A stretch of 64,000 bases of DNA from Micromonospora sp. WMMA1363 (GTDB taxonomy: Bacteria > Actinomycetota > Actinomycetes > Mycobacteriales > Micromonosporaceae). The DNA lies in NCBI RefSeq assembly GCF_030345795.1, contig NZ_JAUALB010000001.1, positions 434,001 to 498,000 of the forward strand, given 5' to 3'. Below the pieces are notes generated by a model. It ran no database searches. It was given only the letters and a program-made list of their open reading frames with translations, and was not told where the DNA came from. Positions 1-64,000 of the stretch are shown here, piece by piece. Within the stretch, counting starts at the first letter, position 1. Each line of letters starts with the position of its first letter. The position numbers were made by a program, and so were the translations under genes.

Positions 1-83
1 GCCGGTATCGTTTCTGTCTGCCACGGTGGCCCGGGAAGTGTACGCGGGCAGGAACGCGAAACGCACGATCGCCGGATGACCAC

Positions 84-125
84 AATGACAGGACCCCCGG
101 CGTTCGAGCCGGGGGTCCTGTCATT
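84..125. terminator. Strong hairpin after tgmC
   Basis: Perfect 18-bp inverted repeat (84-101 with 108-125) around a 6-base loop, with GC-rich core ACCCCCGGC. It lies 6 bases beyond the stop of the minus-strand methyltransferase, so it probably ends the RiPP operon. There is no long T run, so efficiency is inferred. Bases 1-83 hold no gene I can support. Confidence 0.75.
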
Positions 126-131
126 TGGGGG

Positions 132-1286
132 TCAGGCAGTCGGGACCGGCCAGCGGACGTCCGAATCCGGGCTGTCAAGCCATGCGTACTGGACGCCCCT
201 AGCAGTAGCGGTCACGCCGATCCGGTCACGGCGCGGCCGGTCGTGGTCAACCCATCCCAGCCACGCCGCCTCCACGGTGTCCCACAGTCGCCGGGACGAC
301 TGCCGGACGTGCAGCACGCCGTCGGCGCCCAGCTTTCCGGTGGCCTGCTCGACACCATCGTGGATGGTCCACCCGATGCGGGTCTGCTGGTCGTCGAAGT
401 GCTCCACGAAATGCAGTTTGGGCAGGTGAAGCAGAAGCCATAGCCGGAAATCAAAGTCGGCTAGCGCCTCAGGGTCAACGTTGCTGGTGCCCAAGTGTGC
501 AGCCTCGTTGGAAACCGGTGGGGGGATCTCGGCTAGGTAGCCGTCAGGCAACGGTTGGCCGGCGGGGTGCATCGCCATGAACAATGCTGGTTCAACATCG
601 AGATTCCCGGACACCTCACCCGGGCCGGTCTTATCTAGTACGGCGAGCGCCCCACCTATGGTGAGCGGGGTGACGATCCGGCCCCCGTCGGCAAGCTGGT
701 CGATCCACGCGGGCGGCACTCCCCGCGTCGCGCATGTGGACAGGATGCGGTCATAAGGTGCTCCGTCCTTGACGCCCAAGGCACCATCCCCGGTGTGCAG
801 CGTGGGCGTGTACCCGATCACGTCCAGTCGGCCGGTAGCCTCAGCGACAAGCCCAGCATCAATGTCGATGCTGGTGACGTTGGCCGCGCCGACCCGATGG
901 CACAGAAGGGAAGTGTTGTAGCCGGTGCCGGTGCCAATTTCTAGGACGCGCTGACCGTCTGCCACGTCCAGGATGTGCAGCATTCTAGCCACCAAGGACG
1001 GTAGTGACGCTGAGCTGGTGACGATCCTCCGGTCACCATCCGCCACCCACTGAGTAATCAGAAAACGATTCTCGTAAACGGCCTGTAGCCACTCGTGCCG
1101 GTGAGTAGAGACGGCTCCGTCCACCACCCGAACAGGACTGTTGTACTCATTCAACGCCCAGTAGCGAGGCACGAAGACATGTCGAGGGGTGGCCTCAAAC
1201 GCTGCCCTCCAACGGTAATCTACTATTGCCGATTCGGCGGCAAGACTGTCCGCCAATTTAGCCGCCTGCGGCTGCCAGTCAGTCAA
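132..1286 (-). CDS. tgmC: PIMT-like methyltransferase of an ATP-grasp RiPP system
   Basis: 384 aa, SAM-dependent methyltransferase related to protein-L-isoaspartate O-methyltransferase. Residues 90-103 carry the PIMT-like TSSASLPSLVARML stretch and 114-122 the SAM-binding VLEIGTGTG motif. The C-terminal third is an extra domain absent from plain PIMT, as in the methyltransferases that accompany ATP-grasp peptide maturases. The start is a TTG one base after the TGA of tgmB, so translation is probably coupled. In the fuscimiditide system the equivalent enzyme methylates an Asp of the cyclised peptide and drives aspartimide formation; the same role here is inference from family and context. Confidence 0.85.
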   Translation of the reverse strand: MTDWQPQAAKLADSLAAESAIVDYRWRAAFEATPRHVFVPRYWALNEYNSPVRVVDGAVSTHRHEWLQAVYENRFLITQWVADGDRRIVTSSASLPSLVARMLHILDVADGQRVLEIGTGTGYNTSLLCHRVGAANVTSIDIDAGLVAEATGRLDVIGYTPTLHTGDGALGVKDGAPYDRILSTCATRGVPPAWIDQLADGGRIVTPLTIGGALAVLDKTGPGEVSGNLDVEPALFMAMHPAGQPLPDGYLAEIPPPVSNEAAHLGTSNVDPEALADFDFRLWLLLHLPKLHFVEHFDDQQTRIGWTIHDGVEQATGKLGADGVLHVRQSSRRLWDTVEAAWLGWVDHDRPRRDRIGVTATARGVQYAWLDSPDSDVRWPVPTA

Positions 1287-1287
1287 T

Positions 1288-2241
1288 TCATTGCCCTTTC
1301 GCCAGCAAGTCAGCTATCGCTGACGTGATTTGCAGTCCCGTCTTGTCTTCGATCCATCCGTATTGCCCGGCAGCGTTACACTCCAGCATCCACCATTTCC
1401 CGGTCGGGTCGACTATGAAATCAAACGCCCCAAACGCTAGCCCAAATTGGGCCATGAACGCGCGCACCCCGCCGGACACCCGACAGGGAACATCAATCAC
1501 CCGGTACGTGAGAGCGTCATAGTCGGACCGGAAGTCAATCTGTGCGGCTGCACTGTGCGCCGTGATTGCTGCGGCGAACATGCGCGACCCCACCACCGTT
1601 AGCCGCACTTCGTAGGCTTTTTGGATAAACGGCTGGAACTGATGCGCTGTCGTTTCGATGGCGCGCATATCGGCCAAATCCGTGTCAGTCAACAGGTGTG
1701 TATTGAGCGCCTTTCGGCCCCCTTCTTCAATGATGGAGCCGAACCCGAACGGTTTCATGATTATTCCGCCCGGGTGCCGGTCGGCGAACCGGCGCACAGC
1801 GTCAGCCTGGTTGGTTACCAGTGTGGGCGGGACCGTCAGGCCGCAGCGTTGGGCCATGGCAAGCTGTGTTGGTTTGTACAGGTCTGCCTGCCGGCCCGGG
1901 TGGTTGACCCAGCGCACCGGCAAAGACCACAGGACACCACCAAACCCGAATTTCGCCTCATGGGTAGCGTGCCACCGCTCAGCCCGCGACATCCCCTCCG
2001 GGACGGCAAACGTGGTGGGGTTGCGGTACCACACAGACCGCAACCCCTCCAACGCTACCGTCCGGCGCTCAGTACGCAACACGCCGCGCCAACCCGTCTC
2101 GGTCATCTCCGCGTCCAACGCGAGGCGGGACGGAAACCACGAGGTGTCACAGCGAAACACGGGAACATTCCGGTGGTTTAGCGCTTCCACTACTGCGTCC
2201 ACCGTCGGGTCGACGTCCGCAGCGAGCACCAGAACGGTCAT
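1288..2241 (-). CDS. tgmB: ATP-grasp peptide maturase (graspetide macrocyclase)
   Basis: 317 aa, ATP-grasp ligase of the kind that forms ester or amide links between Thr/Ser/Lys and Asp/Glu side chains of a ribosomal peptide. Visible landmarks: WVNHPGRQADLYKPTQL near 111-127 at the start of the central domain, IMKPFGFGS near 161-169 (nucleotide-binding Lys), YEVRLTVVG at 210-218, and FDFIVD then WWMLECNAAGQYGW (273-296), where the Glu and Asn are the expected metal ligands. It begins 3 bases after the precursor stop and ends 1 base before tgmC, so the three form one unit. No inactivating change is visible. Confidence 0.9.
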   Translation of the reverse strand: MTVLVLAADVDPTVDAVVEALNHRNVPVFRCDTSWFPSRLALDAEMTETGWRGVLRTERRTVALEGLRSVWYRNPTTFAVPEGMSRAERWHATHEAKFGFGGVLWSLPVRWVNHPGRQADLYKPTQLAMAQRCGLTVPPTLVTNQADAVRRFADRHPGGIIMKPFGFGSIIEEGGRKALNTHLLTDTDLADMRAIETTAHQFQPFIQKAYEVRLTVVGSRMFAAAITAHSAAAQIDFRSDYDALTYRVIDVPCRVSGGVRAFMAQFGLAFGAFDFIVDPTGKWWMLECNAAGQYGWIEDKTGLQITSAIADLLAKGQ

Positions 2242-2244
2242 TTG

Positions 2245-2586
2245 TCAGCTTGACTGGTCCGGCATGAAGTCCGGGGTCCATTCTTCGCCGCCGGTGCTGG
2301 GGCCCCCATCGGTGCTTTGCCCGGTTGTTGCCTTAGTTCCGGCCGCTATGGTCCGGTGCCAGGGCTCACCGTCAGGCGTGACGCCGATTTGACGCTCGGG
2401 GCACCACCGCCACTCCGGCAACGCCGGAGAGGCACTGTCCAGCGGCGTTGCAAACCGGAGTCCGAACGGGCGGATTCCCTGCGCCGACGGGACGCTGTCG
2501 CTCGGAGTCTGGCCGGGCGGCTGTCCAGTAGCGAAACGCTCACTCTCACTAACAAGCGGCGGAGTCAAAACTCCTGAGGCAGTCAT
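2245..2586 (-). CDS. tgmA: Graspetide precursor peptide
   Basis: 113 aa from the ATG at 2586, chosen because GGATCGGAGAG precedes it at good spacing; an in-frame upstream start at 2631 would give 128 aa. Residues 39-45 are RPFGLRF, the conserved leader motif of ATP-grasp-target RiPPs, thought to be bound by the ligase. The tail (about 81-113) is rich in Thr/Ser donors (T84, T87, T88, S91, T92, S97, T98, T104) and acid acceptors (D93, E101, E102, D106, D110). D93-G94 is an Asp-Gly pair and thus a plausible aspartimide site for TgmC. Cleavage point and ring pattern cannot be read from sequence. Confidence 0.85.
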   Translation of the reverse strand: MTASGVLTPPLVSESERFATGQPPGQTPSDSVPSAQGIRPFGLRFATPLDSASPALPEWRWCPERQIGVTPDGEPWHRTIAAGTKATTGQSTDGGPSTGGEEWTPDFMPDQSS

Positions 2587-2990
2587 AGTCTCTCCGATCC
2601 CTCGTCTTTCGTTGACGGACTTGACGTTCATGCGATGCCACGGCCAGCGTTGCAGGGCACGGGCACGGCAAAGTCGGCGGGTGGGGTGTTTAGGCTGGTA
2701 GAAGGTCCAGGAGTTTGAGGATCCGGCGGTTCGTGCGGGCGTTGTATCGCAGCGCGGCGGCGATGTTGGTGGTGTCGTGGATTCTGAGCAGGCTGACCAC
2801 TACGTTTCGTAGGGTTGCCATGACGCGTGGCGTGTTACCGGTCCGGACCCGGGAGGCGTCCTCGCCGAGGGTCACATCCCTCACCCAGTGCAGAACCTCG
2901 ATTCCCCAGTGTTGGCGCACGTACGCGAGCAGGTCAGCGGGGTCGGCCTGCTCGGCGGTGAGGCTGGTGACATACAGCATCGCCTGGTAG

Positions 2991-5008
2991 CCCGGCTTCG
3001 ACGGTTGGCGGGCATGCGGCGGTGGCGGATCTGCGGGTTGACCTGGGGCGATGGGCGTGGGGAGGCTTCGGGGCCGTTTGCCCACGGCTCCGGATCCTGT
3101 TTTCCCAGCTCAGCGGCTATTCGGCGGTCTTGAGGCTGCTCATCTTTGGCGGGAGCGGGACACCGCAGTCGGTGAAGAGTTTGGTCTGGGTGTCGGTGAG
3201 CCGGGTGGTCTGCTGGAGGCTGCCGGCCGGGCCGGAGAGGGTGACCTGGTGGATCCGGCCGAGTTCGGCGGCGATCTTGGGCCAGGACTGCTGGGTGCGG
3301 CGCTCAGCGACGCGGATCAGTAGCAAGGCGAGCCAGCACAGCAGCACGTGAGCGCGTATCCGCTCGTCGAGGCGGTGGTAGACCGGCCGCAGGTCGAGGG
3401 TGGATTTCAGGGTGCGGAAGGCGCGTTCGGCTTCGAGGAGGTTCTTGTAGCCGAGCGCGATGTCCTCGGCGGACAGGTCGGGGTCGCTGGTGGCGAGGAG
3501 GTACTTGCCGTCCAGGCGGGCCTCGGCGGCGACCTTGGCGGTGTCGATGGACAGCCGTCCGGTGGTGGGGTGCTGCTTGAGCCAGCGGCCGAGGGCAGGG
3601 TGGTCGCGCAGCGCGCACTCGGCCTTGCGGTGCGGGGCGTCCGAGGGGGCCGTGGGGCGCTTGCCGGTCTTGGCGGCCTTGGCCTTCGCCTTGGTCGCGT
3701 CGGCTTCCCGGGCGGTCTTGATGCGCGTCAACTCCTCGCGGATCGCGGTGAGTTGGTCTTCGCGTCGGGCGGCATCGCGTTCGGCCTCGGTGGGGTTGTG
3801 GCAGATGATGAAGCGTCTGCCCTCGTCGCCGTCGAGGCGGACCTCTTTGACGCGCAGGTTGTCGCGTACTTCCTGGTAGCGGCCCTGGCGGGCCAGGGCC
3901 TGGTCGGCGCGGTGGGAGCCTTCGCGCATCTTGATGCCGGTGATGTAGTGGCCGCCGGCCCGGCGCAGGTAGGACTGGTTGGCCTCGGAGGAGAATCCGG
4001 TGTCGCAGACGGTGACCACCCGGCCGAGCCGCCAGTCGCGCAGGCCGTCCTTGACCTCGGTGATCACGGTCTGGTCGTTGGTGCCGCCGGGCCAGGTCCA
4101 GCAGCGCACGGGGATGCCCTCGCGGGTGACGGCCAGTCCGATGACGATCTGGGGCAGGTCCTTGCGGTGGTCCTTGGAGTGCCCGTACTGGCGCAGGCTG
4201 GAGCTCTCGCCGTCCGGGTCGTCCGCAGTGTCGCGTTCGAAGTAGGTGGAGGTGGTGTCGAAGAAGACCAGGTCGACTTCGAGGTTGAGCAGGTGTGCGG
4301 CGGAGAAGAACACCGCTTCCTGCACGGCGGCGTGGACATCGGCGGCGACGAGCAGGTCCATGGCGCGGTAGGCGTGCTGCTCGGCCAGTGCGTCCAGGCC
4401 GGGGATGACCTGGTCGCGGGTGGCCCACTCGGCGGCGGCGAGCTTGGAGGCGGGGGCGATGGCCCGGTTGGCGACCAGCGCGAAGATCGTGCGCTCGACG
4501 TCGGTGCGGAACTTGCGCCCGTCGATGCGGGAGGCCAGGGCGGTGTCGATGCCCAACAGTTTCCACAGCCCGTCGAGCAGCCAGCTCGCCCCGAGCGGCC
4601 GGGAGAACTCCACCGTCAGCGGCCCGGCCTCCTCGGCGCCCAGCGACGCGGCGACCTCGTCCTCCTCGCCGAGGTAGCGGTTGATGGAGGCGACCAGGCG
4701 GCGCAACCCGTCGACGTCCAGACGGTCCTCGCGGCCGAAGTTGACCAGCACCTCGGCCTGCGTGGTGCCGCCGACCCGTCGGTTGTGGGCGAGTTGGAGG
4801 TATCGCACCACCGACCCGTCCTTGTTCCGCCGTTGGATCTTCCGCAAGTACATGCCCGCATCATCAGACAACAAGCCTGGCCAGAACAAGACCCACGGCA
4901 AATCCGTTTGCCCACGCCTCTGGACAGTCTCCGATGGGTGCCAGCCCTCTCACCTGCACGGATCCGCCGCCGATCCGCCCCGCATGCCCACCAACTGTCG
5001 AACTCGGG
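2991..5008 (-). mobile_element. IS1634-family element nested in the ISAs1 transposase
   Basis: About 2.02 kb. The left end (CCCGGCTTCGACGGTTGG at 2991) and the reversed right end (CCCGAGTTCGACAGTTGG from 5008) match at 24 of the first 28 positions. Flanks share GGTAG(C): 2986-2990(91) and 5009-5013(14). Whether the duplication is 5 or 6 bp depends on one shared C. It carries one transposase gene on the minus strand. Confidence 0.9.
3117..4853 (-). CDS. IS1634-family transposase
   Basis: 578 aa from the ATG at 4853 (MYLRKIQRRNK); longer starts fall in less conserved sequence. IS4-superfamily DDE transposase of the IS1634 group. The first catalytic Asp is likely in VFFDTTSTYF and the second in VTVCDTGFSS; the C-terminal part has the conserved NLLEAERAFRTLKSTLDLRP block with the expected Glu. 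The reading frame is open throughout, so the enzyme is probably functional. Confidence 0.9.
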   Translation of the reverse strand: MYLRKIQRRNKDGSVVRYLQLAHNRRVGGTTQAEVLVNFGREDRLDVDGLRRLVASINRYLGEEDEVAASLGAEEAGPLTVEFSRPLGASWLLDGLWKLLGIDTALASRIDGRKFRTDVERTIFALVANRAIAPASKLAAAEWATRDQVIPGLDALAEQHAYRAMDLLVAADVHAAVQEAVFFSAAHLLNLEVDLVFFDTTSTYFERDTADDPDGESSSLRQYGHSKDHRKDLPQIVIGLAVTREGIPVRCWTWPGGTNDQTVITEVKDGLRDWRLGRVVTVCDTGFSSEANQSYLRRAGGHYITGIKMREGSHRADQALARQGRYQEVRDNLRVKEVRLDGDEGRRFIICHNPTEAERDAARREDQLTAIREELTRIKTAREADATKAKAKAAKTGKRPTAPSDAPHRKAECALRDHPALGRWLKQHPTTGRLSIDTAKVAAEARLDGKYLLATSDPDLSAEDIALGYKNLLEAERAFRTLKSTLDLRPVYHRLDERIRAHVLLCWLALLLIRVAERRTQQSWPKIAAELGRIHQVTLSGPAGSLQQTTRLTDTQTKLFTDCGVPLPPKMSSLKTAE

Positions 5009-6178
5009 GGTAGCTGGTCTTGCCTTTGACGGTGACGGTCCGTTCGATCAGGAACACCTGCGCGACGTGCGGGAAGTTCACCTCGGGCGGAGCGGGTATG
5101 ACCTGGATGGTGCGTCGCTCGTGCCGGCCCCGGTCGTCGTCCACGCTCCACGCGGTGACCGGCACCCCGGCCCAGTCCAGAGCGTCGAGCCGGTCGAACA
5201 GGGTGGGCTGGTTGTCCAGCACCGGGAAGATGAAGTGCGCGTCCTTGACCTGGCGCAGCCATCGGGCATGCTTACGCTGCGTCTGCATCGCGTCGGCCGT
5301 CACCACCTGGCCGGCCAGCTCGAGGGGCGTCAACAGCGGTACGAACGCGGTGATCTCATTGCTTTTGCCGTCGACCTGGCGCTGGGCGAGTACCACCCCC
5401 ACGCATGACAACGCGGCGAGCAGGTGCGGCGCCGGGTTGCCGGCGCTCTTCGCACCGCGGCTGGTCTTGCCGTCCACCGCGACCTGGATCAGCCGCGGCC
5501 GGTGCCGACCGCGTGTACTGGCCCGCCAGCGGCGCTGGCCAGCGGCCTTGGCCCGGCGACGGGCCTTACGACCTCGCGGGGGCCGTACCCCGGTCCGCGC
5601 CTTCGCCCGCTGCGCCGCCAGGGCACGCCGCTGCAGCCACCGACCCATCACCGCGTCCAGCACGTCACCGTCGAGCCGGGCGCACAACCCGCGCACCGTC
5701 TTCTCATCCGGACCGACATACCGGCCGGTCGCCGGAGCCACCCGGGCGCCGAACACCTTCAGGGTCTTCTGTGAACACCCGGCGATCCACTGCCCGATCG
5801 CGTACACCGACGTATTGCCGGCCAGCACCGCCGCCAGGGCCAACCCGACCACCGTCGGCAACCGATGCCGGATCCCTCGCGCGTCCCGCGGATCAGAAAC
5901 CTCCGACAGCGCCGCGACCAGGCTTTCCTGCCTGTTACGGCCCAACAGGACCGGTCGTGTCTGCTCGTCCGGCTGGTCTTGGACAGCGTTGATCAGCAAT
6001 GATGCAGGCGCGGGCACGGTACTCCACAGGGTGATCCGAAGGCGTAGACAACCTCAAGATCACCGGAGCCGTGCCCGCCCCGTCAAATCCACTCTGGACC
6101 ACAACACAAAGTCCTCACACGAGCACTCTCCGACTTTGCCGTGCCCGTGCGTTGCAGGGCTAGCCCCGAGGGACGCGA

Positions 6179-6367
6179 TCAGAAGGTTTGCCCGCCACGG
6201 ATCGAGCCCTCAAACGCCGACCACTCGCTATCGGTAAAGATCACCGTCTGGTCCGGTCGCTGGGAGTTGCGGACAATCCGGTTCCCGTCACCGTCGGCCA
6301 TGACCTCAACACAGTTCGGACTTGAGTTGTCACAGCGCATCGGCTTCTTCCATGCCACCAGTTCCAT
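6179..6367 (-). CDS. DUF397 protein
   Basis: 62 aa. The pattern NCVEV...IVRNSQ...FTDSEWSAF is the DUF397 signature, small actinomycete proteins usually encoded beside XRE/DUF5753 regulators; their activity is not settled. GGAAGAGG precedes the ATG. It overlaps the end of the upstream gene by 38 bases. Before the ISAs1 insertion its stop lay roughly 90 bp upstream of the tgmA start, so it was probably cotranscribed with the RiPP genes. Confidence 0.85.
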   Translation of the reverse strand: MELVAWKKPMRCDNSSPNCVEVMADGDGNRIVRNSQRPDQTVIFTDSEWSAFEGSIRGGQTF

Positions 6368-6602
6368 GATCCTCTTCCTTTCGTTCGCCGGTCGCCTTCT
6401 GCGACCGGTCGTCTACAAGGGGTGTCAGCGGCGGTCCGAGACGCAGCAGGTCGTGGGCGACCAGCTCGCCGAACGCGTCCGCCCACGGCCAACACCGCTT
6501 CTCCGTGCCACAGACCGGACAGCGGCCGTCGCGCTGACGGTGCTCGGCGAGGGTCCGCCGCCACCGGGCGACCGTCTCCGGCCTCGGCCGCCCGCCCGTC
6601 AC
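6330..6602 (-). CDS. Small protein with a CxxC knuckle
   Basis: 90 aa, unknown function. The N-terminal half is basic and helical (PETVARWRRTLAEHRQRDG), followed by CPVCGTEKRC, a possible zinc site, and WPWADAFGELVAHDLL; the C-terminus is charged. GTG start at 6602 overlaps the TGA of the upstream gene (GTGA), so translation is coupled. It resembles short actinomycete hypothetical proteins found near XRE/DUF397 genes. Confidence 0.65.
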   Translation of the reverse strand: MTGGRPRPETVARWRRTLAEHRQRDGRCPVCGTEKRCWPWADAFGELVAHDLLRLGPPLTPLVDDRSQKATGERKEEDHGTGGMEEADAL

Positions 6603-6808
6603 CGCAACACCCGGATCACGATGGCGGCAACAACGATCAACACCACGACAACCGCCAACACCCTTTGTCTGGCCGTTACCAGCGGCGCATCCGTGGGCCG
6701 GTCCGACGGCCGCGCTGGCGGGCGCACCCGGTCACCGTCCGGCACCGGCGGCGCGCCGCACGGATCAGGACGGGCGCGCACCTCGGCGGGGTTGGTGTCG
6801 TCGGCCAT
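6599..6808 (-). CDS. Small single-pass membrane protein
   Basis: 69 aa from the ATG at 6808; a GTG at 6811 is also possible. The N-terminal two thirds is Pro/Arg/Asp-rich and polar; residues about 48-66 (QRVLAVVVVLIVVAAIVIRV) form one hydrophobic helix at the C-terminus. Start and upstream stop overlap (TGATG). Unknown function; a tail-anchored protein is inferred. Confidence 0.6.
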   Translation of the reverse strand: MADDTNPAEVRARPDPCGAPPVPDGDRVRPPARPSDRPTDAPLVTARQRVLAVVVVLIVVAAIVIRVLR

Positions 6809-7041
6809 CACAGCGCCCGCAATCCCGCTAGCACAGCCTCAAGGACGTCATCGGCCGGGCGGGTGTAGACGACGCGGGCCCGGCCGACGGCACGCCCGCC
6901 AGACAGCAGCCGCTCTAGTTCCTCCTCGGACACCCAGGCGGGATGGCGGGCTCCATTCGCTTGGCGATCAGGATTGATGTCGCCAGCGAGAGCCACTCGG
7001 GGCTTTCGCTGCGGTAGCTGCTCCGCTATAGCTGTCGGCAT
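6808..7041 (-). CDS. Hypothetical protein, first gene of the minus-strand operon
   Basis: 77 aa from the ATG at 7041 with GGGAG upstream; a longer frame to 7326 would run into the divergent promoter region. Contains PAWVSEEELERLL and YTRPADDVLEAVLAGLRAL; no domain recognised. It heads a run of tightly overlapping minus-strand genes toward the DUF397 gene and, before the IS, toward tgmABC. Confidence 0.55.
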   Translation of the reverse strand: MPTAIAEQLPQRKPRVALAGDINPDRQANGARHPAWVSEEELERLLSGGRAVGRARVVYTRPADDVLEAVLAGLRAL

Positions 7042-7244
7042 GGCTGGGCTCCCGGCTGGTGGACGTGGACAGGGCCGCCCCCACCAGCACCCAGACAGGG
7101 GCGGCCCCGACAGCGCGACCAGCGGGTTCAAGTCCGCCACCGGCTCACGCCATCTCTGTTTCACCATCCCCGCAGTTGCGAAACGAACACACCATCTAGG
7201 ACTATCTTCTTCGGACGTGCAGAACGTTCCTAGGAGGTTTGGGA

Positions 7245-8012
7245 ATGAATCATGCAGTCGTCGCGGCGATGGCCGAGGCCGGCGAGACCGCCGACAGCCT
7301 CGCAGCTCAAATCGGCGTTGACCCAAAGACCGCAGCGAAGTGGGCGAGTCGCGGACGGATTCCGCAGACCAGGCACCGCGCGAAGGTCGCGGCGATTCTC
7401 AAGCGAGATGTCGAGGACCTCTGGCCGGACGTTCTGAAGCGCCGCGAGCCGGCCTGGTTCCGGCCGTGGGTAGACATTGAGCGTGAGGCGGTCTCACTCC
7501 GTACGTTCGAGCTAGCCTGGGTGCCCGGCCTCCTCCAGACTGAGGCCTACGCGCGGGCAACGCTCGCCGGGGAGACGTTGAGTGCCGAGGAGACCGACCA
7601 ACTGATCACGGCGCGCGTTCAGCGTCAGACGATCCTGCGCCGGGATCACGCGCCAATGTTCGTCGCGGTGCTCGATGAGCTGATCCTCCGCCGATCCGCA
7701 TACGGGGACCGCGCGCTCATGCGCGAGCAGTGCGAGCACGTAGCGGCGTACGCAGAGCTACCGAACGTCTCCGTTCACGTCGTTCCGGCGTCGGTCGGCA
7801 TGTACCCGGGTCTCGGCGGACCGTTCACGCTCGCAGAGCTGGACAACGGTACGACGGTGGCTCATGTGGATGGTCAAGCCCAGGCGCAACTGGTCGAAGG
7901 CATCACGGATGTTGCTACGCTGAGTCGACGGTGGGAACGCATCCGCGGGGAAGCTCTCTCGCGGTCGCAGTCCCTAGACATGCTCAGGGAAGCGGCAAGA
8001 TCATGGACCTGA
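7245..8012 (+). CDS. XRE-family regulator with DUF5753 domain
   Basis: 255 aa from the ATG at 7245 (AGGAGG at 7232-7237). N-terminal helix-turn-helix (AEAGETADSLAAQIGVDPKTAAKWASRG) followed by a DUF5753-type sensor/effector domain with the usual WVPGLLQTEAYARA and LDELILRRS motifs. This family is commonly paired with DUF397 proteins in actinomycetes and some pairs act like toxin-antitoxin or developmental regulators. Here it is divergent from the minus-strand operon and could control it from the 203-bp gap 7042-7244; that is inference. Confidence 0.85.
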   Translation: MNHAVVAAMAEAGETADSLAAQIGVDPKTAAKWASRGRIPQTRHRAKVAAILKRDVEDLWPDVLKRREPAWFRPWVDIEREAVSLRTFELAWVPGLLQTEAYARATLAGETLSAEETDQLITARVQRQTILRRDHAPMFVAVLDELILRRSAYGDRALMREQCEHVAAYAELPNVSVHVVPASVGMYPGLGGPFTLAELDNGTTVAHVDGQAQAQLVEGITDVATLSRRWERIRGEALSRSQSLDMLREAARSWT

Positions 8013-8194
8013 CCGACGCGCGGTGGCGCAAGAGCACCAAGAGCGGAAACAACGGCGGCAACTGCGTCGAGGTTGCCGACAACCTGCCTGGTGTGGTGGG
8101 TGTCCGGGACTCGAAGGACCCGACCGGGCCGGCGCTGGTGTTCGGCCCGGCGGCGTGGCGGGCCTTCGTCGCCCAGCTCCCCGAGCAGCCCTAA
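8003..8194 (+). CDS. DUF397 protein, partner of the XRE regulator
   Basis: 63 aa. RWRKSTKSGNNGGNCVEVA followed by VVGVRDSKDP and AWRAFVAQL is the DUF397 pattern. The ATG at 8003 overlaps the regulator stop by 10 bases, so the two are translationally coupled. It is a second DUF397 gene, on the opposite strand from the one at 6179-6367 and only loosely similar to it. Confidence 0.85.
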   Translation: MDLTDARWRKSTKSGNNGGNCVEVADNLPGVVGVRDSKDPTGPALVFGPAAWRAFVAQLPEQP

Positions 8195-8231
8195 CCCAAC
8201 CAGGGCACAAAGCCCCGCTAAAACAGAAAAA

Positions 8232-8265
8232 GCCCCCAACCCGGACTTTGCCGGGTTGGGGGCTC
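8232..8265. terminator. Hairpin between DUF397 gene and phage lysis genes
   Basis: Perfect 14-bp stem (AGCCCCCAACCCGG with its complement) and a 6-base loop. A-rich sequence on the left and a T-containing right flank suit termination from both sides: the plus-strand regulator pair and the minus-strand phage late operon. Confidence 0.75.
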
Positions 8266-8276
8266 TGTCTGTGCTG

Positions 8277-8525
8277 CTATCGACCGATCGCGTCAACCGG
8301 CGGGGCCGGGGTCATCAGTGCGTCTGTCACCGCCTGGTGGTGCCTGCCGACCGGGACCACCTGGGAGCGGGTGATGATCGTGAGGACACCGAGGGTGACG
8401 CCGGCGACCGCGACGTCAACCCCGGGCGGTACCGGGAGTCCGAACAGCACCAGGACGGCAACCGCGTATTTGATGAGATCGAGCAGCACGACCGGGTTGT
8501 CTTTTACATACTTTGCGTACCTCAA
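8277..8525 (-). CDS. Phage holin-like protein
   Basis: 82 aa from a TTG at 8525 preceded by AAGGAG. Two hydrophobic segments (PVVLLDLIKYAVAVLVLFGL and VDVAVAGVTLGVLTIIT) and a polar tail fit a small holin that opens the membrane for the endolysin encoded just upstream. No family-specific motif; the call rests on size, topology and position. Confidence 0.65.
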   Translation of the reverse strand: MRYAKYVKDNPVVLLDLIKYAVAVLVLFGLPVPPGVDVAVAGVTLGVLTIITRSQVVPVGRHHQAVTDALMTPAPPVDAIGR

Positions 8526-8539
8526 AACGGGGCTCCTTA

Positions 8540-9208
8540 TCAGTCGGACAGGCGGGAATGCAACTCGTCCGCAACCGCTTTCGCAAGAGCGTCGAGAACG
8601 GCGGGGTCGCTGATGTCGATTACCACCGGGGTTGGCTTCGTCAGTTTTTCGGCTAGGGCCTCGATTTTCTGCTCAATCCTGGTGACCCGCGCGGTCAACG
8701 AATTCCGGGTTTGCAGAACGTAGTAGTTGGTGGACGCCAGCACCCCCTCAACAGTCGTGGTGGGGTTGCTGTACTTGACGTCTCCGTAGTTGGCAAACAG
8801 TCGAACCTTATCGGACAGCCTCATATCAATCTCTCCCAACCAAGGCTTAGTAGAGCGTTCGTGTGACGGGCGCGTATTGAAATGGACGTGTTTGGTGTGA
8901 GGGTTACTGCCCTTGTATGTGCGCCATTTACCCAAACCCCACGTCCGGGACGTGATTTTGCGGTTATAGATGATGTACTGGATTGACTCGTGGCGGATAG
9001 CAGCCCTGATGCACTCCCAAACATTCACACCATCCACGTCCATGTCCCACGCGTCCACGGAGCCGTCGGGATCAGGATTGTGATCGGATTTGGTGTTTCG
9101 GTGAGCGGCGTCGCCGATGGTGCCGTCCGATGTTTTGTCCCGGTGCGGCCAGCGGGCATTCACCTCGGCCCGGAACCTGGTTAGTGTCGGGTTGAGATAC
9201 CAACCCAC
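8540..9208 (-). CDS. Endolysin, M15-type zinc peptidase
   Basis: 222 aa. The N-terminal half has the LAS/M15 metallopeptidase layout: SDHNPD (41-46), DAWDMD (52-57) and HTKHVHF (104-110), supplying His/Asp/His zinc ligands; it should cleave peptidoglycan stem peptides. The C-terminal half (from about 130) has a helical, coiled-coil-like segment (SLTARVTRIEQKIEALAEKL) probably for wall attachment or oligomerisation. GTG start after a G-rich ribosome site, overlapping the previous gene by 28 bases. Lies directly before the holin. Confidence 0.8.
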   Translation of the reverse strand: MGWYLNPTLTRFRAEVNARWPHRDKTSDGTIGDAAHRNTKSDHNPDPDGSVDAWDMDVDGVNVWECIRAAIRHESIQYIIYNRKITSRTWGLGKWRTYKGSNPHTKHVHFNTRPSHERSTKPWLGEIDMRLSDKVRLFANYGDVKYSNPTTTVEGVLASTNYYVLQTRNSLTARVTRIEQKIEALAEKLTKPTPVVIDISDPAVLDALAKAVADELHSRLSD

Positions 9209-9513
9209 ACGACCACCCCCCGCCGTCCAGGCACGGTATCGCCGTGACGCCTGTCCGCGTCGTGGCGGTTATCTGTACGCAGCATCCTGTTTTCGGCCTC
9301 CAAATGGTCCACACGCCGCTCAAGAGCCCGCAGTGCCGCCTCTAGCCGGTCCGCTCTCGCCTTCTGCGCCTCAGCCTCACCACGCCACAAAACGGCTGTT
9401 GTCTCGTCGGCGGACGACCGCATCCGGGCCCACAAAATACCCACCGCGGCGCCCATTGTCAGGGCCGCTATAAGCATCCCGAGAGCGGACCCGGCCAGCT
9501 CTATCGGGCTCAC
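9181..9513 (-). CDS. Small membrane protein with coiled coil, phage lysis region
   Basis: 110 aa from the GTG at 9513, whose GTGA overlaps the stop of the upstream gene; a TTG at 9543 is less likely. One hydrophobic helix near the N-terminus (IELAGSALGMLIAALTMGAA) is followed by a long charged coiled coil (QKARADRLEAALRALERR onward). The layout recalls spanin-like or accessory lysis proteins, but no family is recognised. Confidence 0.6.
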   Translation of the reverse strand: MSPIELAGSALGMLIAALTMGAAVGILWARMRSSADETTAVLWRGEAEAQKARADRLEAALRALERRVDHLEAENRMLRTDNRHDADRRHGDTVPGRRGVVVWVGISTRH

Positions 9514-10025
9514 AGGGAAATCCACTCGGCGATCAGGAAACAACCGCCGTAGTCGGTGCGCGCGTTAAGGCTCGACCCGGAACTTTGATTACCCCTGATC
9601 TCCAGTCCCTCTCCCGCGTCCATGTACAGAACCCATGACGCGTTGAGGCGGATAAACCCGGTGGTGGAGGGGATAGACAAAGATGATACCGGGGTTCCGG
9701 AGTCGGTCGTGTACAGAAACACTGCACGTGCGCCGGATGCGTTACCGTCCCACGCATTACCGTATGTCACCCGGTAGCGGCCCGCTGTTTGCACCACGAT
9801 ACGGCCGTTGCTGACATCAGCCATCCCATCATTGTTTTCCAGTACAGTATTGAGGTCATGCTTCGTCGTCACCGACGGTGGGATGGACTGATCCGTGTTA
9901 CGCCACAGGTGGCAGAACGGCTTGTAGTAGACCGATCTTTCGATTGCGAACTTGGTATGTTCATTGAGACTAGCGGCAGTTACCAACTCCCCGGCGCTGA
10001 AACCCGTCAACGTCGGTATAGTCAT
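9510..10025 (-). CDS. Phage tail-tip protein with jelly-roll-like domain
   Basis: 171 aa. The C-terminal 100 residues alternate short beta strands (GRYRVTYGNAWDGN, LNASWVLYMDAGEGLEI, GGCFLIAEWISL) like C1q/TNF-type jelly-roll domains found on phage receptor-binding proteins. The N-terminus (FSAGELVTAASLNEH) is typical of actinophage minor tail proteins. Likely a host-recognition or decoration protein; exact role not determined. Confidence 0.6.
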   Translation of the reverse strand: MTIPTLTGFSAGELVTAASLNEHTKFAIERSVYYKPFCHLWRNTDQSIPPSVTTKHDLNTVLENNDGMADVSNGRIVVQTAGRYRVTYGNAWDGNASGARAVFLYTTDSGTPVSSLSIPSTTGFIRLNASWVLYMDAGEGLEIRGNQSSGSSLNARTDYGGCFLIAEWISL

Positions 10026-10057
10026 CGGACCTCCGAAACCTTCTGGGCAACAAAAAT

Positions 10058-10075
10058 GGGGCCCCTAAGGGCCCC
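10058..10075 (-). terminator. Terminator after the tail-tip gene
   Basis: GGGGCCC stem with CTAA loop; on the minus strand it is followed by ATTTTTG. It falls between the tail protein (ending 10093) and the next minus-strand gene (starting 10025), dividing the late transcript. Confidence 0.7.
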
Positions 10076-10092
10076 GTTCTGACTTGAATGTG

Positions 10093-12603
10093 TCAGTAAA
10101 CGGCTATGCAGGTTTCGGTATCGAGTCTCCCGGAAGGCCCCTCCAAAACCCACCCGTCGGAGCGGCCAGCATCGGAGACGGTGAACTCCGTCGTCCACTC
10201 CCACAGGGTGCCGTTACGCACAATGCCCACGTTGACGCCCTCCACGAAGCAGTCCAGCGCGGGCGCCGGGGCGGACGGCGGCAGCGCCGCCAGCGCCAGG
10301 CGGTCTGAGACGTCGGCGGATGCTGCTAGGGCCCGTTGTGGGGCGTCGCCGTCACCGGTGAGTGTGTGCGCTTGCACCCGTAGGGTGTCGCACCTGGGGG
10401 AGGCATCCCGGTACCGGTGCAGCGTCCAGGACGCCGCGTCCTGAACCTCGCTAGGGTCTGCGACGTCCCGGCGGATCGTCAAAGCCCTCACACCGTGCTG
10501 CGCGATGCTGCCCTGATCCTCGGCCGTGCGGCGGAGCCCCGTCGACCGCTCCGCCGTGATGCTGTTGTGCACGTGGCTGTCGTCGAGGGCGAACCTCAGG
10601 CCAGGAGTCCACTCTGTCAGCGTCCACCGGACCGGGGCCCCGACCCGACGGTGCCGGGAGTGATAGGTGACCTCACCGGCCGGGCCCATCATCAGGACAC
10701 CGCCCGCGTCCCCGGCCGTCCCGGATGCGACCTCCCAGCCGTCAGCGTGGTTGTCCCACCGGGGCGACAGTAGCTCCGACAGGGGCGCGTCCAGGGCCCG
10801 CGACCCCGACCAGCCCAGCCCGTCCAACAGCCGATGGATACGGTCCGTTTCCGTGTCGACATGCCGATCCCACCCAAAACCGTCTAGCACCTGGTGCAGC
10901 CCATCCGGGATGTCCATAGCCGCAATCAGATGATTAATGGTGCCCTGTGGGGCATCCGCGTACCCGACACTGCCGCTGGACAACACGTACCGTCGACCCG
11001 CGAACAGGCCATCACCCACGACAGGGCTAGTCATGACACCCGGCGTTGAGCTGTAAAAGCCGTCCAGCTCAACACCGTTCACCCAGATCTGCGCGTACGG
11101 TTTCTGCCACCGGGAGCCAATCCCAAACCGCGCCCCAATGTGATAGACCGTCCCCGGTTGGATGACACCAGGGTTGGTGATTGCTCGGACGGCGCTAGCT
11201 TGTCCCGCATACGCCTCAGCAACAACAGTGCCATCGGACCGAATCTGGACGTGGGAGTGCACGTGTCCTGTAGAGGTGCGTGACTGCCACAGCGTGTGAT
11301 AGTGCGTCAAACTCTCCGGTCGATACCACAGATCCACGGTCAGTGTGCGGCACGCCCCAACAGCAGGACTGCCATGCCTCGACAGTTCCAGGACCGATCC
11401 TGCTAGGTAACTCTCAGACCTGTTATCGAACCCCCCGGATTCGCTGCCGTCGGCGTGCACCATCGTTTTTGTGGTGCCGAAACCTGCGGCCCCGTCGTCC
11501 GGGGGGTTAATGCAGTCCCGCACCCTCAACGGCAGTCCGGGCCCATACTCGGGGTATGTTGTTGTCGCTTCAGTCGATTCGACCGCCGGCCAATACCACA
11601 GTCGGGGGGACAACACACCGATAGCGCCCGTATTAGCATCGACTGTTGGAGACGGCGGAATGCTGTTCTGCGCCGCCCAATCACGTACGGCCATGCGGTA
11701 CGACGACGGTATCGGTTGTGTGAGCAACGCCGACATGTCGACACAATCCGCAGTCAACGTGGACAGTGGACCTGTGTATTCCTGCGACCAGCGCTCAACA
11801 TAGCCACGGAAAATCGGGTAGACGCCCGACAGGTGGGCAACCTCGGCAGCCCCGATATTGTCCAGCCGAACTTTGGGGGCCGTGACCAGCACGTCAACCG
11901 GCGCTAGGATCATCATTCGCATAACCCCGTCATACGGGGCGGTGTCAGTCGCAGACAACGTTACCCAACCGGCTCCCGGTGGTGCGGGGTCAGTCCACAC
12001 GACTTGAGTCTTTGACGTCTGGTCGTAGCTTTCATACGTCAACCCGAGATGACAGTTAGCTCCCGAGCCCACATTGCGCATGTCAACCCGGACGGAGACC
12101 AACTGTCCGGCTTCGACGGGTATCACGTCGGAATCCCCGCCCAGGCCAGAACGATATGCAGTGTCGGTGCCAGTGCCACCACGGAACCGGAAAACTGCTT
12201 GTCCGGCGTCACTGTCAAACGCAGCGATAACCTCGCCGGTTTGGGCGTTAGCCCACGTCTCCCCGCCATCGGATGAGCGTTGCCAACGGGGAGCCGCCAA
12301 CACGCCTTCGATTGAGGGATGGACACATTCGGCAGGTAGCCAATTGTCATCCGCTATCCCATAGACGCGGATGGGCTGGCGAGGTTTCACGGCAGCCAGG
12401 TTGAGATCCCCGGCGCCGGTTCCGGTGTCAGTGTCGGTGTCGAAAACGACAGCAGCCGTCCCCGCCTCGATCCTGTCAAGCTCGTACGTGCGGCCCCGCC
12501 GACACCATATCGAGGCAACCCAATCGGTTACATCAGTCCACCTGAAGATTGGATCGGTGATCCGCGCCCCCGACGCACCTACCTCCACCCGAATACTCGG
12601 CAT
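10093..12603 (-). CDS. Phage tail-tip protein (Dit/Tal-like) with LamG-like domain
   Basis: 836 aa from the ATG at 12603. Sequence upstream of this ATG belongs to an IS, so longer starts are spurious. The N-terminus (MPSIRVEVGASGARITDPI, then RGRTYELDRIEAGTAAVVFD) is the standard start of actinophage minor tail proteins following the tape measure. The middle has a concanavalin/LamG-like stretch (CRTLTVDLWYRPESLTHYHT, WVNGVELDGFYSS). The IS begins 11 bases upstream of the ATG; before insertion the ATG overlapped the tape-measure stop as TGATG, so it has lost coupled translation and its ribosome site. Confidence 0.75.
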   Translation of the reverse strand: MPSIRVEVGASGARITDPIFRWTDVTDWVASIWCRRGRTYELDRIEAGTAAVVFDTDTDTGTGAGDLNLAAVKPRQPIRVYGIADDNWLPAECVHPSIEGVLAAPRWQRSSDGGETWANAQTGEVIAAFDSDAGQAVFRFRGGTGTDTAYRSGLGGDSDVIPVEAGQLVSVRVDMRNVGSGANCHLGLTYESYDQTSKTQVVWTDPAPPGAGWVTLSATDTAPYDGVMRMMILAPVDVLVTAPKVRLDNIGAAEVAHLSGVYPIFRGYVERWSQEYTGPLSTLTADCVDMSALLTQPIPSSYRMAVRDWAAQNSIPPSPTVDANTGAIGVLSPRLWYWPAVESTEATTTYPEYGPGLPLRVRDCINPPDDGAAGFGTTKTMVHADGSESGGFDNRSESYLAGSVLELSRHGSPAVGACRTLTVDLWYRPESLTHYHTLWQSRTSTGHVHSHVQIRSDGTVVAEAYAGQASAVRAITNPGVIQPGTVYHIGARFGIGSRWQKPYAQIWVNGVELDGFYSSTPGVMTSPVVGDGLFAGRRYVLSSGSVGYADAPQGTINHLIAAMDIPDGLHQVLDGFGWDRHVDTETDRIHRLLDGLGWSGSRALDAPLSELLSPRWDNHADGWEVASGTAGDAGGVLMMGPAGEVTYHSRHRRVGAPVRWTLTEWTPGLRFALDDSHVHNSITAERSTGLRRTAEDQGSIAQHGVRALTIRRDVADPSEVQDAASWTLHRYRDASPRCDTLRVQAHTLTGDGDAPQRALAASADVSDRLALAALPPSAPAPALDCFVEGVNVGIVRNGTLWEWTTEFTVSDAGRSDGWVLEGPSGRLDTETCIAVY

Positions 12604-12614
12604 CACAGGCCAGT

Positions 12615-13606
12615 GAGCTGATCTCAGCGACGCGAATGTGTTGATTGGTACGACACGGGCGAACCGGGTCACGCCGGACGGTGCTGGAAGTGGGCGTGGA
12701 GCCATCGATAGACAGGTCTTTGCGACAAGATCCACGTCTTCGAGAGGGCTCCACGTGATTGCCTATCGTGCCATGGTCGACGTCCCCAGGGAACTCGTGC
12801 AGTACCTCGGCCGGCTGCTTGCCGCGCAACGCCGAGCCAAGGGGACACGGCGCGACACCCGCGCGTTGACCTGCTTCTACCAGGCACTCCTGGTGCTCGT
12901 CTGGTTCCGCAAAGGCGAGGACGCGACCCTGCTGGGCGCCGGGTTCGGCATCTCCCGGGCCACTGCGTACCGGTATATGGCCGAGGGTGTCGCAGTGTTG
13001 GCCGCGCAGGCCCAGGATCTACACACAGCCCTGCGCCGGGTCGCCGACGACGGCTGGTCGTACGTGATCCTGGACGGAAAGCTGTTCGACTGCGACCGGG
13101 TGGCCGAGACCACCCTCAGCGTCAAGGGCGACACGATCGACGCCTGGTATTCCGGCAAGCATCGTGACTTCGGCGGAAACGTTCAAGCGGTCATGCGCCC
13201 GGACGGCCTGCCGGTGTGGACCTCCGCGGCGATGCCGGGGCATCTGCACGATCTGACCTGCGCCCAACAGCAGGGCATCACGGCTGCCCTGAACTGGGCC
13301 GCCTCCGAACTCGACCTGCCTACCCTGGCCGACTCCGGTTACGAAGGCGCAGGTCAAGGCGTCAAAGTCCCGGTCAAGCAGCCCACCGACGGGCAGCGGC
13401 TCGCTCCCGACAACCGCGCCTACAACCGGCTGCTACGCGGACTGCGCTGGCAGGGCGAACGCGGCTTCGCGATCCTGGTCGGACGCTGGAAAACCCTCCG
13501 GCATACCACCGCCAGCCCACACCGGATCAGCGACATCCTCGCCGCCGCACTCCACCTGACCCATTTCGAGTACAAGTACCTACCGCAAAGTCGCTGAGAT
13601 TACTTC
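12615..13606 (+). mobile_element. IS5-type element, copy 1 (992 bp)
   Basis: Imperfect terminal repeats GAGCTGATCTCAGCGAC (left) and GAAGTAATCTCAGCGAC (right, reversed), 14 of 17 matching. Target duplication AGT at 12612-12614 and 13607-13609. Copies 2 and 3 both have ACT, so the target is ANT, which suits the ISL2 group of the IS5 family. It lies two codons before the end of the tape-measure gene. Confidence 0.9.
12755..13597 (+). CDS. IS5-family transposase, copy 1
   Basis: 280 aa from a GTG at 12755 with GAGAGG upstream. DDE transposase of the IS5/DDE_4 type: an N-terminal region with helix-turn-helix (LLGAGFGISRATAYRYMAEG), first Asp in VILDGKLFD, middle SGKHRDFGGNVQAV, second Asp in LADSGYEGAG, and a C-terminal RGFAILVGRWKTLR block with the following helices. 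Open and apparently intact. Same protein as at 17047 and 19007. Confidence 0.9.
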   Translation: MIAYRAMVDVPRELVQYLGRLLAAQRRAKGTRRDTRALTCFYQALLVLVWFRKGEDATLLGAGFGISRATAYRYMAEGVAVLAAQAQDLHTALRRVADDGWSYVILDGKLFDCDRVAETTLSVKGDTIDAWYSGKHRDFGGNVQAVMRPDGLPVWTSAAMPGHLHDLTCAQQQGITAALNWAASELDLPTLADSGYEGAGQGVKVPVKQPTDGQRLAPDNRAYNRLLRGLRWQGERGFAILVGRWKTLRHTTASPHRISDILAAALHLTHFEYKYLPQSR

Positions 13607-15661
13607 AGTAACACCCCCATTGCGTCTGCCAGTACGGACGATCTCGTCCCGCACCGTGAGCGCGATCGTCCGCGCTAGATCCCGTTCCGCCGTGACACTG
13701 CCGGCCACGTGCACCACCACCGTTGGCGCTGCCGGCCGTGCCCCGGCCCGGTGCAGGGCGACGCCGGCGGCCCCGCCCACGGGGACCACCGGTACACGAG
13801 CTGCGTCGTGGGCGTCTCCCATCGCGCCCTGGACAGCCCGCACCAGCACCCGCCGGCGGGACGTGACACCCTCCGCCATGGCCTCTGGGATAGATCGACC
13901 GGAGTACAGCGTCCAACCCTTGCCGGCAAACGGGCCCTCTAGGGCCGGGGAGAACGGCAGCATCCGGCGGGCGGAGGCGAGCACATCCCCGATCGCGTCT
14001 TTCACCCGGCCACTCATGGCGCGGATGCCGTCAATCAGCCCTTGGATGATCCGCCGGCCCGAGTCACGCAGCCACCGGCCCACACCGGACAGTGCGCCCA
14101 GGACGCGGGACCGCATCCCCATTACGACAGCGACAGCGCCGTTGACGGCCGACCGAATGACAGTCCGCCAGAACCCCCAGTAGGCTTTCGTGGCGTTGAC
14201 GACCGCAGACCACGCTTGAGGTATCGCCGTCCGAAACCAACCAATGACAACCGCGACCGCGTTTCTGACGGCGATCCACGCGCCGGTTACGACACGCCGG
14301 AACGTGTCGCTATTCCGCCACGCGTACACCAAACCTGCCACGAGAGCGGCCAACGCCAGAGCCACTAGGCCGATAGGGTTAGCGAGCATCACCACGTTAA
14401 GTGCCGCCTGAACAGCCGTGTAGATTTTCGCGGCAACCGTGATCGTACCGAGGACCACCGCCAGCGACCCCAACCCGACCACAACCGGCTCAATCCATTC
14501 ACGATTCCGGACCATCCACTGTCCAAACTCAACGATCTTAGGGATAGCCTCGGTGAGTTTCCCTACGATCGCAAGTTCAACCTTACGGCGGAACTGATCT
14601 AGCTGCGCCCCGGCGGACTGTTGCAGCGCCTTCCCCAAATCCGCAGATGCTCCGGCGACGTCACCGATAGCCGCAACAGCCTCGGACGGGTCAAGCGCAT
14701 ACAACGCCTCACCCAAATCTTCAGCTTTTGTGCCGAAGAGTGCGACAGCGGCCTGTGACCGTTTCACGGGATCTTCAATGCCGCGCAGTCTATCCAAAAC
14801 AGTGTCCAAGCCTCGGGTGGCTTCGTCGCCTCCCTTGCCGATTTGCGCGGCCATCGTGGACGCGTCAAGCCCTACAGCCCGGAAACCGTCAGCGGTCAAT
14901 TTTGTCCCGTCCACCGCGCGGACGCTGAACTCTTTCAGCGCGTCGGCCACGGTGTCAGCGTCCCGGGCTCCCGCCTGCAACCCCTGAGACAACAGACCCA
15001 TAGCGGTTGCACCATCAACACCCAACTTACGGAATTGGGTACCGTACTCGGACACCGCATCCAAAAGATCCTCGGCGTGATCACCCGTGACCGCGAAACC
15101 CCGGCTAAGCTGATCAATTGCGTCATCGGCGGTATCCGCCAACCCGGTACGCACCATCTGACCAGCCGCCCGCGCTGTCTGCGTCACATCCTGGTCAAAC
15201 GCTTCCGCCAAATTCAAGGCTTTACCGGTGATCCGCTCAATGTCGGCATCTGCTGTCCCCTCCGGGATCAGCCCGGACGACATCACCCGGCGGATGGCAT
15301 CCATGTTTTCGCTCATGGAACGGCCGAAACCGCCCGTGTAAAGCCGGCCCGCTACCTCACCCAACCGCCCGGCCTGTTCCGGCCCGAGCTGCGCCGCGAA
15401 CTTCGCTCGCGCCCTATCCAAATCGAGTGCTCCGGCGAACGCGACACCCAGACCGGCAGCAGCGGCGGCCAAACCCGCAAGCGCGAACGTCGAATGGTCA
15501 GCAGCCGAGGAAACCCGACGACTGAAACGGTCCATCCCGGATCCCGCCACGCCGCTACGCTTATCAACGTCCGACAACCCGGCGCCCAAGGATTTAAGCG
15601 CAGACATCGCCGTTTTAGCGTCACCGGCAACAACAACCTTGAGTTGCCTCGTCTCAGCCAC
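13580..15661 (-). CDS. Phage tail tape measure protein
   Basis: 693 aa from the GTG at 15661 (GGGGAGG upstream), overlapping the end of the tail-chaperone T frame. The N-terminal half is helical and contains the phage tape-measure region (MSENMDAIRRVMSSGL, AAGQMVRTGLADTADDAID). Around residues 390-450 lie hydrophobic helices (GLGSLAVVLGTITVAA, NPIGLVALALAALVAGLVYA), then GVGRWLRDSGRRIIQGLIDG repeats usual in tape measures. The last eight residues (EVISATLR) come from IS copy 1; the original end was VTGL. The protein is thus almost unchanged. Confidence 0.85.
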   Translation of the reverse strand: MAETRQLKVVVAGDAKTAMSALKSLGAGLSDVDKRSGVAGSGMDRFSRRVSSAADHSTFALAGLAAAAAGLGVAFAGALDLDRARAKFAAQLGPEQAGRLGEVAGRLYTGGFGRSMSENMDAIRRVMSSGLIPEGTADADIERITGKALNLAEAFDQDVTQTARAAGQMVRTGLADTADDAIDQLSRGFAVTGDHAEDLLDAVSEYGTQFRKLGVDGATAMGLLSQGLQAGARDADTVADALKEFSVRAVDGTKLTADGFRAVGLDASTMAAQIGKGGDEATRGLDTVLDRLRGIEDPVKRSQAAVALFGTKAEDLGEALYALDPSEAVAAIGDVAGASADLGKALQQSAGAQLDQFRRKVELAIVGKLTEAIPKIVEFGQWMVRNREWIEPVVVGLGSLAVVLGTITVAAKIYTAVQAALNVVMLANPIGLVALALAALVAGLVYAWRNSDTFRRVVTGAWIAVRNAVAVVIGWFRTAIPQAWSAVVNATKAYWGFWRTVIRSAVNGAVAVVMGMRSRVLGALSGVGRWLRDSGRRIIQGLIDGIRAMSGRVKDAIGDVLASARRMLPFSPALEGPFAGKGWTLYSGRSIPEAMAEGVTSRRRVLVRAVQGAMGDAHDAARVPVVPVGGAAGVALHRAGARPAAPTVVVHVAGSVTAERDLARTIALTVRDEIVRTGRRNGGVTEVISATLR

Positions 15662-16102
15662 GCCGCGCCTCCCCGTACTCGCGCATATACTCTGTGAACG
15701 CCTGAATCTCAAGCAGAGTCAAACGGCGCACCTGATCAGGCGACATCCCGTAAAAATGGCAGATGGCGGCTACATCCCGTAGCCGCCTCAGTCGTTTCCC
15801 CGGTCACGCTCCGGGGCACTATCAATCACCAGAGAGGTAATCCTGGTGCGGCGCGCGTCCTCAATGCCGAAACCCGGATCGGTTTTCCGCCGGGTCAACC
15901 AAACCAAACACGTTTGCGCCTTAGCGGACAGCCGGATCGTCATTTCCGGACGCCCCTTAGCGTCGAAAACCCGGTTCCCGTCCACGTCCACAACAGGATG
16001 CGGTCTGAAAACCTCGTCGAACGGCCGTCCCGTGTATTCCTCGAAATCCTCCATGTCGCCGAAATCGAACGAGTCAGGATCGAACACAAACTCCACGTAC
16101 AC
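15654..16102 (-). CDS. Tail assembly chaperone GT, made by -1 frameshift
   Basis: About 149 aa. Shares residues 1-103 with G, then slips at 15794-15800 and continues in the -1 frame to the TGA at 15654-15656. The extension reads RLRDVAAICHFYGMSP then DQVRRLTLLEIQAFTEYMRE, the usual T-domain style (short helical segments after FYGMSP). The T frame has no ribosome site of its own and overlaps the tape-measure start by 8 bases. G:GT balance normally sets tail assembly on the tape measure. Confidence 0.8.
15788..16102 (-). CDS. Tail assembly chaperone G
   Basis: 104 aa, zero-frame product, small acidic protein (VEFVFDPDSFDFGDMEDFEE) just upstream of the tape measure, the standard place for the siphophage G chaperone. 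GTG start at 16102, 2 bases after the gp10-like gene. The slippery heptamer GGGAAAC sits two codons before its stop, so part of the ribosomes should continue into the T frame. Confidence 0.75.
   Translation of the reverse strand: MYVEFVFDPDSFDFGDMEDFEEYTGRPFDEVFRPHPVVDVDGNRVFDAKGRPEMTIRLSAKAQTCLVWLTRRKTDPGFGIEDARRTRITSLVIDSAPERDRGND
15794..15800 (-). promoter_or_regulatory. -1 ribosomal slippery site GGGAAAC
   Basis: In the G frame the codons are CGG GGA AAC, so the heptamer has the exact X XXY YYZ phase. Slipping back one base pairs GGG and AAA and enters a 46-codon open frame ending at 15654. The downstream GGCGGCTACGGGATGTAGCC can fold as a stem (GGCTAC/GGCGGCTAC type), a possible stimulator. 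Confidence 0.8.
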
Positions 16103-16104
16103 TC

Positions 16105-16563
16105 CTAGTCTGGGAATGCTTCACCGGCGAGCGCGTCAAGCCGCGCCATGTACACGTCCAGCAGCTTTTCCGCTTCGCTGCGGATCGTAGGGTGCAGAAA
16201 ATAGCCGGGACCGCCCGACCAACCCCCATACTGGTTACCCCGCCACGGTTTGAATTGCCGATACTGTCGCGCCCCGAATTCCGCCCCCCAAAAATAGGGG
16301 TAGCGGGCGCCCCCACCGGTGACAACGGACGCGTTGGCCTGGCGGGCTGCCCGCAAACTCCGGGCAGCTTTCCGGGCAACGCCACCCACACTCGCGGCTT
16401 CCGCTTTGGATCGCGTCACAAGCTCCGCAGCCAGATCATAGTTCGCCTGCCGAACCGCCTTCGGATACTGCGCATCCACCGCCTTCAAGGCTGAGACGAA
16501 ATCCCGTAGCCCCTCGATCCGCACCGCGTCAGCGTTGAAGGTGACAGCCTTACGGGGTGACAT
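16105..16563 (-). CDS. HK97 gp10-like tail/connector protein
   Basis: 152 aa. Basic helical N-terminus (VRIEGLRDFVSALKAVDAQY), SKAEAASVGGVARKAARSLR, and the YPYFWGAEFGARQYRQFKPW block then GPGYFLHPTIR, typical of the HK97 gp10 family that joins head and tail. Overlaps the tail-tube stop by 14 bases. In most phages this gene precedes the tail terminator; here it follows the tail tube. Confidence 0.75.
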   Translation of the reverse strand: MSPRKAVTFNADAVRIEGLRDFVSALKAVDAQYPKAVRQANYDLAAELVTRSKAEAASVGGVARKAARSLRAARQANASVVTGGGARYPYFWGAEFGARQYRQFKPWRGNQYGGWSGGPGYFLHPTIRSEAEKLLDVYMARLDALAGEAFPD

Positions 16564-16906
16564 CCTTACTCCGATACACCACAGCTACCGGGGACGCGGC
16601 ACCGTCCCACAACGCCATACCCTTAAGAGACTGCTCCATGATCTGCGCACCATCAAAATTGACCGGCCCCTCATCGAAACGGCCGACCGGAACCGAAATA
16701 TCCAGGGCCCCGCCCTGCGGCGTCGACCACCGCAAATCAACCGATGCCAGGCTCCCGGACGCGACAGCCGCGGCGACACGCTGCGCATGACTCAGACCCT
16801 CGTATTCGCCCTTCAACTCAAACGTGTACTCCCGCATCCCCTCTTCAAGAGGCTCCCGTTTCCCGATCGTGGACCATCGTTCGTTGGCTAGCTTGTTGTC
16901 ACCACT

Positions 16907-17898
16907 GAGCTGATCTCAGCGACGCGAATGTGTTGATTGGTACGACACGGGCGAACCGGGTCACGCCGGACGGTGCTGGAAGTGGGCGTGGAGCCATCGA
17001 TAGACAGGTCTTTGCGACAAGATCCACGTCTTCGAGAGGGCTCCACGTGATTGCCTATCGTGCCATGGTCGACGTCCCCAGGGAACTCGTGCAGTACCTC
17101 GGCCGGCTGCTTGCCGCGCAACGCCGAGCCAAGGGGACACGGCGCGACACCCGCGCGTTGACCTGCTTCTACCAGGCACTCCTGGTGCTCGTCTGGTTCC
17201 GCAAAGGCGAGGACGCGACCCTGCTGGGCGCCGGGTTCGGCATCTCCCGGGCCACTGCGTACCGGTATATGGCCGAGGGTGTCGCAGTGTTGGCCGCGCA
17301 GGCCCAGGATCTACACACAGCCCTGCGCCGGGTCGCCGACGACGGCTGGTCGTACGTGATCCTGGACGGAAAGCTGTTCGACTGCGACCGGGTGGCCGAG
17401 ACCACCCTCAGCGTCAAGGGCGACACGATCGACGCCTGGTATTCCGGCAAGCATCGTGACTTCGGCGGAAACGTTCAAGCGGTCATGCGCCCGGACGGCC
17501 TGCCGGTGTGGACCTCCGCGGCGATGCCGGGGCATCTGCACGATCTGACCTGCGCCCAACAGCAGGGCATCACGGCTGCCCTGAACTGGGCCGCCTCCGA
17601 ACTCGACCTGCCTACCCTGGCCGACTCCGGTTACGAAGGCGCAGGTCAAGGCGTCAAAGTCCCGGTCAAGCAGCCCACCGACGGGCAGCGGCTCGCTCCC
17701 GACAACCGCGCCTACAACCGGCTGCTACGCGGACTGCGCTGGCAGGGCGAACGCGGCTTCGCGATCCTGGTCGGACGCTGGAAAACCCTCCGGCATACCA
17801 CCGCCAGCCCACACCGGATCAGCGACATCCTCGCCGCCGCACTCCACCTGACCCATTTCGAGTACAAGTACCTACCGCAAAGTCGCTGAGATTACTTC
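16907..17898 (+). mobile_element. IS5-type element, copy 2 (992 bp)
   Basis: Same ends, length and orientation as copy 1; target duplication ACT at 16904-16906 and 17899-17901. Inserted inside the tail-tube gene. Confidence 0.9.
17047..17889 (+). CDS. IS5-family transposase, copy 2
   Basis: 280 aa, identical in translation to the copy at 12755; domain description is given there. Open and apparently functional. Confidence 0.9.
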   Translation: MIAYRAMVDVPRELVQYLGRLLAAQRRAKGTRRDTRALTCFYQALLVLVWFRKGEDATLLGAGFGISRATAYRYMAEGVAVLAAQAQDLHTALRRVADDGWSYVILDGKLFDCDRVAETTLSVKGDTIDAWYSGKHRDFGGNVQAVMRPDGLPVWTSAAMPGHLHDLTCAQQQGITAALNWAASELDLPTLADSGYEGAGQGVKVPVKQPTDGQRLAPDNRAYNRLLRGLRWQGERGFAILVGRWKTLRHTTASPHRISDILAAALHLTHFEYKYLPQSR

Positions 17899-18512
17899 AC
17901 TCAACGAGATTTCGGAAACACCGAACGGGGCCCCGCCAATATCGACACTACCGCCGACGAAGGTGAAGAGTTGCCCGGTGGTGGAATAGGTGGGCGTGGA
18001 GGGCGCGTACGCACCCGGACCCGCCCCGATGTACTCCCGGGCGAAATCAAACTCAAACGACAACTCAAGGACACCATCAACAGCGTTCGACAGTTCCCAC
18101 GACGCGATTTTGCCACCCTCGTACGTCCACGGGTGGAGGGTGCCGGCGTTGTCGACCCGACCCACCTGCACAGTCAAACTCTTACCGGCGAGATCTCCCA
18201 CCGTGATTGTGTGCGGCGTGACATCCCCATCCGGGGCGCCAGTCGACACCGCCCCGAAAGCGTGCACCAACAGCACGCCGAGCCCCGAATCCTGGCCTTC
18301 GATCTTTAGATCCCCACCGGCCCCTTTAGGGTTCGGCGCGAACCGGTCCCGGTGCAGCACCCTCTGACCGGCCCGGTACGCCTCGGAGTTGATGCGTTCA
18401 TACTTCCCGGCGAACCCCTCCGACACCATCTCTAGGAAGCGAGCCGGAGCCACCGGCGTGCCGTAGGTGGTTTCCTCAGCAAGCCCGACATATGAGTCAT
18501 GCACCGACGGCA

Positions 18513-18668
18513 CTAGTCACCCCTCTTGCTGGTTTTGGTCGTGAACGCAGAGCCAAGCTTTCCCGCCAACTCCGGCGGCACCTCGACCGGCTGTCCCCGG
18601 ACAAAAACAAAACCCCCGCCGGTGACGGCGGGGGCGTGACCGTTGTAGACAACAACTACGGTCGGCAT
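18513..18668 (-). CDS. Small phage protein between tail terminator and tail tube
   Basis: 51 aa, MPTVVVVYNGHAPAVTGG start and a Lys/Thr-rich end (TTKTSKRGD). ATG at 18668 overlaps the tail-terminator stop by 13 bases, and its TAG shares one base with the GTG of the tail tube, so it is embedded in the coupled late operon. Function unknown. Confidence 0.65.
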   Translation of the reverse strand: MPTVVVVYNGHAPAVTGGGFVFVRGQPVEVPPELAGKLGSAFTTKTSKRGD

Positions 18669-18866
18669 TTTGTACGGACCTCCGTTTCAAACTGGCATTC
18701 GTACGCCCCATCAATCGGCCACGACTTCAGACTTCGCGGAGCAAACCCAGACGTAACACAACGGCCCCCAATCGACGGATCAGCCCTCAACAGATCCTCA
18801 AATTCGGCAGCCAGCCCGACCGCGTACAACTCACACTCTTCCGATGTTCCACCCGGCATCTGTACT

Positions 18867-19858
18867 GAGCTGATCTCAGCGACGCGAATGTGTTGATTGG
18901 TACGACACGGGCGAACCGGGTCACGCCGGACGGTGCTGGAAGTGGGCGTGGAGCCATCGATAGACAGGTCTTTGCGACAAGATCCACGTCTTCGAGAGGG
19001 CTCCACGTGATTGCCTATCGTGCCATGGTCGACGTCCCCAGGGAACTCGTGCAGTACCTCGGCCGGCTGCTTGCCGCGCAACGCCGAGCCAAGGGGACAC
19101 GGCGCGACACCCGCGCGTTGACCTGCTTCTACCAGGCACTCCTGGTGCTCGTCTGGTTCCGCAAAGGCGAGGACGCGACCCTGCTGGGCGCCGGGTTCGG
19201 CATCTCCCGGGCCACTGCGTACCGGTATATGGCCGAGGGTGTCGCAGTGTTGGCCGCGCAGGCCCAGGATCTACACACAGCCCTGCGCCGGGTCGCCGAC
19301 GACGGCTGGTCGTACGTGATCCTGGACGGAAAGCTGTTCGACTGCGACCGGGTGGCCGAGACCACCCTCAGCGTCAAGGGCGACACGATCGACGCCTGGT
19401 ATTCCGGCAAGCATCGTGACTTCGGCGGAAACGTTCAAGCGGTCATGCGCCCGGACGGCCTGCCGGTGTGGACCTCCGCGGCGATGCCGGGGCATCTGCA
19501 CGATCTGACCTGCGCCCAACAGCAGGGCATCACGGCTGCCCTGAACTGGGCCGCCTCCGAACTCGACCTGCCTACCCTGGCCGACTCCGGTTACGAAGGC
19601 GCAGGTCAAGGCGTCAAAGTCCCGGTCAAGCAGCCCACCGACGGGCAGCGGCTCGCTCCCGACAACCGCGCCTACAACCGGCTGCTACGCGGACTGCGCT
19701 GGCAGGGCGAACGCGGCTTCGCGATCCTGGTCGGACGCTGGAAAACCCTCCGGCATACCACCGCCAGCCCACACCGGATCAGCGACATCCTCGCCGCCGC
19801 ACTCCACCTGACCCATTTCGAGTACAAGTACCTACCGCAAAGTCGCTGAGATTACTTC
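18867..19858 (+). mobile_element. IS5-type element, copy 3 (992 bp)
   Basis: Identical length and ends to copies 1 and 2; duplication ACT at 18864-18866 and 19859-19861. Inserted inside the tail-terminator gene. Confidence 0.9.
19007..19849 (+). CDS. IS5-family transposase, copy 3
   Basis: 280 aa, identical in translation to the other two copies (see 12755). Confidence 0.9.
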   Translation: MIAYRAMVDVPRELVQYLGRLLAAQRRAKGTRRDTRALTCFYQALLVLVWFRKGEDATLLGAGFGISRATAYRYMAEGVAVLAAQAQDLHTALRRVADDGWSYVILDGKLFDCDRVAETTLSVKGDTIDAWYSGKHRDFGGNVQAVMRPDGLPVWTSAAMPGHLHDLTCAQQQGITAALNWAASELDLPTLADSGYEGAGQGVKVPVKQPTDGQRLAPDNRAYNRLLRGLRWQGERGFAILVGRWKTLRHTTASPHRISDILAAALHLTHFEYKYLPQSR

Positions 19859-20072
19859 ACTGAAAACACCACCGCCACGGCGAAGTCCTCGGTGCGACTC
19901 CGGTTCGTCGCCCACTCGGCGGACTGCCAACTGATCTCGCCGACGACCGCCCAACGACGCTCGGGAGAGCGGGTCGGGAAACCATACGTCACCTGCACAT
20001 TCTCACCGACGACAGCAGACATGCCTGCCAACATGTCCTTGAGAGCCGTCTTGACAGCAATCGCGTTCGTAC

Positions 20073-20888
20073 TCACGTCACCATCACCGACTCAATGAGC
20101 TTGTGCCGGTAGCCGTCAAGCACGGCGTCGACCGCCGGGAGTCCTGTTTCGGCTCCGGCGCGGCCCGGGGTTGACAAAGCGTAGGTCCCGCCCTCGGCAG
20201 CCTGAAACGAGGTTGCCCGGTCAGGGATGCCCGACCGGTCCTCTAGCAACAGCCACCGGGCGTACAGCAGCCCGGCACGTCTGATCCCCTCAGGGACCAT
20301 CGACAGCCCGTACAGGATCTCCACCCCGGTTGTCCCCTCGGGCAGCTCCGGCGCGTACGCGTACACCCCCAGCCGCTCCACCGGTAGCCGCCCCGGTGTC
20401 GCCCCGAGGGCCGTCACGTCTGCCACGTCGACGACCGGCAACAGGGCTCCCCACTCCGGCAACGACTCGACCGGCACATACAGCGTCCGGCGGACGAAGC
20501 TGCGCCCCGTGATCCGCTCAAACTCTGTCTCAACGGTGGTGCGGGCCCCAACGACCACAGCAGCCGGGAACCGCTGCACCGTCAAGTCAGGATCAGCCGC
20601 CCGCAACTCCTGCACACCAAACAGGAGGCCGCCAACCACCTCAACGGCGGTCATGTCCTGGACGTCACCGCCGTCCCACCGCACCGCGTACACGCCCATT
20701 GGCAGCAGCCCGGCCGGCAGCGTCCAGCCGTCCCCGTCCGGCACGGCTGGCCCGGAAACCGTGGGATCAGTGGCACCGGCCCTCGTAACGGAAACCGTCA
20801 CCGTGGACGGCGACAACACGTCATCACCATCTGCAAACACGTGCCGCAGGGTCACCGAACGGCCGGTGAGGTAGCGCGCCGCCATCAC
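20073..20888 (-). CDS. Head-tail connector/adaptor protein
   Basis: 271 aa. The N-terminal third is beta-rich (SVTLRHVFADGDDVLSPSTV), the middle contains ERITGRSFVRRTLYV and VERLGVYAYAPELPEGTTGV, and the C-terminal part is helical (IRRAGLLYARWLLLEDRSG). This is the pattern of actinophage gp6-like adaptors following the capsid gene. ATG overlaps the previous stop, and its own stop overlaps the tail-terminator start. Confidence 0.65.
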   Translation of the reverse strand: MMAARYLTGRSVTLRHVFADGDDVLSPSTVTVSVTRAGATDPTVSGPAVPDGDGWTLPAGLLPMGVYAVRWDGGDVQDMTAVEVVGGLLFGVQELRAADPDLTVQRFPAAVVVGARTTVETEFERITGRSFVRRTLYVPVESLPEWGALLPVVDVADVTALGATPGRLPVERLGVYAYAPELPEGTTGVEILYGLSMVPEGIRRAGLLYARWLLLEDRSGIPDRATSFQAAEGGTYALSTPGRAGAETGLPAVDAVLDGYRHKLIESVMVT

Positions 20889-21097
20889 CCCACCCGCCGG
20901 GGACGCCCTGGACGTCGGGCGGTCGCAGTCTCCCGGGTATCCGCCGCAGCACTCCGGCCGTCGACGTCCACCAGGACGCCGTACCCATCCGCCGCTAGGG
21001 AGACGGCCAGCCCGTCTGGCAGATCCACCGTGTCACCCTCGCTGAGACGCCGCCCATGCGTGACGCCCGGCACCGGCCGGACAATCCGCAACCGCAT
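20885..21097 (-). CDS. Small phage head-region protein
   Basis: 70 aa from the ATG at 21097 with GGAGGGAGG upstream. Central MRLRIVRPVPGVTHGRRL and EGDTVDLPDGLAVSLAADGY look like a small beta domain with an Arg-rich tail (ATARRPGRPRR). Such proteins often lie between capsid and connector genes. Function unknown. Confidence 0.6.
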   Translation of the reverse strand: MRLRIVRPVPGVTHGRRLSEGDTVDLPDGLAVSLAADGYGVLVDVDGRSAAADTRETATARRPGRPRRVG

Positions 21098-21112
21098 CGA
21101 TCCTCCCTCCAA

Positions 21113-21145
21113 AAGCAAAAAGGAACGGGACCGTAGCCCCGTTCC
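21113..21145 (-). terminator. Intrinsic terminator after the capsid gene
   Basis: On the minus strand GGAACGGG pairs with CCCGTTCC around a short loop and is followed by TTTTTGCTTTTGG. Located 13 bases after the capsid stop; probably reduces transcription beyond the highly expressed capsid gene. Confidence 0.85.
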
Positions 21146-21157
21146 CCAACGATCGAC

Positions 21158-22363
21158 TTAGGCGGTGACAGTAAGCGCCTTCACGGAATTCACGTCCAAG
21201 AGATCACCGGAACCGCGCCACGTGACCTTGAACGCCACCACGTCACGGTCATACCCGAATTCGTCCGACCGGATAACACGCAACGTCCGTACCTGCCGAA
21301 TCAGATACTTGAAGGGGTCACCGAAAACGCCGACCTTCGCGCCAGCACCAGCAATGGCGATATTCGGGTCAGTCAGCACAGGCTTACCGAGCATCGCGTC
21401 AGGCTCGCCGGCCGTTAGGCTAGGCTGCCACAGATACCGGCCGTCGGCGTCCTTGACTTTCCGCAGCACAGAGACTGCAAGATCGTTGAACATGTACACG
21501 CCAGTACGCCGATACGGGGCGGTCACCGCATACTGCAAGTCCATCAGATTATCAAACGTGACGCTGTTAAGATCGGCAGCGTTCACCGCACCGGACGCCC
21601 TCGTGAACCAGCCCCACGGCTTATTTGTGCCGTCACCGATCATCAGATCAGTGAGAGCGGCATCCGCTACCGCCTCACCAGCGTCACTAGCGAGGATCGA
21701 CAGAATCGGCAAAGCCGAATCAGCCACAATTTCGGTAGTCGCCTCCACGATCACACCGTACTTGTGTGCACCGATAACCGCCTTACCCCACGACTGGTCA
21801 CCCTTAGGGTAGGCGGTGTTCTCCGTGATCCGGGTCGCACCCGACACTACGGGGGTAGCCGGATTCATCGCGTTCTTGACCGGCCATTCCAAATTCTCGC
21901 CGCCATCGGTGGTCAGCACCCGGGCGCGGCTGAAAAACTGCGACCGCTCCCGCATAGCCTCAAGCACCATCGCAACAAACGTGGGCGGTGCCGTGTTACC
22001 CGCGTTCGCCGGATCGCTGGACGTCGCCGTCCGGAAGTCAAAATCCACAGCCGGGACTTCACCTCGCGCCAACCGCCGCAGATGACTCGCCTCACTGCTC
22101 ACACCGCCCCGGGATTCACCCCCGGCCGTCGTAGCGAGTGCGGCGGCACGCTCGTTCAGCGCCCGATGTTCCGCTTCCCGCTCCGCACTCCGCACATGCT
22201 GCTCAGCCTCCACCCCCAGGGCGTCAATCTCGCCGTTGATCCGGGCCGCCCGCTCATCCCGCTCCGCCGCAGACAGGGCAGCGTCGTCCTGGACCGCCCG
22301 GAGCTGCGCGAACGCCGCAGCACGCTTATCGAGGGCAGCGTTAGCCGCCTCCACAAAATCCAT
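21158..22363 (-). CDS. HK97-family major capsid protein
   Basis: 401 aa from the ATG at 22363 (a TTG at 22372 is possible). The N-terminal ~100 residues are a charged helical delta domain (AALDKRAAAFAQLRAVQDDA onward) that would be removed by the prohead protease; the rest has the HK97-fold signatures TSSDPANAG, SRARVLTTDGGENLEWPV, YPKGDQSWGKAVIGAHKYG and the E-loop/P-domain region ending FKVTWRGSGDLLD. Length is normal for the family and the frame is intact. Confidence 0.9.
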   Translation of the reverse strand: MDFVEAANAALDKRAAAFAQLRAVQDDAALSAAERDERAARINGEIDALGVEAEQHVRSAEREAEHRALNERAAALATTAGGESRGGVSSEASHLRRLARGEVPAVDFDFRTATSSDPANAGNTAPPTFVAMVLEAMRERSQFFSRARVLTTDGGENLEWPVKNAMNPATPVVSGATRITENTAYPKGDQSWGKAVIGAHKYGVIVEATTEIVADSALPILSILASDAGEAVADAALTDLMIGDGTNKPWGWFTRASGAVNAADLNSVTFDNLMDLQYAVTAPYRRTGVYMFNDLAVSVLRKVKDADGRYLWQPSLTAGEPDAMLGKPVLTDPNIAIAGAGAKVGVFGDPFKYLIRQVRTLRVIRSDEFGYDRDVVAFKVTWRGSGDLLDVNSVKALTVTA

Positions 22364-22398
22364 GTAGTCCAAACCTCATTCTGCCGTGATATGGGCAC

Positions 22399-22430
22399 CA
22401 AAAAAGGGCCCACCCATCCGGGCGGGCCCT
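22399..22430 (-). terminator. Intrinsic terminator between protease and capsid genes
   Basis: Stem AGGGCCCGCCC with GGGTGGGCCCT (11 bp, 22405-22430) followed on the minus strand by TTTTTTGG. Sits between prohead protease stop (22445) and capsid start (22363), probably allowing separate capsid expression. Confidence 0.85.
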
Positions 22431-22444
22431 ACCTGCTTTTCGGG

Positions 22445-23053
22445 TTAAGCGGCCAGACTGGATAGCCGTAGACGCATCCTCAGCGCTTCCCCGGCAACAT
22501 CCGGCAGACACTGTGACCGGTCGGCGGCAGCAATAGCAGCCGCGCAATCAACCGCCCGCCTACTGATCGTGCTGGGGCTGGACGGATACGCCGGATACGT
22601 CACCGGAGACACATCAAACAACTTCATGGCCCGGATGGTACGAAGCGGAAACCCATCCGCGTCTCGCGTCCAACCCTCCCCACTGGGCGCAACCAGGAAA
22701 CCAAAAGATGACTGCGTGACGTCGCCACGCTCAAGAGCAACCAGCAGATCCCGCACATACGATTGCCGCTCATCCACGAAGATTTCGTACTCAAGCCCCG
22801 TGGAATCCTCAGCCAGCCGCAACGTCCCCGCACGATTCCGACCCAAAATCAGATTCGCGTCGTGGTTGACAAGCGCCCGAATGTCGTCCTCGGCGATCGA
22901 CTCTCGGCCCGCCCCGGAAGCAACCATCTCCCGGAAGCCGCCCAAATCCTCACTACGCGCATCAAACGTGTACGCGTACCCGACAACCGCGACACGATTA
23001 TCACCGACCGAACGGGTTGCTACCTCAGATTGCAGAATCCGACGCTCCATCAT
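22445..23053 (-). CDS. HK97-family prohead protease
   Basis: 202 aa from the ATG at 23053 (another ATG follows directly). S78-type serine protease: VVGYAYTF, FREMVASGA, catalytic His in ALVNHDANLILGR, and catalytic Ser in TQSSFGFLV followed by LFDVSPVTYPAY. It matures the prohead by trimming the capsid delta domain. Overlaps the portal gene end. Confidence 0.9.
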   Translation of the reverse strand: MMERRILQSEVATRSVGDNRVAVVGYAYTFDARSEDLGGFREMVASGAGRESIAEDDIRALVNHDANLILGRNRAGTLRLAEDSTGLEYEIFVDERQSYVRDLLVALERGDVTQSSFGFLVAPSGEGWTRDADGFPLRTIRAMKLFDVSPVTYPAYPSSPSTISRRAVDCAAAIAAADRSQCLPDVAGEALRMRLRLSSLAA

Positions 23054-24224
23054 CACCCCCCGCACCCAACTCCGCCACGTTCAACGGGCGCACATGCGCG
23101 CGGCCCCTACCATCGGGGATCGGCGGCATATCCTCCAATTCCCTCACTTCGTCCAATGACATGATCCCGTTATTCACAGCCTGCGCGTAAGCGGCGAACC
23201 GTTCCGTCGTGGTCGACCGCAACCGTGCGTCAACGTTGAACCGCAGATACTGGTTTACCGGCAGCAACCCAGAGAACGCCTGCTCAAGACGCACAAGCCA
23301 CGGCACCAGGGTGTAGTCAACGAAAAACTTGTTTTGCTCCTCGACCCCGGACCCCCACGACGATTGCACCGTGGGATCAAGCATGTGCGGCGGCACCCGA
23401 TACAGCGACGCGATCTCAAGTTTTTGAAACCGGCGGGTTTCCAAAAACTGTGCTTGCTCGGGCGTGATGCTGATCGACTTCCACGACGCGCCGCCCGTCA
23501 GGATGCCGACCGCGTGACTTTTCTTGACACCGGCGTGGCTGTGCCGCAGCATCCGCGCCAACACGGCAACCTCACCCGGCTTAGGGGTGCCGGGATGCTC
23601 CACCACACCACTCATCGTGGTGCCCTGGGCGAAAAACCGCGCCCCGAATTCCTCGGCAGCCAACCCCAGTCCAACCGCCTCACGGGCGTAATCGATCACC
23701 GACAGGCCACGCCGCTTACCGGGCTTCACAAACGCCGGGATGTGCAGCATCTCCCGGTCGGTGAACTCTTCACCGCCCACCTGATACACCGGCACCGGAG
23801 AGCGGTCATCGACGTGCACCAACTTCGGGTCGACCGCGTACACACTAATGACCTTTCCTGAGTCGTCACGGACCGTGCGAACGAACGCGTTCCCGTCGTC
23901 ACCAATCAAACTGATCATCACCTTGTGCCAAAAGGTGTACGGCTGTTGCTCCACGGGGTTTGGCCGGGACAACCACCCGGGACCATCGATGTTCTCCCGC
24001 CGACCCGTCGCTTGCCCGCGCCGGAACACGTCGATCGGTAGCGACGCCACACCGTCAGCAATCAGGGACTGGCACGCCCACACAGCCGCGAGGGTCCGCG
24101 CTTGCTCCGGGCCCACCGGCACACCGGCACCGGTCGCACGGGGCGGAGTCTCCACGTCCGTATCCCACACCGATTTCGGCCCGTACGCGTAGGCCCGCCG
24201 CTCGATCCGTTTAAACAGGCTCAC
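23025..24224 (-). CDS. HK97-family portal protein
   Basis: 399 aa. Opens with MSLFKRIERRAYAYG and contains VWACQSLIADGVASLPIDVF, DDSGKVISVYAVDP, MLHIPAFVKPGKRRGLSVI and FARFFAQGTTMSGVVEHP-like sequence, all typical of HK97 portals. It forms the dodecameric DNA channel of the head. ATG overlaps the stop of the small gene upstream. Intact. Confidence 0.9.
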   Translation of the reverse strand: MSLFKRIERRAYAYGPKSVWDTDVETPPRATGAGVPVGPEQARTLAAVWACQSLIADGVASLPIDVFRRGQATGRRENIDGPGWLSRPNPVEQQPYTFWHKVMISLIGDDGNAFVRTVRDDSGKVISVYAVDPKLVHVDDRSPVPVYQVGGEEFTDREMLHIPAFVKPGKRRGLSVIDYAREAVGLGLAAEEFGARFFAQGTTMSGVVEHPGTPKPGEVAVLARMLRHSHAGVKKSHAVGILTGGASWKSISITPEQAQFLETRRFQKLEIASLYRVPPHMLDPTVQSSWGSGVEEQNKFFVDYTLVPWLVRLEQAFSGLLPVNQYLRFNVDARLRSTTTERFAAYAQAVNNGIMSLDEVRELEDMPPIPDGRGRAHVRPLNVAELGAGGDDGASDSAI

Positions 24225-24373
24225 TCGTCATCCACCGCCCAACCAATGAGGCACAACAGGGCACCACCGACAAGCAGACCGAGCCACACGGCGAGCACGA
24301 ACCCCGCCGCTGTGATCGCGGCCAGCCCGGCGACCTGTAGACCGGTAGCCCGATGGGCGCTAATCGTCGTCAT
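24221..24373 (-). CDS. Small hydrophobic phage protein between terminase and portal
   Basis: 50 aa from the ATG at 24373, with hydrophobic helices (VAGLAAITAAGFVLAVWLGL then VGGALLCLIGWAVDD). ATG overlaps the end of the terminase gene and its stop overlaps the portal ATG. A membrane role is inferred. Confidence 0.6.
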   Translation of the reverse strand: MTTISAHRATGLQVAGLAAITAAGFVLAVWLGLLVGGALLCLIGWAVDDE

Positions 24374-25250
24374 CGAGCGCAGCCACGAATTCCGCCAACG
24401 CGCTAGTCTCGTCACCCGTCACCCCCTCCCCGTGGTAACTGTCAAAATCGATGAATGACACCTCCGCGTCTCCGTCAAGAGGGATCGCAGAAACGAACAG
24501 CGCCGACACCAACGCCGCAATACCGTCGATCTTCTCGCCGGACTTACGTTTAGAAGGCCTCATCAGACCATCGCCGGTCACCTCAAGCTCGACGTTATCG
24601 GCCATCCAACGGAGCACCGGATTACCACCGTGATACAACGTCCGGTCGGCAAGACGCGACTCAATCGCCTTACAAGGATCATTCAGCCGTGGTGCCGTTT
24701 GTGGCACTTTCACGGTTGCCTGCCCACGATCCTCTAGCAACCCGATCAGGTGGGTTGCGTTCCACGGGTCATAGCCGACCAGGCGAATACGGAAATCCTC
24801 CGCATCCCGTGTAATGTGCTCAAGGATGACGCCGTAATCCGTCGTGACACCCTCAGTGACCGTCAAAAGGCCCTGCTGTTCCCAGACCTCCATACGATCT
24901 TTGAGGTTGGATCGAGCCAATACAGCAGGGCGAGGCACAAAGAAATGGGGCAGCACCGTGTAACCCGGGTCGTCCGCACTCACCGGCGACCCGGGAAACA
25001 GCAGCAGCCAAGCTGTGAAGTCCTGAGTTGAGGCTAGATCAAGAGCACCGAAACACTCCCGCCCCATGAGGTCCACCCGCGTAAGCGGGTCAACGCCGTT
25101 AGCGTCCCACACCGACATATCAAGCCAACGTTCGGCCTGGCTCACCCACTGATTGAGGCGGAACACCCGGAAAGCATTCTGCGCGGAAGGTTTCTCCGCC
25201 GCTTCCTTCGCCTCAGCCCGAAGACTGTTGATGTTCAGGAAGTCACCTAG

Positions 25251-26936
25251 CCTGGGCCCTTCGTTAAGGGCGGTCCACATCGTGGATCATGAAAGGAAAG
25301 GTGCCTTCTGACCTGGGAAGATAGGACTTGCTGAGGGTCTCATCTATCCCGAGGGAAGGCACCTGTCAGGTGAAGAGTACCGGAACACGACCGAAGATCA
25401 TCGTCAGTAGCGATGGACGTGGCGTGGTCGGCCACGCGGGTGCCCGTTTGCTGGCCGACATCGCGGACGTAACCGGGTTGACCGGCGGGTTCAGCGAGGC
25501 CCTGGCCAGGCTGCGGCAGCGGCAGGGCGGGCATGACCCGGGTCGGGTCGCCGTGGACCTCGCGGTGATGATCGCCGACGGTGGTGAGGCGATCAGCGAT
25601 CTGGCGGTGCTGCGGGACCAAGCGGGGCTGTTCGGCGCGGTCGCCTCGGATCCTACCGCGTGGCGGGTGCTGTCTGGTGTGGATGATGCTGTTCTGGCCA
25701 GGCTGCGGATGGCCCGCGCTGCCGCGCGGGAGTTGGCGTGGGCGCAGTCGGCCGAGACCCGCGACGGGCTGCCGGTGTCGATGGCGGCTGGTGCGCCGGT
25801 GTCTGGGCTGGTGCTGGATCTGGACGCCTCGATCGTGATCTGCCACTCGGAGAAGGAGCAGGCGTCCAAGACGTGGAAGAAGACCTTCGGATATCACCCG
25901 TTGTTCTGCTTCCTGGACAACACCCGGGAGGCGTTGTCCGGGCTGCTGCGCGCCGGGCGGGCGGGGTCGAACACCACCGCCGATCACATCAGCGTTCTCG
26001 ACGACGCCCTGGCGCAGATCCCCGACGTCCACCGGTACGGCACCGACATCCTCGTCCGCTCGGATTCGGCCGGCTGCACGTACGGGTTCCTGCGCCATAT
26101 CCGGTCGTTGCGTGAGCACGGTATGAACACGTTCTTCTCCGTCGGGGTGGCCATCGGGGAGGCGATCCGCGACGCGATCAAGCAGGCTGCGGGGCACCCC
26201 GAGCAGTGGGTACCGGCCCTGAACGCCGACGGCCAGCCACGCGACGGCGCCCAGGTATGCGAGATCACCGGCCTACTACCGGCCGACCTGCGGGCCAACT
26301 ACCCCGACGGCACCCGGTTCATCGTGCGCCGGGAACGCCCGCACCCCGGCGCACAACTGTCGCTGTTCGACACCATCGAAGGCTTCCGCCACCAGGTGAT
26401 GGCCACCGACACCGGCCCCGGCAACGGATCCATCCAGCATCTGGAGGCCCGCCACCGCGCTCACGCCCGCGTCGAGGACCGCATCCGCACGGGCAAGGAC
26501 ACCGGGTTCGGCCGCTTCCCATCCCGGGTGTTCGCCATCAACGCCGCCTGGCTGGAACTCGCCTTGTGCGCCATCGACCTGCTTGCCTGGACCCAACACC
26601 TGCTGCTCGACGGCGACCTCGCCACCGCCGAACCCAAGACACTGCGCTACCGACTGCTGCACGTCGCCGCCCGCATCACCCGCTCGGCCCGCCGCACGAA
26701 GCTGCGCATCGCCGAAGGCTGGCCCTGGGCCGACCAGCTCGTCACCGCGTTCGACCGGCTGGCCGTGCTGCCCCAGCCCGTCACCTGAACCCCAACCCCA
26801 CGCCCCGACGAGTACCCCCATGGAGGAACCCGGCCACCGCGTCGGGTCCTCGCCGTGCCCATACCCCGATCGATCACCAAATGAAGATCAACAAATGCAA
26901 ACAGGGCCTTGATCAACAGTTAGCGAAAGACTGAGG
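25251..26936 (+). mobile_element. IS1380-family element, copy A (1686 bp)
   Basis: Ends CCTGGGCCCTTCGTTAAGGG and, reversed, CCTCAGTCTTTCGCTAACTG (about 13 of 20 identical). Target duplication CTAG at 25247-25250 and 26937-26940, the 4 bp usual for IS1380. Inserted in the large terminase gene in the opposite orientation to it. Confidence 0.9.
25370..26788 (+). CDS. IS1380-family transposase, copy A
   Basis: 472 aa from the GTG at 25370 (GAGGGAAGG upstream). IS1380-type DDE transposase: VVGHAGARLLADIADVTGL near the N-terminus, first catalytic Asp in LVLDLDASIV, then SEKEQASKTWKKTFGYHPLF, second Asp in ILVRSDSAG, and a C-terminal block including RIRTGKDTGFGRFPSR. Frame intact. Confidence 0.9.
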   Translation: MKSTGTRPKIIVSSDGRGVVGHAGARLLADIADVTGLTGGFSEALARLRQRQGGHDPGRVAVDLAVMIADGGEAISDLAVLRDQAGLFGAVASDPTAWRVLSGVDDAVLARLRMARAAARELAWAQSAETRDGLPVSMAAGAPVSGLVLDLDASIVICHSEKEQASKTWKKTFGYHPLFCFLDNTREALSGLLRAGRAGSNTTADHISVLDDALAQIPDVHRYGTDILVRSDSAGCTYGFLRHIRSLREHGMNTFFSVGVAIGEAIRDAIKQAAGHPEQWVPALNADGQPRDGAQVCEITGLLPADLRANYPDGTRFIVRRERPHPGAQLSLFDTIEGFRHQVMATDTGPGNGSIQHLEARHRAHARVEDRIRTGKDTGFGRFPSRVFAINAAWLELALCAIDLLAWTQHLLLDGDLATAEPKTLRYRLLHVAARITRSARRTKLRIAEGWPWADQLVTAFDRLAVLPQPVT

Positions 26937-27254
26937 CTAGCGCGGGATTAGCCAGATACCAACCCGTACCGTTCGGATGCTCCGAGCAAGGCGGAACACC
27001 CTCATCCCGCCAGTCGGCATCCCGGGGGACACCCCGGATGAACACGAACCGTGCGGGGTCAATCTCGGGGTTATCCATGAGCCGTAGGCCGTACTCATGC
27101 TCGGCCAGGGCGAACGCGGCTGTCGTGTACGCCGCCGTAGTGGCGGCGATAAGCAACGGCTCTCTACGGGTACCGAAACCCTGGCGCATACTGTCCCAGA
27201 GGTGCCGATCCTTCTGGGTTAGTACCTCATCAAATAGCACAGCAGACGGGTTAG

Positions 27255-28940
27255 CCTGGGCCCTTCGTTAAGGGCGGTCCACATCGTGGATCATGAAAGG
27301 AAAGGTGCCTTCTGACCTGGGAAGATAGGACTTGCTGAGGGTCTCATCTATCCCGAGGGAAGGCACCTGTCAGGTGAAGAGTACCGGAACACGACCGAAG
27401 ATCATCGTCAGTAGCGATGGACGTGGCGTGGTCGGCCACGCGGGTGCCCGTTTGCTGGCCGACATCGCGGACGTAACCGGGTTGACCGGCGGGTTCAGCG
27501 AGGCCCTGGCCAGGCTGCGGCAGCGGCAGGGCGGGCATGACCCGGGTCGGGTCGCCGTGGACCTCGCGGTGATGATCGCCGACGGTGGTGAGGCGATCAG
27601 CGATCTGGCGGTGCTGCGGGACCAAGCGGGGCTGTTCGGCGCGGTCGCCTCGGATCCTACCGCGTGGCGGGTGCTGTCTGGTGTGGATGATGCTGTTCTG
27701 GCCAGGCTGCGGATGGCCCGCGCTGCCGCGCGGGAGTTGGCGTGGGCGCAGTCGGCCGAGACCCGCGACGGGCTGCCGGTGTCGATGGCGGCTGGTGCGC
27801 CGGTGTCTGGGCTGGTGCTGGATCTGGACGCCTCGATCGTGATCTGCCACTCGGAGAAGGAGCAGGCGTCCAAGACGTGGAAGAAGACCTTCGGATATCA
27901 CCCGTTGTTCTGCTTCCTGGACAACACCCGGGAGGCGTTGTCCGGGCTGCTGCGCGCCGGGCGGGCGGGGTCGAACACCACCGCCGATCACATCAGCGTT
28001 CTCGACGACGCCCTGGCGCAGATCCCCGACGTCCACCGGTACGGCACCGACATCCTCGTCCGCTCGGATTCGGCCGGCTGCACGTACGGGTTCCTGCGCC
28101 ATATCCGGTCGTTGCGTGAGCACGGTATGAACACGTTCTTCTCCGTCGGGGTGGCCATCGGGGAGGCGATCCGCGACGCGATCAAGCAGGCTGCGGGGCA
28201 CCCCGAGCAGTGGGTACCGGCCCTGAACGCCGACGGCCAGCCACGCGACGGCGCCCAGGTATGCGAGATCACCGGCCTACTACCGGCCGACCTGCGGGCC
28301 AACTACCCCGACGGCACCCGGTTCATCGTGCGCCGGGAACGCCCGCACCCCGGCGCACAACTGTCGCTGTTCGACACCATCGAAGGCTTCCGCCACCAGG
28401 TGATGGCCACCGACACCGGCCCCGGCAACGGATCCATCCAGCATCTGGAGGCCCGCCACCGCGCTCACGCCCGCGTCGAGGACCGCATCCGCACGGGCAA
28501 GGACACCGGGTTCGGCCGCTTCCCATCCCGGGTGTTCGCCATCAACGCCGCCTGGCTGGAACTCGCCTTGTGCGCCATCGACCTGCTTGCCTGGACCCAA
28601 CACCTGCTGCTCGACGGCGACCTCGCCACCGCCGAACCCAAGACACTGCGCTACCGACTGCTGCACGTCGCCGCCCGCATCACCCGCTCGGCCCGCCGCA
28701 CGAAGCTGCGCATCGCCGAAGGCTGGCCCTGGGCCGACCAGCTCGTCACCGCGTTCGACCGGCTGGCCGTGCTGCCCCAGCCCGTCACCTGAACCCCAAC
28801 CCCACGCCCCGACGAGTACCCCCATGGAGGAACCCGGCCACCGCGTCGGGTCCTCGCCGTGCCCATACCCCGATCGATCACCAAATGAAGATCAACAAAT
28901 GCAAACAGGGCCTTGATCAACAGTTAGCGAAAGACTGAGG
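27255..28940 (+). mobile_element. IS1380-family element, copy B (1686 bp), flanks unmatched
   Basis: Same length and ends as copy A, 314 bp away in direct orientation. The left flank is TTAG (27251-27254) but the right flank is CTAA (28941-28944), so there is no target duplication. The left side is terminase coding sequence; the right side is not. Confidence 0.9.
27374..28792 (+). CDS. IS1380-family transposase, copy B
   Basis: 472 aa, same translation as copy A at 25370; see there for motifs. Confidence 0.9.
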   Translation: MKSTGTRPKIIVSSDGRGVVGHAGARLLADIADVTGLTGGFSEALARLRQRQGGHDPGRVAVDLAVMIADGGEAISDLAVLRDQAGLFGAVASDPTAWRVLSGVDDAVLARLRMARAAARELAWAQSAETRDGLPVSMAAGAPVSGLVLDLDASIVICHSEKEQASKTWKKTFGYHPLFCFLDNTREALSGLLRAGRAGSNTTADHISVLDDALAQIPDVHRYGTDILVRSDSAGCTYGFLRHIRSLREHGMNTFFSVGVAIGEAIRDAIKQAAGHPEQWVPALNADGQPRDGAQVCEITGLLPADLRANYPDGTRFIVRRERPHPGAQLSLFDTIEGFRHQVMATDTGPGNGSIQHLEARHRAHARVEDRIRTGKDTGFGRFPSRVFAINAAWLELALCAIDLLAWTQHLLLDGDLATAEPKTLRYRLLHVAARITRSARRTKLRIAEGWPWADQLVTAFDRLAVLPQPVT

Positions 28941-29170
28941 CTAAGGCCATCGAGAGGGAAACCCGGTGGGCTCGCCGGGACCGGCGCCTACCCCCGTGTT
29001 GGGTACACAACATCGAATAGCCGAACCTCCCGGGAGGGCACAGGGCGCCCTCCCGAGACTGGCCTGATCACGTGAAGCACGCTCCGTTGTCACACAACGT
29101 GTCCTCAGCGTCGAACCCGGGCAGCGCCTCACCTCCACCATCACAACCTGACAGGAAAGAGAGAAGACCA
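28941..29170. other. Segment beyond IS copy B without a clear gene
   Basis: No convincing gene. A plus-strand frame reads in from the IS side (KAIERETRWARRDRRLPPC to a stop near 29009) and could be the last codons of a gene cut off by the rearrangement. CCTCCCGGGAGGGC and GGGCGCCCTCCCGAG form inverted matches around 29026-29060. No similarity to a terminase ATPase is visible on either strand. Confidence 0.4.
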
Positions 29171-29362
29171 ATGTTCGACACGAAAGACCTTGAGGAAATC
29201 CGGCTAGCACTGTTCGACAAGCGCACGTCGGTCCGTGAAAGCACCGCCACCCTTGAGCAAATCGCCGGGCAGCTCGAATCCGGCGAAAACGTCTACCCGT
29301 TCGCCCCCGGCGTCGCTGGGGCGGCTGCCGCCCGACAAATGGCCGCCGACCTTCGGCAGTGA
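29171..29362 (+). CDS. Small hypothetical phage protein
   Basis: 63 aa, MFDTKDLEEIRLALFDKRTS then ATLEQIAGQLESGENVYPFA, helical, no family recognised. AGGAAAGAGAG lies before the ATG, and a plus-strand terminator follows at 29441. It is the only plus-strand gene in the late region and sits between the two remnants of the terminase locus. Confidence 0.55.
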   Translation: MFDTKDLEEIRLALFDKRTSVRESTATLEQIAGQLESGENVYPFAPGVAGAAAARQMAADLRQ

Positions 29363-29440
29363 ACCTCGCACATTGACCGACTTATCGGACGGATCAACGG
29401 CGAAATTTACAGTTACGACGACTGACAGCGTTTAAACGAT

Positions 29441-29465
29441 GGGCCCCTTCGGGGGCCCCTTTTGC
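29441..29465 (+). terminator. Intrinsic terminator after the small plus-strand gene
   Basis: GGGCCCC stem, TTCG tetraloop and GGGGCCC followed by CTTTTGC. Faces the plus-strand gene ending at 29362. Confidence 0.8.
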
Positions 29466-29581
29466 TTGCCCGGATGAACTCTCATCCCGTCCGCTACCTC
29501 GCTAGCCGGATGGGCACTGCACGTCCGCACCGCTACACGGACGAGCCCGAGGACTAGCGTGGACGTCTGCCCCACGGGCCA

Positions 29582-30034
29582 TCAGAGGGCACGTAGGTGC
29601 GCGTCTAGGTCGTCCCCGCCCTCAACGTCCGCCCCGATGCCGAGGTTTTGACGATCACGGGGCGTGAAGCCGAACCGGCCACCGAATTTAAGCATCGTGT
29701 CCGATGCGTCCCGCATCACCTGAGCAGCCGGATTTTTCACCAATCCACCATCACGGCCGACCACCAAGGGCCCATGTTCGTCCAGGGCTCGCCGGGCGGA
29801 ATCAAACAGCGCCCACGCCGAGCAATACACGACGAGGGCGGCATAATCAACCGCCTCGATCCGTCCAACACGCTCAAGGTAAGCCGTAATCCGCGACCAC
29901 TCCGCGAAAGCCTCACCCCTGAGATCAGCCGGGGGAGACGGGCACCCCGTCTTGCTGGCCGCCTTTGCGCCAACCGGACGGTTACCCGGATTACCCTGCA
30001 ACATCTTAAGGTCCGGACTCTTGCTGTCAGCCAT
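29582..30034 (-). CDS. Terminase small subunit, P27 family
   Basis: 150 aa from the ATG at 30034 (GGAGGGGGTGAGGGG upstream). Family landmarks: LKMLQGNPGNRPV near the start, CPSPPADLRGEAFAEWSRI, YCSAWALFDSARRALDEHGP, and the C-terminal FGFTPRDRQNLG. Recognises phage DNA for packaging. Its stop overlaps an ATG that opens only a 26-codon frame, so the large subunit that should follow is no longer there. Confidence 0.9.
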   Translation of the reverse strand: MADSKSPDLKMLQGNPGNRPVGAKAASKTGCPSPPADLRGEAFAEWSRITAYLERVGRIEAVDYAALVVYCSAWALFDSARRALDEHGPLVVGRDGGLVKNPAAQVMRDASDTMLKFGGRFGFTPRDRQNLGIGADVEGGDDLDAHLRAL

Positions 30035-30220
30035 CCCCTCACCCCCTCCGACCATTCAGAACGATTGCATAAACATACCGCATAATCATGCGGTATTCGG
30101 AAACCCCCGTGGCGAATTCCCACGAATCCGGGAAAATGTGCAGGCACAAAAACGCGCCTAAAGGCGCGGGACCAGGAAAGGGGGTCGGGAAAGTTTCAAA
30201 TCCCTCCTCCCCGGAGGGGG

Positions 30221-30278
30221 TGTATGGTTATGCATAACCTGAGCAGGCGGAGTGTATAGATCCTGTATGGTTATGCAT
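30221..30278. repeat. Direct repeat TGTATGGTTATGCAT, one copy palindromic
   Basis: The 15-base sequence occurs at 30221-30235 and 30264-30278. The first copy extends to the 14-base perfect palindrome GGTTATGCATAACC (30226-30239). The second overlaps the HNH stop codon. Looks like a protein-binding site upstream of the small terminase or in the HNH tail; bases 30035-30270 hold no gene. Confidence 0.6.
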
Positions 30279-30648
30279 TACGTTTGTGTCCGCGCCCTCG
30301 GGCGCGTTGGGCTCCGAGGCTTGTGCCTTGACGGTTGGAACAGGTGGCGCAGTGAGCGCGCCACAACGCCTGTTCCATGAGTAGCGCTTTCCCCTCCGGG
30401 GTGGATGTTGGGATGGTGTGGTCTACATGGGTTGACGGTGCTCCACATTCCCAACCTTTAGGGTTGGTGTCCAGGAAGGCACGCTTCATGCGTGCCGCCT
30501 TTGCCGTGTACCACTCCGGGGGATGGGTTCGGTTGTAGGGTTCTGTGCCTTTGCGGTTTGCGAAGGGTTTTGGTGTGTGCCGCTTGCAGCGGCTCCCTTG
30601 TCCTATTGGGATGAGGGTTTTACAGATGGTGCAGGTGTTGTAACTCAA
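30271..30648 (-). CDS. Phage HNH endonuclease
   Basis: 125 aa from a TTG at 30648 with AAGGAAGG upstream; a TTG at 30681 is an alternative. CTICKTLI and CKRH give one zinc-like pair, then STHVDHTIPTSTP holds the HNH core (VDH) and WRAHCATCSNRQG the closing His and CxxC. Such genes lie beside terminases in many long-tailed phages, where the nickase supports terminase cutting. Confidence 0.85.
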   Translation of the reverse strand: MSYNTCTICKTLIPIGQGSRCKRHTPKPFANRKGTEPYNRTHPPEWYTAKAARMKRAFLDTNPKGWECGAPSTHVDHTIPTSTPEGKALLMEQALWRAHCATCSNRQGTSLGAQRARGRGHKRNA

Positions 30649-30670
30649 TCCTGCACCTTCCTTTAATTTA

Positions 30671-31168
30671 AGGGCAGCCAACAGGGCTGCCCTACAATGG
30701 TTGTACTGTCTATTAACTTTATGGGCCCCTTGAGGGGGCCCTTAATGGTTGGTGGTTTCTTGGGCAGCCCTTGGGGGGCTGCCTTAGTTGGGGTTTGTTG
30801 GTGTCGGTCGGGTCGGTCGCTTCGCTCCCTCCCCTCCCTCCACTACTAATAACCGTGTCTGACGGTTGATCCTGGGACAACCAACCTTTGTGACCCCTGT
30901 CACACCTCCGCAAAGGGTGGGGGTGTTGGGGATGGTAAGGTTTGAACCAGCAGCGAATACAGCAACGGGAGTCGCATCCCGGAGCTGGGCTGGCGAACCG
31001 TGCGGTGTAGGTGTGCACTCTGGCCCTAGTACCTGTGGAGGCGTCCACGGGGAACACGGCCGGGAGGAAGGGTTCGACTCCCTTCACGGTTGCTCTGACA
31101 TTTCGCCCTCGTGCCGGAGGGCGTTCTTTAGACCATGAAGGTTAGGTCTGGAACATGAGGGAAGTGAG
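30671..31168. other. Non-coding stretch with three strong hairpins
   Basis: Contains three GC-rich hairpins in 113 bp: 30671-30693 (AGGGCAGCC stem), 30723-30741 (GGGCCCC stem) and 30763-30783 (GGCAGCCC stem). The rest (to 31168) is between the minus-strand late genes and plus-strand early genes and probably holds divergent promoters. Open frames here have no recognisable motifs, and a T-arm-like motif near 31070 does not complete a tRNA. Confidence 0.5.
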
Positions 31169-31176
31169 GATGAGCG

Positions 31177-31437
31177 TTGCAAACTCAGACCACCACCACC
31201 ACCGGAAACCCTGCCCTGCTGTTGCGCCCCTTTCGAGCGCACCGGCTCTACCCGGCTGCGTTGTCCGCCGTGGAACGCACAAAGGCTGTTGAGGGTCGGA
31301 CGGCTGCTTTGGCGCTCGCCTATCGGATCGCAACGGAATTTGAAGAGTTGACCCTTCGGGAGACAGCAGATCGAATCCGCCTCGCCATGGAAACCGCCCC
31401 TGAACCCTCCGAGAAGGCCAGCGCGGATTGTGAGTGA
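31177..31437 (+). CDS. Small hypothetical phage protein
   Basis: Up to 86 aa from a TTG at 31177; a GTG at 31270 would give 55 aa. The C-terminal part is a charged helix (ATEFEELTLRETADRIRLAM). Its stop region overlaps the next GTG, as in a compact phage early operon. The start is unsure and function unknown. Confidence 0.45.
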   Translation: MQTQTTTTTGNPALLLRPFRAHRLYPAALSAVERTKAVEGRTAALALAYRIATEFEELTLRETADRIRLAMETAPEPSEKASADCE

Positions 31438-31516
31438 GGCTTTATCCGTCCTCCTGTTCGCCCTGTCGCAAATGACACCGGCTGAGATCGGTTTCTGGCT
31501 TCGGAGGTTGCTCTAA
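31430..31516 (+). CDS. Very short phage ORF
   Basis: 28 aa (MSEALSVLLFALSQMTPAEI, then GFWLRRLL). GTG overlaps the previous gene and its TAA shares a base with the next ATG. Supported only by the tight stop-start chain. Confidence 0.4.
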   Translation: MSEALSVLLFALSQMTPAEIGFWLRRLL

Positions 31517-31620
31517 TGCTCGCTGTCGGTATCGCTCTCTGGCTTGTCGGTTCGGCTGTCGCCGGAGTCATTCTCGGAAGGATGATCGCCTACCGTGACC
31601 GTGATCAGTCTAACCGTTGA
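31516..31620 (+). CDS. Very short membrane ORF
   Basis: 34 aa with one hydrophobic helix (MLAVGIALWLVGSAVAGVIL) and a charged tail (RMIAYRDRDQSNR). Overlaps the following clamp-like gene by 26 bases. Function unknown. Confidence 0.45.
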   Translation: MLAVGIALWLVGSAVAGVILGRMIAYRDRDQSNR

Positions 31621-32257
31621 CTGTGAACTGTTCGCCCGAGGGTTGGCTAACGCTTTAGCGTTCATTCCGGCGAACAGCCGGTTTGTGAATGTGTGGATTC
31701 GGCTTAACCCCGAATCCTTGACCATGGAGATATGCGGAACCGACGGCTACGCCGCCGGGCTCTCGACAGTTCCCCTCGATAGACACTCCGACCCTCCGGA
31801 GAGGCGGGAATTCCTCATTCGCAAAGGGAAAGCGGACACGAAGGTTGCTGAGGGTGCCGCAGGGCTAGAACGAACCGTCAGGATGGCCGGCAAAGGCCCC
31901 TGTGACGTGTCGTTTATCGACACGATCGTGCAGGTTGAACCGATGGGCGGGGAAACCCTCCGGGTTGCCCTGGTGCACGCCCCGGAGATGTTCGACTACT
32001 ACCAACAGCTTTCCGAGCACATCGGGACCGCCGAGAAGCGGAGCGAAACCATGCCGGGGGTTGTCTGCCTCGATCCGGCCCTGTGGAGCCGGTTTAGCAA
32101 AGTCAAAACAGACAAAACCGGGCGCATGGCCGATCTGCTGTTTGGGGACAGCCCGCTAGACCCGGTTTTGGTGAAGATCGGTCCCGCGTTCCGTGGCCTG
32201 ATCATGCCGATCGACCGCGCGGTGAACGCTAAGAACGTGGGGGCGGAAGGACTGTGA
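31595..32257 (+). CDS. Phage sliding-clamp-like protein
   Basis: 220 aa, GTG start. VISLTVDCELFARGLANALAF, WIRLNPESLTMEICGTDGYA and LLFGDSPLDPVLVKIGP fit a DnaN-like clamp fold (first strand-helix, then the ATDxY-type turn), and small clamp homologues are common in actinophages. The protein is shorter than bacterial DnaN (about 370 aa), so it would carry fewer clamp subdomains. Likely processivity factor or a decoy of the host clamp; the call rests on pattern, not on a search. Confidence 0.55.
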   Translation: MTVISLTVDCELFARGLANALAFIPANSRFVNVWIRLNPESLTMEICGTDGYAAGLSTVPLDRHSDPPERREFLIRKGKADTKVAEGAAGLERTVRMAGKGPCDVSFIDTIVQVEPMGGETLRVALVHAPEMFDYYQQLSEHIGTAEKRSETMPGVVCLDPALWSRFSKVKTDKTGRMADLLFGDSPLDPVLVKIGPAFRGLIMPIDRAVNAKNVGAEGL

Positions 32258-32286
32258 TGATCCACTCACAAGGGAAGGCACGAACT

Positions 32287-32666
32287 ATGACCATTGAGAA
32301 AACTCCGTTTGCCATGTGGCTTGACGCCCTCCGCTCGGGCGAATTCGCACAGGGAGGCGGAGCGCTCCGTCGAGGCGACAAGTTTTGTTGCCTCGGGGTC
32401 GGCTGTGAACTGGCCGCCCGGCGGGGCGTAATTCCCCCCGGGAGACTCCCGATCCGTCAGGCAACTACAGGTACGACGGTGACGCGGCCTTGCCCTCGGA
32501 CGCTGTGTGGCGGTGGCTTGGCCTACCGGGTTGCAACCCGGCCATTCGGGTTGACGGCTGCCGGGCTGAGGTGACCTACCTCAACGACGAGGAAGGGGTT
32601 TCGTTTGCTGGGCTGGCGGACGCCCTGGAGGCGGAGTATCCCCACCTGTTGACCCCGACCGAGTAA
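32287..32666 (+). pseudogene. Phage hypothetical gene with a one-base frameshift
   Basis: ATG at 32287 with AAGGGAAGG upstream. Frame 1 gives MWLDALRSGEFAQGGGALRR and GDKFCCLGVGCELAARRGVI; after the C6 run at 32434-32439 the sensible frame is another one (PDPSGNYRYDGDAALPSDA, WLGLPGCNPAI, FAGLADALEAEYPHLLT), ending at 32666. One missing C (7 instead of 6) would restore about 127 codons. Either a real mutation or a homopolymer sequence error. Confidence 0.75.
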
Positions 32667-32683
32667 GACGCCCAAACAGAGCA

Positions 32684-32710
32684 GGCCCCCACCTTCCGAA
32701 GGTGGGGGCC
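32684..32710 (+). terminator. Hairpin ending the phage plus-strand genes
   Basis: 12-bp perfect stem GGCCCCCACCTT with its complement around CCG, then GTTGCTGCGTTT. Lies 17 bases after the last codon of the frameshifted gene and before the convergent minus-strand gene. Confidence 0.75.
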
Positions 32711-32730
32711 GTTGCTGCGTTTACACGCTC

Positions 32731-32943
32731 TCAGTCGATCGGTACAACCTGATTCCCCCGAGGGGACGTCGGGCTGCTGGCCGGGTCGGCTGGGGGCTTA
32801 GACATGCCAGCATCAAACAGGGCTAGCAGTGGAGCGCCATCCTTGGAGCAGAGCCGCAGCACCCGGACGTCGGGGCCGATAGAGACGGTGACCGGCGGCA
32901 GGTCGGCCGGCTCCCCGCACACCTGGCAGCGACGTTGAGGCAT
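32731..32943 (-). CDS. Small zinc-knuckle protein
   Basis: 70 aa. CQVCGEPADLPP (CxxC) and a later Cys in VLRLCSKDG suggest a small zinc-binding fold; the C-terminus is Pro/Ser-rich and disordered. Convergent to the phage plus-strand block. It may be the outermost phage gene or a host gene; no function assigned. Confidence 0.6.
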   Translation of the reverse strand: MPQRRCQVCGEPADLPPVTVSIGPDVRVLRLCSKDGAPLLALFDAGMSKPPADPASSPTSPRGNQVVPID

Positions 32944-33053
32944 GTGCGGAGCCTAACACTCGGGCCGGAGGGAGAGCGTGCACAGGCGGTTGTGAAACAC
33001 GATCCTCGGACGTCAGCGACGAGGTCATGGCCGCCGTCGGCTGACCGATGAGA

Positions 33054-33091
33054 ACGGTCGCGCCGGGCGACGGGTCGCCCGGCGCGACCGT
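33054..33091 (+). terminator. Very strong hairpin upstream of the GNAT gene
   Basis: 17-bp perfect stem (33054-33070 with 33075-33091) and a CGGG loop. A short plus-strand frame ends just before it (SDVSDEVMAAVG, stop at 33041-33043), which could be the last codons of a chromosomal gene cut by the prophage. Confidence 0.7.
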
Positions 33092-33112
33092 CCTTCCGGC
33101 ATGATCTGACGG

Positions 33113-33694
33113 GTGCTGCGTCCTGACTTCCCGATCAAGACCGAACGGTTGGACCTGCGCCCGTTCGCGCCGTCCGACCTGACCGCTCTCCACGCCTATC
33201 TGGCCGACCCGGAGGTGCACCGCTACGTCTACAGCGAGGCTCCGGCCGATGTCGACGGCACCCGGGAGATGCTGGCGAGGCGGGAGGAACGTGCTGCCCT
33301 CCGGAGAGCTGGTGACGCGCTCCAGTTGGCGATCGTGGTGCGGCGGACCGGCGAGCTCGTCGGTGAGGTGGTGCTGGGCTGGCCCAGCCCCGAGCACCGG
33401 CAGGGCGAGATCGGCTACCTGTTGCACCCGGACCACCGCGGTCACGGCTACGCCACCGAGGCGGCCGCCGCCATGCTGCACCTGGGCTTCGGCCACCTCG
33501 ACCTGCACCGCATCTACGCCCGCCTCGATGCCCGGAACACCGCCTCGGCCCGCGTCCCGCAGCGGTTGGGGATGCGCCGTGAGGCGCATCTGCGGGAGAA
33601 CGAGTTCGTCAAGGGGGAGTGGACCGACGAGCTGATCTACGGGGTCCTCGCGGCGGAGTGGCGTGCGGTGCAGGGCCAGGAGGTGACCCGCTAG
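33113..33694 (+). CDS. GNAT N-acetyltransferase, RimJ/RimL type
   Basis: 193 aa, GTG start. KTERLDLRPFAPSDLTALHA is the usual opening of RimJ/RimL-type acetyltransferases; GYLLHPDHRGHGYATEAAAA holds the acetyl-CoA-binding loop (RGHGYA) and DARNTASARVPQRLGMRREA the C-terminal motif. The substrate (protein N-terminus, antibiotic or small amine) is not predictable. Convergent with the M48 protease gene, whose end overlaps by 4 bases. Confidence 0.85.
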   Translation: MLRPDFPIKTERLDLRPFAPSDLTALHAYLADPEVHRYVYSEAPADVDGTREMLARREERAALRRAGDALQLAIVVRRTGELVGEVVLGWPSPEHRQGEIGYLLHPDHRGHGYATEAAAAMLHLGFGHLDLHRIYARLDARNTASARVPQRLGMRREAHLRENEFVKGEWTDELIYGVLAAEWRAVQGQEVTR

Positions 33695-35658
33695 CCGAGG
33701 TCGAATCCGGCCAGTGGCGGCAGTGGACAGTGCAGCAGGCCGCAGATCGTCCGCAGCAGCTCGATCTCGGGCACGGTCATCGTCCCGTCGTGGCTGATCA
33801 CCGCGACGGTCGCCGCCACCAGTCGGGCCTTGTCCTCCGGGCGCAGCTCGTCCAGCACCGGCCAGGCGGTCTCCAGGGCCAGGACGCCGTTGCCCGGCGG
33901 CGCGTAGGGCAGCTCCGCTCCGGGCCGCAGGATCGCCACCCCGGCGCGGAAGGCCGGTTCGGCGGCGGTGCGTCCGCCGTGGCCAACCTGAGCCAGAGTG
34001 GCGAGCAGGGCGGCCGTCGCCGAGCGGGCGTCGGTGAGCCGGCGTCGGTCGGTACGCCAGCGGGACCTGGGGTGCAGCGACTCCTGGAGTTCGTCCAGCA
34101 GCAGCCGGGACAGGCAGTACTCGGACACGTCGATCGCGGCATCGGCGCGGATCAGGGTGAACACGGCGGCCAGCAGCGCCTCCAGCTCGGTGCCGGAACG
34201 GTCGCGCAAAGCGGGGAAGGAGAGCTCGGCTAGGGGAAGCCGGAGCAGCGGGTGCAGACCAGCCTGGGCGTTCGCCTCGCGTAGGGCGGCGTCGGCCAGG
34301 TCGCGGCCGTGCCGGTCGGCCAGCCCGGCGTGCTGGCGGGACCGCACCGACGGGTCCGCGCCGAGCAGGAGACCGAGCAGCAACGGTACGACGGCCTCCC
34401 GGTCGCGCGCCCGGGCCCGCAGGTCCGGCGGGATCCGGTCGAGGATCGCCGCCGCGTGGCGGTAGGCGGTACCGGTGGGCGCGGCCACCCGGCCCAACAC
34501 CTCGGCCGGCGCGACCGGCACTCGGTGGCCCTTCGCCGGCGTCGCGCCCGCGGCGTCCGCCGTCGCGCCCGCGGCCTCCGCCGCCGGTCGCGGCGCCAGC
34601 CCGAGGGCGACGTCCTCCTGCCGTCCAGCGGGGGGCGACGAGGACCACCGCCGGGCGAGCTGCCGCAACTCGGCGGGGTCGAACGACGGGTCGAGCGCCT
34701 TGATACGGTCGGCCAGCGGCGGGTGGGTGGCGAACCACGACGCGCGCCCGGTGGCGTCGCCGAAGAGCATGTGGCCCACCTCGTCGCGTTTCGGTGCCTT
34801 TAACGTGGACCCGCCGGTCAGGCCGCCGATCTTCTTGAGCGCGCCGGCGATCCCGCGGGTCTGGCGGGTGTACTGCACCGCCGCGGCGTCGGCCAGGTAC
34901 TCCCGTTGCCGGGACACCGACGCCTGGATGAGCCGCCCGGCGACCACTCCGACGTATCCGGCGGCCACCATCGCCAGCCCGATCAGCGGCAGCGGGTTGG
35001 CGCCGCCGCCCCCGCCCCCGCCGCTGCGGTCGCGGCCGCCGCCCAGGACGCCGGCCCGCAGCAGGCCGCGACCGATCACCGCCAGGAAGAGGATGCCGAA
35101 CAGCAGGCCCATCAGCCGGATGTTGAGTCGCATGTCGCCGTTGACGACGTGGCTGAACTCGTGGGCGATCACGCCCTGGAGTTCGTCCCGGTTGAGCCGG
35201 CGCAGCGTGCCCTGGGTGACCGCCACGGCGGCGTCGGAGGGGGTCCAGCCGGCGGCGAAGGCGTTGATGGCCGTCTCGTCGGGCAGGACGTAGATCTCGG
35301 GCACCGGCACCCCGGAGGCCAGCGCCATCTCCTCGACGACGTTGCGCAGCCGGCGCAGCTCCGGGTCGGTGGTGTCCGCCGGCACGGCCACCCCGCCCAG
35401 CTCGCGGGCCACCTTCCCGCCTCCGCCGCGCAACGCCACCGTGCGGACCAGCGCGGCGAGCCCGATCACCGCAACCGTGCCGACGGTGACCACGGCGACC
35501 AGGCCGAGCAGGTCCTGCGGCCGCCCGGCGGCGGCGTTGAACGCCAGCACCACGGCGACGTTCACCACCGCGACGATGCCCACCACGGCGAGCACGAACA
35601 GCAGCACCAGGCGCACCGACAGCCGTCGGACCCGGCGCTGGCGTTCGAAGAAGTTCAT
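33691..35658 (-). CDS. M48-family (HtpX-like) membrane protease with long C-terminal extension
   Basis: 655 aa from the ATG at 35658. N-terminal transmembrane helices (LVLLFVLAVVGIVAVVNVAV, LLGLVAVVTVGTVAVIGL), zinc site IAHEFSHVVNGDM (HExxH near 164), further hydrophobic segments, and EYLADAAAVQYTR supplying the third ligand. After about residue 330 there is an Ala-rich linker and a roughly 270-residue helical domain not present in plain HtpX. Paired with lemA 23 bp upstream, a common LemA-M48 arrangement. Probable membrane protein quality control. Confidence 0.85.
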   Translation of the reverse strand: MNFFERQRRVRRLSVRLVLLFVLAVVGIVAVVNVAVVLAFNAAAGRPQDLLGLVAVVTVGTVAVIGLAALVRTVALRGGGGKVARELGGVAVPADTTDPELRRLRNVVEEMALASGVPVPEIYVLPDETAINAFAAGWTPSDAAVAVTQGTLRRLNRDELQGVIAHEFSHVVNGDMRLNIRLMGLLFGILFLAVIGRGLLRAGVLGGGRDRSGGGGGGGANPLPLIGLAMVAAGYVGVVAGRLIQASVSRQREYLADAAAVQYTRQTRGIAGALKKIGGLTGGSTLKAPKRDEVGHMLFGDATGRASWFATHPPLADRIKALDPSFDPAELRQLARRWSSSPPAGRQEDVALGLAPRPAAEAAGATADAAGATPAKGHRVPVAPAEVLGRVAAPTGTAYRHAAAILDRIPPDLRARARDREAVVPLLLGLLLGADPSVRSRQHAGLADRHGRDLADAALREANAQAGLHPLLRLPLAELSFPALRDRSGTELEALLAAVFTLIRADAAIDVSEYCLSRLLLDELQESLHPRSRWRTDRRRLTDARSATAALLATLAQVGHGGRTAAEPAFRAGVAILRPGAELPYAPPGNGVLALETAWPVLDELRPEDKARLVAATVAVISHDGTMTVPEIELLRTICGLLHCPLPPLAGFDLG

Positions 35659-35681
35659 CGGTACGGCCCGTCGCGCCCAGA

Positions 35682-36278
35682 TCAGAAGGAGACCTGCGGT
35701 GCCCGGCGCTGCTCCGGGCCCTCGGGCTCGAACAGCTCGGCCGGCCCGAACGAGAACATGCCCGCGACCAGGCTGGACGGGAAGACCTCGCGCTTGTTGT
35801 TGTAGGTCATCACCGCGTCGTTGTACGCCTGGCGGGCGAAGGCCACCCGGTTCTCCGTGGAGGTCAGCTCCTCCGACAACTGCATCATGTTCTGGTTGGC
35901 CTTCAGGTCCGGGTACGCCTCGGCGAGGGCGAACAGCCGACCCAACGTGGCCGTGAGGGCGTTCTCCGCGCCGCTGAGCTGCCGCATCGCGCCCGGCTCG
36001 CCCGGTGCCGCGGCGGCGGCGGCCTGTGCGCTGACCGCTGACGTCCGGGCCGCGATGACCGCCTCCAGCGTCTCCCGCTCGTGCTTGAGGTAGCCCTTCG
36101 CCACCTCGACGAGGTTGGGGATCAGGTCGTGGCGGCGGACGAGCTGGACGTCGATCTGGGCGAAGGCGTTGCGGTAGGCGTTGCGCGCCCGGACCAGCCC
36201 GTTGTAGATCGACACGCCGAAACCGAGCACCGCCACGACGATCAGCGCCAGGCACGCCACTCCGATGAATACGTCCAC
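35682..36278 (-). CDS. LemA family protein
   Basis: 198 aa. One N-terminal membrane helix (VACLALIVVAVLGFGVSIYN) then the conserved LemA helical bundle: FAQIDVQLVRRHDLIPNLVE, VKGYLKHERETLE-type segment, and FARQAYNDAVMTYNNKREVF near the end. Gene directly upstream of the M48 protease and cotranscribed with it. Function of LemA proteins is poorly known. The divergent gap to dnaE (36279-36471) should hold both promoters. Confidence 0.9.
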   Translation of the reverse strand: MDVFIGVACLALIVVAVLGFGVSIYNGLVRARNAYRNAFAQIDVQLVRRHDLIPNLVEVAKGYLKHERETLEAVIAARTSAVSAQAAAAAAPGEPGAMRQLSGAENALTATLGRLFALAEAYPDLKANQNMMQLSEELTSTENRVAFARQAYNDAVMTYNNKREVFPSSLVAGMFSFGPAELFEPEGPEQRRAPQVSF

Positions 36279-36471
36279 GGCCGCCTCCTCGGTTCGCGTC
36301 GGCCTGCCTGCTGATGATCGTACGTTCGCCGATCACCGACCGCCCGGTTCCCGGGCGCACCGCGCCGACGCGCTCTCCCCGCGCGGCTCGCTGGAGGAGC
36401 GTCACGGGGCGGGGATAGGGTGAGCCGACCGACCTCTTCACCACCCATGGACCGACCGGGGGGCGCCAGGC

Positions 36472-39400
36472 ATGGGCGAATCGTTCGCGCATCTGCACGT
36501 GCACACGGAGTACTCGATGCTCGACGGCGCGGCCCGGCTCAAGGACCTCTTCGCCGAGGCCAGTCGCCTGGGGATGCCGGCGGTCGCGATGACCGACCAC
36601 GGCAACATGCACGGCGCGAACGACTTCTACAAGCAGGCCACGGCCGCCGGGGTGAAGCCGATTCTGGGCATCGAGGCGTACGTCGCGCCGGAGTCGCGGT
36701 TCCACAAGCAGCGGGTGCGGTGGGGTCGGCCGGAGCAGAAGAGCGACGACGTCTCCGGTAGCGGTGGCTACACCCACATGACCATCTGGGCACGGAACAA
36801 GGCCGGTCTGAACAACCTGTTCACACTCACCACCCGGTCGTACACCGAGGGCTTCTTCGTCAAGTGGCCCCGGATGGACGCGGAGCTGCTCACCGAGCAC
36901 GCCGACGGGCTGATGGCGACCACCGGCTGCCCCTCGGGCGAGGTGCAGACCCGGCTGCGGCTGGGTCAGTACGACGAGGCGCTCAAGGCCGCGGCGAGGT
37001 ACCAGGAGATCTTCGGCAAGGAGAACTACTTCCTGGAGATCATGGACCACGGCATCAGCATCGAACGCCGGGTCCGCCAGGAGCTGATGGAGATCTCCCG
37101 CAAGCTCGACATCCCGCCGGTGGTCACCAACGACTCGCACTACACGCACGAGTCGCAGGCAGAGGCGCACGACGTGCTGCTCTGCGTGCAGACCGCGGCG
37201 AACGTCGCCGACCCCAACCGGTTCCGGTTCGACGGCAGCGGCTACTACATAAAGTCGGCCGACGAGATGCGCGCCGTCGACAGCTCCGATTTCTGGCAGG
37301 CGGGCTGCCGCAACACACTGCTGGTCGCCGAGAAGGTCGACCCCGCCGGGATGTTCGAGTTCCGCAACCTGATGCCGCGTTTCCCGCTGCCGGAGGGAGA
37401 GACCGAGGAGTCCTGGTTCCGCAAGGAGACCTTCGCCGGACTGGCCCGCCGCTTCCCGGACGGCGTCCCGGACGGGCACGTCAGGCAGGTCGAGTACGAG
37501 CTGGGCGTCATCATCCAGATGGGCTTCCCGTCGTACTTCCTCGTGGTCGCCGACTTCATCACGTGGGCCAAGAGTCAGGGCATCGCCGTCGGACCGGGCC
37601 GTGGGTCGGCCGCCGGCTCGCTGGTCGCGTACGCCCTGGGCATCACCGACCTGGACCCGATCCCGCACGGGCTGATCTTCGAGCGGTTCCTCAACCCCGA
37701 GCGGGTCTCGATGCCGGACGTCGACATCGACTTCGACGAGCGTCGGCGCGGTGAGGTGATCAAGTACGTCACCGAGAAGTGGGGCGAGGACAAGGTCGCC
37801 CAGATCGCGACTTTCGGCACGATCAAGGCGAAGGCCGCGATCAAGGACTCGGCGCGGGTGCTCGGCTACCCGTACGCGGTCGGCGACCGGATCACCAAGG
37901 CGATGCCGCCGGCGGTGATGGGCAAGGACATCCCGCTGACCGGCATCTTCGACCCGAAACACCCCCGGCACGCCGAGGCCGGCGAGATCCGGGGCCTCTA
38001 CGACTCCGACCCGGACGTCAAGAAGGTGATCGACACCGCGCGCGGCATCGAGGGGCTGATCCGGCAGACCGGAGTACACGCCGCCGGCGTCATCATGTCC
38101 GCTGAGCCGATCATCGAGCACATCCCGCTGATGCGGCGGGACGCCGACGGGGCGATCATCACGCAGTTCGACTATCCGACCTGCGAGTCGCTCGGGCTGC
38201 TGAAGATGGACTTCCTCGGCCTGCGCAACCTCACCATCATCGACGACGCCCTGAAGAACATCGAGAGCAACCACGGGCGCACCGTCGACCTGCTCGAGCT
38301 GCCGCTGGACGACAAGCCGACGTACGAGCTGTTGGCCCGGGGTGACACCCTGGGTGTCTTCCAGCTCGACGGCGGGCCGATGCGCTCGCTGTTGCGGATG
38401 ATGAAGCCGGACAACTTCGAGGACATCTCCGCGGTCCTGGCGCTGTACCGGCCCGGCCCGATGGGCGCCAACTCACACACCAACTACGCGTTGCGTAAGA
38501 ACGGCCTCCAGGAGATCACCCCGATCCACCCGGAGCTGGCCGAGCCACTGGAGGAAATCCTCGGCCCCACCCACGGCCTGATCGTCTATCAGGAGCAGGT
38601 GCAGCGTGCCGCGCAGAAGCTGGCCGGCTACTCGCTCGGCCAGGCCGACCTGTTGCGCCGGGCGATGGGCAAGAAGAAGAAGGAGGTCCTCGACAAGGAG
38701 TTCGTGCCGTTCCGTGACGGCATGCGCGGCAACGGCTACTCCGACGAGGCCATCCAGACGTTGTGGGACATCCTGGTCCCGTTCGCCGACTACGCCTTCA
38801 ACAAGGCGCACACCGCCGGGTACGGTCTGGTGTCGTACTGGACGGGCTACCTCAAGGCGAACTACCCGGCCGAGTACATGGCCGCACTGCTCACCTCGGT
38901 CGGTGACGACAAGGACAAGATGGCGCTGTACCTGTCGGAGTGCCGCCGGATGGGCATCCAGGTGCTACCGCCGGACGTGAACACCTCGGCCGGACCGTTC
39001 ACCCCGGTCGGGAGGGACATTCGCTTCGGCCTGGCCGCGATCCGCAACGTCGGCGCAAACGTGGTCGCCGCGATCATGCGCTGCCGGGACGAGAAGGGCG
39101 AGTACGCCGACTTCTACGACTTCCTGTCCAAGGTGGAGGCGGTGGTCTGCAACAAGAAGACCATCGAATCGCTGATCAAGGCCGGAGCGTTCGACTCGCT
39201 GGAGCACCCACGCAAGGGCCTGCTCGCGGTGCACGCCGACGCCATCGACGCCTACGCGGACGTGAAACGCAAGGAGGCCGTCGGCCAGTACGACCTGTTC
39301 GGCGCCGGCTTCGGCGACGCCGACGGTGCGGGCAACACCACGGTCATGCCGACCATCGCCGAGGGGGAGTGGGACAAGCGGGACAAGCTCGCGTTCGAAC

Positions 39401-40005
39401 GCGAGATGCTCGGCCTGTACGTCTCCGACCACCCGTTGTTCGGCCTGGAGCACGTGCTCGGCGCGACGGCGGACTGCACCATCGCCGCGCTCTCCGAGGA
39501 GGGCACCGTCCCCGACGGCGCGGTGGTCACCCTCGCCGGCATCCTCTCCGGTGTGCAGCGCCGGGTCACCAAGCAGGGCCGGGCGTGGGCATCGGCCACC
39601 CTGGAGGACCTGGCTGGCGGGGTGGAGACGCTGTTCTTTCCGAACACCTACGAGGTGATCGGGCAGTACATCGCCGAGGACGCCATCGTGGTGGTCAAGG
39701 GACGGGTCGACCGCCGCGACGACACACCCCGGATCATGGCGATGGACATGTCCATACCGGACATCAGCAGCAACCCGGCGAACAAGCCGGTCACCCTGAC
39801 CATCCCGGTGTACCGCTGTACGCCGCCGCTGGTGGAGCGGCTCAAGGAGACCCTGGTCCTGCACCCCGGCGACACCGAGGTGCACGTCAAACTGCTCAAC
39901 GGCGGCAAGGTCACCACACTGCGGCTGGGGCCGTTCCGGGTGGCGCCCACCACCGCCCTGATGGGTGACCTGAAGAGTGTCCTCGGTCCGGCCAACGTCA
40001 GCTGA
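36472..40005 (+). CDS. dnaE: DNA polymerase III alpha subunit
   Basis: 1177 aa, replicative polymerase DnaE1 type. PHP domain at the N-terminus ([19 protein letters not shown]), palm with [20 protein letters not shown] (about 376) and the catalytic [12 protein letters not shown] (about 416-427), finger/thumb block with [16 protein letters not shown], DnaE-type [19 protein letters not shown], tandem HhH region and a C-terminal OB domain ([20 protein letters not shown]). Full length for actinobacteria, no interruption. Confidence 0.95.
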
Positions 40006-40194
40006 CGGGCCGGGCGGTGGTGGCCGTCCCGGTCCAAGGCCGCGTTCGGGTCGGGACGAGGCGGCCACCGGCGTTCGCGCGGGCGCCGCGTCCGTGGTCG
40101 GCTGTGCTCCCGCCGGTCCGTGGCGGCCCGTACCGGGCCAGCTGCCGCGAATTGGCGCTGCCCGCCGACGGCGGCCCTGACTACCGTCGGTCCG

Positions 40195-41232
40195 GTGGAG
40201 ATCGAACAGGTGCAGAAGCTGTGGCAGCCCCAGCCGGGCTGGTTGAACACCGCCAGCTACGGGCTGCCGCCCGACCCGGCGTGGGCGGCGGTTCAGGAGG
40301 CGCTCGCCGGCTGGCGCGTGGGGCGCATGGCGTGGGAGAGCTGGGACGAGTCCACCGCGCGGTCCCGGGCCGCGTTCGCCCGCCTGGTCGGGGTCGCCGC
40401 CGGGGACGTGACCATCGGCAGCACCGCGTCGCAGCTGTTCGCCCCGGTGGCGGCCGCGCTTCCGCCCGGTGCCACCGTGGTCGTACCCGAGGTGGAGTTC
40501 ACCTCCAACCTCTTTCCCTGGCTGGTGCAGGAGCAGCGCGGTGTGCGGGTGCGCAGCGTCCCGCTGGCTGGTCTGGTCGACGCGATCGACGCCGACACCG
40601 ACCTGGTCGCGTTCAGCCTGGTGCAGTCGGCCGACGGGACGGTGCTCCGGTACGACGAGGTCGTCGCCGCGGCCCGCGCGCATGGCGCGCTCGTGGCCGT
40701 CGACGCCACCCAGGCGTGCGGTTGGCTCCCGTTCGACGCCGGCCGCGCGGACGCGGTCGTCGTCGCCGCGTACAAGTGGCTGATGGCGCCGCGGGGGGTC
40801 GCCCTGGCGTACTACGCGCCGGAGCTACGCGAGCGGATGCGCCCCGACGCCGCCTGCTGGTACGCCGGGGCCGACCCGCACGTCTCCTACTACGGCCCGC
40901 CGCTGCGGCTGGCGGACGACGCGCGGCGGTTCGACATCTCCCCGGCCTGGTTCAGTTTCGTCGGAGCGGCCCCGGCGCTGGAACTGCTGGTGGAGATCGG
41001 CGTTCCGGCGGTCCACACCCACGACCTGGCCCTGGCCAACCGATTCCTCGCCGGGCTGGGCCGGCCGGCCGGTGACAGTGCGATCGTCACCGTCGAGGTG
41101 CCGGACGCCGCGGAGAAGCTGGAACGTGCGGGGGTGCGGGCGGCGGTCCGTGCGGGTCGGGTGCGGGCCTCCTTCCACCTGTACTCCACCGAGGAGGACG
41201 TCGACCTGGCCCTCGCCGCGCTGACCGGCTGA
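40195..41232 (+). CDS. Class V aminotransferase (PLP enzyme)
   Basis: 345 aa from the GTG at 40195. PLP lysine expected at K194 in AYKWLMAPRGVAL; upstream VAVDATQACGWLPFDAG holds the cofactor-contacting Asp. N-terminal LNTASYGLPP is typical of the class V fold (cysteine-desulfurase/isopenicillin-epimerase-like). No neighbour suggests a pathway, so substrate is unknown. Bases 40006-40194 hold no supported gene. Confidence 0.8.
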   Translation: MEIEQVQKLWQPQPGWLNTASYGLPPDPAWAAVQEALAGWRVGRMAWESWDESTARSRAAFARLVGVAAGDVTIGSTASQLFAPVAAALPPGATVVVPEVEFTSNLFPWLVQEQRGVRVRSVPLAGLVDAIDADTDLVAFSLVQSADGTVLRYDEVVAAARAHGALVAVDATQACGWLPFDAGRADAVVVAAYKWLMAPRGVALAYYAPELRERMRPDAACWYAGADPHVSYYGPPLRLADDARRFDISPAWFSFVGAAPALELLVEIGVPAVHTHDLALANRFLAGLGRPAGDSAIVTVEVPDAAEKLERAGVRAAVRAGRVRASFHLYSTEEDVDLALAALTG

Positions 41233-41272
41233 GCCGTGCGGCCGGGGGCCGGGGCCGCCGCCCGCCCGCCGG

Positions 41273-42133
41273 TCACTTGGCGCCGGTGACGATTCCCGGG
41301 TTGATGCACAGCCCCGGGTTGCTGCCGTTCTTGTCGGCGATCTCCAGGCAGCGGGTCACCTTGTCGACCTTGGCGTTGGTCTCGGTGATCTGCTTCTGGA
41401 TGTCGGCGTTCTTGCGGTCCTGCTCCAGGTTACGGGTCTGCGCCAGCTTGTCCTGGAAGGCCTTGATGTTGCCCTCGGTCTTGTCGTCGTGGTTGACCCG
41501 GGTGATCGTCACGGACAGGATGTCGACGTCGCTGGCGAGCCGCGTCTCGGCGCTGGTCTTGATGCTCTCGGCGAACGGCTTCAGGTCGACGTTGAGGTTG
41601 CCGGTGGCGCCGTCGATGTTCTCCAGCGGGTTGTAGGTGGCGAAGGCGTCGTTGACGGCGCTGTCGAGCTGGACGCCGACCCGCTGGCCCCGGAAGCTGT
41701 CGAAGTCGCCCTTGTAGTCCATGAACTGCTTGGGCGCGTTCTCCGGCTTGACCTGCCACTCGACGAGCACCTCGACGCAGGCGTCGGCGAGGGTGCCGGT
41801 GCGGACCCGGACGCAGTCGCCGCCGCCGATGTGGTCGTACTTCTGCCGGCCGGCGTCCCACTCGCCGACCTTCTGCCACGGCGCCACCCACTTCAGGCCG
41901 GAGCCGGTGACCTCGCCGGTCGGTTTGCCGAAGCTGGTGACGATGCCGACCGACCGGATGGGCACCGAGTGGGCGCTGGTAGCGGCGGTGGTCAGCACGG
42001 CCAGCACGAAGCAGGCGAGCGCCGCCAGGGTGGCCATGCGGCGGGCCGCCTGGTTCGGCGCGACCCGCGCCGTGATGGCGGCGACCACCAGGGCGATCAC
42101 TGTGACGATGGCGAATGTGAAGCCGACGGGCAT
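41273..42133 (-). CDS. SPFH/prohibitin-domain membrane protein
   Basis: 286 aa from the ATG at 42133. Two hydrophobic stretches near the N-terminus (FTFAIVTVIALVVAAITA and MATLAALACFVLAVLTTAA), then the SPFH core (RSVGIVTSFGKPTGEVTGSG through DVDILSVTITRVNHDD) and a coiled coil (QDKLAQTRNLEQDRKNADIQ). Related to HflC/stomatin proteins that scaffold membrane complexes. Convergent with the aminotransferase gene. Confidence 0.8.
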   Translation of the reverse strand: MPVGFTFAIVTVIALVVAAITARVAPNQAARRMATLAALACFVLAVLTTAATSAHSVPIRSVGIVTSFGKPTGEVTGSGLKWVAPWQKVGEWDAGRQKYDHIGGGDCVRVRTGTLADACVEVLVEWQVKPENAPKQFMDYKGDFDSFRGQRVGVQLDSAVNDAFATYNPLENIDGATGNLNVDLKPFAESIKTSAETRLASDVDILSVTITRVNHDDKTEGNIKAFQDKLAQTRNLEQDRKNADIQKQITETNAKVDKVTRCLEIADKNGSNPGLCINPGIVTGAK

Positions 42134-42441
42134 GGTAGGGGTACCTCTCGTGCGTCTGGTGTTGATCATCACCGTAGGGGGGCGGGGCAACCGTGGGCCG
42201 TGGGGTGGTCACCTGGTGGCCGGGCGCGTGCGCAGCGTTGGACGAGACCACCCTGCCCGAACAGGTCGTCGACAACGTCCTCGCCGGGATTCGCGCCCCC
42301 GGCTGACCCCGCCCGCCGCCAGTTGGGAGCGGGGACGCGGTGGGCGGGCGCTGGCGGGTGGCGTGTCCCGCGCGGCGGTACGGTCGCGGCCCCGATAGGG
42401 TGTCGAACGCATGTACTGCCGGTGGTCGGGGAGGAGGCGGC
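42134..42441. other. Intergenic region before ruvC
   Basis: About 308 bp between divergent genes. A 37-codon plus-strand frame ending near 42306 (LDETTLPEQVVDNVLAGIRA) looks protein-like but is too short to call. The right end carries GAGGAGG, the ruvC ribosome site. No hairpin of note. Confidence 0.4.
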
Positions 42442-42969
42442 GTGCGGGTGCTCGGCGTCGACCCGGGGCTGACCCGGTGCGGGGTCGGTGTGGTCGAGGG
42501 CGTGCCGGGACGCCCCTGCGCCCTGGTCGCCTACTACGTCGTCAACACCGATCCCGGGGACGAACTGCCGGCGCGCCTGCTGCACCTGGACCGGACGCTC
42601 ACCGACCTGCTGGCCGAGCACCGGCCGGACGGTCTCGCCGTGGAGCGGGTCTTCAGCCAGCACAACGTCCGGACGGTGATGGGTACCGCGCAGGCGAGCG
42701 GGATCGCGATGCTCGCCGGTGCCCGCGCCGGGCTGCCGGTGCAGACGTACACGCCGAGTGAGGTGAAGGCGGCGGTGACCGGTTCCGGCCAGGCGGACAA
42801 GGCTCAGATGACCGCCATGGTGACCCGGTTGCTGCGGCTACCCGAGCCGCCCCGACCGGCCGACGCCGCCGACGCGCTGGCGCTGGCTATCTGTCACGTC
42901 TGGCGCGGCGGCACCCGCTCGAAGCTGGCCGCCGCGGCCGACCGTGTACGACGAGGAGGAAGCCGATGA
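42442..42969 (+). CDS. ruvC: Holliday junction resolvase RuvC
   Basis: 175 aa, GTG start 4 bases after [25 protein letters not shown] supplies the first catalytic Asp; [20 protein letters not shown] the catalytic Glu and binding loop; and [16 protein letters not shown] the last acidic residues. Cuts Holliday junctions handed over by RuvAB. Its TGA overlaps the ruvA ATG (ATGA). Confidence 0.95.
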
Positions 42970-43567
42970 TCGCCAGCGTCCGGGGCGTGGTGACCGCGAC
43001 CGGTCCCGATCACGCCGTGATCGAGGTGGGCGGGGTGGGCCTGGCGGTGCAGTGCGCTCCCGGCACGCTCGCCGAGCTGCGGGTGGGGCAGTCGGCCCGG
43101 CTCGCCACCAGCCTGGTCGTCCGGGAGGATTCGCTGACCCTGTACGGGTTCGCCGACGATGACGCCAAACAGCTGTTCGAGCTGCTCCAGACGGCCAGCG
43201 GGGTCGGTCCCCGGCTGGCGCAGGCGGTGCTGGCCGTGCACAGTCCGGACGCGGTCCGCAAGGCCATCGCCAACGCCGACACCGCCGCGCTGACCCGGTG
43301 CCGGGAATCGGCAAGAAGGGCGCCGAGCGCCTGGTGCTGGAGCTGCGGGATCGGATCGGGCCGGTGCCGGTCGGGTCCGACGGCGCGGTCGGCGTCACCA
43401 CCGGCGCATGGCCGGATCAGGTGCGTCAGGCGCTGGTCGGGCTCGGTTGGACGGCCGGGCAGGCCGACCAGGCGGTCGCCGCGGTGGCGGAGACGCTGGA
43501 CGGGGACGTCCCGCCGGTCCCGGTCCTGCTCAAGCAGGCCATCCGACTGCTGGGCCGCACCCGATGA
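42966..43567 (+). pseudogene. ruvA: RuvA, one-base frameshift as sequenced
   Basis: Frame 1 from 42966 gives [40 protein letters not shown] and [10 protein letters not shown], then goes wrong. From 43298 another frame continues [20 protein letters not shown] and ends [12 protein letters not shown] at 43567. One extra G at 43297-43298 (GGG instead of GG) would restore [14 protein letters not shown], the second HhH motif, and a normal ~200-aa RuvA. ruvC and ruvB on either side are intact and coupled to it. Confidence 0.85.
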
Positions 43568-44628
43568 CCGACGACAACCTGGTCTCGGCGTACGTCAGCG
43601 ACGCGGAACGGGACGCGGAGTCCAGCGTCCGGCCGAAGCGGCTGGCGGAGTTCATCGCCCAGCACCGGGTCCGCGACCAGCTGGACCTGCTGCTCCAGGG
43701 CGCGATGCGCCGGGGCGACCCGCCTGACCACATCCTGCTGTCCGGGCCGCCTGGCTTGGGTAAGACCACCCTGGCCAACATCGTCGCCGCCGAGCTGGGC
43801 ACCGGCATCCGGGTGACCAGCGGGCCGGCGATCGAGCGCTCCGGGGACCTGGCCGCCATCCTGACCAGCCTCGCCGAGGGTGACGTGCTCTTCATCGACG
43901 AGATCCACCGGATCGCCCGGCCGGCGGAGGAGCTGCTCTACAGCGCGATGGAGGACTTCCGCGTCGACGTCGTGGTCGGCAAGGGGCCCGGCGCGACCGC
44001 GATCCCGCTGGACGTGGAGCCGTTCACGCTGGTCGGCGCCACCACCCGGTCCGGTCTGCTCACCGGTCCGATGCGGGACCGGTTCGGCTTCGTCGCGCAC
44101 CTGGACTTCTACGCTCCGGCCGAACTGGAGGCGCTGCTGCACCGCTCGGCGCGGATCCTCGGCGTGCCGATCACCGCCGACGGTGCCGCCGAGATCGCCG
44201 GCCGGTCGCGGGGGACCCCCCGCATCGCGAACCGGCTGCTGCGGCGGGTGCGGGACTTCGCCGAGGTCCGGGTGGACGGCGTGGTCACCCGGGAGACCGC
44301 GCGGGCGGCACTCACCGTGTACGACGTGGACGCCCTCGGGCTTGACCGGCTGGACCGCGCGGTGCTCACCGCGCTGGTCGACTCGTTCCGGGGCGGCCCG
44401 GTGGGCCTGTCGACGCTCGCCGTGGCGGTGGGGGAGCAGCCGGACACGGTGGAGGAGGTCTGCGAACCGTTCCTGGTCCGCGCCGGCCTGCTCGCCCGTA
44501 CGCCCCGGGGTCGGGTCGCGACCGAGGCCGCCTGGCATCATCTGGGGCGTATGCCACCGAATGGTATATTCGGATCAGATACCCCTTCCGTGCCTGATCT
44601 GTTCTCCGGGGAGCCCGATCAGCCGTGA
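43564..44628 (+). CDS. ruvB: Holliday junction helicase RuvB
   Basis: 354 aa, AAA+ motor for branch migration. Walker [10 protein letters not shown] (61-69), Walker B with DEIH (112-115), sensor 1 region [20 protein letters not shown] and arginine-finger context, C-terminal winged helix ([39 protein letters not shown]). ATG overlaps the ruvA stop. Slightly long at the C-terminus (extra ~15 residues). Confidence 0.95.
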
Positions 44629-44764
44629 TGCGAACGTGATCTGTGCCGCATTCGGTGTTCCCAGGTGCAGGGACTAGACTCGCCGCGGTCTGTACAGGAC
44701 GTGAGAATCCGCCTCCACTCCGGCGCCCGTGTCGGGTCGGGGGCCAATGGGAAGGTCAACCACC

Positions 44765-45109
44765 GTGCTTTACGCACAATCGGCCGGCGGAGCCGGCGGC
44801 TTCACGCCCATCCTCATGATCGCCCTGTTGTTCGGCGTCATGTACTTCATGATGATCCGTCCGCAGCAGAAACGGCGTCGCGAGGCGGAGGCGATGCAGT
44901 CCGCGCTGGCCGCGGGCGACGAGGTCGTCACCATCGGCGGTCTCTACGGCACCGTTACCGAGGTCGACGACGACGCCGTCCTGCTGGAGGTCGCCCCCGG
45001 CGTGCGGTCCCGCTTCGCCCGCCCCGCGATCGCGCGGGTCGTCACCAAGGCGGAGCACCCCGTCGCGCCGGCCGCCGACGACGCGGACGCGGACGTCGTC
45101 AAGGAGTGA
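44765..45109 (+). CDS. yajC: Preprotein translocase accessory subunit YajC
   Basis: 114 aa from a GTG at 44765 with GGGAAGG upstream; an ATG at 44747 is possible. One membrane helix (TPILMIALLFGVMYFMMIRP), then QQKRRREAEAMQSALAAGDE and VVTIGGLYGTVTEVDDDAVL, the standard YajC layout. Partner of SecDF, which follows. Confidence 0.9.
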   Translation: MLYAQSAGGAGGFTPILMIALLFGVMYFMMIRPQQKRRREAEAMQSALAAGDEVVTIGGLYGTVTEVDDDAVLLEVAPGVRSRFARPAIARVVTKAEHPVAPAADDADADVVKE

Positions 45110-45339
45110 GACCGTCGCCCGTCCCGGTCGACGGCCGGGACGGCGCCTGCGACGTGACAAGTGGATAGTCGGGTCGACGCGGGGCGTCGGCACGTCGTGT
45201 TCCCGCCGTCGGCGCTCGCACCGGCGTGGGACCCGCGTGCCGGTCGTCGCGTCGATCCGGTCAGATCGTCGGCCGGGAAGCCCGGTCGTCACCCGCCGCC
45301 GGCAGCGTCGGCGCGACCGTACAGGGAGACAGGACAGCC

Positions 45340-47301
45340 GTGGCACCACCTCAGGGACAGATGCGCCCCGGACGGCAACTGGCCGTGCTCGGGTTCATCT
45401 TCGTGGTCCTCTACCTTCTGGTGTTCTTCGGAGGCGGCGCCAGCGGCAGCTGGAAGGACCGGCTCGAGCCCAAACTCGGTCTCGACCTCGTCGGCGGCAC
45501 CCGGCTGACGCTGGAGGCGACCAACACGGTCGACGGCCAGGCCCCGACCGCGGAAAACCTTGAGGAGGCCCGGCAGATCATCGAGAGCCGGGTCAACGCG
45601 TTCGGTGTCGCAGAGGCCGAGGTGGTCACCGAGGGTGACCGGAACATCGTGATCTCCCTGCCGGGTGAGAACCGGGATCTGACCGAGGTCGGCAGCGCGG
45701 CCGAGCTGCGCTTCCGCAAGGTGCTCAAGGTGGCCGACGGTAGCGGCGCTGCAGCGGCCCCGGCCCCCAGCCCGACCGACTCCGGCAGCGCGTCGCCCAC
45801 TCCCTCGGGTAGCGCGTCGCCCACTCCCTCGGGTAGCGCCTCCCCCGCACCGTCGTCCAGCGTGCAGGTGACCTCGTCGCCGAGCGCGGGTGGCCAGGGT
45901 GGCGGTGCTCCGGCGCCGAGCGCGAGCGCCACCCCGTCGGCGTCCCCGAGCGCCGTGGCGGTTTCGCCGAGCGCCGCGGCGGTTTCGCCGAGCGCCGCGG
46001 CGCCGTCGCCGAGCGGCAGTGCCCAGCCGGCCCCGGCGACCGTCGAGGAACAGCGCAAGGCGGTCGAGCAGAAGGTCGGCGCCGCGGCCTGGGCGGCCGC
46101 GAACGGGCTTCAGGCCCCGGTGGACCTGGCCACCGACCCGTCGCTGGCCGAGACACTCAAGCCGTTCGCGTCGCTGACCGCGCGCGAGATCGCGGTGCTG
46201 CCGGCGCAGATCCAGTTCAACGTCCCGCAGATCACCTGCGGCCAGCTCGACGCCCGCCCGCCGGCGTCCATCTCCGCGGCTGACCAGCAGGTCGTCGCCT
46301 GCGAGTACGGCAGCGTCAAGTATCTGCTCGACGAGGCCAAGGTGCTGGGCACCGACGTCAGCGACGCCGACGCGGTGCTCGACCAGACCAGCCAGTGGGT
46401 GGTCAGCCTGGACTTCACCGGCACGGGCCAGGAGAAATGGACCAACCTGACCCGCGAGGCGTTCAACAACGAGGGGCAGGCGTGCGAGGCCGGCGCGCTC
46501 GGTGACTCCGGCAAGTGCCGGGTCGCCGTCGTGCTGGACAACGAGGTGGTCTCCTCGCCGGAGATCCAGGGCGTGCTGACCGGCAACTCGCAGATCACCG
46601 GCAACTTCACGCAGCGGGACGCCAGCGAACTCGCCGGAACGCTGCGCTACGGCGCGCTGCCGGTGACCTTCGAGCCGCAGGCGCAGCAGAACGTCACCGC
46701 CACCCTGGGTGCCAGCCACCTGCGGGCCGGTCTGCTCGCGGCCGGCATCGGCATGCTGCTGGTCATCATCTACTCGTTCTTCTACTACCGCCTGCTCGGC
46801 TCGGTCATCTTCCTGAGCCTGGTGCTGTCGGCGCTGCTGGTGTTCGGGGCGCTGGTGGTGCTCGGCCGGCAGATCGGGTTCACCCTCACCCTCGCCGGGA
46901 TCGCGGGCATGATCGTTTCGCTCGGTGTGGCGGCGGACTCGTTCGTCATCTACTTCGAACGGCTCAAGGACGAGATCCGGGAGGGGCGCACCCCGCGCAG
47001 CGCGGTACCGCGGGCGTGGATCCGGGCCCGCCGGACCATCATCTCGGCCAACGCCATCACGCTGATGTCCGCCGTGGTGCTCTACATCGTCTCGGTCGGC
47101 GCGGTGAAGGGCTTCGCCTTCGCGTTGGGCCTCGCCACGGTGCTGGACCTGGTGGTGGTCTTCCTCTTCCGACACCCGATCATGACGATGTTCGCCCGGA
47201 CCCGGGCGTTCCTGTCCCCGCGGGTCAGTGGTCTCGGCCGGGCGCTCCCAGCCCGGAACCAGCCGGCCGCGCCCCGCAACCAGCGCGCCAAGGAGGCCTG
47301 A
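45340..47301 (+). CDS. secD: Protein translocase subunit SecD
   Basis: 653 aa, GTG start (AGGGAG and AGGA upstream). N-terminal membrane helix (LAVLGFIFVVLYLLVFFGG), DLVGGTRLTLEATNT, SRVNAFGVAEAEVVTEGDRN, large periplasmic P1 domain, then six-helix C-terminal part (AGLLAAGIGMLLVIIYSFFY, IAGMIVSLGVAADSFVIYFE, AVLDLVVV-type). A long Ser/Pro/Ala-rich insertion splits P1 (see the repeat entry). With SecF it uses the proton gradient to pull exported proteins. The 230-bp gap before it has no supported gene. Confidence 0.95.
   Translation: MAPPQGQMRPGRQLAVLGFIFVVLYLLVFFGGGASGSWKDRLEPKLGLDLVGGTRLTLEATNTVDGQAPTAENLEEARQIIESRVNAFGVAEAEVVTEGDRNIVISLPGENRDLTEVGSAAELRFRKVLKVADGSGAAAAPAPSPTDSGSASPTPSGSASPTPSGSASPAPSSSVQVTSSPSAGGQGGGAPAPSASATPSASPSAVAVSPSAAAVSPSAAAPSPSGSAQPAPATVEEQRKAVEQKVGAAAWAAANGLQAPVDLATDPSLAETLKPFASLTAREIAVLPAQIQFNVPQITCGQLDARPPASISAADQQVVACEYGSVKYLLDEAKVLGTDVSDADAVLDQTSQWVVSLDFTGTGQEKWTNLTREAFNNEGQACEAGALGDSGKCRVAVVLDNEVVSSPEIQGVLTGNSQITGNFTQRDASELAGTLRYGALPVTFEPQAQQNVTATLGASHLRAGLLAAGIGMLLVIIYSFFYYRLLGSVIFLSLVLSALLVFGALVVLGRQIGFTLTLAGIAGMIVSLGVAADSFVIYFERLKDEIREGRTPRSAVPRAWIRARRTIISANAITLMSAVVLYIVSVGAVKGFAFALGLATVLDLVVVFLFRHPIMTMFARTRAFLSPRVSGLGRALPARNQPAAPRNQRAKEA
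45770..46040 (+). repeat. Low-complexity coding repeats inside secD
   Basis: Codes for a Ser/Pro/Ala-rich linker of about 90 residues (roughly 140-235). DNA repeats are visible: a 24-base unit AGCGCGTCGCCCACTCCCTC... at 45787-45810 and 45811-45834, and a 21-base unit beginning GTTTCGCCGAGCGCCGCGGC at 45961 and 45982. Repeat units keep the frame (8 and 7 codons), so length can vary without breaking secD. Confidence 0.85.
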
Positions 47302-47302
47302 G

Positions 47303-48484
47303 ATGGCTGGTAGTGGTCTCGCGAGCCGCCTCTACCGTGGTGAGGCCGGTCTCAACATCGTCGGCCGCCGCAAGGTGTGGTTCACCGTCGCCGCGGTGCT
47401 GATCCTGATCTCGGTGCTGAGCTTCGCGCTGCGCGGTTTCAGCCTCGGGATCGAGTTCGCCGGCGGCAACTCGATCCAGGTCCCGGCCAGCGTCGGCACC
47501 CTGGAGCAGGCCGAGGAGAGGGTCGGTGTGGCCCTCGCCGCCGAGGGTGACGGCGCCGTGGTGGTGACCGCGCAGAAGGTCGGCGGCACCGGTGGCGACT
47601 TCTACGAGATGCGCACGACGCAGCTCAGCGCGGAGCAGGCCAACGCGGTCAAGGCGGAAGTGGCTCGGGAGTTCGGTATCCCGGTCACCGACATCAGCGG
47701 CGAACAGGTCAGCCGGGCGTGGGGCAGCCAGGTCACCGAGCGCGCCCTGCTCGGTCTGGTGATCTTCCTCGCGGTGGTGATGGTCTACCTGATCCTGCGC
47801 TTCGAGTGGCGGATGGCGGTCGGCGCCGTCGCCTCCCTGCTGATGAACCTGATCCTCACCGCCGGCATCTACTCGTTGGTCGGCTTCGAGGTCACCCCGT
47901 CGACCGTGATCGGCTTCCTCACCATTCTGGGCTTCGCGCTCTACGACGTGGTGGTGGTCTTCGACAAGGTCCACGAGAACACCCGCGGCATCACCGCGAA
48001 CAACAACCAGACGTACGGCGAGGCGGCCAACCTGGCGATCAACCAGAGCCTGATGCGGTCGCTGAACACGTCGATCGTGGCCCTGCTGCCGGTCGGCGGC
48101 CTGCTGTTCATCGGGGCCGGCCTGTTCGGCGCGGGCACCCTGAAGGACCTGGGTCTGGTGTTGTTCGTCGGTATGGCGGTGGCGTTCTTCTCCTCGATCA
48201 CCCTGGCTACCCCGCTGCTCGTGCTGCTCAAGAACCAGGAGCCGCGGATCCAGGCACACAACAAGCGAGTCCTGGCCCGCCGGGCCGCGATCGAGCGCGG
48301 CGAGGCGACGCCGAAGGGCGCCCAGCGGCCCGCGGAGAGCACCAGCGAGCCGATCGAACCGGACGCCGCGCTGGCCGGCGCGGCGCCGAAGGTCGGTGCC
48401 CGGCCGGCCGGCAAACGGCCGTCCGGAGGGCGGGGCGGTCGCCCCTCCGGTGGCGGCAACCGTCCGGGTGGCAAACGACGCTGA
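47303..48484 (+). CDS. secF: Protein translocase subunit SecF
   Basis: 393 aa, ATG one base after the secD stop. N-terminal helix (VWFTVAAVLILISVLSFAL), RGFSLGIEFAGGNSIQVP, then ALLGLVIFLAVVMVYLILRF, TILGFALYDVVVVFDKVHEN and LNTSIVALLPVGGLLFIGAG, the conserved SecF membrane region. The C-terminal 75 residues are a basic Arg/Gly/Pro tail. Confidence 0.95.
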   Translation: MAGSGLASRLYRGEAGLNIVGRRKVWFTVAAVLILISVLSFALRGFSLGIEFAGGNSIQVPASVGTLEQAEERVGVALAAEGDGAVVVTAQKVGGTGGDFYEMRTTQLSAEQANAVKAEVAREFGIPVTDISGEQVSRAWGSQVTERALLGLVIFLAVVMVYLILRFEWRMAVGAVASLLMNLILTAGIYSLVGFEVTPSTVIGFLTILGFALYDVVVVFDKVHENTRGITANNNQTYGEAANLAINQSLMRSLNTSIVALLPVGGLLFIGAGLFGAGTLKDLGLVLFVGMAVAFFSSITLATPLLVLLKNQEPRIQAHNKRVLARRAAIERGEATPKGAQRPAESTSEPIEPDAALAGAAPKVGARPAGKRPSGGRGGRPSGGGNRPGGKRR

Positions 48485-48507
48485 CCCGGCGTAAAGCGGA
48501 CCGACGG

Positions 48508-48545
48508 CGTCCTTCATGCTGTGCGAGCAGCAGGGAGGACGCCGT
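48508..48545 (+). other. Inverted repeat between secF and apt
   Basis: GACGGCGTCC (48508 region) and GGACGCCGTC (48536 region) enclose about 18 bases that can form a smaller hairpin (GCTG/CAGC). No T run follows. It may be a weak terminator or mRNA structure near the apt start. Confidence 0.45.
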
Positions 48546-48569
48546 CGTCGTGAAGGGAACGGAATCGCC

Positions 48570-49136
48570 GTGACGGAGACCCACAGCACCGGGGTACGAG
48601 GGGACAGCGGCCGGGCGGCCGCAGAGTTGGTGGCCGGCCGGGTGCTGGACGTGCCTGACTTTCCGAAGCCCGGCGTCATGTTCAAGGACCTGACGCCGCT
48701 GTTCGCCGACGGCGACGTGTTCCGCGAGGTGATCGACGGGATCGTGCGCCACCACGGGCGGGAGTCGTTCGACGCCGTGGTCGGCATCGAGGCGCGCGGG
48801 TTCGTCATCGCGGCGGCCATCGCGTACGCGTCGGGAATCGGTGTGGTTCCGGTGCGTAAGGCGGGCAAGCTGCCTCGCCCGGCGTACTCGGCCTCCTACG
48901 CGCTGGAGTACGGCGAGGCCACCCTCGAGCTGCACCAGGACGCCTTCACCGCCGGTCACCGGGTGCTGGTGGTGGACGATGTGCTCGCCACCGGTGGCAC
49001 CGCCGAGGCCACCCTCGACCTCGTCGAGCGGGCCGGTGGTACCGTGGCGGGTTTCACGGTGCTGCTGGAGCTGGGTTTCCTCGGCGGCCGGGAGCGGCTT
49101 GCTCCGCGTCCGGTCCATGCCCTGTTGACCGTTTGA
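48570..49136 (+). CDS. apt: Adenine phosphoribosyltransferase
   Basis: 188 aa from the GTG at 48570. VPDFPKPGVMFKDLTPLFAD near the N-terminus, VGIEARGFVIAAAIAYASG, RKAGKLPRPAYSASYALEYG and the PRPP-binding VLVVDDVLATGGT (132-144). Salvages adenine to AMP. Gene order secF-apt-relA is the usual actinobacterial one. Confidence 0.95.
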   Translation: MTETHSTGVRGDSGRAAAELVAGRVLDVPDFPKPGVMFKDLTPLFADGDVFREVIDGIVRHHGRESFDAVVGIEARGFVIAAAIAYASGIGVVPVRKAGKLPRPAYSASYALEYGEATLELHQDAFTAGHRVLVVDDVLATGGTAEATLDLVERAGGTVAGFTVLLELGFLGGRERLAPRPVHALLTV

Positions 49137-49351
49137 GCGGCGGAGGCCCGGGCGGATCCGGCACGGTCCGTCCGGCGGAGCGGCGAGGCACCGTGCGTGC
49201 GGGTAGCATTGCCCATTGCTGACCGGATGGGTGACTGTCCGGCAGCGGGGCGCCGGTCGGTGGGCGGCGCGGAACAACTCCGGCCCTGCGGCCGGTTGAA
49301 TACGACGTCGGCCGCACGGTCGACGATCCCCGGCGAGCGGTGAGGAGGCCG

Positions 49352-51832
49352 GTGTCCCACGATGTCGCCCCTCCGGTGGAGGGCACGGTGCACCCGACAG
49401 GCGACGGCTCGGCGACCGACCGGAACGGTGACGCCCGGGTGACGGGTCCCGGCAACGCGGCCGGCGGGGCGGAGATGATCAGCGCGGGCGCGGGCTCCGG
49501 GAGCGAAGGGATCGTTGTCGTCCCACTCCGGGGCGGGTCGGCTGACCCCTCGTCGGTCAGTGGGTTCGCGCTCTCCAGCGCGCCCACCGGGCGGCGGGTC
49601 CGGGCCCGGTTGGCCCGGTTCAACGCGCCCTGGCAGTCGTCGCAGGTCAGCGAGGTGCTGGAGCCGCTGATCGCTACCCACCGGGAAAATCACCCGAAGG
49701 CGGACGCCCGGCTGCTTCAGCGTGCCTTCGACACGGCGGCCCGGTGGCACTCCGGCCAGTACCGCAAGTCTGGTGACCCGTACATCACCCATCCCCTCGC
49801 GGTGGCCACCATTCTGGCCAACCTGGGGATGGACACCACCACCATCGTCGCGGCGCTGCTGCACGACACGATCGAGGACACCGAGTACACCCTCGACCAG
49901 ATGCGTGCCGACTTCGGCGGCGAGGTCGCGTTGCTGGTCGACGGCGTGACCAAGCTCGACAGGGTCAAGCTGGGGGACGCGGCGAAGGCCGAGACCATCC
50001 GCAAGATGGTCGTCGCCATGGCCAAGGATCCGCGGGTCCTGGTGATCAAGCTCGCGGACCGGCTGCACAACATGCGGACCCTGACCTTCCTGCCCCGCCC
50101 CAAGCAGGAGCAGAAGGCCAAGGAGACCCTGGAGATCCTCGCTCCGCTGGCGCATCGACTCGGTATGAACACGATCAAGTGGGAGCTGGAGGACCTGGCC
50201 TTCGGCACCCTGTTCCCGAAGCGGTATGAGGAGATCAACCGCCTGATCGGTGAGCACCAGCCGCAGCGCGAGGCGCTGCTGCGGCAGGTCACCAAGAAGG
50301 TGGGCACGGACCTCAAGTCCGCCAAGATCAAGGCGGAGGTCACCGGCCGGCCGAAGCACCTCTACTCGATCTACCAGAAGATGATCGTGCGGGGACGCGA
50401 CTTCAACGACATCTATGACCTGGTCGGCGTGCGGATCCTGGTCGACACGGTGCGGGACTGCTACGCGGCGCTGGGCGTGATCCACGCCAACTGGCAACCG
50501 GTGCCGGGCCGGTTCAAGGACTACATCGCCATGCCCAAGTTCAACATGTACCAGTCGTTGCACACGACGGTCATCGGGCCCACCGGCAAGCCGGTGGAGA
50601 TGCAGATCCGCACGTACGCGATGCACCGCACCGCCGAGTTCGGCATCGCCGCGCACTGGAAGTACAAGGAGCACAAGGGCACCCAGATCGTCGGTCCGCC
50701 GGCGCACATCGACGAGATGACCTGGCTGCGGCAGCTGCTGGACTGGCAGCGGGAGGCGGCCGACCCGAGCGAGTTCCTGGACGCGTTGCGCTTCGACCTG
50801 TCCAGCCAGGAGGTGTACGTCTTCACCCCGAAGGGTGACGTCATCCCGCTGCCGACCGGCTCGACGCCGGTGGACTTCGCGTACGCGGTGCACACCGAGG
50901 TCGGGCACAAGTGCATCGGCGCGCGGGTCAACGGCAAGCTGGTGCCGTTGGAATCGACGCTGTCCAACGGCGACGTGATCGAGATCTTCACGTCGAAGTC
51001 CGATACGGCCGGCCCGACGCAGGACTGGCTGGGCTTCGTCAAGAGCCCCCGGGCGCGTACGAAGATCCGCCATTACTTCAACAAGGAACGGCGCGAGGAG
51101 GCGATCGAGGCCGGCAAGGACGCGATCGTCAAGGCAATGCGCAAGCAGGGCATGCCGTTGCAGCGGATGCTCACCTCGGACGCGTTGATGGCGATCGCCC
51201 GGGACCTGCATTTGGCCGACGTCGCGTCGCTCTACGCGGCGGTAGGCGACAGTCAGGTCTCCGCTCAGTCGGTGGTGCAGAAGCTGATGGCCTCCTACGG
51301 CGGCGAGGAGGGCGCGGCGGAGGACATCGCCGAGACCGCCGTCGCCACCCGCCCGCCGCGTAGCCGCGCCAGCAGCCACGATCCGGGTGTGGTGGTGCGT
51401 GGGGTCAGCGATGTCTGGATCAAGCTGGCGCGCTGTTGCACGCCGGTCCCACCGGACTCGGTGTTCGGCTTCGTCACCCGCTCCGGCGGGGTGAGCGTGC
51501 ACCGGGACGACTGCGCCAACGCCGAGGACCTGAGGGCGCAGGGGGAGCGGGTCGTGGAGGTGAACTGGAAGCTCACCAGCGCTTCCACGTTCCTGGTCGC
51601 CATCCAGGTTGAGGCGCTCGACCGGCACAAGTTGCTGACCGACGTGACGCGAGTGCTCTCCGAGGAGCGGGTCAACATCCTCTCCGCGACCGTCACCACC
51701 ACCCGGGACCGGGTGGCGGTGAGCCGGTTCAGCTTCGAGATGGCCGACCCGAAGCACCTGGGTCACCTGCTGGCCGCGGTCCGCAAGGTCGACGGCGTCT
51801 TCGACGCCTACCGGGTGACCTCCGGCACCTGA
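49352..51832 (+). CDS. relA: Bifunctional (p)ppGpp synthetase/hydrolase
   Basis: 826 aa from the GTG at 49352 (GAGGAGG upstream). The first ~75 residues are low-complexity. HD hydrolase domain with [16 protein letters not shown] near 167-182, synthetase domain with [20 protein letters not shown] and [23 protein letters not shown] domain ([20 protein letters not shown]), and C-terminal ACT domain ([20 protein letters not shown]). The hydrolase HD..ED motif is kept, so both activities are expected. Confidence 0.95.
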
Positions 51833-51982
51833 CGCCGTCGTCCCGCCCCGCCGATCTTGCATTCTTGACCCCGGAATACGGGGAGTGCCCGGTCTCGGGG
51901 CGGCAGGTGCAGGTTCGCGGGGTGGGTGGCGCCCCCGGCTGTGGTGGCCGGGGGCGCCCACGTCACGGCGCTGGGGGCGGCC

Positions 51983-52819
51983 TCAGCCTTGGGGGGCGCT
52001 CATGGCGAGGTCGGTGATGGTGACCTCCTTCTTCGGGTGGCCACCGCCGGCCTGCTCGGCGAAGGCCTTGTCGTCGCCGGCCGCCGCGACCTGCTTGACG
52101 ATGTCCATGCCGCTGGTGATGGTGCCCAGAACGGTGTAGTTCGGGTCCAGCGGCGAGTCGCCGTAGACGATGAAGAACTGGCTGCCCGTGCTGCCCGGCT
52201 GACCGGAGTTGGCCATCGCGATCACGCCCTCCGGGTACGGGGGCCGCTTGTCGGTGGGCAGGTTCTCCTCGGCGAGTCGGTAGCTCGGCCCGCCGGTGCC
52301 GTCGGTGTCCCGCCAACCCTTGCCGGTTGCGCTCGGATCGCCGCACTGGAGCACCTTGATGCCCTCGGTGACCAGGCGATGGCACTTCGTGTTGTCGAAG
52401 AAGTTCTTCTCGGCGAGGTGGGTGAAGCTCGCCGCGGTGCACGGCGTCGCGGACCGGTCGACCTTCGCGGTGATCTGCCCCAGGTTGGTGTCGATCGTGA
52501 GCGTCTGGGCGCCGGTGTTCGGTTGCTGGTTATCCGGCAGGCCGACGTCCTTGATCTGCGGGGTCCGCTGGTCGGGCTCGATCGGCGTGAACGCGCACTG
52601 GGCTGCGCCCGACGACGCGGCCGCGTCGGTGGACGAGTCGTCGTCGCCGAGGGCGGACACCAGCCAGACGGTGCCGGCGACCACCAGCAGCAGGGCCGCG
52701 CCCGTCCCGACGATCGCCTGGGTCTGCCGACGTCGGCGGGCTCGGGCCGACCGCTCGGCCATCTCCTTTTCGAGGCGGGCGCGGGCTGCCGCGCGCTGCC
52801 GCTCTCTGGTGGACGTCAC
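51983..52819 (-). CDS. Membrane-anchored cyclophilin-type prolyl isomerase
   Basis: 278 aa from the GTG at 52819 (AGGAGG at good spacing). Basic N-terminus, one membrane helix (IVGTGAALLLVVAGTVWLV), a linker, then the cyclophilin domain (LTIDTNLGQITAKVDRSATP, NFFDNTKCHRLVTEGIKVLQ, GVIAMANSG, GSQFFIVYGDSPLDPNYTVL). The catalytic Arg is present in CHRL. The protein should face the outside and help exported proteins fold. Confidence 0.85.
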   Translation of the reverse strand: MTSTRERQRAAARARLEKEMAERSARARRRRQTQAIVGTGAALLLVVAGTVWLVSALGDDDSSTDAAASSGAAQCAFTPIEPDQRTPQIKDVGLPDNQQPNTGAQTLTIDTNLGQITAKVDRSATPCTAASFTHLAEKNFFDNTKCHRLVTEGIKVLQCGDPSATGKGWRDTDGTGGPSYRLAEENLPTDKRPPYPEGVIAMANSGQPGSTGSQFFIVYGDSPLDPNYTVLGTITSGMDIVKQVAAAGDDKAFAEQAGGGHPKKEVTITDLAMSAPQG

Positions 52820-52862
52820 GCCTGGATCCTCCTGCGCTGTGTCGGGTTGGTGGTCTGCCACG

Positions 52863-53753
52863 TCAGCCGGCGCTGGGGCTGGGCGCCGGGGTGGCCGACG
52901 ACTCCGTGGGAGTCGGCGTCGTCGCCGGGCTCGGTGCCGGCTCGGTGACCGTCAGGCTCTGGATGACCACGTCGTCGTCCTTGGGCTTGACCTTCGCCCC
53001 ACTGCCATTGTCCACGGTCGGCCGGCCCCCGATCTTCTCGACCGTCTCCAGCCCGGAGGTGACCCGGCCGACGATCGAGTACTTCGGGTCGGCCGTGCTG
53101 AAGTCCTTGAAGAAGATCAGGAACTGGCTCCCGTTCGCCCCCGGCGTGTGGACCATCGCGACCGTGCCGCTGGGGTACGTCGCCGGCTGGTCCGGCGCCG
53201 GGCTCGCCGACGGGGACGGCGCGGCAGCGGGGACGTTCTCGTCGTGGAACGAGTAGGCCGGGCCGCCCAGCCCGCTGCCGCTCGGGTCGCCGCAGCGGAC
53301 CGCGCCCTCAGTTGTTATCTCGTGACACTTGGTGTTGTCGTAGAAGGAGCGGCCGGCCAGGTGCGTGATGCTCGCCACCGAGCAGGGCGCGGCCGCGACA
53401 TCGAGTTCGGCGGTGACCGGGGCGCCCTGGTTGGTGACCACGGTCATCGTCCGCGTGCCCTCGGTCGGCAGCCCCGTGGTGGCGGGGGTGCCGACGTCGG
53501 TGAGGTTGGTGTTCGCGGTGGCGTCCTGAGGTGTCCAGAGGCAGACCTCGTCGGCGGCGGTGTTCTCGGTCGGGGCGCGGTCGAAGGCGCCCAGCCCCCA
53601 GGCCGAGCCGAGCACGATCAGCACAAGGACGACGACGGCGCCGACACCGGCCTGGATCTGTCGACGACGGCGGACCCGGGCGGCCCGCCGGGCCATCTGC
53701 CGGTCGAGCTTCGCCCGCGCGAGTTTGCGCTGCCGGTCCCTGCTGGAAGCCAC
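52863..53753 (-). CDS. Second membrane-anchored cyclophilin-like protein
   Basis: 296 aa from the GTG at 53753 (AGGAAGGGGAG upstream). Same layout as its neighbour: basic start, helix (AGVGAVVVLVLIVLGSAWGL), cyclophilin domain (SFYDNTKCHEITTEGAVRC, GTVAMVHTPGANGSQFLIFF), then a Thr/Pro/Ser-rich tail. The position of the catalytic Arg reads Glu (KCHEI), so isomerase activity may be weak or lost. Likely a tandem duplicate; ends 43 bp before the first one begins. Confidence 0.85.
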   Translation of the reverse strand: MASSRDRQRKLARAKLDRQMARRAARVRRRRQIQAGVGAVVVLVLIVLGSAWGLGAFDRAPTENTAADEVCLWTPQDATANTNLTDVGTPATTGLPTEGTRTMTVVTNQGAPVTAELDVAAAPCSVASITHLAGRSFYDNTKCHEITTEGAVRCGDPSGSGLGGPAYSFHDENVPAAAPSPSASPAPDQPATYPSGTVAMVHTPGANGSQFLIFFKDFSTADPKYSIVGRVTSGLETVEKIGGRPTVDNGSGAKVKPKDDDVVIQSLTVTEPAPSPATTPTPTESSATPAPSPSAG

Positions 53754-54023
53754 CCGTGCTCCCCTTCCTCTACCCTGGTTCCGAGACGGACGGGCGAGGC
53801 GCCCGCCGGGTGGGCAGGTGCGCCACGCCACACGCCCGCCAGAGTGTACGGCCAGCGGCTGGGAATGTGGTGTACGAGGTCCGGCTGCGACGATCGGGAA
53901 ACGTCGCTGTTCGTTGGCGGAGTGCCGATCCCGACCGGCCGGTGCCACCGCACGCCGAACCGGGTCGCGCCGGCGACTAGGCTCGCAGGCGGAACCCGAC
54001 AGCTCGACGGAAGGGGAGCGGAC

Positions 54024-54743
54024 GTGCTCGTGGCCGGCTTTCCCGCGAACGTTTTCGGCACCAACTGCTACGTGGTCGCGACCGCGCCCGGGGAGCAGTG
54101 TGTGGTGGTCGATCCTGGCGTCGGCGTGCTCGGCCAGCTCGACGGGCTGCTGGCCGAGCACCGGCTGCACCCGGCCGCGGTGCTCCTCACCCACGGCCAT
54201 CTCGATCACACGTTCTCGGTCGCGCCGGTCTGCGGCGCGCGCGGCATCGCGGCTTATGTGCACCCGGGGGACCGGGACCTGCTCGCCGACCCGGCGAAGG
54301 CGTTGTCGGCCGACCTCACCGCGCTTTTCGGGGGGCGTCTGCCGTACAGCGAGCCGGACGACGTCGCTGAGCTGACCGACGGCGTCACGTTGGCGCTCGC
54401 CGGGCTGGAGATCACCGTCGACCATGCACCCGGCCACACCGGGGGGTCGGTGCTCTTCCGGTTGCCCGGCGCCGGCTCGCCGTGGGAGGCGGACGAGATC
54501 TGCCTCTCCGGCGACGTGCTCTTCGCCGGCTCGATCGGCCGCACTGATCTGCCGGGTGGCAGTCTGCCGACGATGCTCACCAGCCTGCGGAGCAAGATCC
54601 TTCCGCTCGCCGACGACACCGTTGTGCTGCCCGGTCACGGCCCTGCGACGACCATCGGCCGGGAGCGTGCGACCAACCCCTACCTCGTCGAGGTGGCCGG
54701 GAACGACGGCGCGCGCCCGGCGGCCCCCGCCCGCGGCCTGTAG
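54024..54743 (+). CDS. Metallo-beta-lactamase-fold hydrolase, glyoxalase II-like
   Basis: 239 aa from the GTG at 54024 (AAGGGGAG upstream). Zinc motif THGHLDHTF (H57, H59, D61, H62), then DHAPGHTGGSVLF, CLSGDVLFAGSIGRTDLPGG and VLPGHGPATTIG. Matches the YcbL/glyoxalase II-like hydrolases seen beside hisS in actinobacteria. Substrate unknown. Bases 53754-54023 hold no supported gene. Confidence 0.9.
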   Translation: MLVAGFPANVFGTNCYVVATAPGEQCVVVDPGVGVLGQLDGLLAEHRLHPAAVLLTHGHLDHTFSVAPVCGARGIAAYVHPGDRDLLADPAKALSADLTALFGGRLPYSEPDDVAELTDGVTLALAGLEITVDHAPGHTGGSVLFRLPGAGSPWEADEICLSGDVLFAGSIGRTDLPGGSLPTMLTSLRSKILPLADDTVVLPGHGPATTIGRERATNPYLVEVAGNDGARPAAPARGL

Positions 54744-54795
54744 CCGCGATCGACTCTTCCCCGCGCGGACCGTGCGGGTTCGTGAACGGAGCACC

Positions 54796-56124
54796 ATGAG
54801 CAAGCCCATGCCGATCTCCGGTTTCCCGGAGTGGACGCCCGCGCAGCGGATGATCGAGCAGTACGTCCTGGACCGGATCCGCGGCACCTTCGAGCTGTAC
54901 GGATTCGCGCCGCTGGAGACCCGCGCGGTCGAGCCCCTCGACCAACTACTCCGTAAGGGAGAGACCTCCAAGGAGGTCTACCTGATCCGGCGGTTGCAGG
55001 CCGACGCCGACGGACCGGCCGGCGACGACGCCCTCGGCCTGCACTTCGACCTGACCGTGCCGTTCGCCCGGTACGTGCTGGAGAACGCCGGCAAGCTTCA
55101 GTTCCCGTTCCGCCGCTACCAGATCCAGAAGGTGTGGCGGGGCGAGCGACCGCAGGAGGGCCGCTACCGGGAATTCCTCCAGGCCGACATCGACATCGTC
55201 GACCGGGACACGCTCGCTCCGCAGCACGAGGCGGAGATGCCGCTGGTGGTCGGCGACGCGTTGCGCTCGTTGCCGATCCCGCCGGTACGCATCCAGGTCA
55301 ACAACCGCAAGATCTGTGAGGGCTTCTACCGAGGCGTTGGGCTCACCGACCCGGAGGCGGCGCTGCGGGCCGTCGACAAGCTGGACAAGATCGGCCCCGC
55401 GAAGGTCGCCGAGCTGCTGGTCGAGAGCGCCGGGGCGAGCGAGGCGCAGGCCAAGGCCGTCCTGGCGCTGGCGGAGATCTCCGCCCCGGACGTGTCGTTC
55501 GCCGATTCGGTGCGCGCGCTCGGGGTGAGTCACCCGCTGCTCGACGAGGGTGTCGAGGAACTGGTCCGGGTGGTGGCGACGGCCGCCGAACACGCCCCCG
55601 GCCTCTGCGTGGCCGACCTGCGGATCGCCCGCGGCCTGGACTACTACACCGGCACCGTCTACGAGACGCAGCTGATCGGGTACGAACGGTTCGGCTCGAT
55701 CTGCTCCGGCGGCCGGTACGACAACCTGGCCAGCGCCGGCACGGTGTCGTACCCGGGGGTGGGCATCTCGATCGGCGTGACCCGGCTGCTCGGCCTGCTC
55801 TTCGGCGCGGGCGCGTTGACCGTCTCGCGGGACGTTCCCACCTGCGTGCTGGTGGCGGTCGTCAACGAGGAGCAGCGCGGCGCCAGCAACCGGGTCGCCG
55901 AGGCGCTGCGGGCGCGTGGGGTGCCGACCGAGGTGTCGCCGAGCGCGGCGAAGTTCGGCAGGCAGATCCGGTATGCCGAGCGGCGCGGCATCCCGTACGT
56001 GTGGTTCCCGGGTGCCGAGGGCGCCTCGGACGAGGTGAAGGACATCCGCTCCGGCGAGCAGGTGTCGGCGGAGGTGGGTGTGTGGACCCCCCCGGCGGTG
56101 GATCTGAAGCCGCTCGTGAGCTGA
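54796..56124 (+). CDS. hisS: Histidyl-tRNA synthetase
   Basis: 442 aa. Class II synthetase: motif 1 region (LDRIRGTFELYGFAPLETRA), FDLTVPFARYVLENAGKLQF, motif 2 with RYQIQKVWRGERPQEGRYRE, and the HisRS-specific RIARGLDYYTGTVYET, SICSGGRYDNLA, GVGISIGVTRLL. C-terminal anticodon-binding domain is complete. Confidence 0.95.
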   Translation: MSKPMPISGFPEWTPAQRMIEQYVLDRIRGTFELYGFAPLETRAVEPLDQLLRKGETSKEVYLIRRLQADADGPAGDDALGLHFDLTVPFARYVLENAGKLQFPFRRYQIQKVWRGERPQEGRYREFLQADIDIVDRDTLAPQHEAEMPLVVGDALRSLPIPPVRIQVNNRKICEGFYRGVGLTDPEAALRAVDKLDKIGPAKVAELLVESAGASEAQAKAVLALAEISAPDVSFADSVRALGVSHPLLDEGVEELVRVVATAAEHAPGLCVADLRIARGLDYYTGTVYETQLIGYERFGSICSGGRYDNLASAGTVSYPGVGISIGVTRLLGLLFGAGALTVSRDVPTCVLVAVVNEEQRGASNRVAEALRARGVPTEVSPSAAKFGRQIRYAERRGIPYVWFPGAEGASDEVKDIRSGEQVSAEVGVWTPPAVDLKPLVS

Positions 56125-56174
56125 ACCGACCTGGTTGTCGTGGCGGATACCCCTGGCGCGTACGGACGATCGCA

Positions 56175-56205
56175 CCTACGGTGGCGTAAGTTACGCCACC
56201 GTAGG
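56175..56205. promoter_or_regulatory. 31-bp near-perfect palindromic operator before the desaturase
   Basis: Two 15-base arms (CCTACGGTGGCGTAA and its exact complement) around a single G. It ends 9 bases before the GTG and includes the ribosome-site region (TAGGGAG). A TetR-type operator controlling the desaturase is the natural reading; no regulator gene is next to it. Confidence 0.85.
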
Positions 56206-56214
56206 GAGACCGTA

Positions 56215-57150
56215 GTGACCGTCCTCAGCCAGACCGCCCTGTTGCACGAGCTCGAAGTCGTCGTCGAGAAGAACCTCGACCGGCACCTGTCGATGGCGAA
56301 GGAGTGGTTCCCGCACGAGTACGTGCCGTGGAGCGAGGGGCGGACCTTCGACGGGCCGCTGGGCGGCCAGCCCTGGACCGAGGGTGACTCGACCCTGCCC
56401 GACGTGGCCCGGACCGCGCTGATCGTCAACCTGCTCACCGAGGACAACCTGCCCTCGTACCACCACCAGATCTCCACCCTCTTCGGCCGGGACGGTGCGT
56501 GGGGGACCTGGGTGCACCGGTGGACCGCCGAGGAGGGGCGGCACGGCACGGCGATCCGGGACTACCTGACGGTGACCCGCGCGGTCGACCCGGTGGCCCT
56601 GGAACGGGCCCGGATGGTGCACATGTCGGCCGGCTACCGCAACGCACACGACGAGCAGATGCTGCACTCGCTGGCGTACGTGTCCTTCCAGGAACTCGCC
56701 ACCCGCATCTCGCACCGCAACACCGGCCGGGCGGCCGAGGACCCGCGGTGCGAGGCGCTGCTCGCGCGGATCGCCGCCGACGAGAACCTGCACATGGTGT
56801 TCTACCGCAACCTGCTCGGCGCGGCCTTCGAGCTGGCCCCGAGCCAGACGATGCGGGCGGTGGCCGACGTGCTCGCCGGCTTCCAGATGCCGGGCAACGG
56901 CATCGAGGGTTTCGCCCGCAAGTCGGTGGCGATCGCCCTCGCCGGCATCTACGACCTGCGCCAGCACCGCGACGAGGTGGTGCTGCCGGTGCTGCGGCAG
57001 TGGGACGTCTTCCGCGTTGCGGGTTTGGATTCCGACGGTGAGGCCGCCCGCGAGCAGATCGCCACCCACCTCGACGAGCTGGAGCGTGCCGCCGCCCGCT
57101 TCGAGGAGAAGCGCGACGCCCGCCGCGCCCGTCGGTCCACCGGGAGTTGA
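56215..57150 (+). CDS. Ferritin-like acyl-ACP desaturase
   Basis: 311 aa, GTG start. Di-iron ligands are visible: E76 (LLTEDNLPS), E106/E107 and H110 (TAEEGRHG), E160 (SFQELATR), and E190/H193 (ADENLHMVF). N-terminal WFPHEYVPWSEG is typical of DesA-type enzymes. Introduces a double bond in acyl-ACP and so sets membrane fluidity. Expected to be repressed through the palindrome just upstream. Confidence 0.9.
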   Translation: MTVLSQTALLHELEVVVEKNLDRHLSMAKEWFPHEYVPWSEGRTFDGPLGGQPWTEGDSTLPDVARTALIVNLLTEDNLPSYHHQISTLFGRDGAWGTWVHRWTAEEGRHGTAIRDYLTVTRAVDPVALERARMVHMSAGYRNAHDEQMLHSLAYVSFQELATRISHRNTGRAAEDPRCEALLARIAADENLHMVFYRNLLGAAFELAPSQTMRAVADVLAGFQMPGNGIEGFARKSVAIALAGIYDLRQHRDEVVLPVLRQWDVFRVAGLDSDGEAAREQIATHLDELERAAARFEEKRDARRARRSTGS

Positions 57151-57253
57151 CCGCCACGGCCGCGGAAGAGTCGCCGCGGCCCCGGGAGAGCGACCCGACC
57201 GCCTCACCCCGCCCCGGGTCAACCCCCCGGTCCGTCGCCGGCGCGCCGTGAGA

Positions 57254-57302
57254 CCCCGAATGCGGTCACCGCCGGCTCTCGAAGCGGTGACCGCATTCGG
57301 GG
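57254..57302. terminator. Hairpin downstream of the desaturase
   Basis: 19-bp perfect stem (57254-57272 with 57284-57302) and an 11-base loop. There is no T run, so it could be a terminator or a binding site. The remainder of 57151-57440 has no supported gene. Confidence 0.6.
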
Positions 57303-57440
57303 CGGCCTACGCCCGGAGCTGGGCGGCGTTGCTGCCCGGATCGGACCAGGAGAACCCACGGCCGCGGTCCTGCATCTGTGTCATGGACCCAGCCTCGCAG
57401 GCGTTTGCTGAGTCTGTCAATCAGACCTAGCCTGGCGGGC

Positions 57441-57917
57441 ATGAGACCCGCGGCACTGGACTGGTCGGTCGAGAACTGCACGATCGCTCGCGCGATGGAC
57501 GTCCTCGGCGAGAAGTGGACCCTGCTGGTGTTGCGCGAGGTGTTCAACGGCGTCCGCCGCTTCGACGACATGCGGGTCCGCACCGGCATCCCTCGTCAGG
57601 TGCTCACCAACCGGCTGAGCACCCTCGTCGCGCAGGGTGTGCTGTGCCGGGAGCCGTACCGGGAGCCTGGCAGCCGCCTGCGCCACGAGTACCGGCTGAC
57701 CCCGAAGGGCCTTGACCTGTGGCCGGTGCTGGTCGCCGTCCTGGCCTGGGGCGACCGATACCTCGCCGACCCGGAGGGCTCGCCACTGCGGGTGGCACAC
57801 CGAGACTGTGGCGGCGAGGTCGGCGTCGTGCTGCGCTGCGAACACGGGCACGAGGTCGACGAACCCCGCGACAGTGTGCCCCGTCCCGGTCCCGGCGCCC
57901 GCCGCCGGTGCGCCTGA
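57441..57917 (+). CDS. HxlR-family transcriptional regulator
   Basis: 158 aa from the ATG at 57441. Winged-helix HxlR signature: ARAMDVLGEKWTLLVLREVF, RRFDDMRVRTGIPRQVLTNR and YRLTPKGLDLWPVLVAVLAW, with a Cys in the N-terminal part (ENCTIAR) and others near the end. No ribosome site is obvious. Target genes unknown; nothing divergent lies next to it. Confidence 0.85.
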   Translation: MRPAALDWSVENCTIARAMDVLGEKWTLLVLREVFNGVRRFDDMRVRTGIPRQVLTNRLSTLVAQGVLCREPYREPGSRLRHEYRLTPKGLDLWPVLVAVLAWGDRYLADPEGSPLRVAHRDCGGEVGVVLRCEHGHEVDEPRDSVPRPGPGARRRCA

Positions 57918-58097
57918 GCCCACGGTCGCCTCTCGGTTGCCCGGCCGGACGGGACGCCGCGCGTGGACGCCGAAGCTCCGCGCGTCCGGCACCCGTACGT
58001 CGAGAAGGAGCCCTTCCCCGCACCCGTGGAACGCCGGTGCGGTAGCCCTGACAGAATGCCGGGCAGAGACATTCCGCAGACGAGGGAGACGCACGTC

Positions 58098-59921
58098 GTG
58101 ATCCGTACCCATGACGCCGGCAGCCTGCGCCCGACGGACGCCGGCACCACGGTGACGCTCGCCGGGTGGGTGGCCCGCCGGCGAGACCACGGCGGCGTCA
58201 TCTTCGTCGACCTGCGCGACGGCTCCGGTGTGGTTCAGGTCGTCTTTCGCGAGGAGGACGCGCACGGGCTGCGCAACGAGTTCTGCGTGAAGGTCACCGG
58301 CGAGGTGACCCGCCGCCCCGAGGGCAACGAGAACCCGGACCTGGCGACCGGCGAGATCGAGGTGACCGGGACCGAACTGGAGGTGCTGTCCGAGGCGGCG
58401 CCGCTGCCGCTGCCGGTGGACGACCAGATCGAGGCCGGCGACGACGTCCGGCTGCGCTACCGCTATCTGGACCTGCGCCGCGGCGGCCCGGCGGCGGCGA
58501 TTCGGTTGCGCTCCCGCGCCAACCAGATCGCCCGCACCCTGCTGCACGAGCGGGACTTCCTGGAGATCGAGACCCCGACCCTGACCCGGTCGACGCCCGA
58601 GGGTGCCCGCGACTTCCTGGTGCCGGTCCGTCTCCAGCCCGGCACCTGGTATGCGCTGCCACAGTCGCCGCAGCTGTTCAAGCAACTGCTCATGGTCGGT
58701 GGCATGGAGCGGTACTACCAGATCGCCCGCTGCTACCGGGACGAGGACTTCCGTGCCGACCGCCAGCCGGAATTCACTCAGCTCGACATCGAGATGTCCT
58801 TCGTCACCGAGGACGACGTGATCGACCTCGGCGAGGCGCTCGTGTCCGCGCTGTGGAAGGAGCTGGCCGGACACGAGATCGCCCGACCGATCCCGCGGAT
58901 CACGTGGCACGACGCGATGGCCCGGTACGGCTCGGACAAGCCGGATCTGCGGTACGGCGTCGAGCTGACCGAGTTGACCGACTACCTGTGCGGCACCACG
59001 TTCCGGGTGTTCGCCAGCGCGATCGACGCGGGCGGATACGTTGGGGCGGTGGTGATGCCGGGCGGCGCGGCGCAGAGCCGCAAGGAACTGGACGGCTGGC
59101 AGGACTGGGCCAAGGCTCGGGGCGCGAAGGGCCTTGCCTACGTGGTGCTCGACGCGGAGACCGGTGAGGCGCGCGGTCCGGTGGCCAAGAACCTCTCCGC
59201 CGACCACCTGGCCGGGCTGGCCGACGCGGTCGGCGCCAAGCCCGGCGACGCGATCTTCTTTGCCGCCAGCGCCGCCACCCGAGAGGCGCAGGAGCTGCTG
59301 GGTGCGGCTCGGATCGAGATCGCCAAGCGCGCCGGCATGGTCGACGAGAGTGCCTGGGCGTTCTGCTGGGTCGTCGACGCGCCGATGTTCGAGCCGGTCT
59401 CCGACCAGGAAACCGCCGGAGCGGGTGGCTGGACCGCCGTACACCACCCGTTCACCTCGCCGAACTCGGAGTGGGTGGACCGGTTCGAGGAGGCCCCGGA
59501 CCGGGCCCTCGCGTACGCGTACGACATCGTCTGTAACGGCAACGAGATCGGTGGTGGTTCGATCCGTATCCACCGTGGCGACGTGCAGCAGCGGGTCTTC
59601 GACCTGCTCGGCATCACGCCCGAGGAGGCGCAGGACAAATTCGGCTTCCTGCTGGAGGCGTTCACGTACGGTCCGCCGCCGCACGGCGGCATCGCTTTCG
59701 GTTGGGATCGGGTCTGCATGCTGCTCGCCGGCGCGGACTCGATCCGCGAGGTGATCGCTTTCCCGAAGACGCGCGGCGGGTTCGACCCACTGACCGGCGC
59801 GCCGACCCCGATCACGGTCCAGCAGCGCGCTGAGGCCGGGATCGACGCCAAGCCCAAGCCGCCGGCCACTGTCCACACCGGCACCGCGGGTCCGGCGGCC
59901 CCCGTCGCCGACCCCACCTGA
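58098..59921 (+). CDS. aspS: Aspartyl-tRNA synthetase
   Basis: 607 aa from the GTG at 58098 (GAGGGAG upstream). N-terminal OB-fold anticodon domain ([20 protein letters not shown]), class II core with [20 protein letters not shown] and [23 protein letters not shown] insertion domain ([19 protein letters not shown]), and motif 3 ([20 protein letters not shown]). Length is that of bacterial AspRS; possibly non-discriminating, not decided from sequence. Confidence 0.95.
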
Positions 59922-60131
59922 TTCGGAAGCTGCCTGGCCTACCCCTTTGAGGTCCGGCTTACCCGCCTTTTGGCGCTGCTGCGGGCTGCCGGGTTGGCAA
60001 CCGTGTTCGGGCGCCCCGTTCCCGCAGCCAGCCCCGCGCAGATCATGAGGTTGACGGGTCTCGACACGGCGTGTCGGCTCCGCTAGCTTCATGATCAACC
60101 AAGTCGGCTCGGTGCGAGGAGGGGTGGCGGG

Positions 60132-60935
60132 GTGACCGTGCTCGTCGTGGGGGGCAGCGGGTTTCTCGGCCGCGAGGTGTGCCGGCAGGCGGCGGCCGGA
60201 CGGCGGGTGGTCGGGACCTGCCACGCCGGGTTCGTCGGAGTGCCGGGCGTCGACGCGCGCCGGCTGGACGTCACCGACCGCTCCGCCGTGCGCGCGCTCC
60301 TCGCCGAGGTGCGCCCCGACGCCGTGGTCGCCACCGCCTACCGGTACGCCGACTGGGCGGTCACCGCCGACGGCGCCGCCCACGTCGCGTACGCCGCCGC
60401 CGAGGTGGGGGCGCGGCTGGTGCACCTGTCCAGCGATGCTCTGCACGCCGGGCGTCCGTCGCCGTACCCCGACGACGAGCCGCCCACACCGGTCTTCGCG
60501 TACGGGGCGGCGAAGGCGGCGGCCGAGACCGCCGTGCGGGCGATCGATCCGGGCGCGGTGCTGGTGCGGACCTCGCTGATCGTGGGGGAGGGGAGCAAGC
60601 AGGTCCAGCTCTGCCGCGACGCTCTCGCCGGCCGGGTCGCCCTGTTCACCGACCAGGTCCGCTGCCCGGTCGACGTGGTCGATCTGGCCGCCGCCGTCCT
60701 GGAACTGGTGGACTCCCAGGTGTCCGGGCCGCTGAACGTGGCCGGCCCGGAGGCGGTCAGTCGCGCCGAGCTGGGCCTGCTGGTCGCCGCGAGGCTCGGC
60801 CTCGATCCCGCGGGCCTGCAAACCACCAGCGCAGGGTCTGGGCTGCTCCGTCCCACCGAGGTACGCCTCGATTCGACCCGGGCGGCCGGCCTGCTCGCCA
60901 CCCGCCTGCGCGGGATCACCGAACTTCTGTCCTGA
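60132..60935 (+). CDS. RmlD-like NAD(P)-dependent reductase
   Basis: 267 aa, GTG start. Rossmann motif VLVVGGSGFLGREV at the N-terminus, HLSSDALHAG and the catalytic-type YGAAKAAAE (Y-x3-K), then NVAGPEAVSRAELG near the end, as in dTDP-4-dehydrorhamnose reductase relatives. No other sugar-nucleotide genes nearby, so substrate is open. Gap 59922-60131 shows no gene. Confidence 0.8.
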   Translation: MTVLVVGGSGFLGREVCRQAAAGRRVVGTCHAGFVGVPGVDARRLDVTDRSAVRALLAEVRPDAVVATAYRYADWAVTADGAAHVAYAAAEVGARLVHLSSDALHAGRPSPYPDDEPPTPVFAYGAAKAAAETAVRAIDPGAVLVRTSLIVGEGSKQVQLCRDALAGRVALFTDQVRCPVDVVDLAAAVLELVDSQVSGPLNVAGPEAVSRAELGLLVAARLGLDPAGLQTTSAGSGLLRPTEVRLDSTRAAGLLATRLRGITELLS

Positions 60936-60973
60936 CCGCGTCCGCAGCGCCGGGTGCCACGACAGGAAAGATG

Positions 60974-61016
60974 TGCACAACTATTGTGCATAACTACCGT
61001 GCACAATTATCGTGCA
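60974..61016. promoter_or_regulatory. Tandem TGCAC..GTGCA operators before the ArsR-type gene
   Basis: Site 1: TGCACAA-CTA-TTGTGCA (60974-60990, perfect 7-bp arms). Site 2: TGCAC-AATTATC-GTGCA (61000-61016). Their centres lie 26 bp apart. Site 2 ends 3 bases before the GTG start, so bound protein would block transcription or initiation. Likely autoregulation. Confidence 0.75.
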
Positions 61017-61019
61017 TGT

Positions 61020-61610
61020 GTGGCAGAGACACCGGCGAAGCGAACGGCCGTCCGGACGGTCCAGTTGGGCGGTCGCCAGGTGCGGATGCTGGCTCATCCG
61101 CTGCGGCTAAGACTGCTCGGGCTGCTGCGGATGGACGGCCCGGCGACCGCGACGCGGCTGGCCGCGAAGCTGCACACCAACACCGGCGCCACCAGCTACC
61201 ACCTCCGGCAACTCGCTGACGTAGGGCTCGTCGTCGAGGAACCCGACCTCGGCACGGGTCGTCAGCGGTGGTGGCGGGCCGCCCACGACGTCAGCCGCTT
61301 CGGCGCCACCGACTTCGACGACGACCCGGACGCCCGGGCCGCGGTGGCGTGGATCGAGGCCAACTGGGTCCGGTGGATGGCGGAGCAGACCGAGCGGTGG
61401 CTGAAGGCCGCACCGGACCTGCCCCGGCCGTGGCGGGAAGCCGCCTCCATCGGCGACATGGTGCTGCGCCTCGATCCCGCTCGCCTGCGATCCCTCAACG
61501 AGGAACTCCGGCAGGTCGTCCTGCGGTACCGCGACGAATCGACAGCGGACGGGGCGGACGAGCGCGACGTGTTCGTCTTCCTGTCCGCCTTCCCCCGCGT
61601 GGAGGAGTGA
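61020..61610 (+). CDS. ArsR-type winged-helix regulator
   Basis: 196 aa from the GTG at 61020. HTH region: RMLAHPLRLRLLGLLRMDGP, ATRLAAKLHTNTGATSYHLR, then QLADVGLVVEEPDLGTGRQR with the wing, followed by a longer helical C-terminal domain. It overlaps its own operators upstream and ends 2 bases before the transporter ATG, so the two form an operon and the regulator probably controls the pump. Confidence 0.9.
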   Translation: MAETPAKRTAVRTVQLGGRQVRMLAHPLRLRLLGLLRMDGPATATRLAAKLHTNTGATSYHLRQLADVGLVVEEPDLGTGRQRWWRAAHDVSRFGATDFDDDPDARAAVAWIEANWVRWMAEQTERWLKAAPDLPRPWREAASIGDMVLRLDPARLRSLNEELRQVVLRYRDESTADGADERDVFVFLSAFPRVEE

Positions 61611-61612
61611 CG

Positions 61613-62986
61613 ATGCCCCTCACCGCCCGTCAGGTCCGGCGGCGTTACCTCGTGCTGCACGGTCTGCGCTGGTTGCCGGTCGGGCTGGTCATCCCGGTGA
61701 CCATCCTGCTCATGCAGGAGCGTGGCCTGTCGCTGACCCAGATCGGCCTGGCCGCCGCCGCGCAGGGCCTGCTCGTCCTCATCCTCGAACTACCGACCGC
61801 CGGCCTCGCCGACGCGATCGGTCGGCGGCCGCTGCTGATCGTCGCCGCGTTGGTCAACCTCGCCGCCACCGGCCTGCTCGTGGTGGCCGACACCTTCGCG
61901 CTGCTGGTGGCCGTCTGGGCGGTACAGGGCGTCTACCGGGCCCTGGACAGCGGTCCCCTGGAGGCATGGTACGTCGACAGCACCCTCGCCGCCGACCCGG
62001 ACGCCGGGTACGAGAAGGGGCTGGCCCAGGGTGGTACGGTGCTCGGCCTCAGCATCGCCGCCGGTGCGCTGCTCAGCGGCGGCCTGGTCGCGCTCGGCCC
62101 GGTCGGGCCGGTCACCGCCCTCACCACGCCGGTCCTGGTGGCCGTGGTGTTCCAGCTGGTGTCGCTGCTGGCGTTGCTGACCCTGCTGGTCGAGACCCGT
62201 CCGGCCGCCGGTGCCGGGGCGCTGCGATCCTCGGTCGCGGCGGCGCCGAGCATGCTCGGTCAGGCGTTCCGCCTGCTGCGCCGGTCCCGGGTACTGGCCG
62301 CCCTGGTGGCAGTCGAGATCTTCTGGGGCTTCGGCATGGTCACCTTCGAGAACCTGCTGCCGGTACGCCTCGCCGAGGTCGTCGGCGACGCCGATCGCGC
62401 CGCGGCGCTGCTCGGGCCGGGCAGTACGGTGGCCTGGCTGGTCTCGGCCGGCGGCGCCGCGCTCACCCCACTGCTGACCCGCCGGCTCGGTGCGGCGCCC
62501 GTCGCCATGCTGCTGCACGTCGTACAGGGCGTCGCGGTGGTCGGCATGGGCCTGCTGGCCGGCCCGGTCGGCGTGCTGCTCGCCTACTTCGCCTGCTACG
62601 CCATGCACGGTGGTGCCAATTCCGTCTACAAAGGGCTCGTGCACCGCCAGGTCGACGGGCCGCACCGGACCAGCGTGATCTCGCTGACGTCGATGGTGGG
62701 GATGCCGTCCGCCGCCCTCGGCGGGGTGCTGCTCGGCATGGTCGCCGACCGCGCGGGCGTGCCCACCGCGATGCTGTTCGGCGCGGTGGTGCTGGCTGCC
62801 GCCGCGCTGTTCTACCTGCCCGTCTGGCGGGCGGCCGGCGGCTGGCGCCCGCCGACCAACGCCACGTCGGCCGATCCCGCCCGCCCCGACCGCGGGCCGG
62901 AATCAGGTGGCGCCGAGTTGGCTGACGCGGAGGCTGCGGCACCTCGTCGATCAGCGAGCCCAGTGCGGGGTGGTCGGCGTCGGTGA
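61613..62986 (+). CDS. MFS transporter
   Basis: 457 aa. About 12 hydrophobic helices, starting LRWLPVGLVIPVTILLMQER; the loop 2-3 motif LADAIGRRPLLIV matches MFS motif A. The C-terminal ~50 residues are polar and disordered. Cotranscribed with the ArsR-type regulator; probable efflux pump of unknown substrate. GGAGG precedes the ATG. Confidence 0.85.
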   Translation: MPLTARQVRRRYLVLHGLRWLPVGLVIPVTILLMQERGLSLTQIGLAAAAQGLLVLILELPTAGLADAIGRRPLLIVAALVNLAATGLLVVADTFALLVAVWAVQGVYRALDSGPLEAWYVDSTLAADPDAGYEKGLAQGGTVLGLSIAAGALLSGGLVALGPVGPVTALTTPVLVAVVFQLVSLLALLTLLVETRPAAGAGALRSSVAAAPSMLGQAFRLLRRSRVLAALVAVEIFWGFGMVTFENLLPVRLAEVVGDADRAAALLGPGSTVAWLVSAGGAALTPLLTRRLGAAPVAMLLHVVQGVAVVGMGLLAGPVGVLLAYFACYAMHGGANSVYKGLVHRQVDGPHRTSVISLTSMVGMPSAALGGVLLGMVADRAGVPTAMLFGAVVLAAAALFYLPVWRAAGGWRPPTNATSADPARPDRGPESGGAELADAEAAAPRRSASPVRGGRRR

Positions 62987-63385
62987 GGCGGACCACCGGC
63001 TGCTCCGGCTGCCCGGGCGGGGGCGTGGTGGTCCCCAGGAGGTACCACTCCCGCGCCGCACCACGACGAGGTGGCGGCCGAGGAGCCCCGGGCCGAGCCG
63101 GGGCAGGTGCAGCCACCGACCCGGGGCGAGCGTGCCCTCCGCGACGAGACCGGCCAAGACGTCGACCGCCGGCCGGGCGCGCCGGTCGCCCTGCCGGTCG
63201 TGCCCTGCGGTGTGGAAAGCAGCCAGCCCACCGTGCCGTCGCGCCGCCAGCCGCGGGGCATCCCGTCGTGCCACAGGGCAGGTCGGACGTACGCGCGTGG
63301 CCGGCCACCGAGAGCGGGGCCTGCCGTCCGACCAAGGCATTGTCCACGGTGATCCCCGCCCAGCCACCGTTCAACTGTGGAACAC
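62925..63385 (-). pseudogene. Decayed acetyltransferase-like gene
   Basis: Protein-like pieces lie in all three minus frames in a sensible order: GWAGITVDNALVGRQAPLSV, then YVRPALWHDGMPRGWRRDGT plus VGWLLSTPQGTT, then AVDVLAGLVAEGTLAPGRWL plus HLPRLGPGLLGRHLVVVRR, then REWYLLGTTTPPPGQPEQPV and RLTDADHPALGSLIDEVP. At least two or three frameshifts are needed to join them, and the expected C-terminal part is missing where it meets the MFS gene. It resembles actinomycete GNAT-linked proteins; the family call is from memory. Confidence 0.6.
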
Positions 63386-63600
63386 CCTCGGTGTCTCCTC
63401 GGGCTCCTCCTGCTCGCCCTGCACCTCGCCGGAGTGGGCCGCGGGTCGGGCAGCGGCCGGGGCCGCTGGTACTAGGGCCGACGCGTCCCGGCCGGGGCTG
63501 ACCGCGACCGATCACTCCCGGTCCGGCCGGCGCTTCGTTCCGGGCTCGGCCCGTGGCGCTGGTTCTGGCGTCACCGGCCGAGCCCGGTACTGTTCCCGTG

Positions 63601-64000
63601 ATGGAGACCGACGCCCTCTTCACGCTCGCAGGCCCCGCCGCGCCCGTGGGTCCCGTCGGCGTGGACGGCTTCATTCCGGCCGGGGCGGATTCGCCGCTGG
63701 CCGTCCGGATGCGGCCGACCAGCCTCGACGAGCTGGTCGGTCAGGAACACCTCCTTGCGCCCGGTGCCCCGCTGCGCCAGCTCGTCTCCGGCGCCGCCCC
63801 GATGTCGATCGTTCTCTGGGGGCCACCGGGTAGCGGCAAGACGACCATCGCCCACCTCGTGGCCCGCGCCACCGATCGCCGCTTCGTCGCCATGTCGGCG
63901 CTGAACGCCGGGGTCAAGGACGTCCGTGCCGTCATCGAGACCGCCCGCCGGCAGCGCCGTGCCGGAGGTGCGCAGACGGTGCTCTTCATCGACGAGGTAC
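63601..64000 (+). CDS. rarA: Replication-associated recombination protein A, cut by window end
   Basis: First 133 codons visible. AAA+ ATPase of the RarA/MgsA/WRNIP1 family: [20 protein letters not shown], Walker [10 protein letters not shown] (about 74-82), [20 protein letters not shown] and Walker B start LFIDEV. Acts at stalled replication forks. aspS-rarA neighbourhood is normal in actinobacteria. Confidence 0.9.

Follow-up and report, generated by a model that had tools for sequence, protein, structure and literature searches.

A graspimiditide biosynthetic cassette with a Glu-Glu core inside a prophage of Micromonospora sp. WMMA1363

In the sections of the sources on which this comparison draws, four graspimiditides are described as characterized, which are fuscimiditide, amycolimiditide, albusimiditide, and SsfA. 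All four are described with Thr-Asp esters and an Asp-Gly aspartimide site in a loop, and a fifth bond to the C-terminus is postulated for SsfA (PMC13001092). The loop length is stated to be 10–12 residues (PMC12291112), and RPFG is given as the key recognition sequence (PMC13003496). Surveys have counted 962, 1326, and 1432 clusters (PMC13001092, PMC10787088). Small biosynthetic clusters are also carried by phages: antiSMASH detected them in 13 of 2112 actinobacterial prophages; the types named in the excerpted text are class I lanthipeptides and type III polyketide synthases, with no mention of graspetides (PMC10023795). Moreover, co-expression of RiPPs and phage genes is described in part of another source (PMC11118758). 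No report of a graspetide on a phage or prophage was found among the open-licence papers searched, including the excerpted text on Salinispora prophages (PMC4223832); given the restriction to open-licence papers, this is weak evidence of absence.

Similar to the four characterized graspimiditides, the locus described here has an RPFG-type leader, an ATP-grasp ligase, and a PIMT-like methyltransferase (PMC13001092, PMC12291112, PMC13003496). It also has an Asp-Gly in its loop, whose length falls within the published range provided that the innermost bond joins T88 and E101. Different from the four, which are described with Thr-Asp esters, its core carries a conserved Glu-Glu pair. In addition, its methyltransferase reads WVDHDRP instead of the published WXXXGXP of graspimiditides, and the cassette is prophage-borne. 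Similar to the reported prophage clusters, it is a small, probably RiPP-type cluster carried as phage cargo; different from those in the excerpted text, it is a graspetide cluster, and its slot recurs in three collinear phages (PMC10023795). Chemically, we see a variation on an established theme; what we think would surprise a specialist is the location in a phage.

Composition of the cassette and conservation of its core

The window analyzed is a stretch of 64,000 nucleotides (contig NZ_JAUALB010000001.1, positions 434,001–498,000). On its minus strand are, in this order, genes for a graspetide precursor of 113 amino acid residues (2245–2586), an ATP-grasp ligase (graspetide maturase) of 317 residues (1288–2241), and a PIMT-like (PAMT) methyltransferase of 384 residues with a C-terminal domain (132–1286), followed past the methyltransferase stop by a strong hairpin of 18 stacked pairs (84–125). 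The genes are tightly packed: 3 nt lie between the stop codon of the precursor gene and the ATG of the ligase gene, and 1 nt lies between the ligase stop codon and the TTG with which the methyltransferase gene starts. The precursor scored 41.3 bits against the ATP-grasp-target family TIGR04186 (cut-off 25) and the ligase 394 bits against TIGR04187 (cut-off 350; both NCBIfam), which identifies the latter as a graspetide-type ligase. In sequence, the ligase also matched solved graspetide ligases, with 9bou as the best match (E 6.5e-53). The hairpin had a folding energy of -41.9 kcal/mol (z -7.9), which none of 200 shuffles equaled; it had no T-run and was not listed by a simple terminator scan. 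Within the cassette, no gene for a transporter or a protease was recognized, and a PDB search with the precursor profile found no graspetide. Among anti-phage defence models, neither the precursor nor the ligase had a match, and the methyltransferase matched mad2 through its methyltransferase region only.

The complete trio and its terminal hairpin are thus all present as the first-pass annotation had described them, and the comparison with known graspetide groups that it had proposed places the trio, as judged by leader, ligase, and gene order, in group 13, the graspimiditides. The residue numbers given in that annotation also hold for the 113-residue precursor starting at ATG 2586, with which they agree, and not for the 128-residue open reading frame starting at 2631. 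The start at ATG 2586 is supported by a conserved GATCGGAGA box that stands immediately 5' of it in all five aligned loci (the window copy w, its sister copy w2, L069, L040, and L041).

The leader motif RPFGLRF occupies precursor residues 39–45 and the core approximately residues 84–110. All 12 precursors found with a single-sequence search contained RPFG, T88, D93-G94, T98, and E101-E102. A profile search with the precursor returned 447 matches, of which 120 were listed and used for the core counts. Among these 120 listed homologues, 66 had a core of the type TxxTTGxSTDGGPSTGGEEWTPD, hereafter the EE type, and 54 did not, most of the 54 being of an Asp-rich type by eye. A comparable loop, with EE absent, was seen in P0113. 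In the 66 listed EE-type cores, Ser/Thr was kept at position 84 in 60, at 87 in all 66, at 88 in 65, and at 91 in 63. E101 and E102 were present in 66/66, a constancy that is partly due to the selection of these rows by EE. Among the 65 listed EE-type cores whose loops have the same length, Asp stood at position 93 in 64 and Glu in one, Gly at position 94 in all 65, and Thr at position 98 in 62.

Graspimiditides have their aspartimide at a loop Asp that is mostly followed by Gly, and the conservation of positions 93 and 94 supports D93-G94 as the likely aspartimide site, as had been suggested before. The first-pass annotation had also regarded the core as unrecognized and possibly new. The core is indeed unlike those that PMC13001092 describes for the four graspimiditides. 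It does not stand alone, though: the same type was counted in 66 of the 120 listed homologues, some of them named 'putative ATP-grasp target RiPP' by JGI. The class and the likely aspartimide site proposed earlier stand, and the singularity of the core does not. According to excerpts of a 2022 survey, most actinobacterial cluster 2 precursors match no described core motif, and a Salinispora arenicola precursor with another core pattern is named there (PMC8939145). The EE core thus adds a further type to an already varied collection.

Methyltransferase subtype and predicted chemistry

The methyltransferase is a PIMT homologue (PF01135) with an extra C-terminal domain, and its gene adjoins that of the ligase, as is characteristic of graspimiditide clusters. 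Its residues 11–366 aligned to positions 1–362 of the 363-position TIGR04188 profile with 297.4 bits, which misses the curated NCBIfam cut-off of 380. Moreover, WVDHDRP stands in the C-terminal domain in place of the WXXXGXP motif. The motif Gly was found in none of the eight EE-type loci read, of which seven had Asp and one His. It is present in the b-type (WTAHGKP) and d-type (WADAGRP) copies of the same genome and missing in the c-type copies, which read WHRWHRP, so EE-type loci are not alone in lacking it. By these scores and residues, the window methyltransferase is a divergent subtype.

Plesiocin-type graspetides have adjacent Thr and adjacent Glu residues in a TT...EE arrangement that gives nested bonds. 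Different from the plesiocin type, the window core is single and contains a long Asp-Gly loop, and a methyltransferase is part of the cluster. In the predicted pathway, the RPFG leader would bring the precursor to the ATP-grasp ligase, which would join hydroxyl and acid side chains of the core. Given the Glu-Glu core, Thr-Glu esters are predicted. In the listed EE-type cores, the well-kept donors 84, 87, and 88 are opposite to the well-kept acceptors E101, E102, and D106, which suggests that T88-E101, T87-E102, and T84-D106 form three esters nested one inside the other. The loop enclosed by T88-E101 as the inner bond would have 12 residues and be inside the stated graspimiditide range of 10–12. 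The methyltransferase would then methylate D93 within the closed loop, and the methyl ester would collapse to an aspartimide that may hydrolyse to isoaspartate. This map assigns nothing to S91 and T98, which are conserved as well.

Such Thr-Glu esters would not be among the bonds described for the four characterized graspimiditides. A different ring map with the same chemistry, in which D106 and D110 are esterified with T84 and T88 and the Glu pair is structural or required by the methyltransferase, is possible, although we consider it improbable. It would retain the Thr-Asp esters of the characterized graspimiditides (PMC13001092). In fuscimiditide, Thr-3 and Thr-7 are joined to Asp-22 and Asp-18 (PMC12291112), with a spacing of four on each side, and T84/T88 and D106/D110 are likewise spaced by four. 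However, D110 is Asp in only 55 of the 66 listed EE-type cores, against 65 for D106 and 66 for the Glu pair by which these cores were selected, and P0006 and P0011 have no D110. The map with T88-E101, T87-E102, and T84-D106 is the one preferred here.

Prophage position and recurrence in other phages

The cassette lies within a prophage that spans about 49 kb and encodes a serine integrase, hereafter prophage A; the first-pass annotation was silent on the prophage, as it was on the second copy in the genome, the upstream insertion sequence (IS), and the divergent methyltransferase subtype. The G+C content per 4-kb step was 0.62–0.68 in the first 32 kb of the window and 0.68–0.74 in the rest. 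On the side of the cassette with rising window coordinates are a DUF5753 regulator (7245–8012, plus strand; PF19054), which is a slot-side prophage gene matching the regulator of the phage contig L081 described below, and, all on the minus strand, tail and virion proteins collinear with those of L081 by matches of their open reading frames (9277–16084, interrupted by an IS at 12638–13594), a phage tail tube protein (17872–18513; PF18906), a capsid protein (21158–22363; PF05065), a portal protein (23025–24224; PF04860), and the endonuclease part of a terminase large subunit (24360–25280; PF20441). The other side carries exonuclease, helicase, primase, and integrase genes, of which the serine integrase gene lies outside the window at C1:417,922–419,595. 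Integrase and chromosomal junctions thus enclose the cassette.

Both junctions were placed by comparison with relatives, from which the size of about 49 kb, IS insertions included, follows. At the left junction, outside the window at about C1:417,897, the chromosome shared with all four relatives ends within 10 bases of this position. At the right junction (33009–33044), chromosomal sequence resumes, and the right flank from window position 33,009 meets the left flank at the same place in two of the four relatives (G159 and G168); for G149 and G292, matches to the right flank began only at about window position 36,370. The gene at the junction is presumably YebC-like. An exact repeat as att core was considered and discarded, as the longest exact match between the prophage ends is 9 bp; lacking a long exact repeat, the junctions rest on the relatives. 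Prophage A contains numerous IS copies and may for this reason be defective.

A second prophage of the same genome, prophage B, carries a cassette copy between its tail and replication modules, as prophage A does, and a second set of portal and capsid genes is near the second cassette copy. Prophages A and B were 93–99% identical in pieces from the cassette through portal and capsid and 66–80% identical on the other side. The same cassette was also found in the same place in an independent phage, the 34-kb IMG/VR contig L081, which contains an EE-type precursor, a methyltransferase, and a ligase 73% identical to that of the window. Of the 23 open reading frames of L081, 19 had matches in prophage A and 18 in prophage B (E 1e-5) in the same order, with identities of 31–84%. 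Among the 10 of the 23 that were scanned for function, tape measure and virion proteins are on one side of the cassette, and an excisionase-like protein, a primase, a DnaB-like helicase, and an exonuclease are on the other.

Four sibling phages, L103–L106, whose tail protein is 66–69% identical, do not carry the trio, with no ligase match at E 1e-4. The C-terminal part of the methyltransferase, over about 130 residues, found a match in each of them (E 6e-15 to 9e-18), and the match sits between the regulator and the excisionase-like gene. In L103, L104, and L105, it belongs to a protein of 171–200 residues without a methyltransferase domain. Next to this homologue, L103 encodes a JmjC-type protein and L105 a class I methyltransferase.

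When IMG/VR was scanned more broadly with the ligase, 14 loci were obtained, L081 among them. Besides L081, phage-gene neighbors were scanned for L090, L091, L096, and L098; several of the other nine loci are at contig ends and possibly in host DNA. In L090, an unrelated viral contig, a complete graspimiditide trio is between terminase and portal genes. The trio of L091 adjoins an integrase, and L096 has a precursor and a ligase near tail genes, 3–5 kb from the contig end. The L098 locus is near a head protease gene, and a pattern search detected neither precursor nor methyltransferase there. A scan of IMG/VR with the precursor alignment returned the L081 contig alone, and none of the four matches of a DNA-pattern scan for EE-type precursors was a precursor. 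In a phage collection, the ligase query found two distant ATP-grasp matches, and the L081 tail protein query found none.

EE-type precursors were found in 6 of 354 family genomes. No L081-type phage genes were found around the EE-type cassettes of five other genomes (G149, G165, G214, G352, and G316), with the exception of a 47-residue match to the L081 regulator in G352; for G214 and G352, the contigs searched are only 18–20 kb. The cassette is therefore not bound to phages. In addition, 70 records of a plasmid collection contained ligase relatives, all below 60% identity, so plasmid carriage of such ligases is common. In a ligase tree of 10 rows, from which G352 was left out, the phage copies formed one lineage in 34% of 200 bootstrap trees, which does not settle whether they have a single origin.

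The five EE-type cassettes without L081-type phage genes speak for the reading that this is an ordinary chromosomal graspimiditide cluster, which IS movement helped to enter phage DNA by chance and which serves neither phage nor lysogen. IS elements close to both ends of the cassette in prophage A also fit this reading, and the window ligase is nearer to chromosomal ligases of Salinispora (80–82% identity) than to that of L081 (73%). However, the slot is shared by three collinear phages, one of which has tail proteins only about 60% identical, all four sibling phages hold the methyltransferase C-terminal-domain homologue in the same slot, and a second phage type, L090, contains a full trio. 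We thus regard a chance entry as unlikely. As a whole, the observations are best explained by a graspimiditide biosynthetic cassette that is accessory cargo of a temperate actinophage, to which we assign a probability of roughly 70%.

Copies in the genome and proposed role

The genome contains seven maturase loci above the TIGR04187 cut-off. An eighth locus, below the cut-off at the start of contig C4, was set aside as an end overlap, because C4 begins and ends with 38 kb of sequence that is 99.8% identical, as in an overlapping circular assembly. At least one maturase match at E 1e-60 was found in 26 of the 160 genus genomes searched, and the next highest count was four. The sister of the window copy, w2, is at C1:4.393–4.395 Mb. 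Precursor and ligase proteins of the two copies are identical and the methyltransferases 94% identical, and all three frames are open in both. The trio of the window is real, with intact reading frames, and it combines a Glu-Glu core with a prophage location.

An ISAs1-type element with 21-bp inverted ends (2657–6150), itself interrupted by an IS1634-family transposase gene (3117–4901), starts about 70–71 bp upstream of the precursor ATG of the window copy and is flanked by an 8-bp target duplication, GTTGCAGG, at 2649–2656 and 6151–6158. The window copy may be silent. That it is a silenced relic, with expression from the sister copy only, comes close to an even chance in our estimate and falls somewhat short of it. 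The ISAs1 target site is intact in w2, and one IS is present in five copies in region A and in none in the compared region B. However, the frames are open in both copies and their precursor and ligase proteins are identical; moreover, an IS is able to supply a promoter, and the sister copy also has an IS (4395622–4397037), beyond its hairpin end.

Window positions 88–2658 form a repeat of 96.6% identity with sharp ends, and a small mobile element was considered. This was rejected for the pair of w and w2, because the right edge is the ISAs1 insertion, an IS is just past the left edge of w2, and homology continues past both edges. The b pair (C1:2088k and C1:4206k) is also a short repeat, to which this rejection does not extend.

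As cargo of a temperate phage, the cassette would yield its peptide in the lysogen. The likeliest role proposed is lysogenic conversion, in which the peptide would be used against competing bacteria or phages. A broader and more tentative proposal, which we hold to be rather doubtful, is that actinophages repeatedly carry graspimiditide cassettes as fitness cargo. Unrelated temperate phages would have taken them up, in this phage family at one fixed slot, which is occupied by a lone homologue of the methyltransferase C-terminal domain in the siblings, and the aspartimide peptide would act in conflicts between phages or between lysogens and competitors.

Linking aspartimide-bearing RiPPs to biological function is described as the bigger challenge in a 2026 review (PMC13001092). 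The recurring prophage slot offers a concrete setting and a testable hint at what such peptides are for. In this setting, one can ask if lysogens produce the peptide, if other phages or competitors are its targets, and if it moves together with the phage.

Paired graspimiditide loci in the genome

Seven graspimiditide loci, belonging to four core types, were found on contigs C1 and C4 of Micromonospora sp. WMMA1363 (L009–L016). Three of the four core types occurred as pairs, whose identities were 95–97% across about 2.5 kb. In the pair formed by the loci at C1:2088k and C1:4206k, the leader and the upstream region diverge, and the enzymes are almost identical. In the pair formed by the window cassette and its sister copy in prophage B, the methyltransferase diverges, and the ligase and precursor are identical.

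Contig C4, which bears a c-type graspimiditide locus, was 99.8% identical at its two ends across 38 kb (positions 1–38167 vs 105514–143715). This identity resembles what would be expected if a circular element some 105 kb long had been assembled with an overlap.

A graspimiditide trio and distant ATP-grasp ligases in viral sequences

L090, a metagenomic viral contig of 63 kb, carries all three genes of an RPWG-type graspimiditide cassette (L090:9579–12045), which lies together with regulator genes between those for terminase and portal. Among phage records, distant ATP-grasp ligases were also observed in a Leptospira phage (KF114876.1:59174–60070; 26% identity) and in MT835913.1 (8890–9765; 31% identity).

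The slot in sibling phages and transposases in prophage A

The slots of three sibling phages each contain a lone homolog of the methyltransferase C-terminal domain (L103:18488–19003, L104:16740–17342 and L105:18160–18729). All three homologs possess a WxxxGRP motif and lack the methyltransferase domain.

Identical copies of transposase genes are dispersed through prophage A, at window positions 12638–13594, 16930–17886, 18890–19846, 25370–26785 and 27374–28789. The 319-aa type is present three times in the window and five times in region A, the prophage region around the window cassette, and the 472-aa type twice in the window stretch of the prophage. Prophage A is probably in decay.
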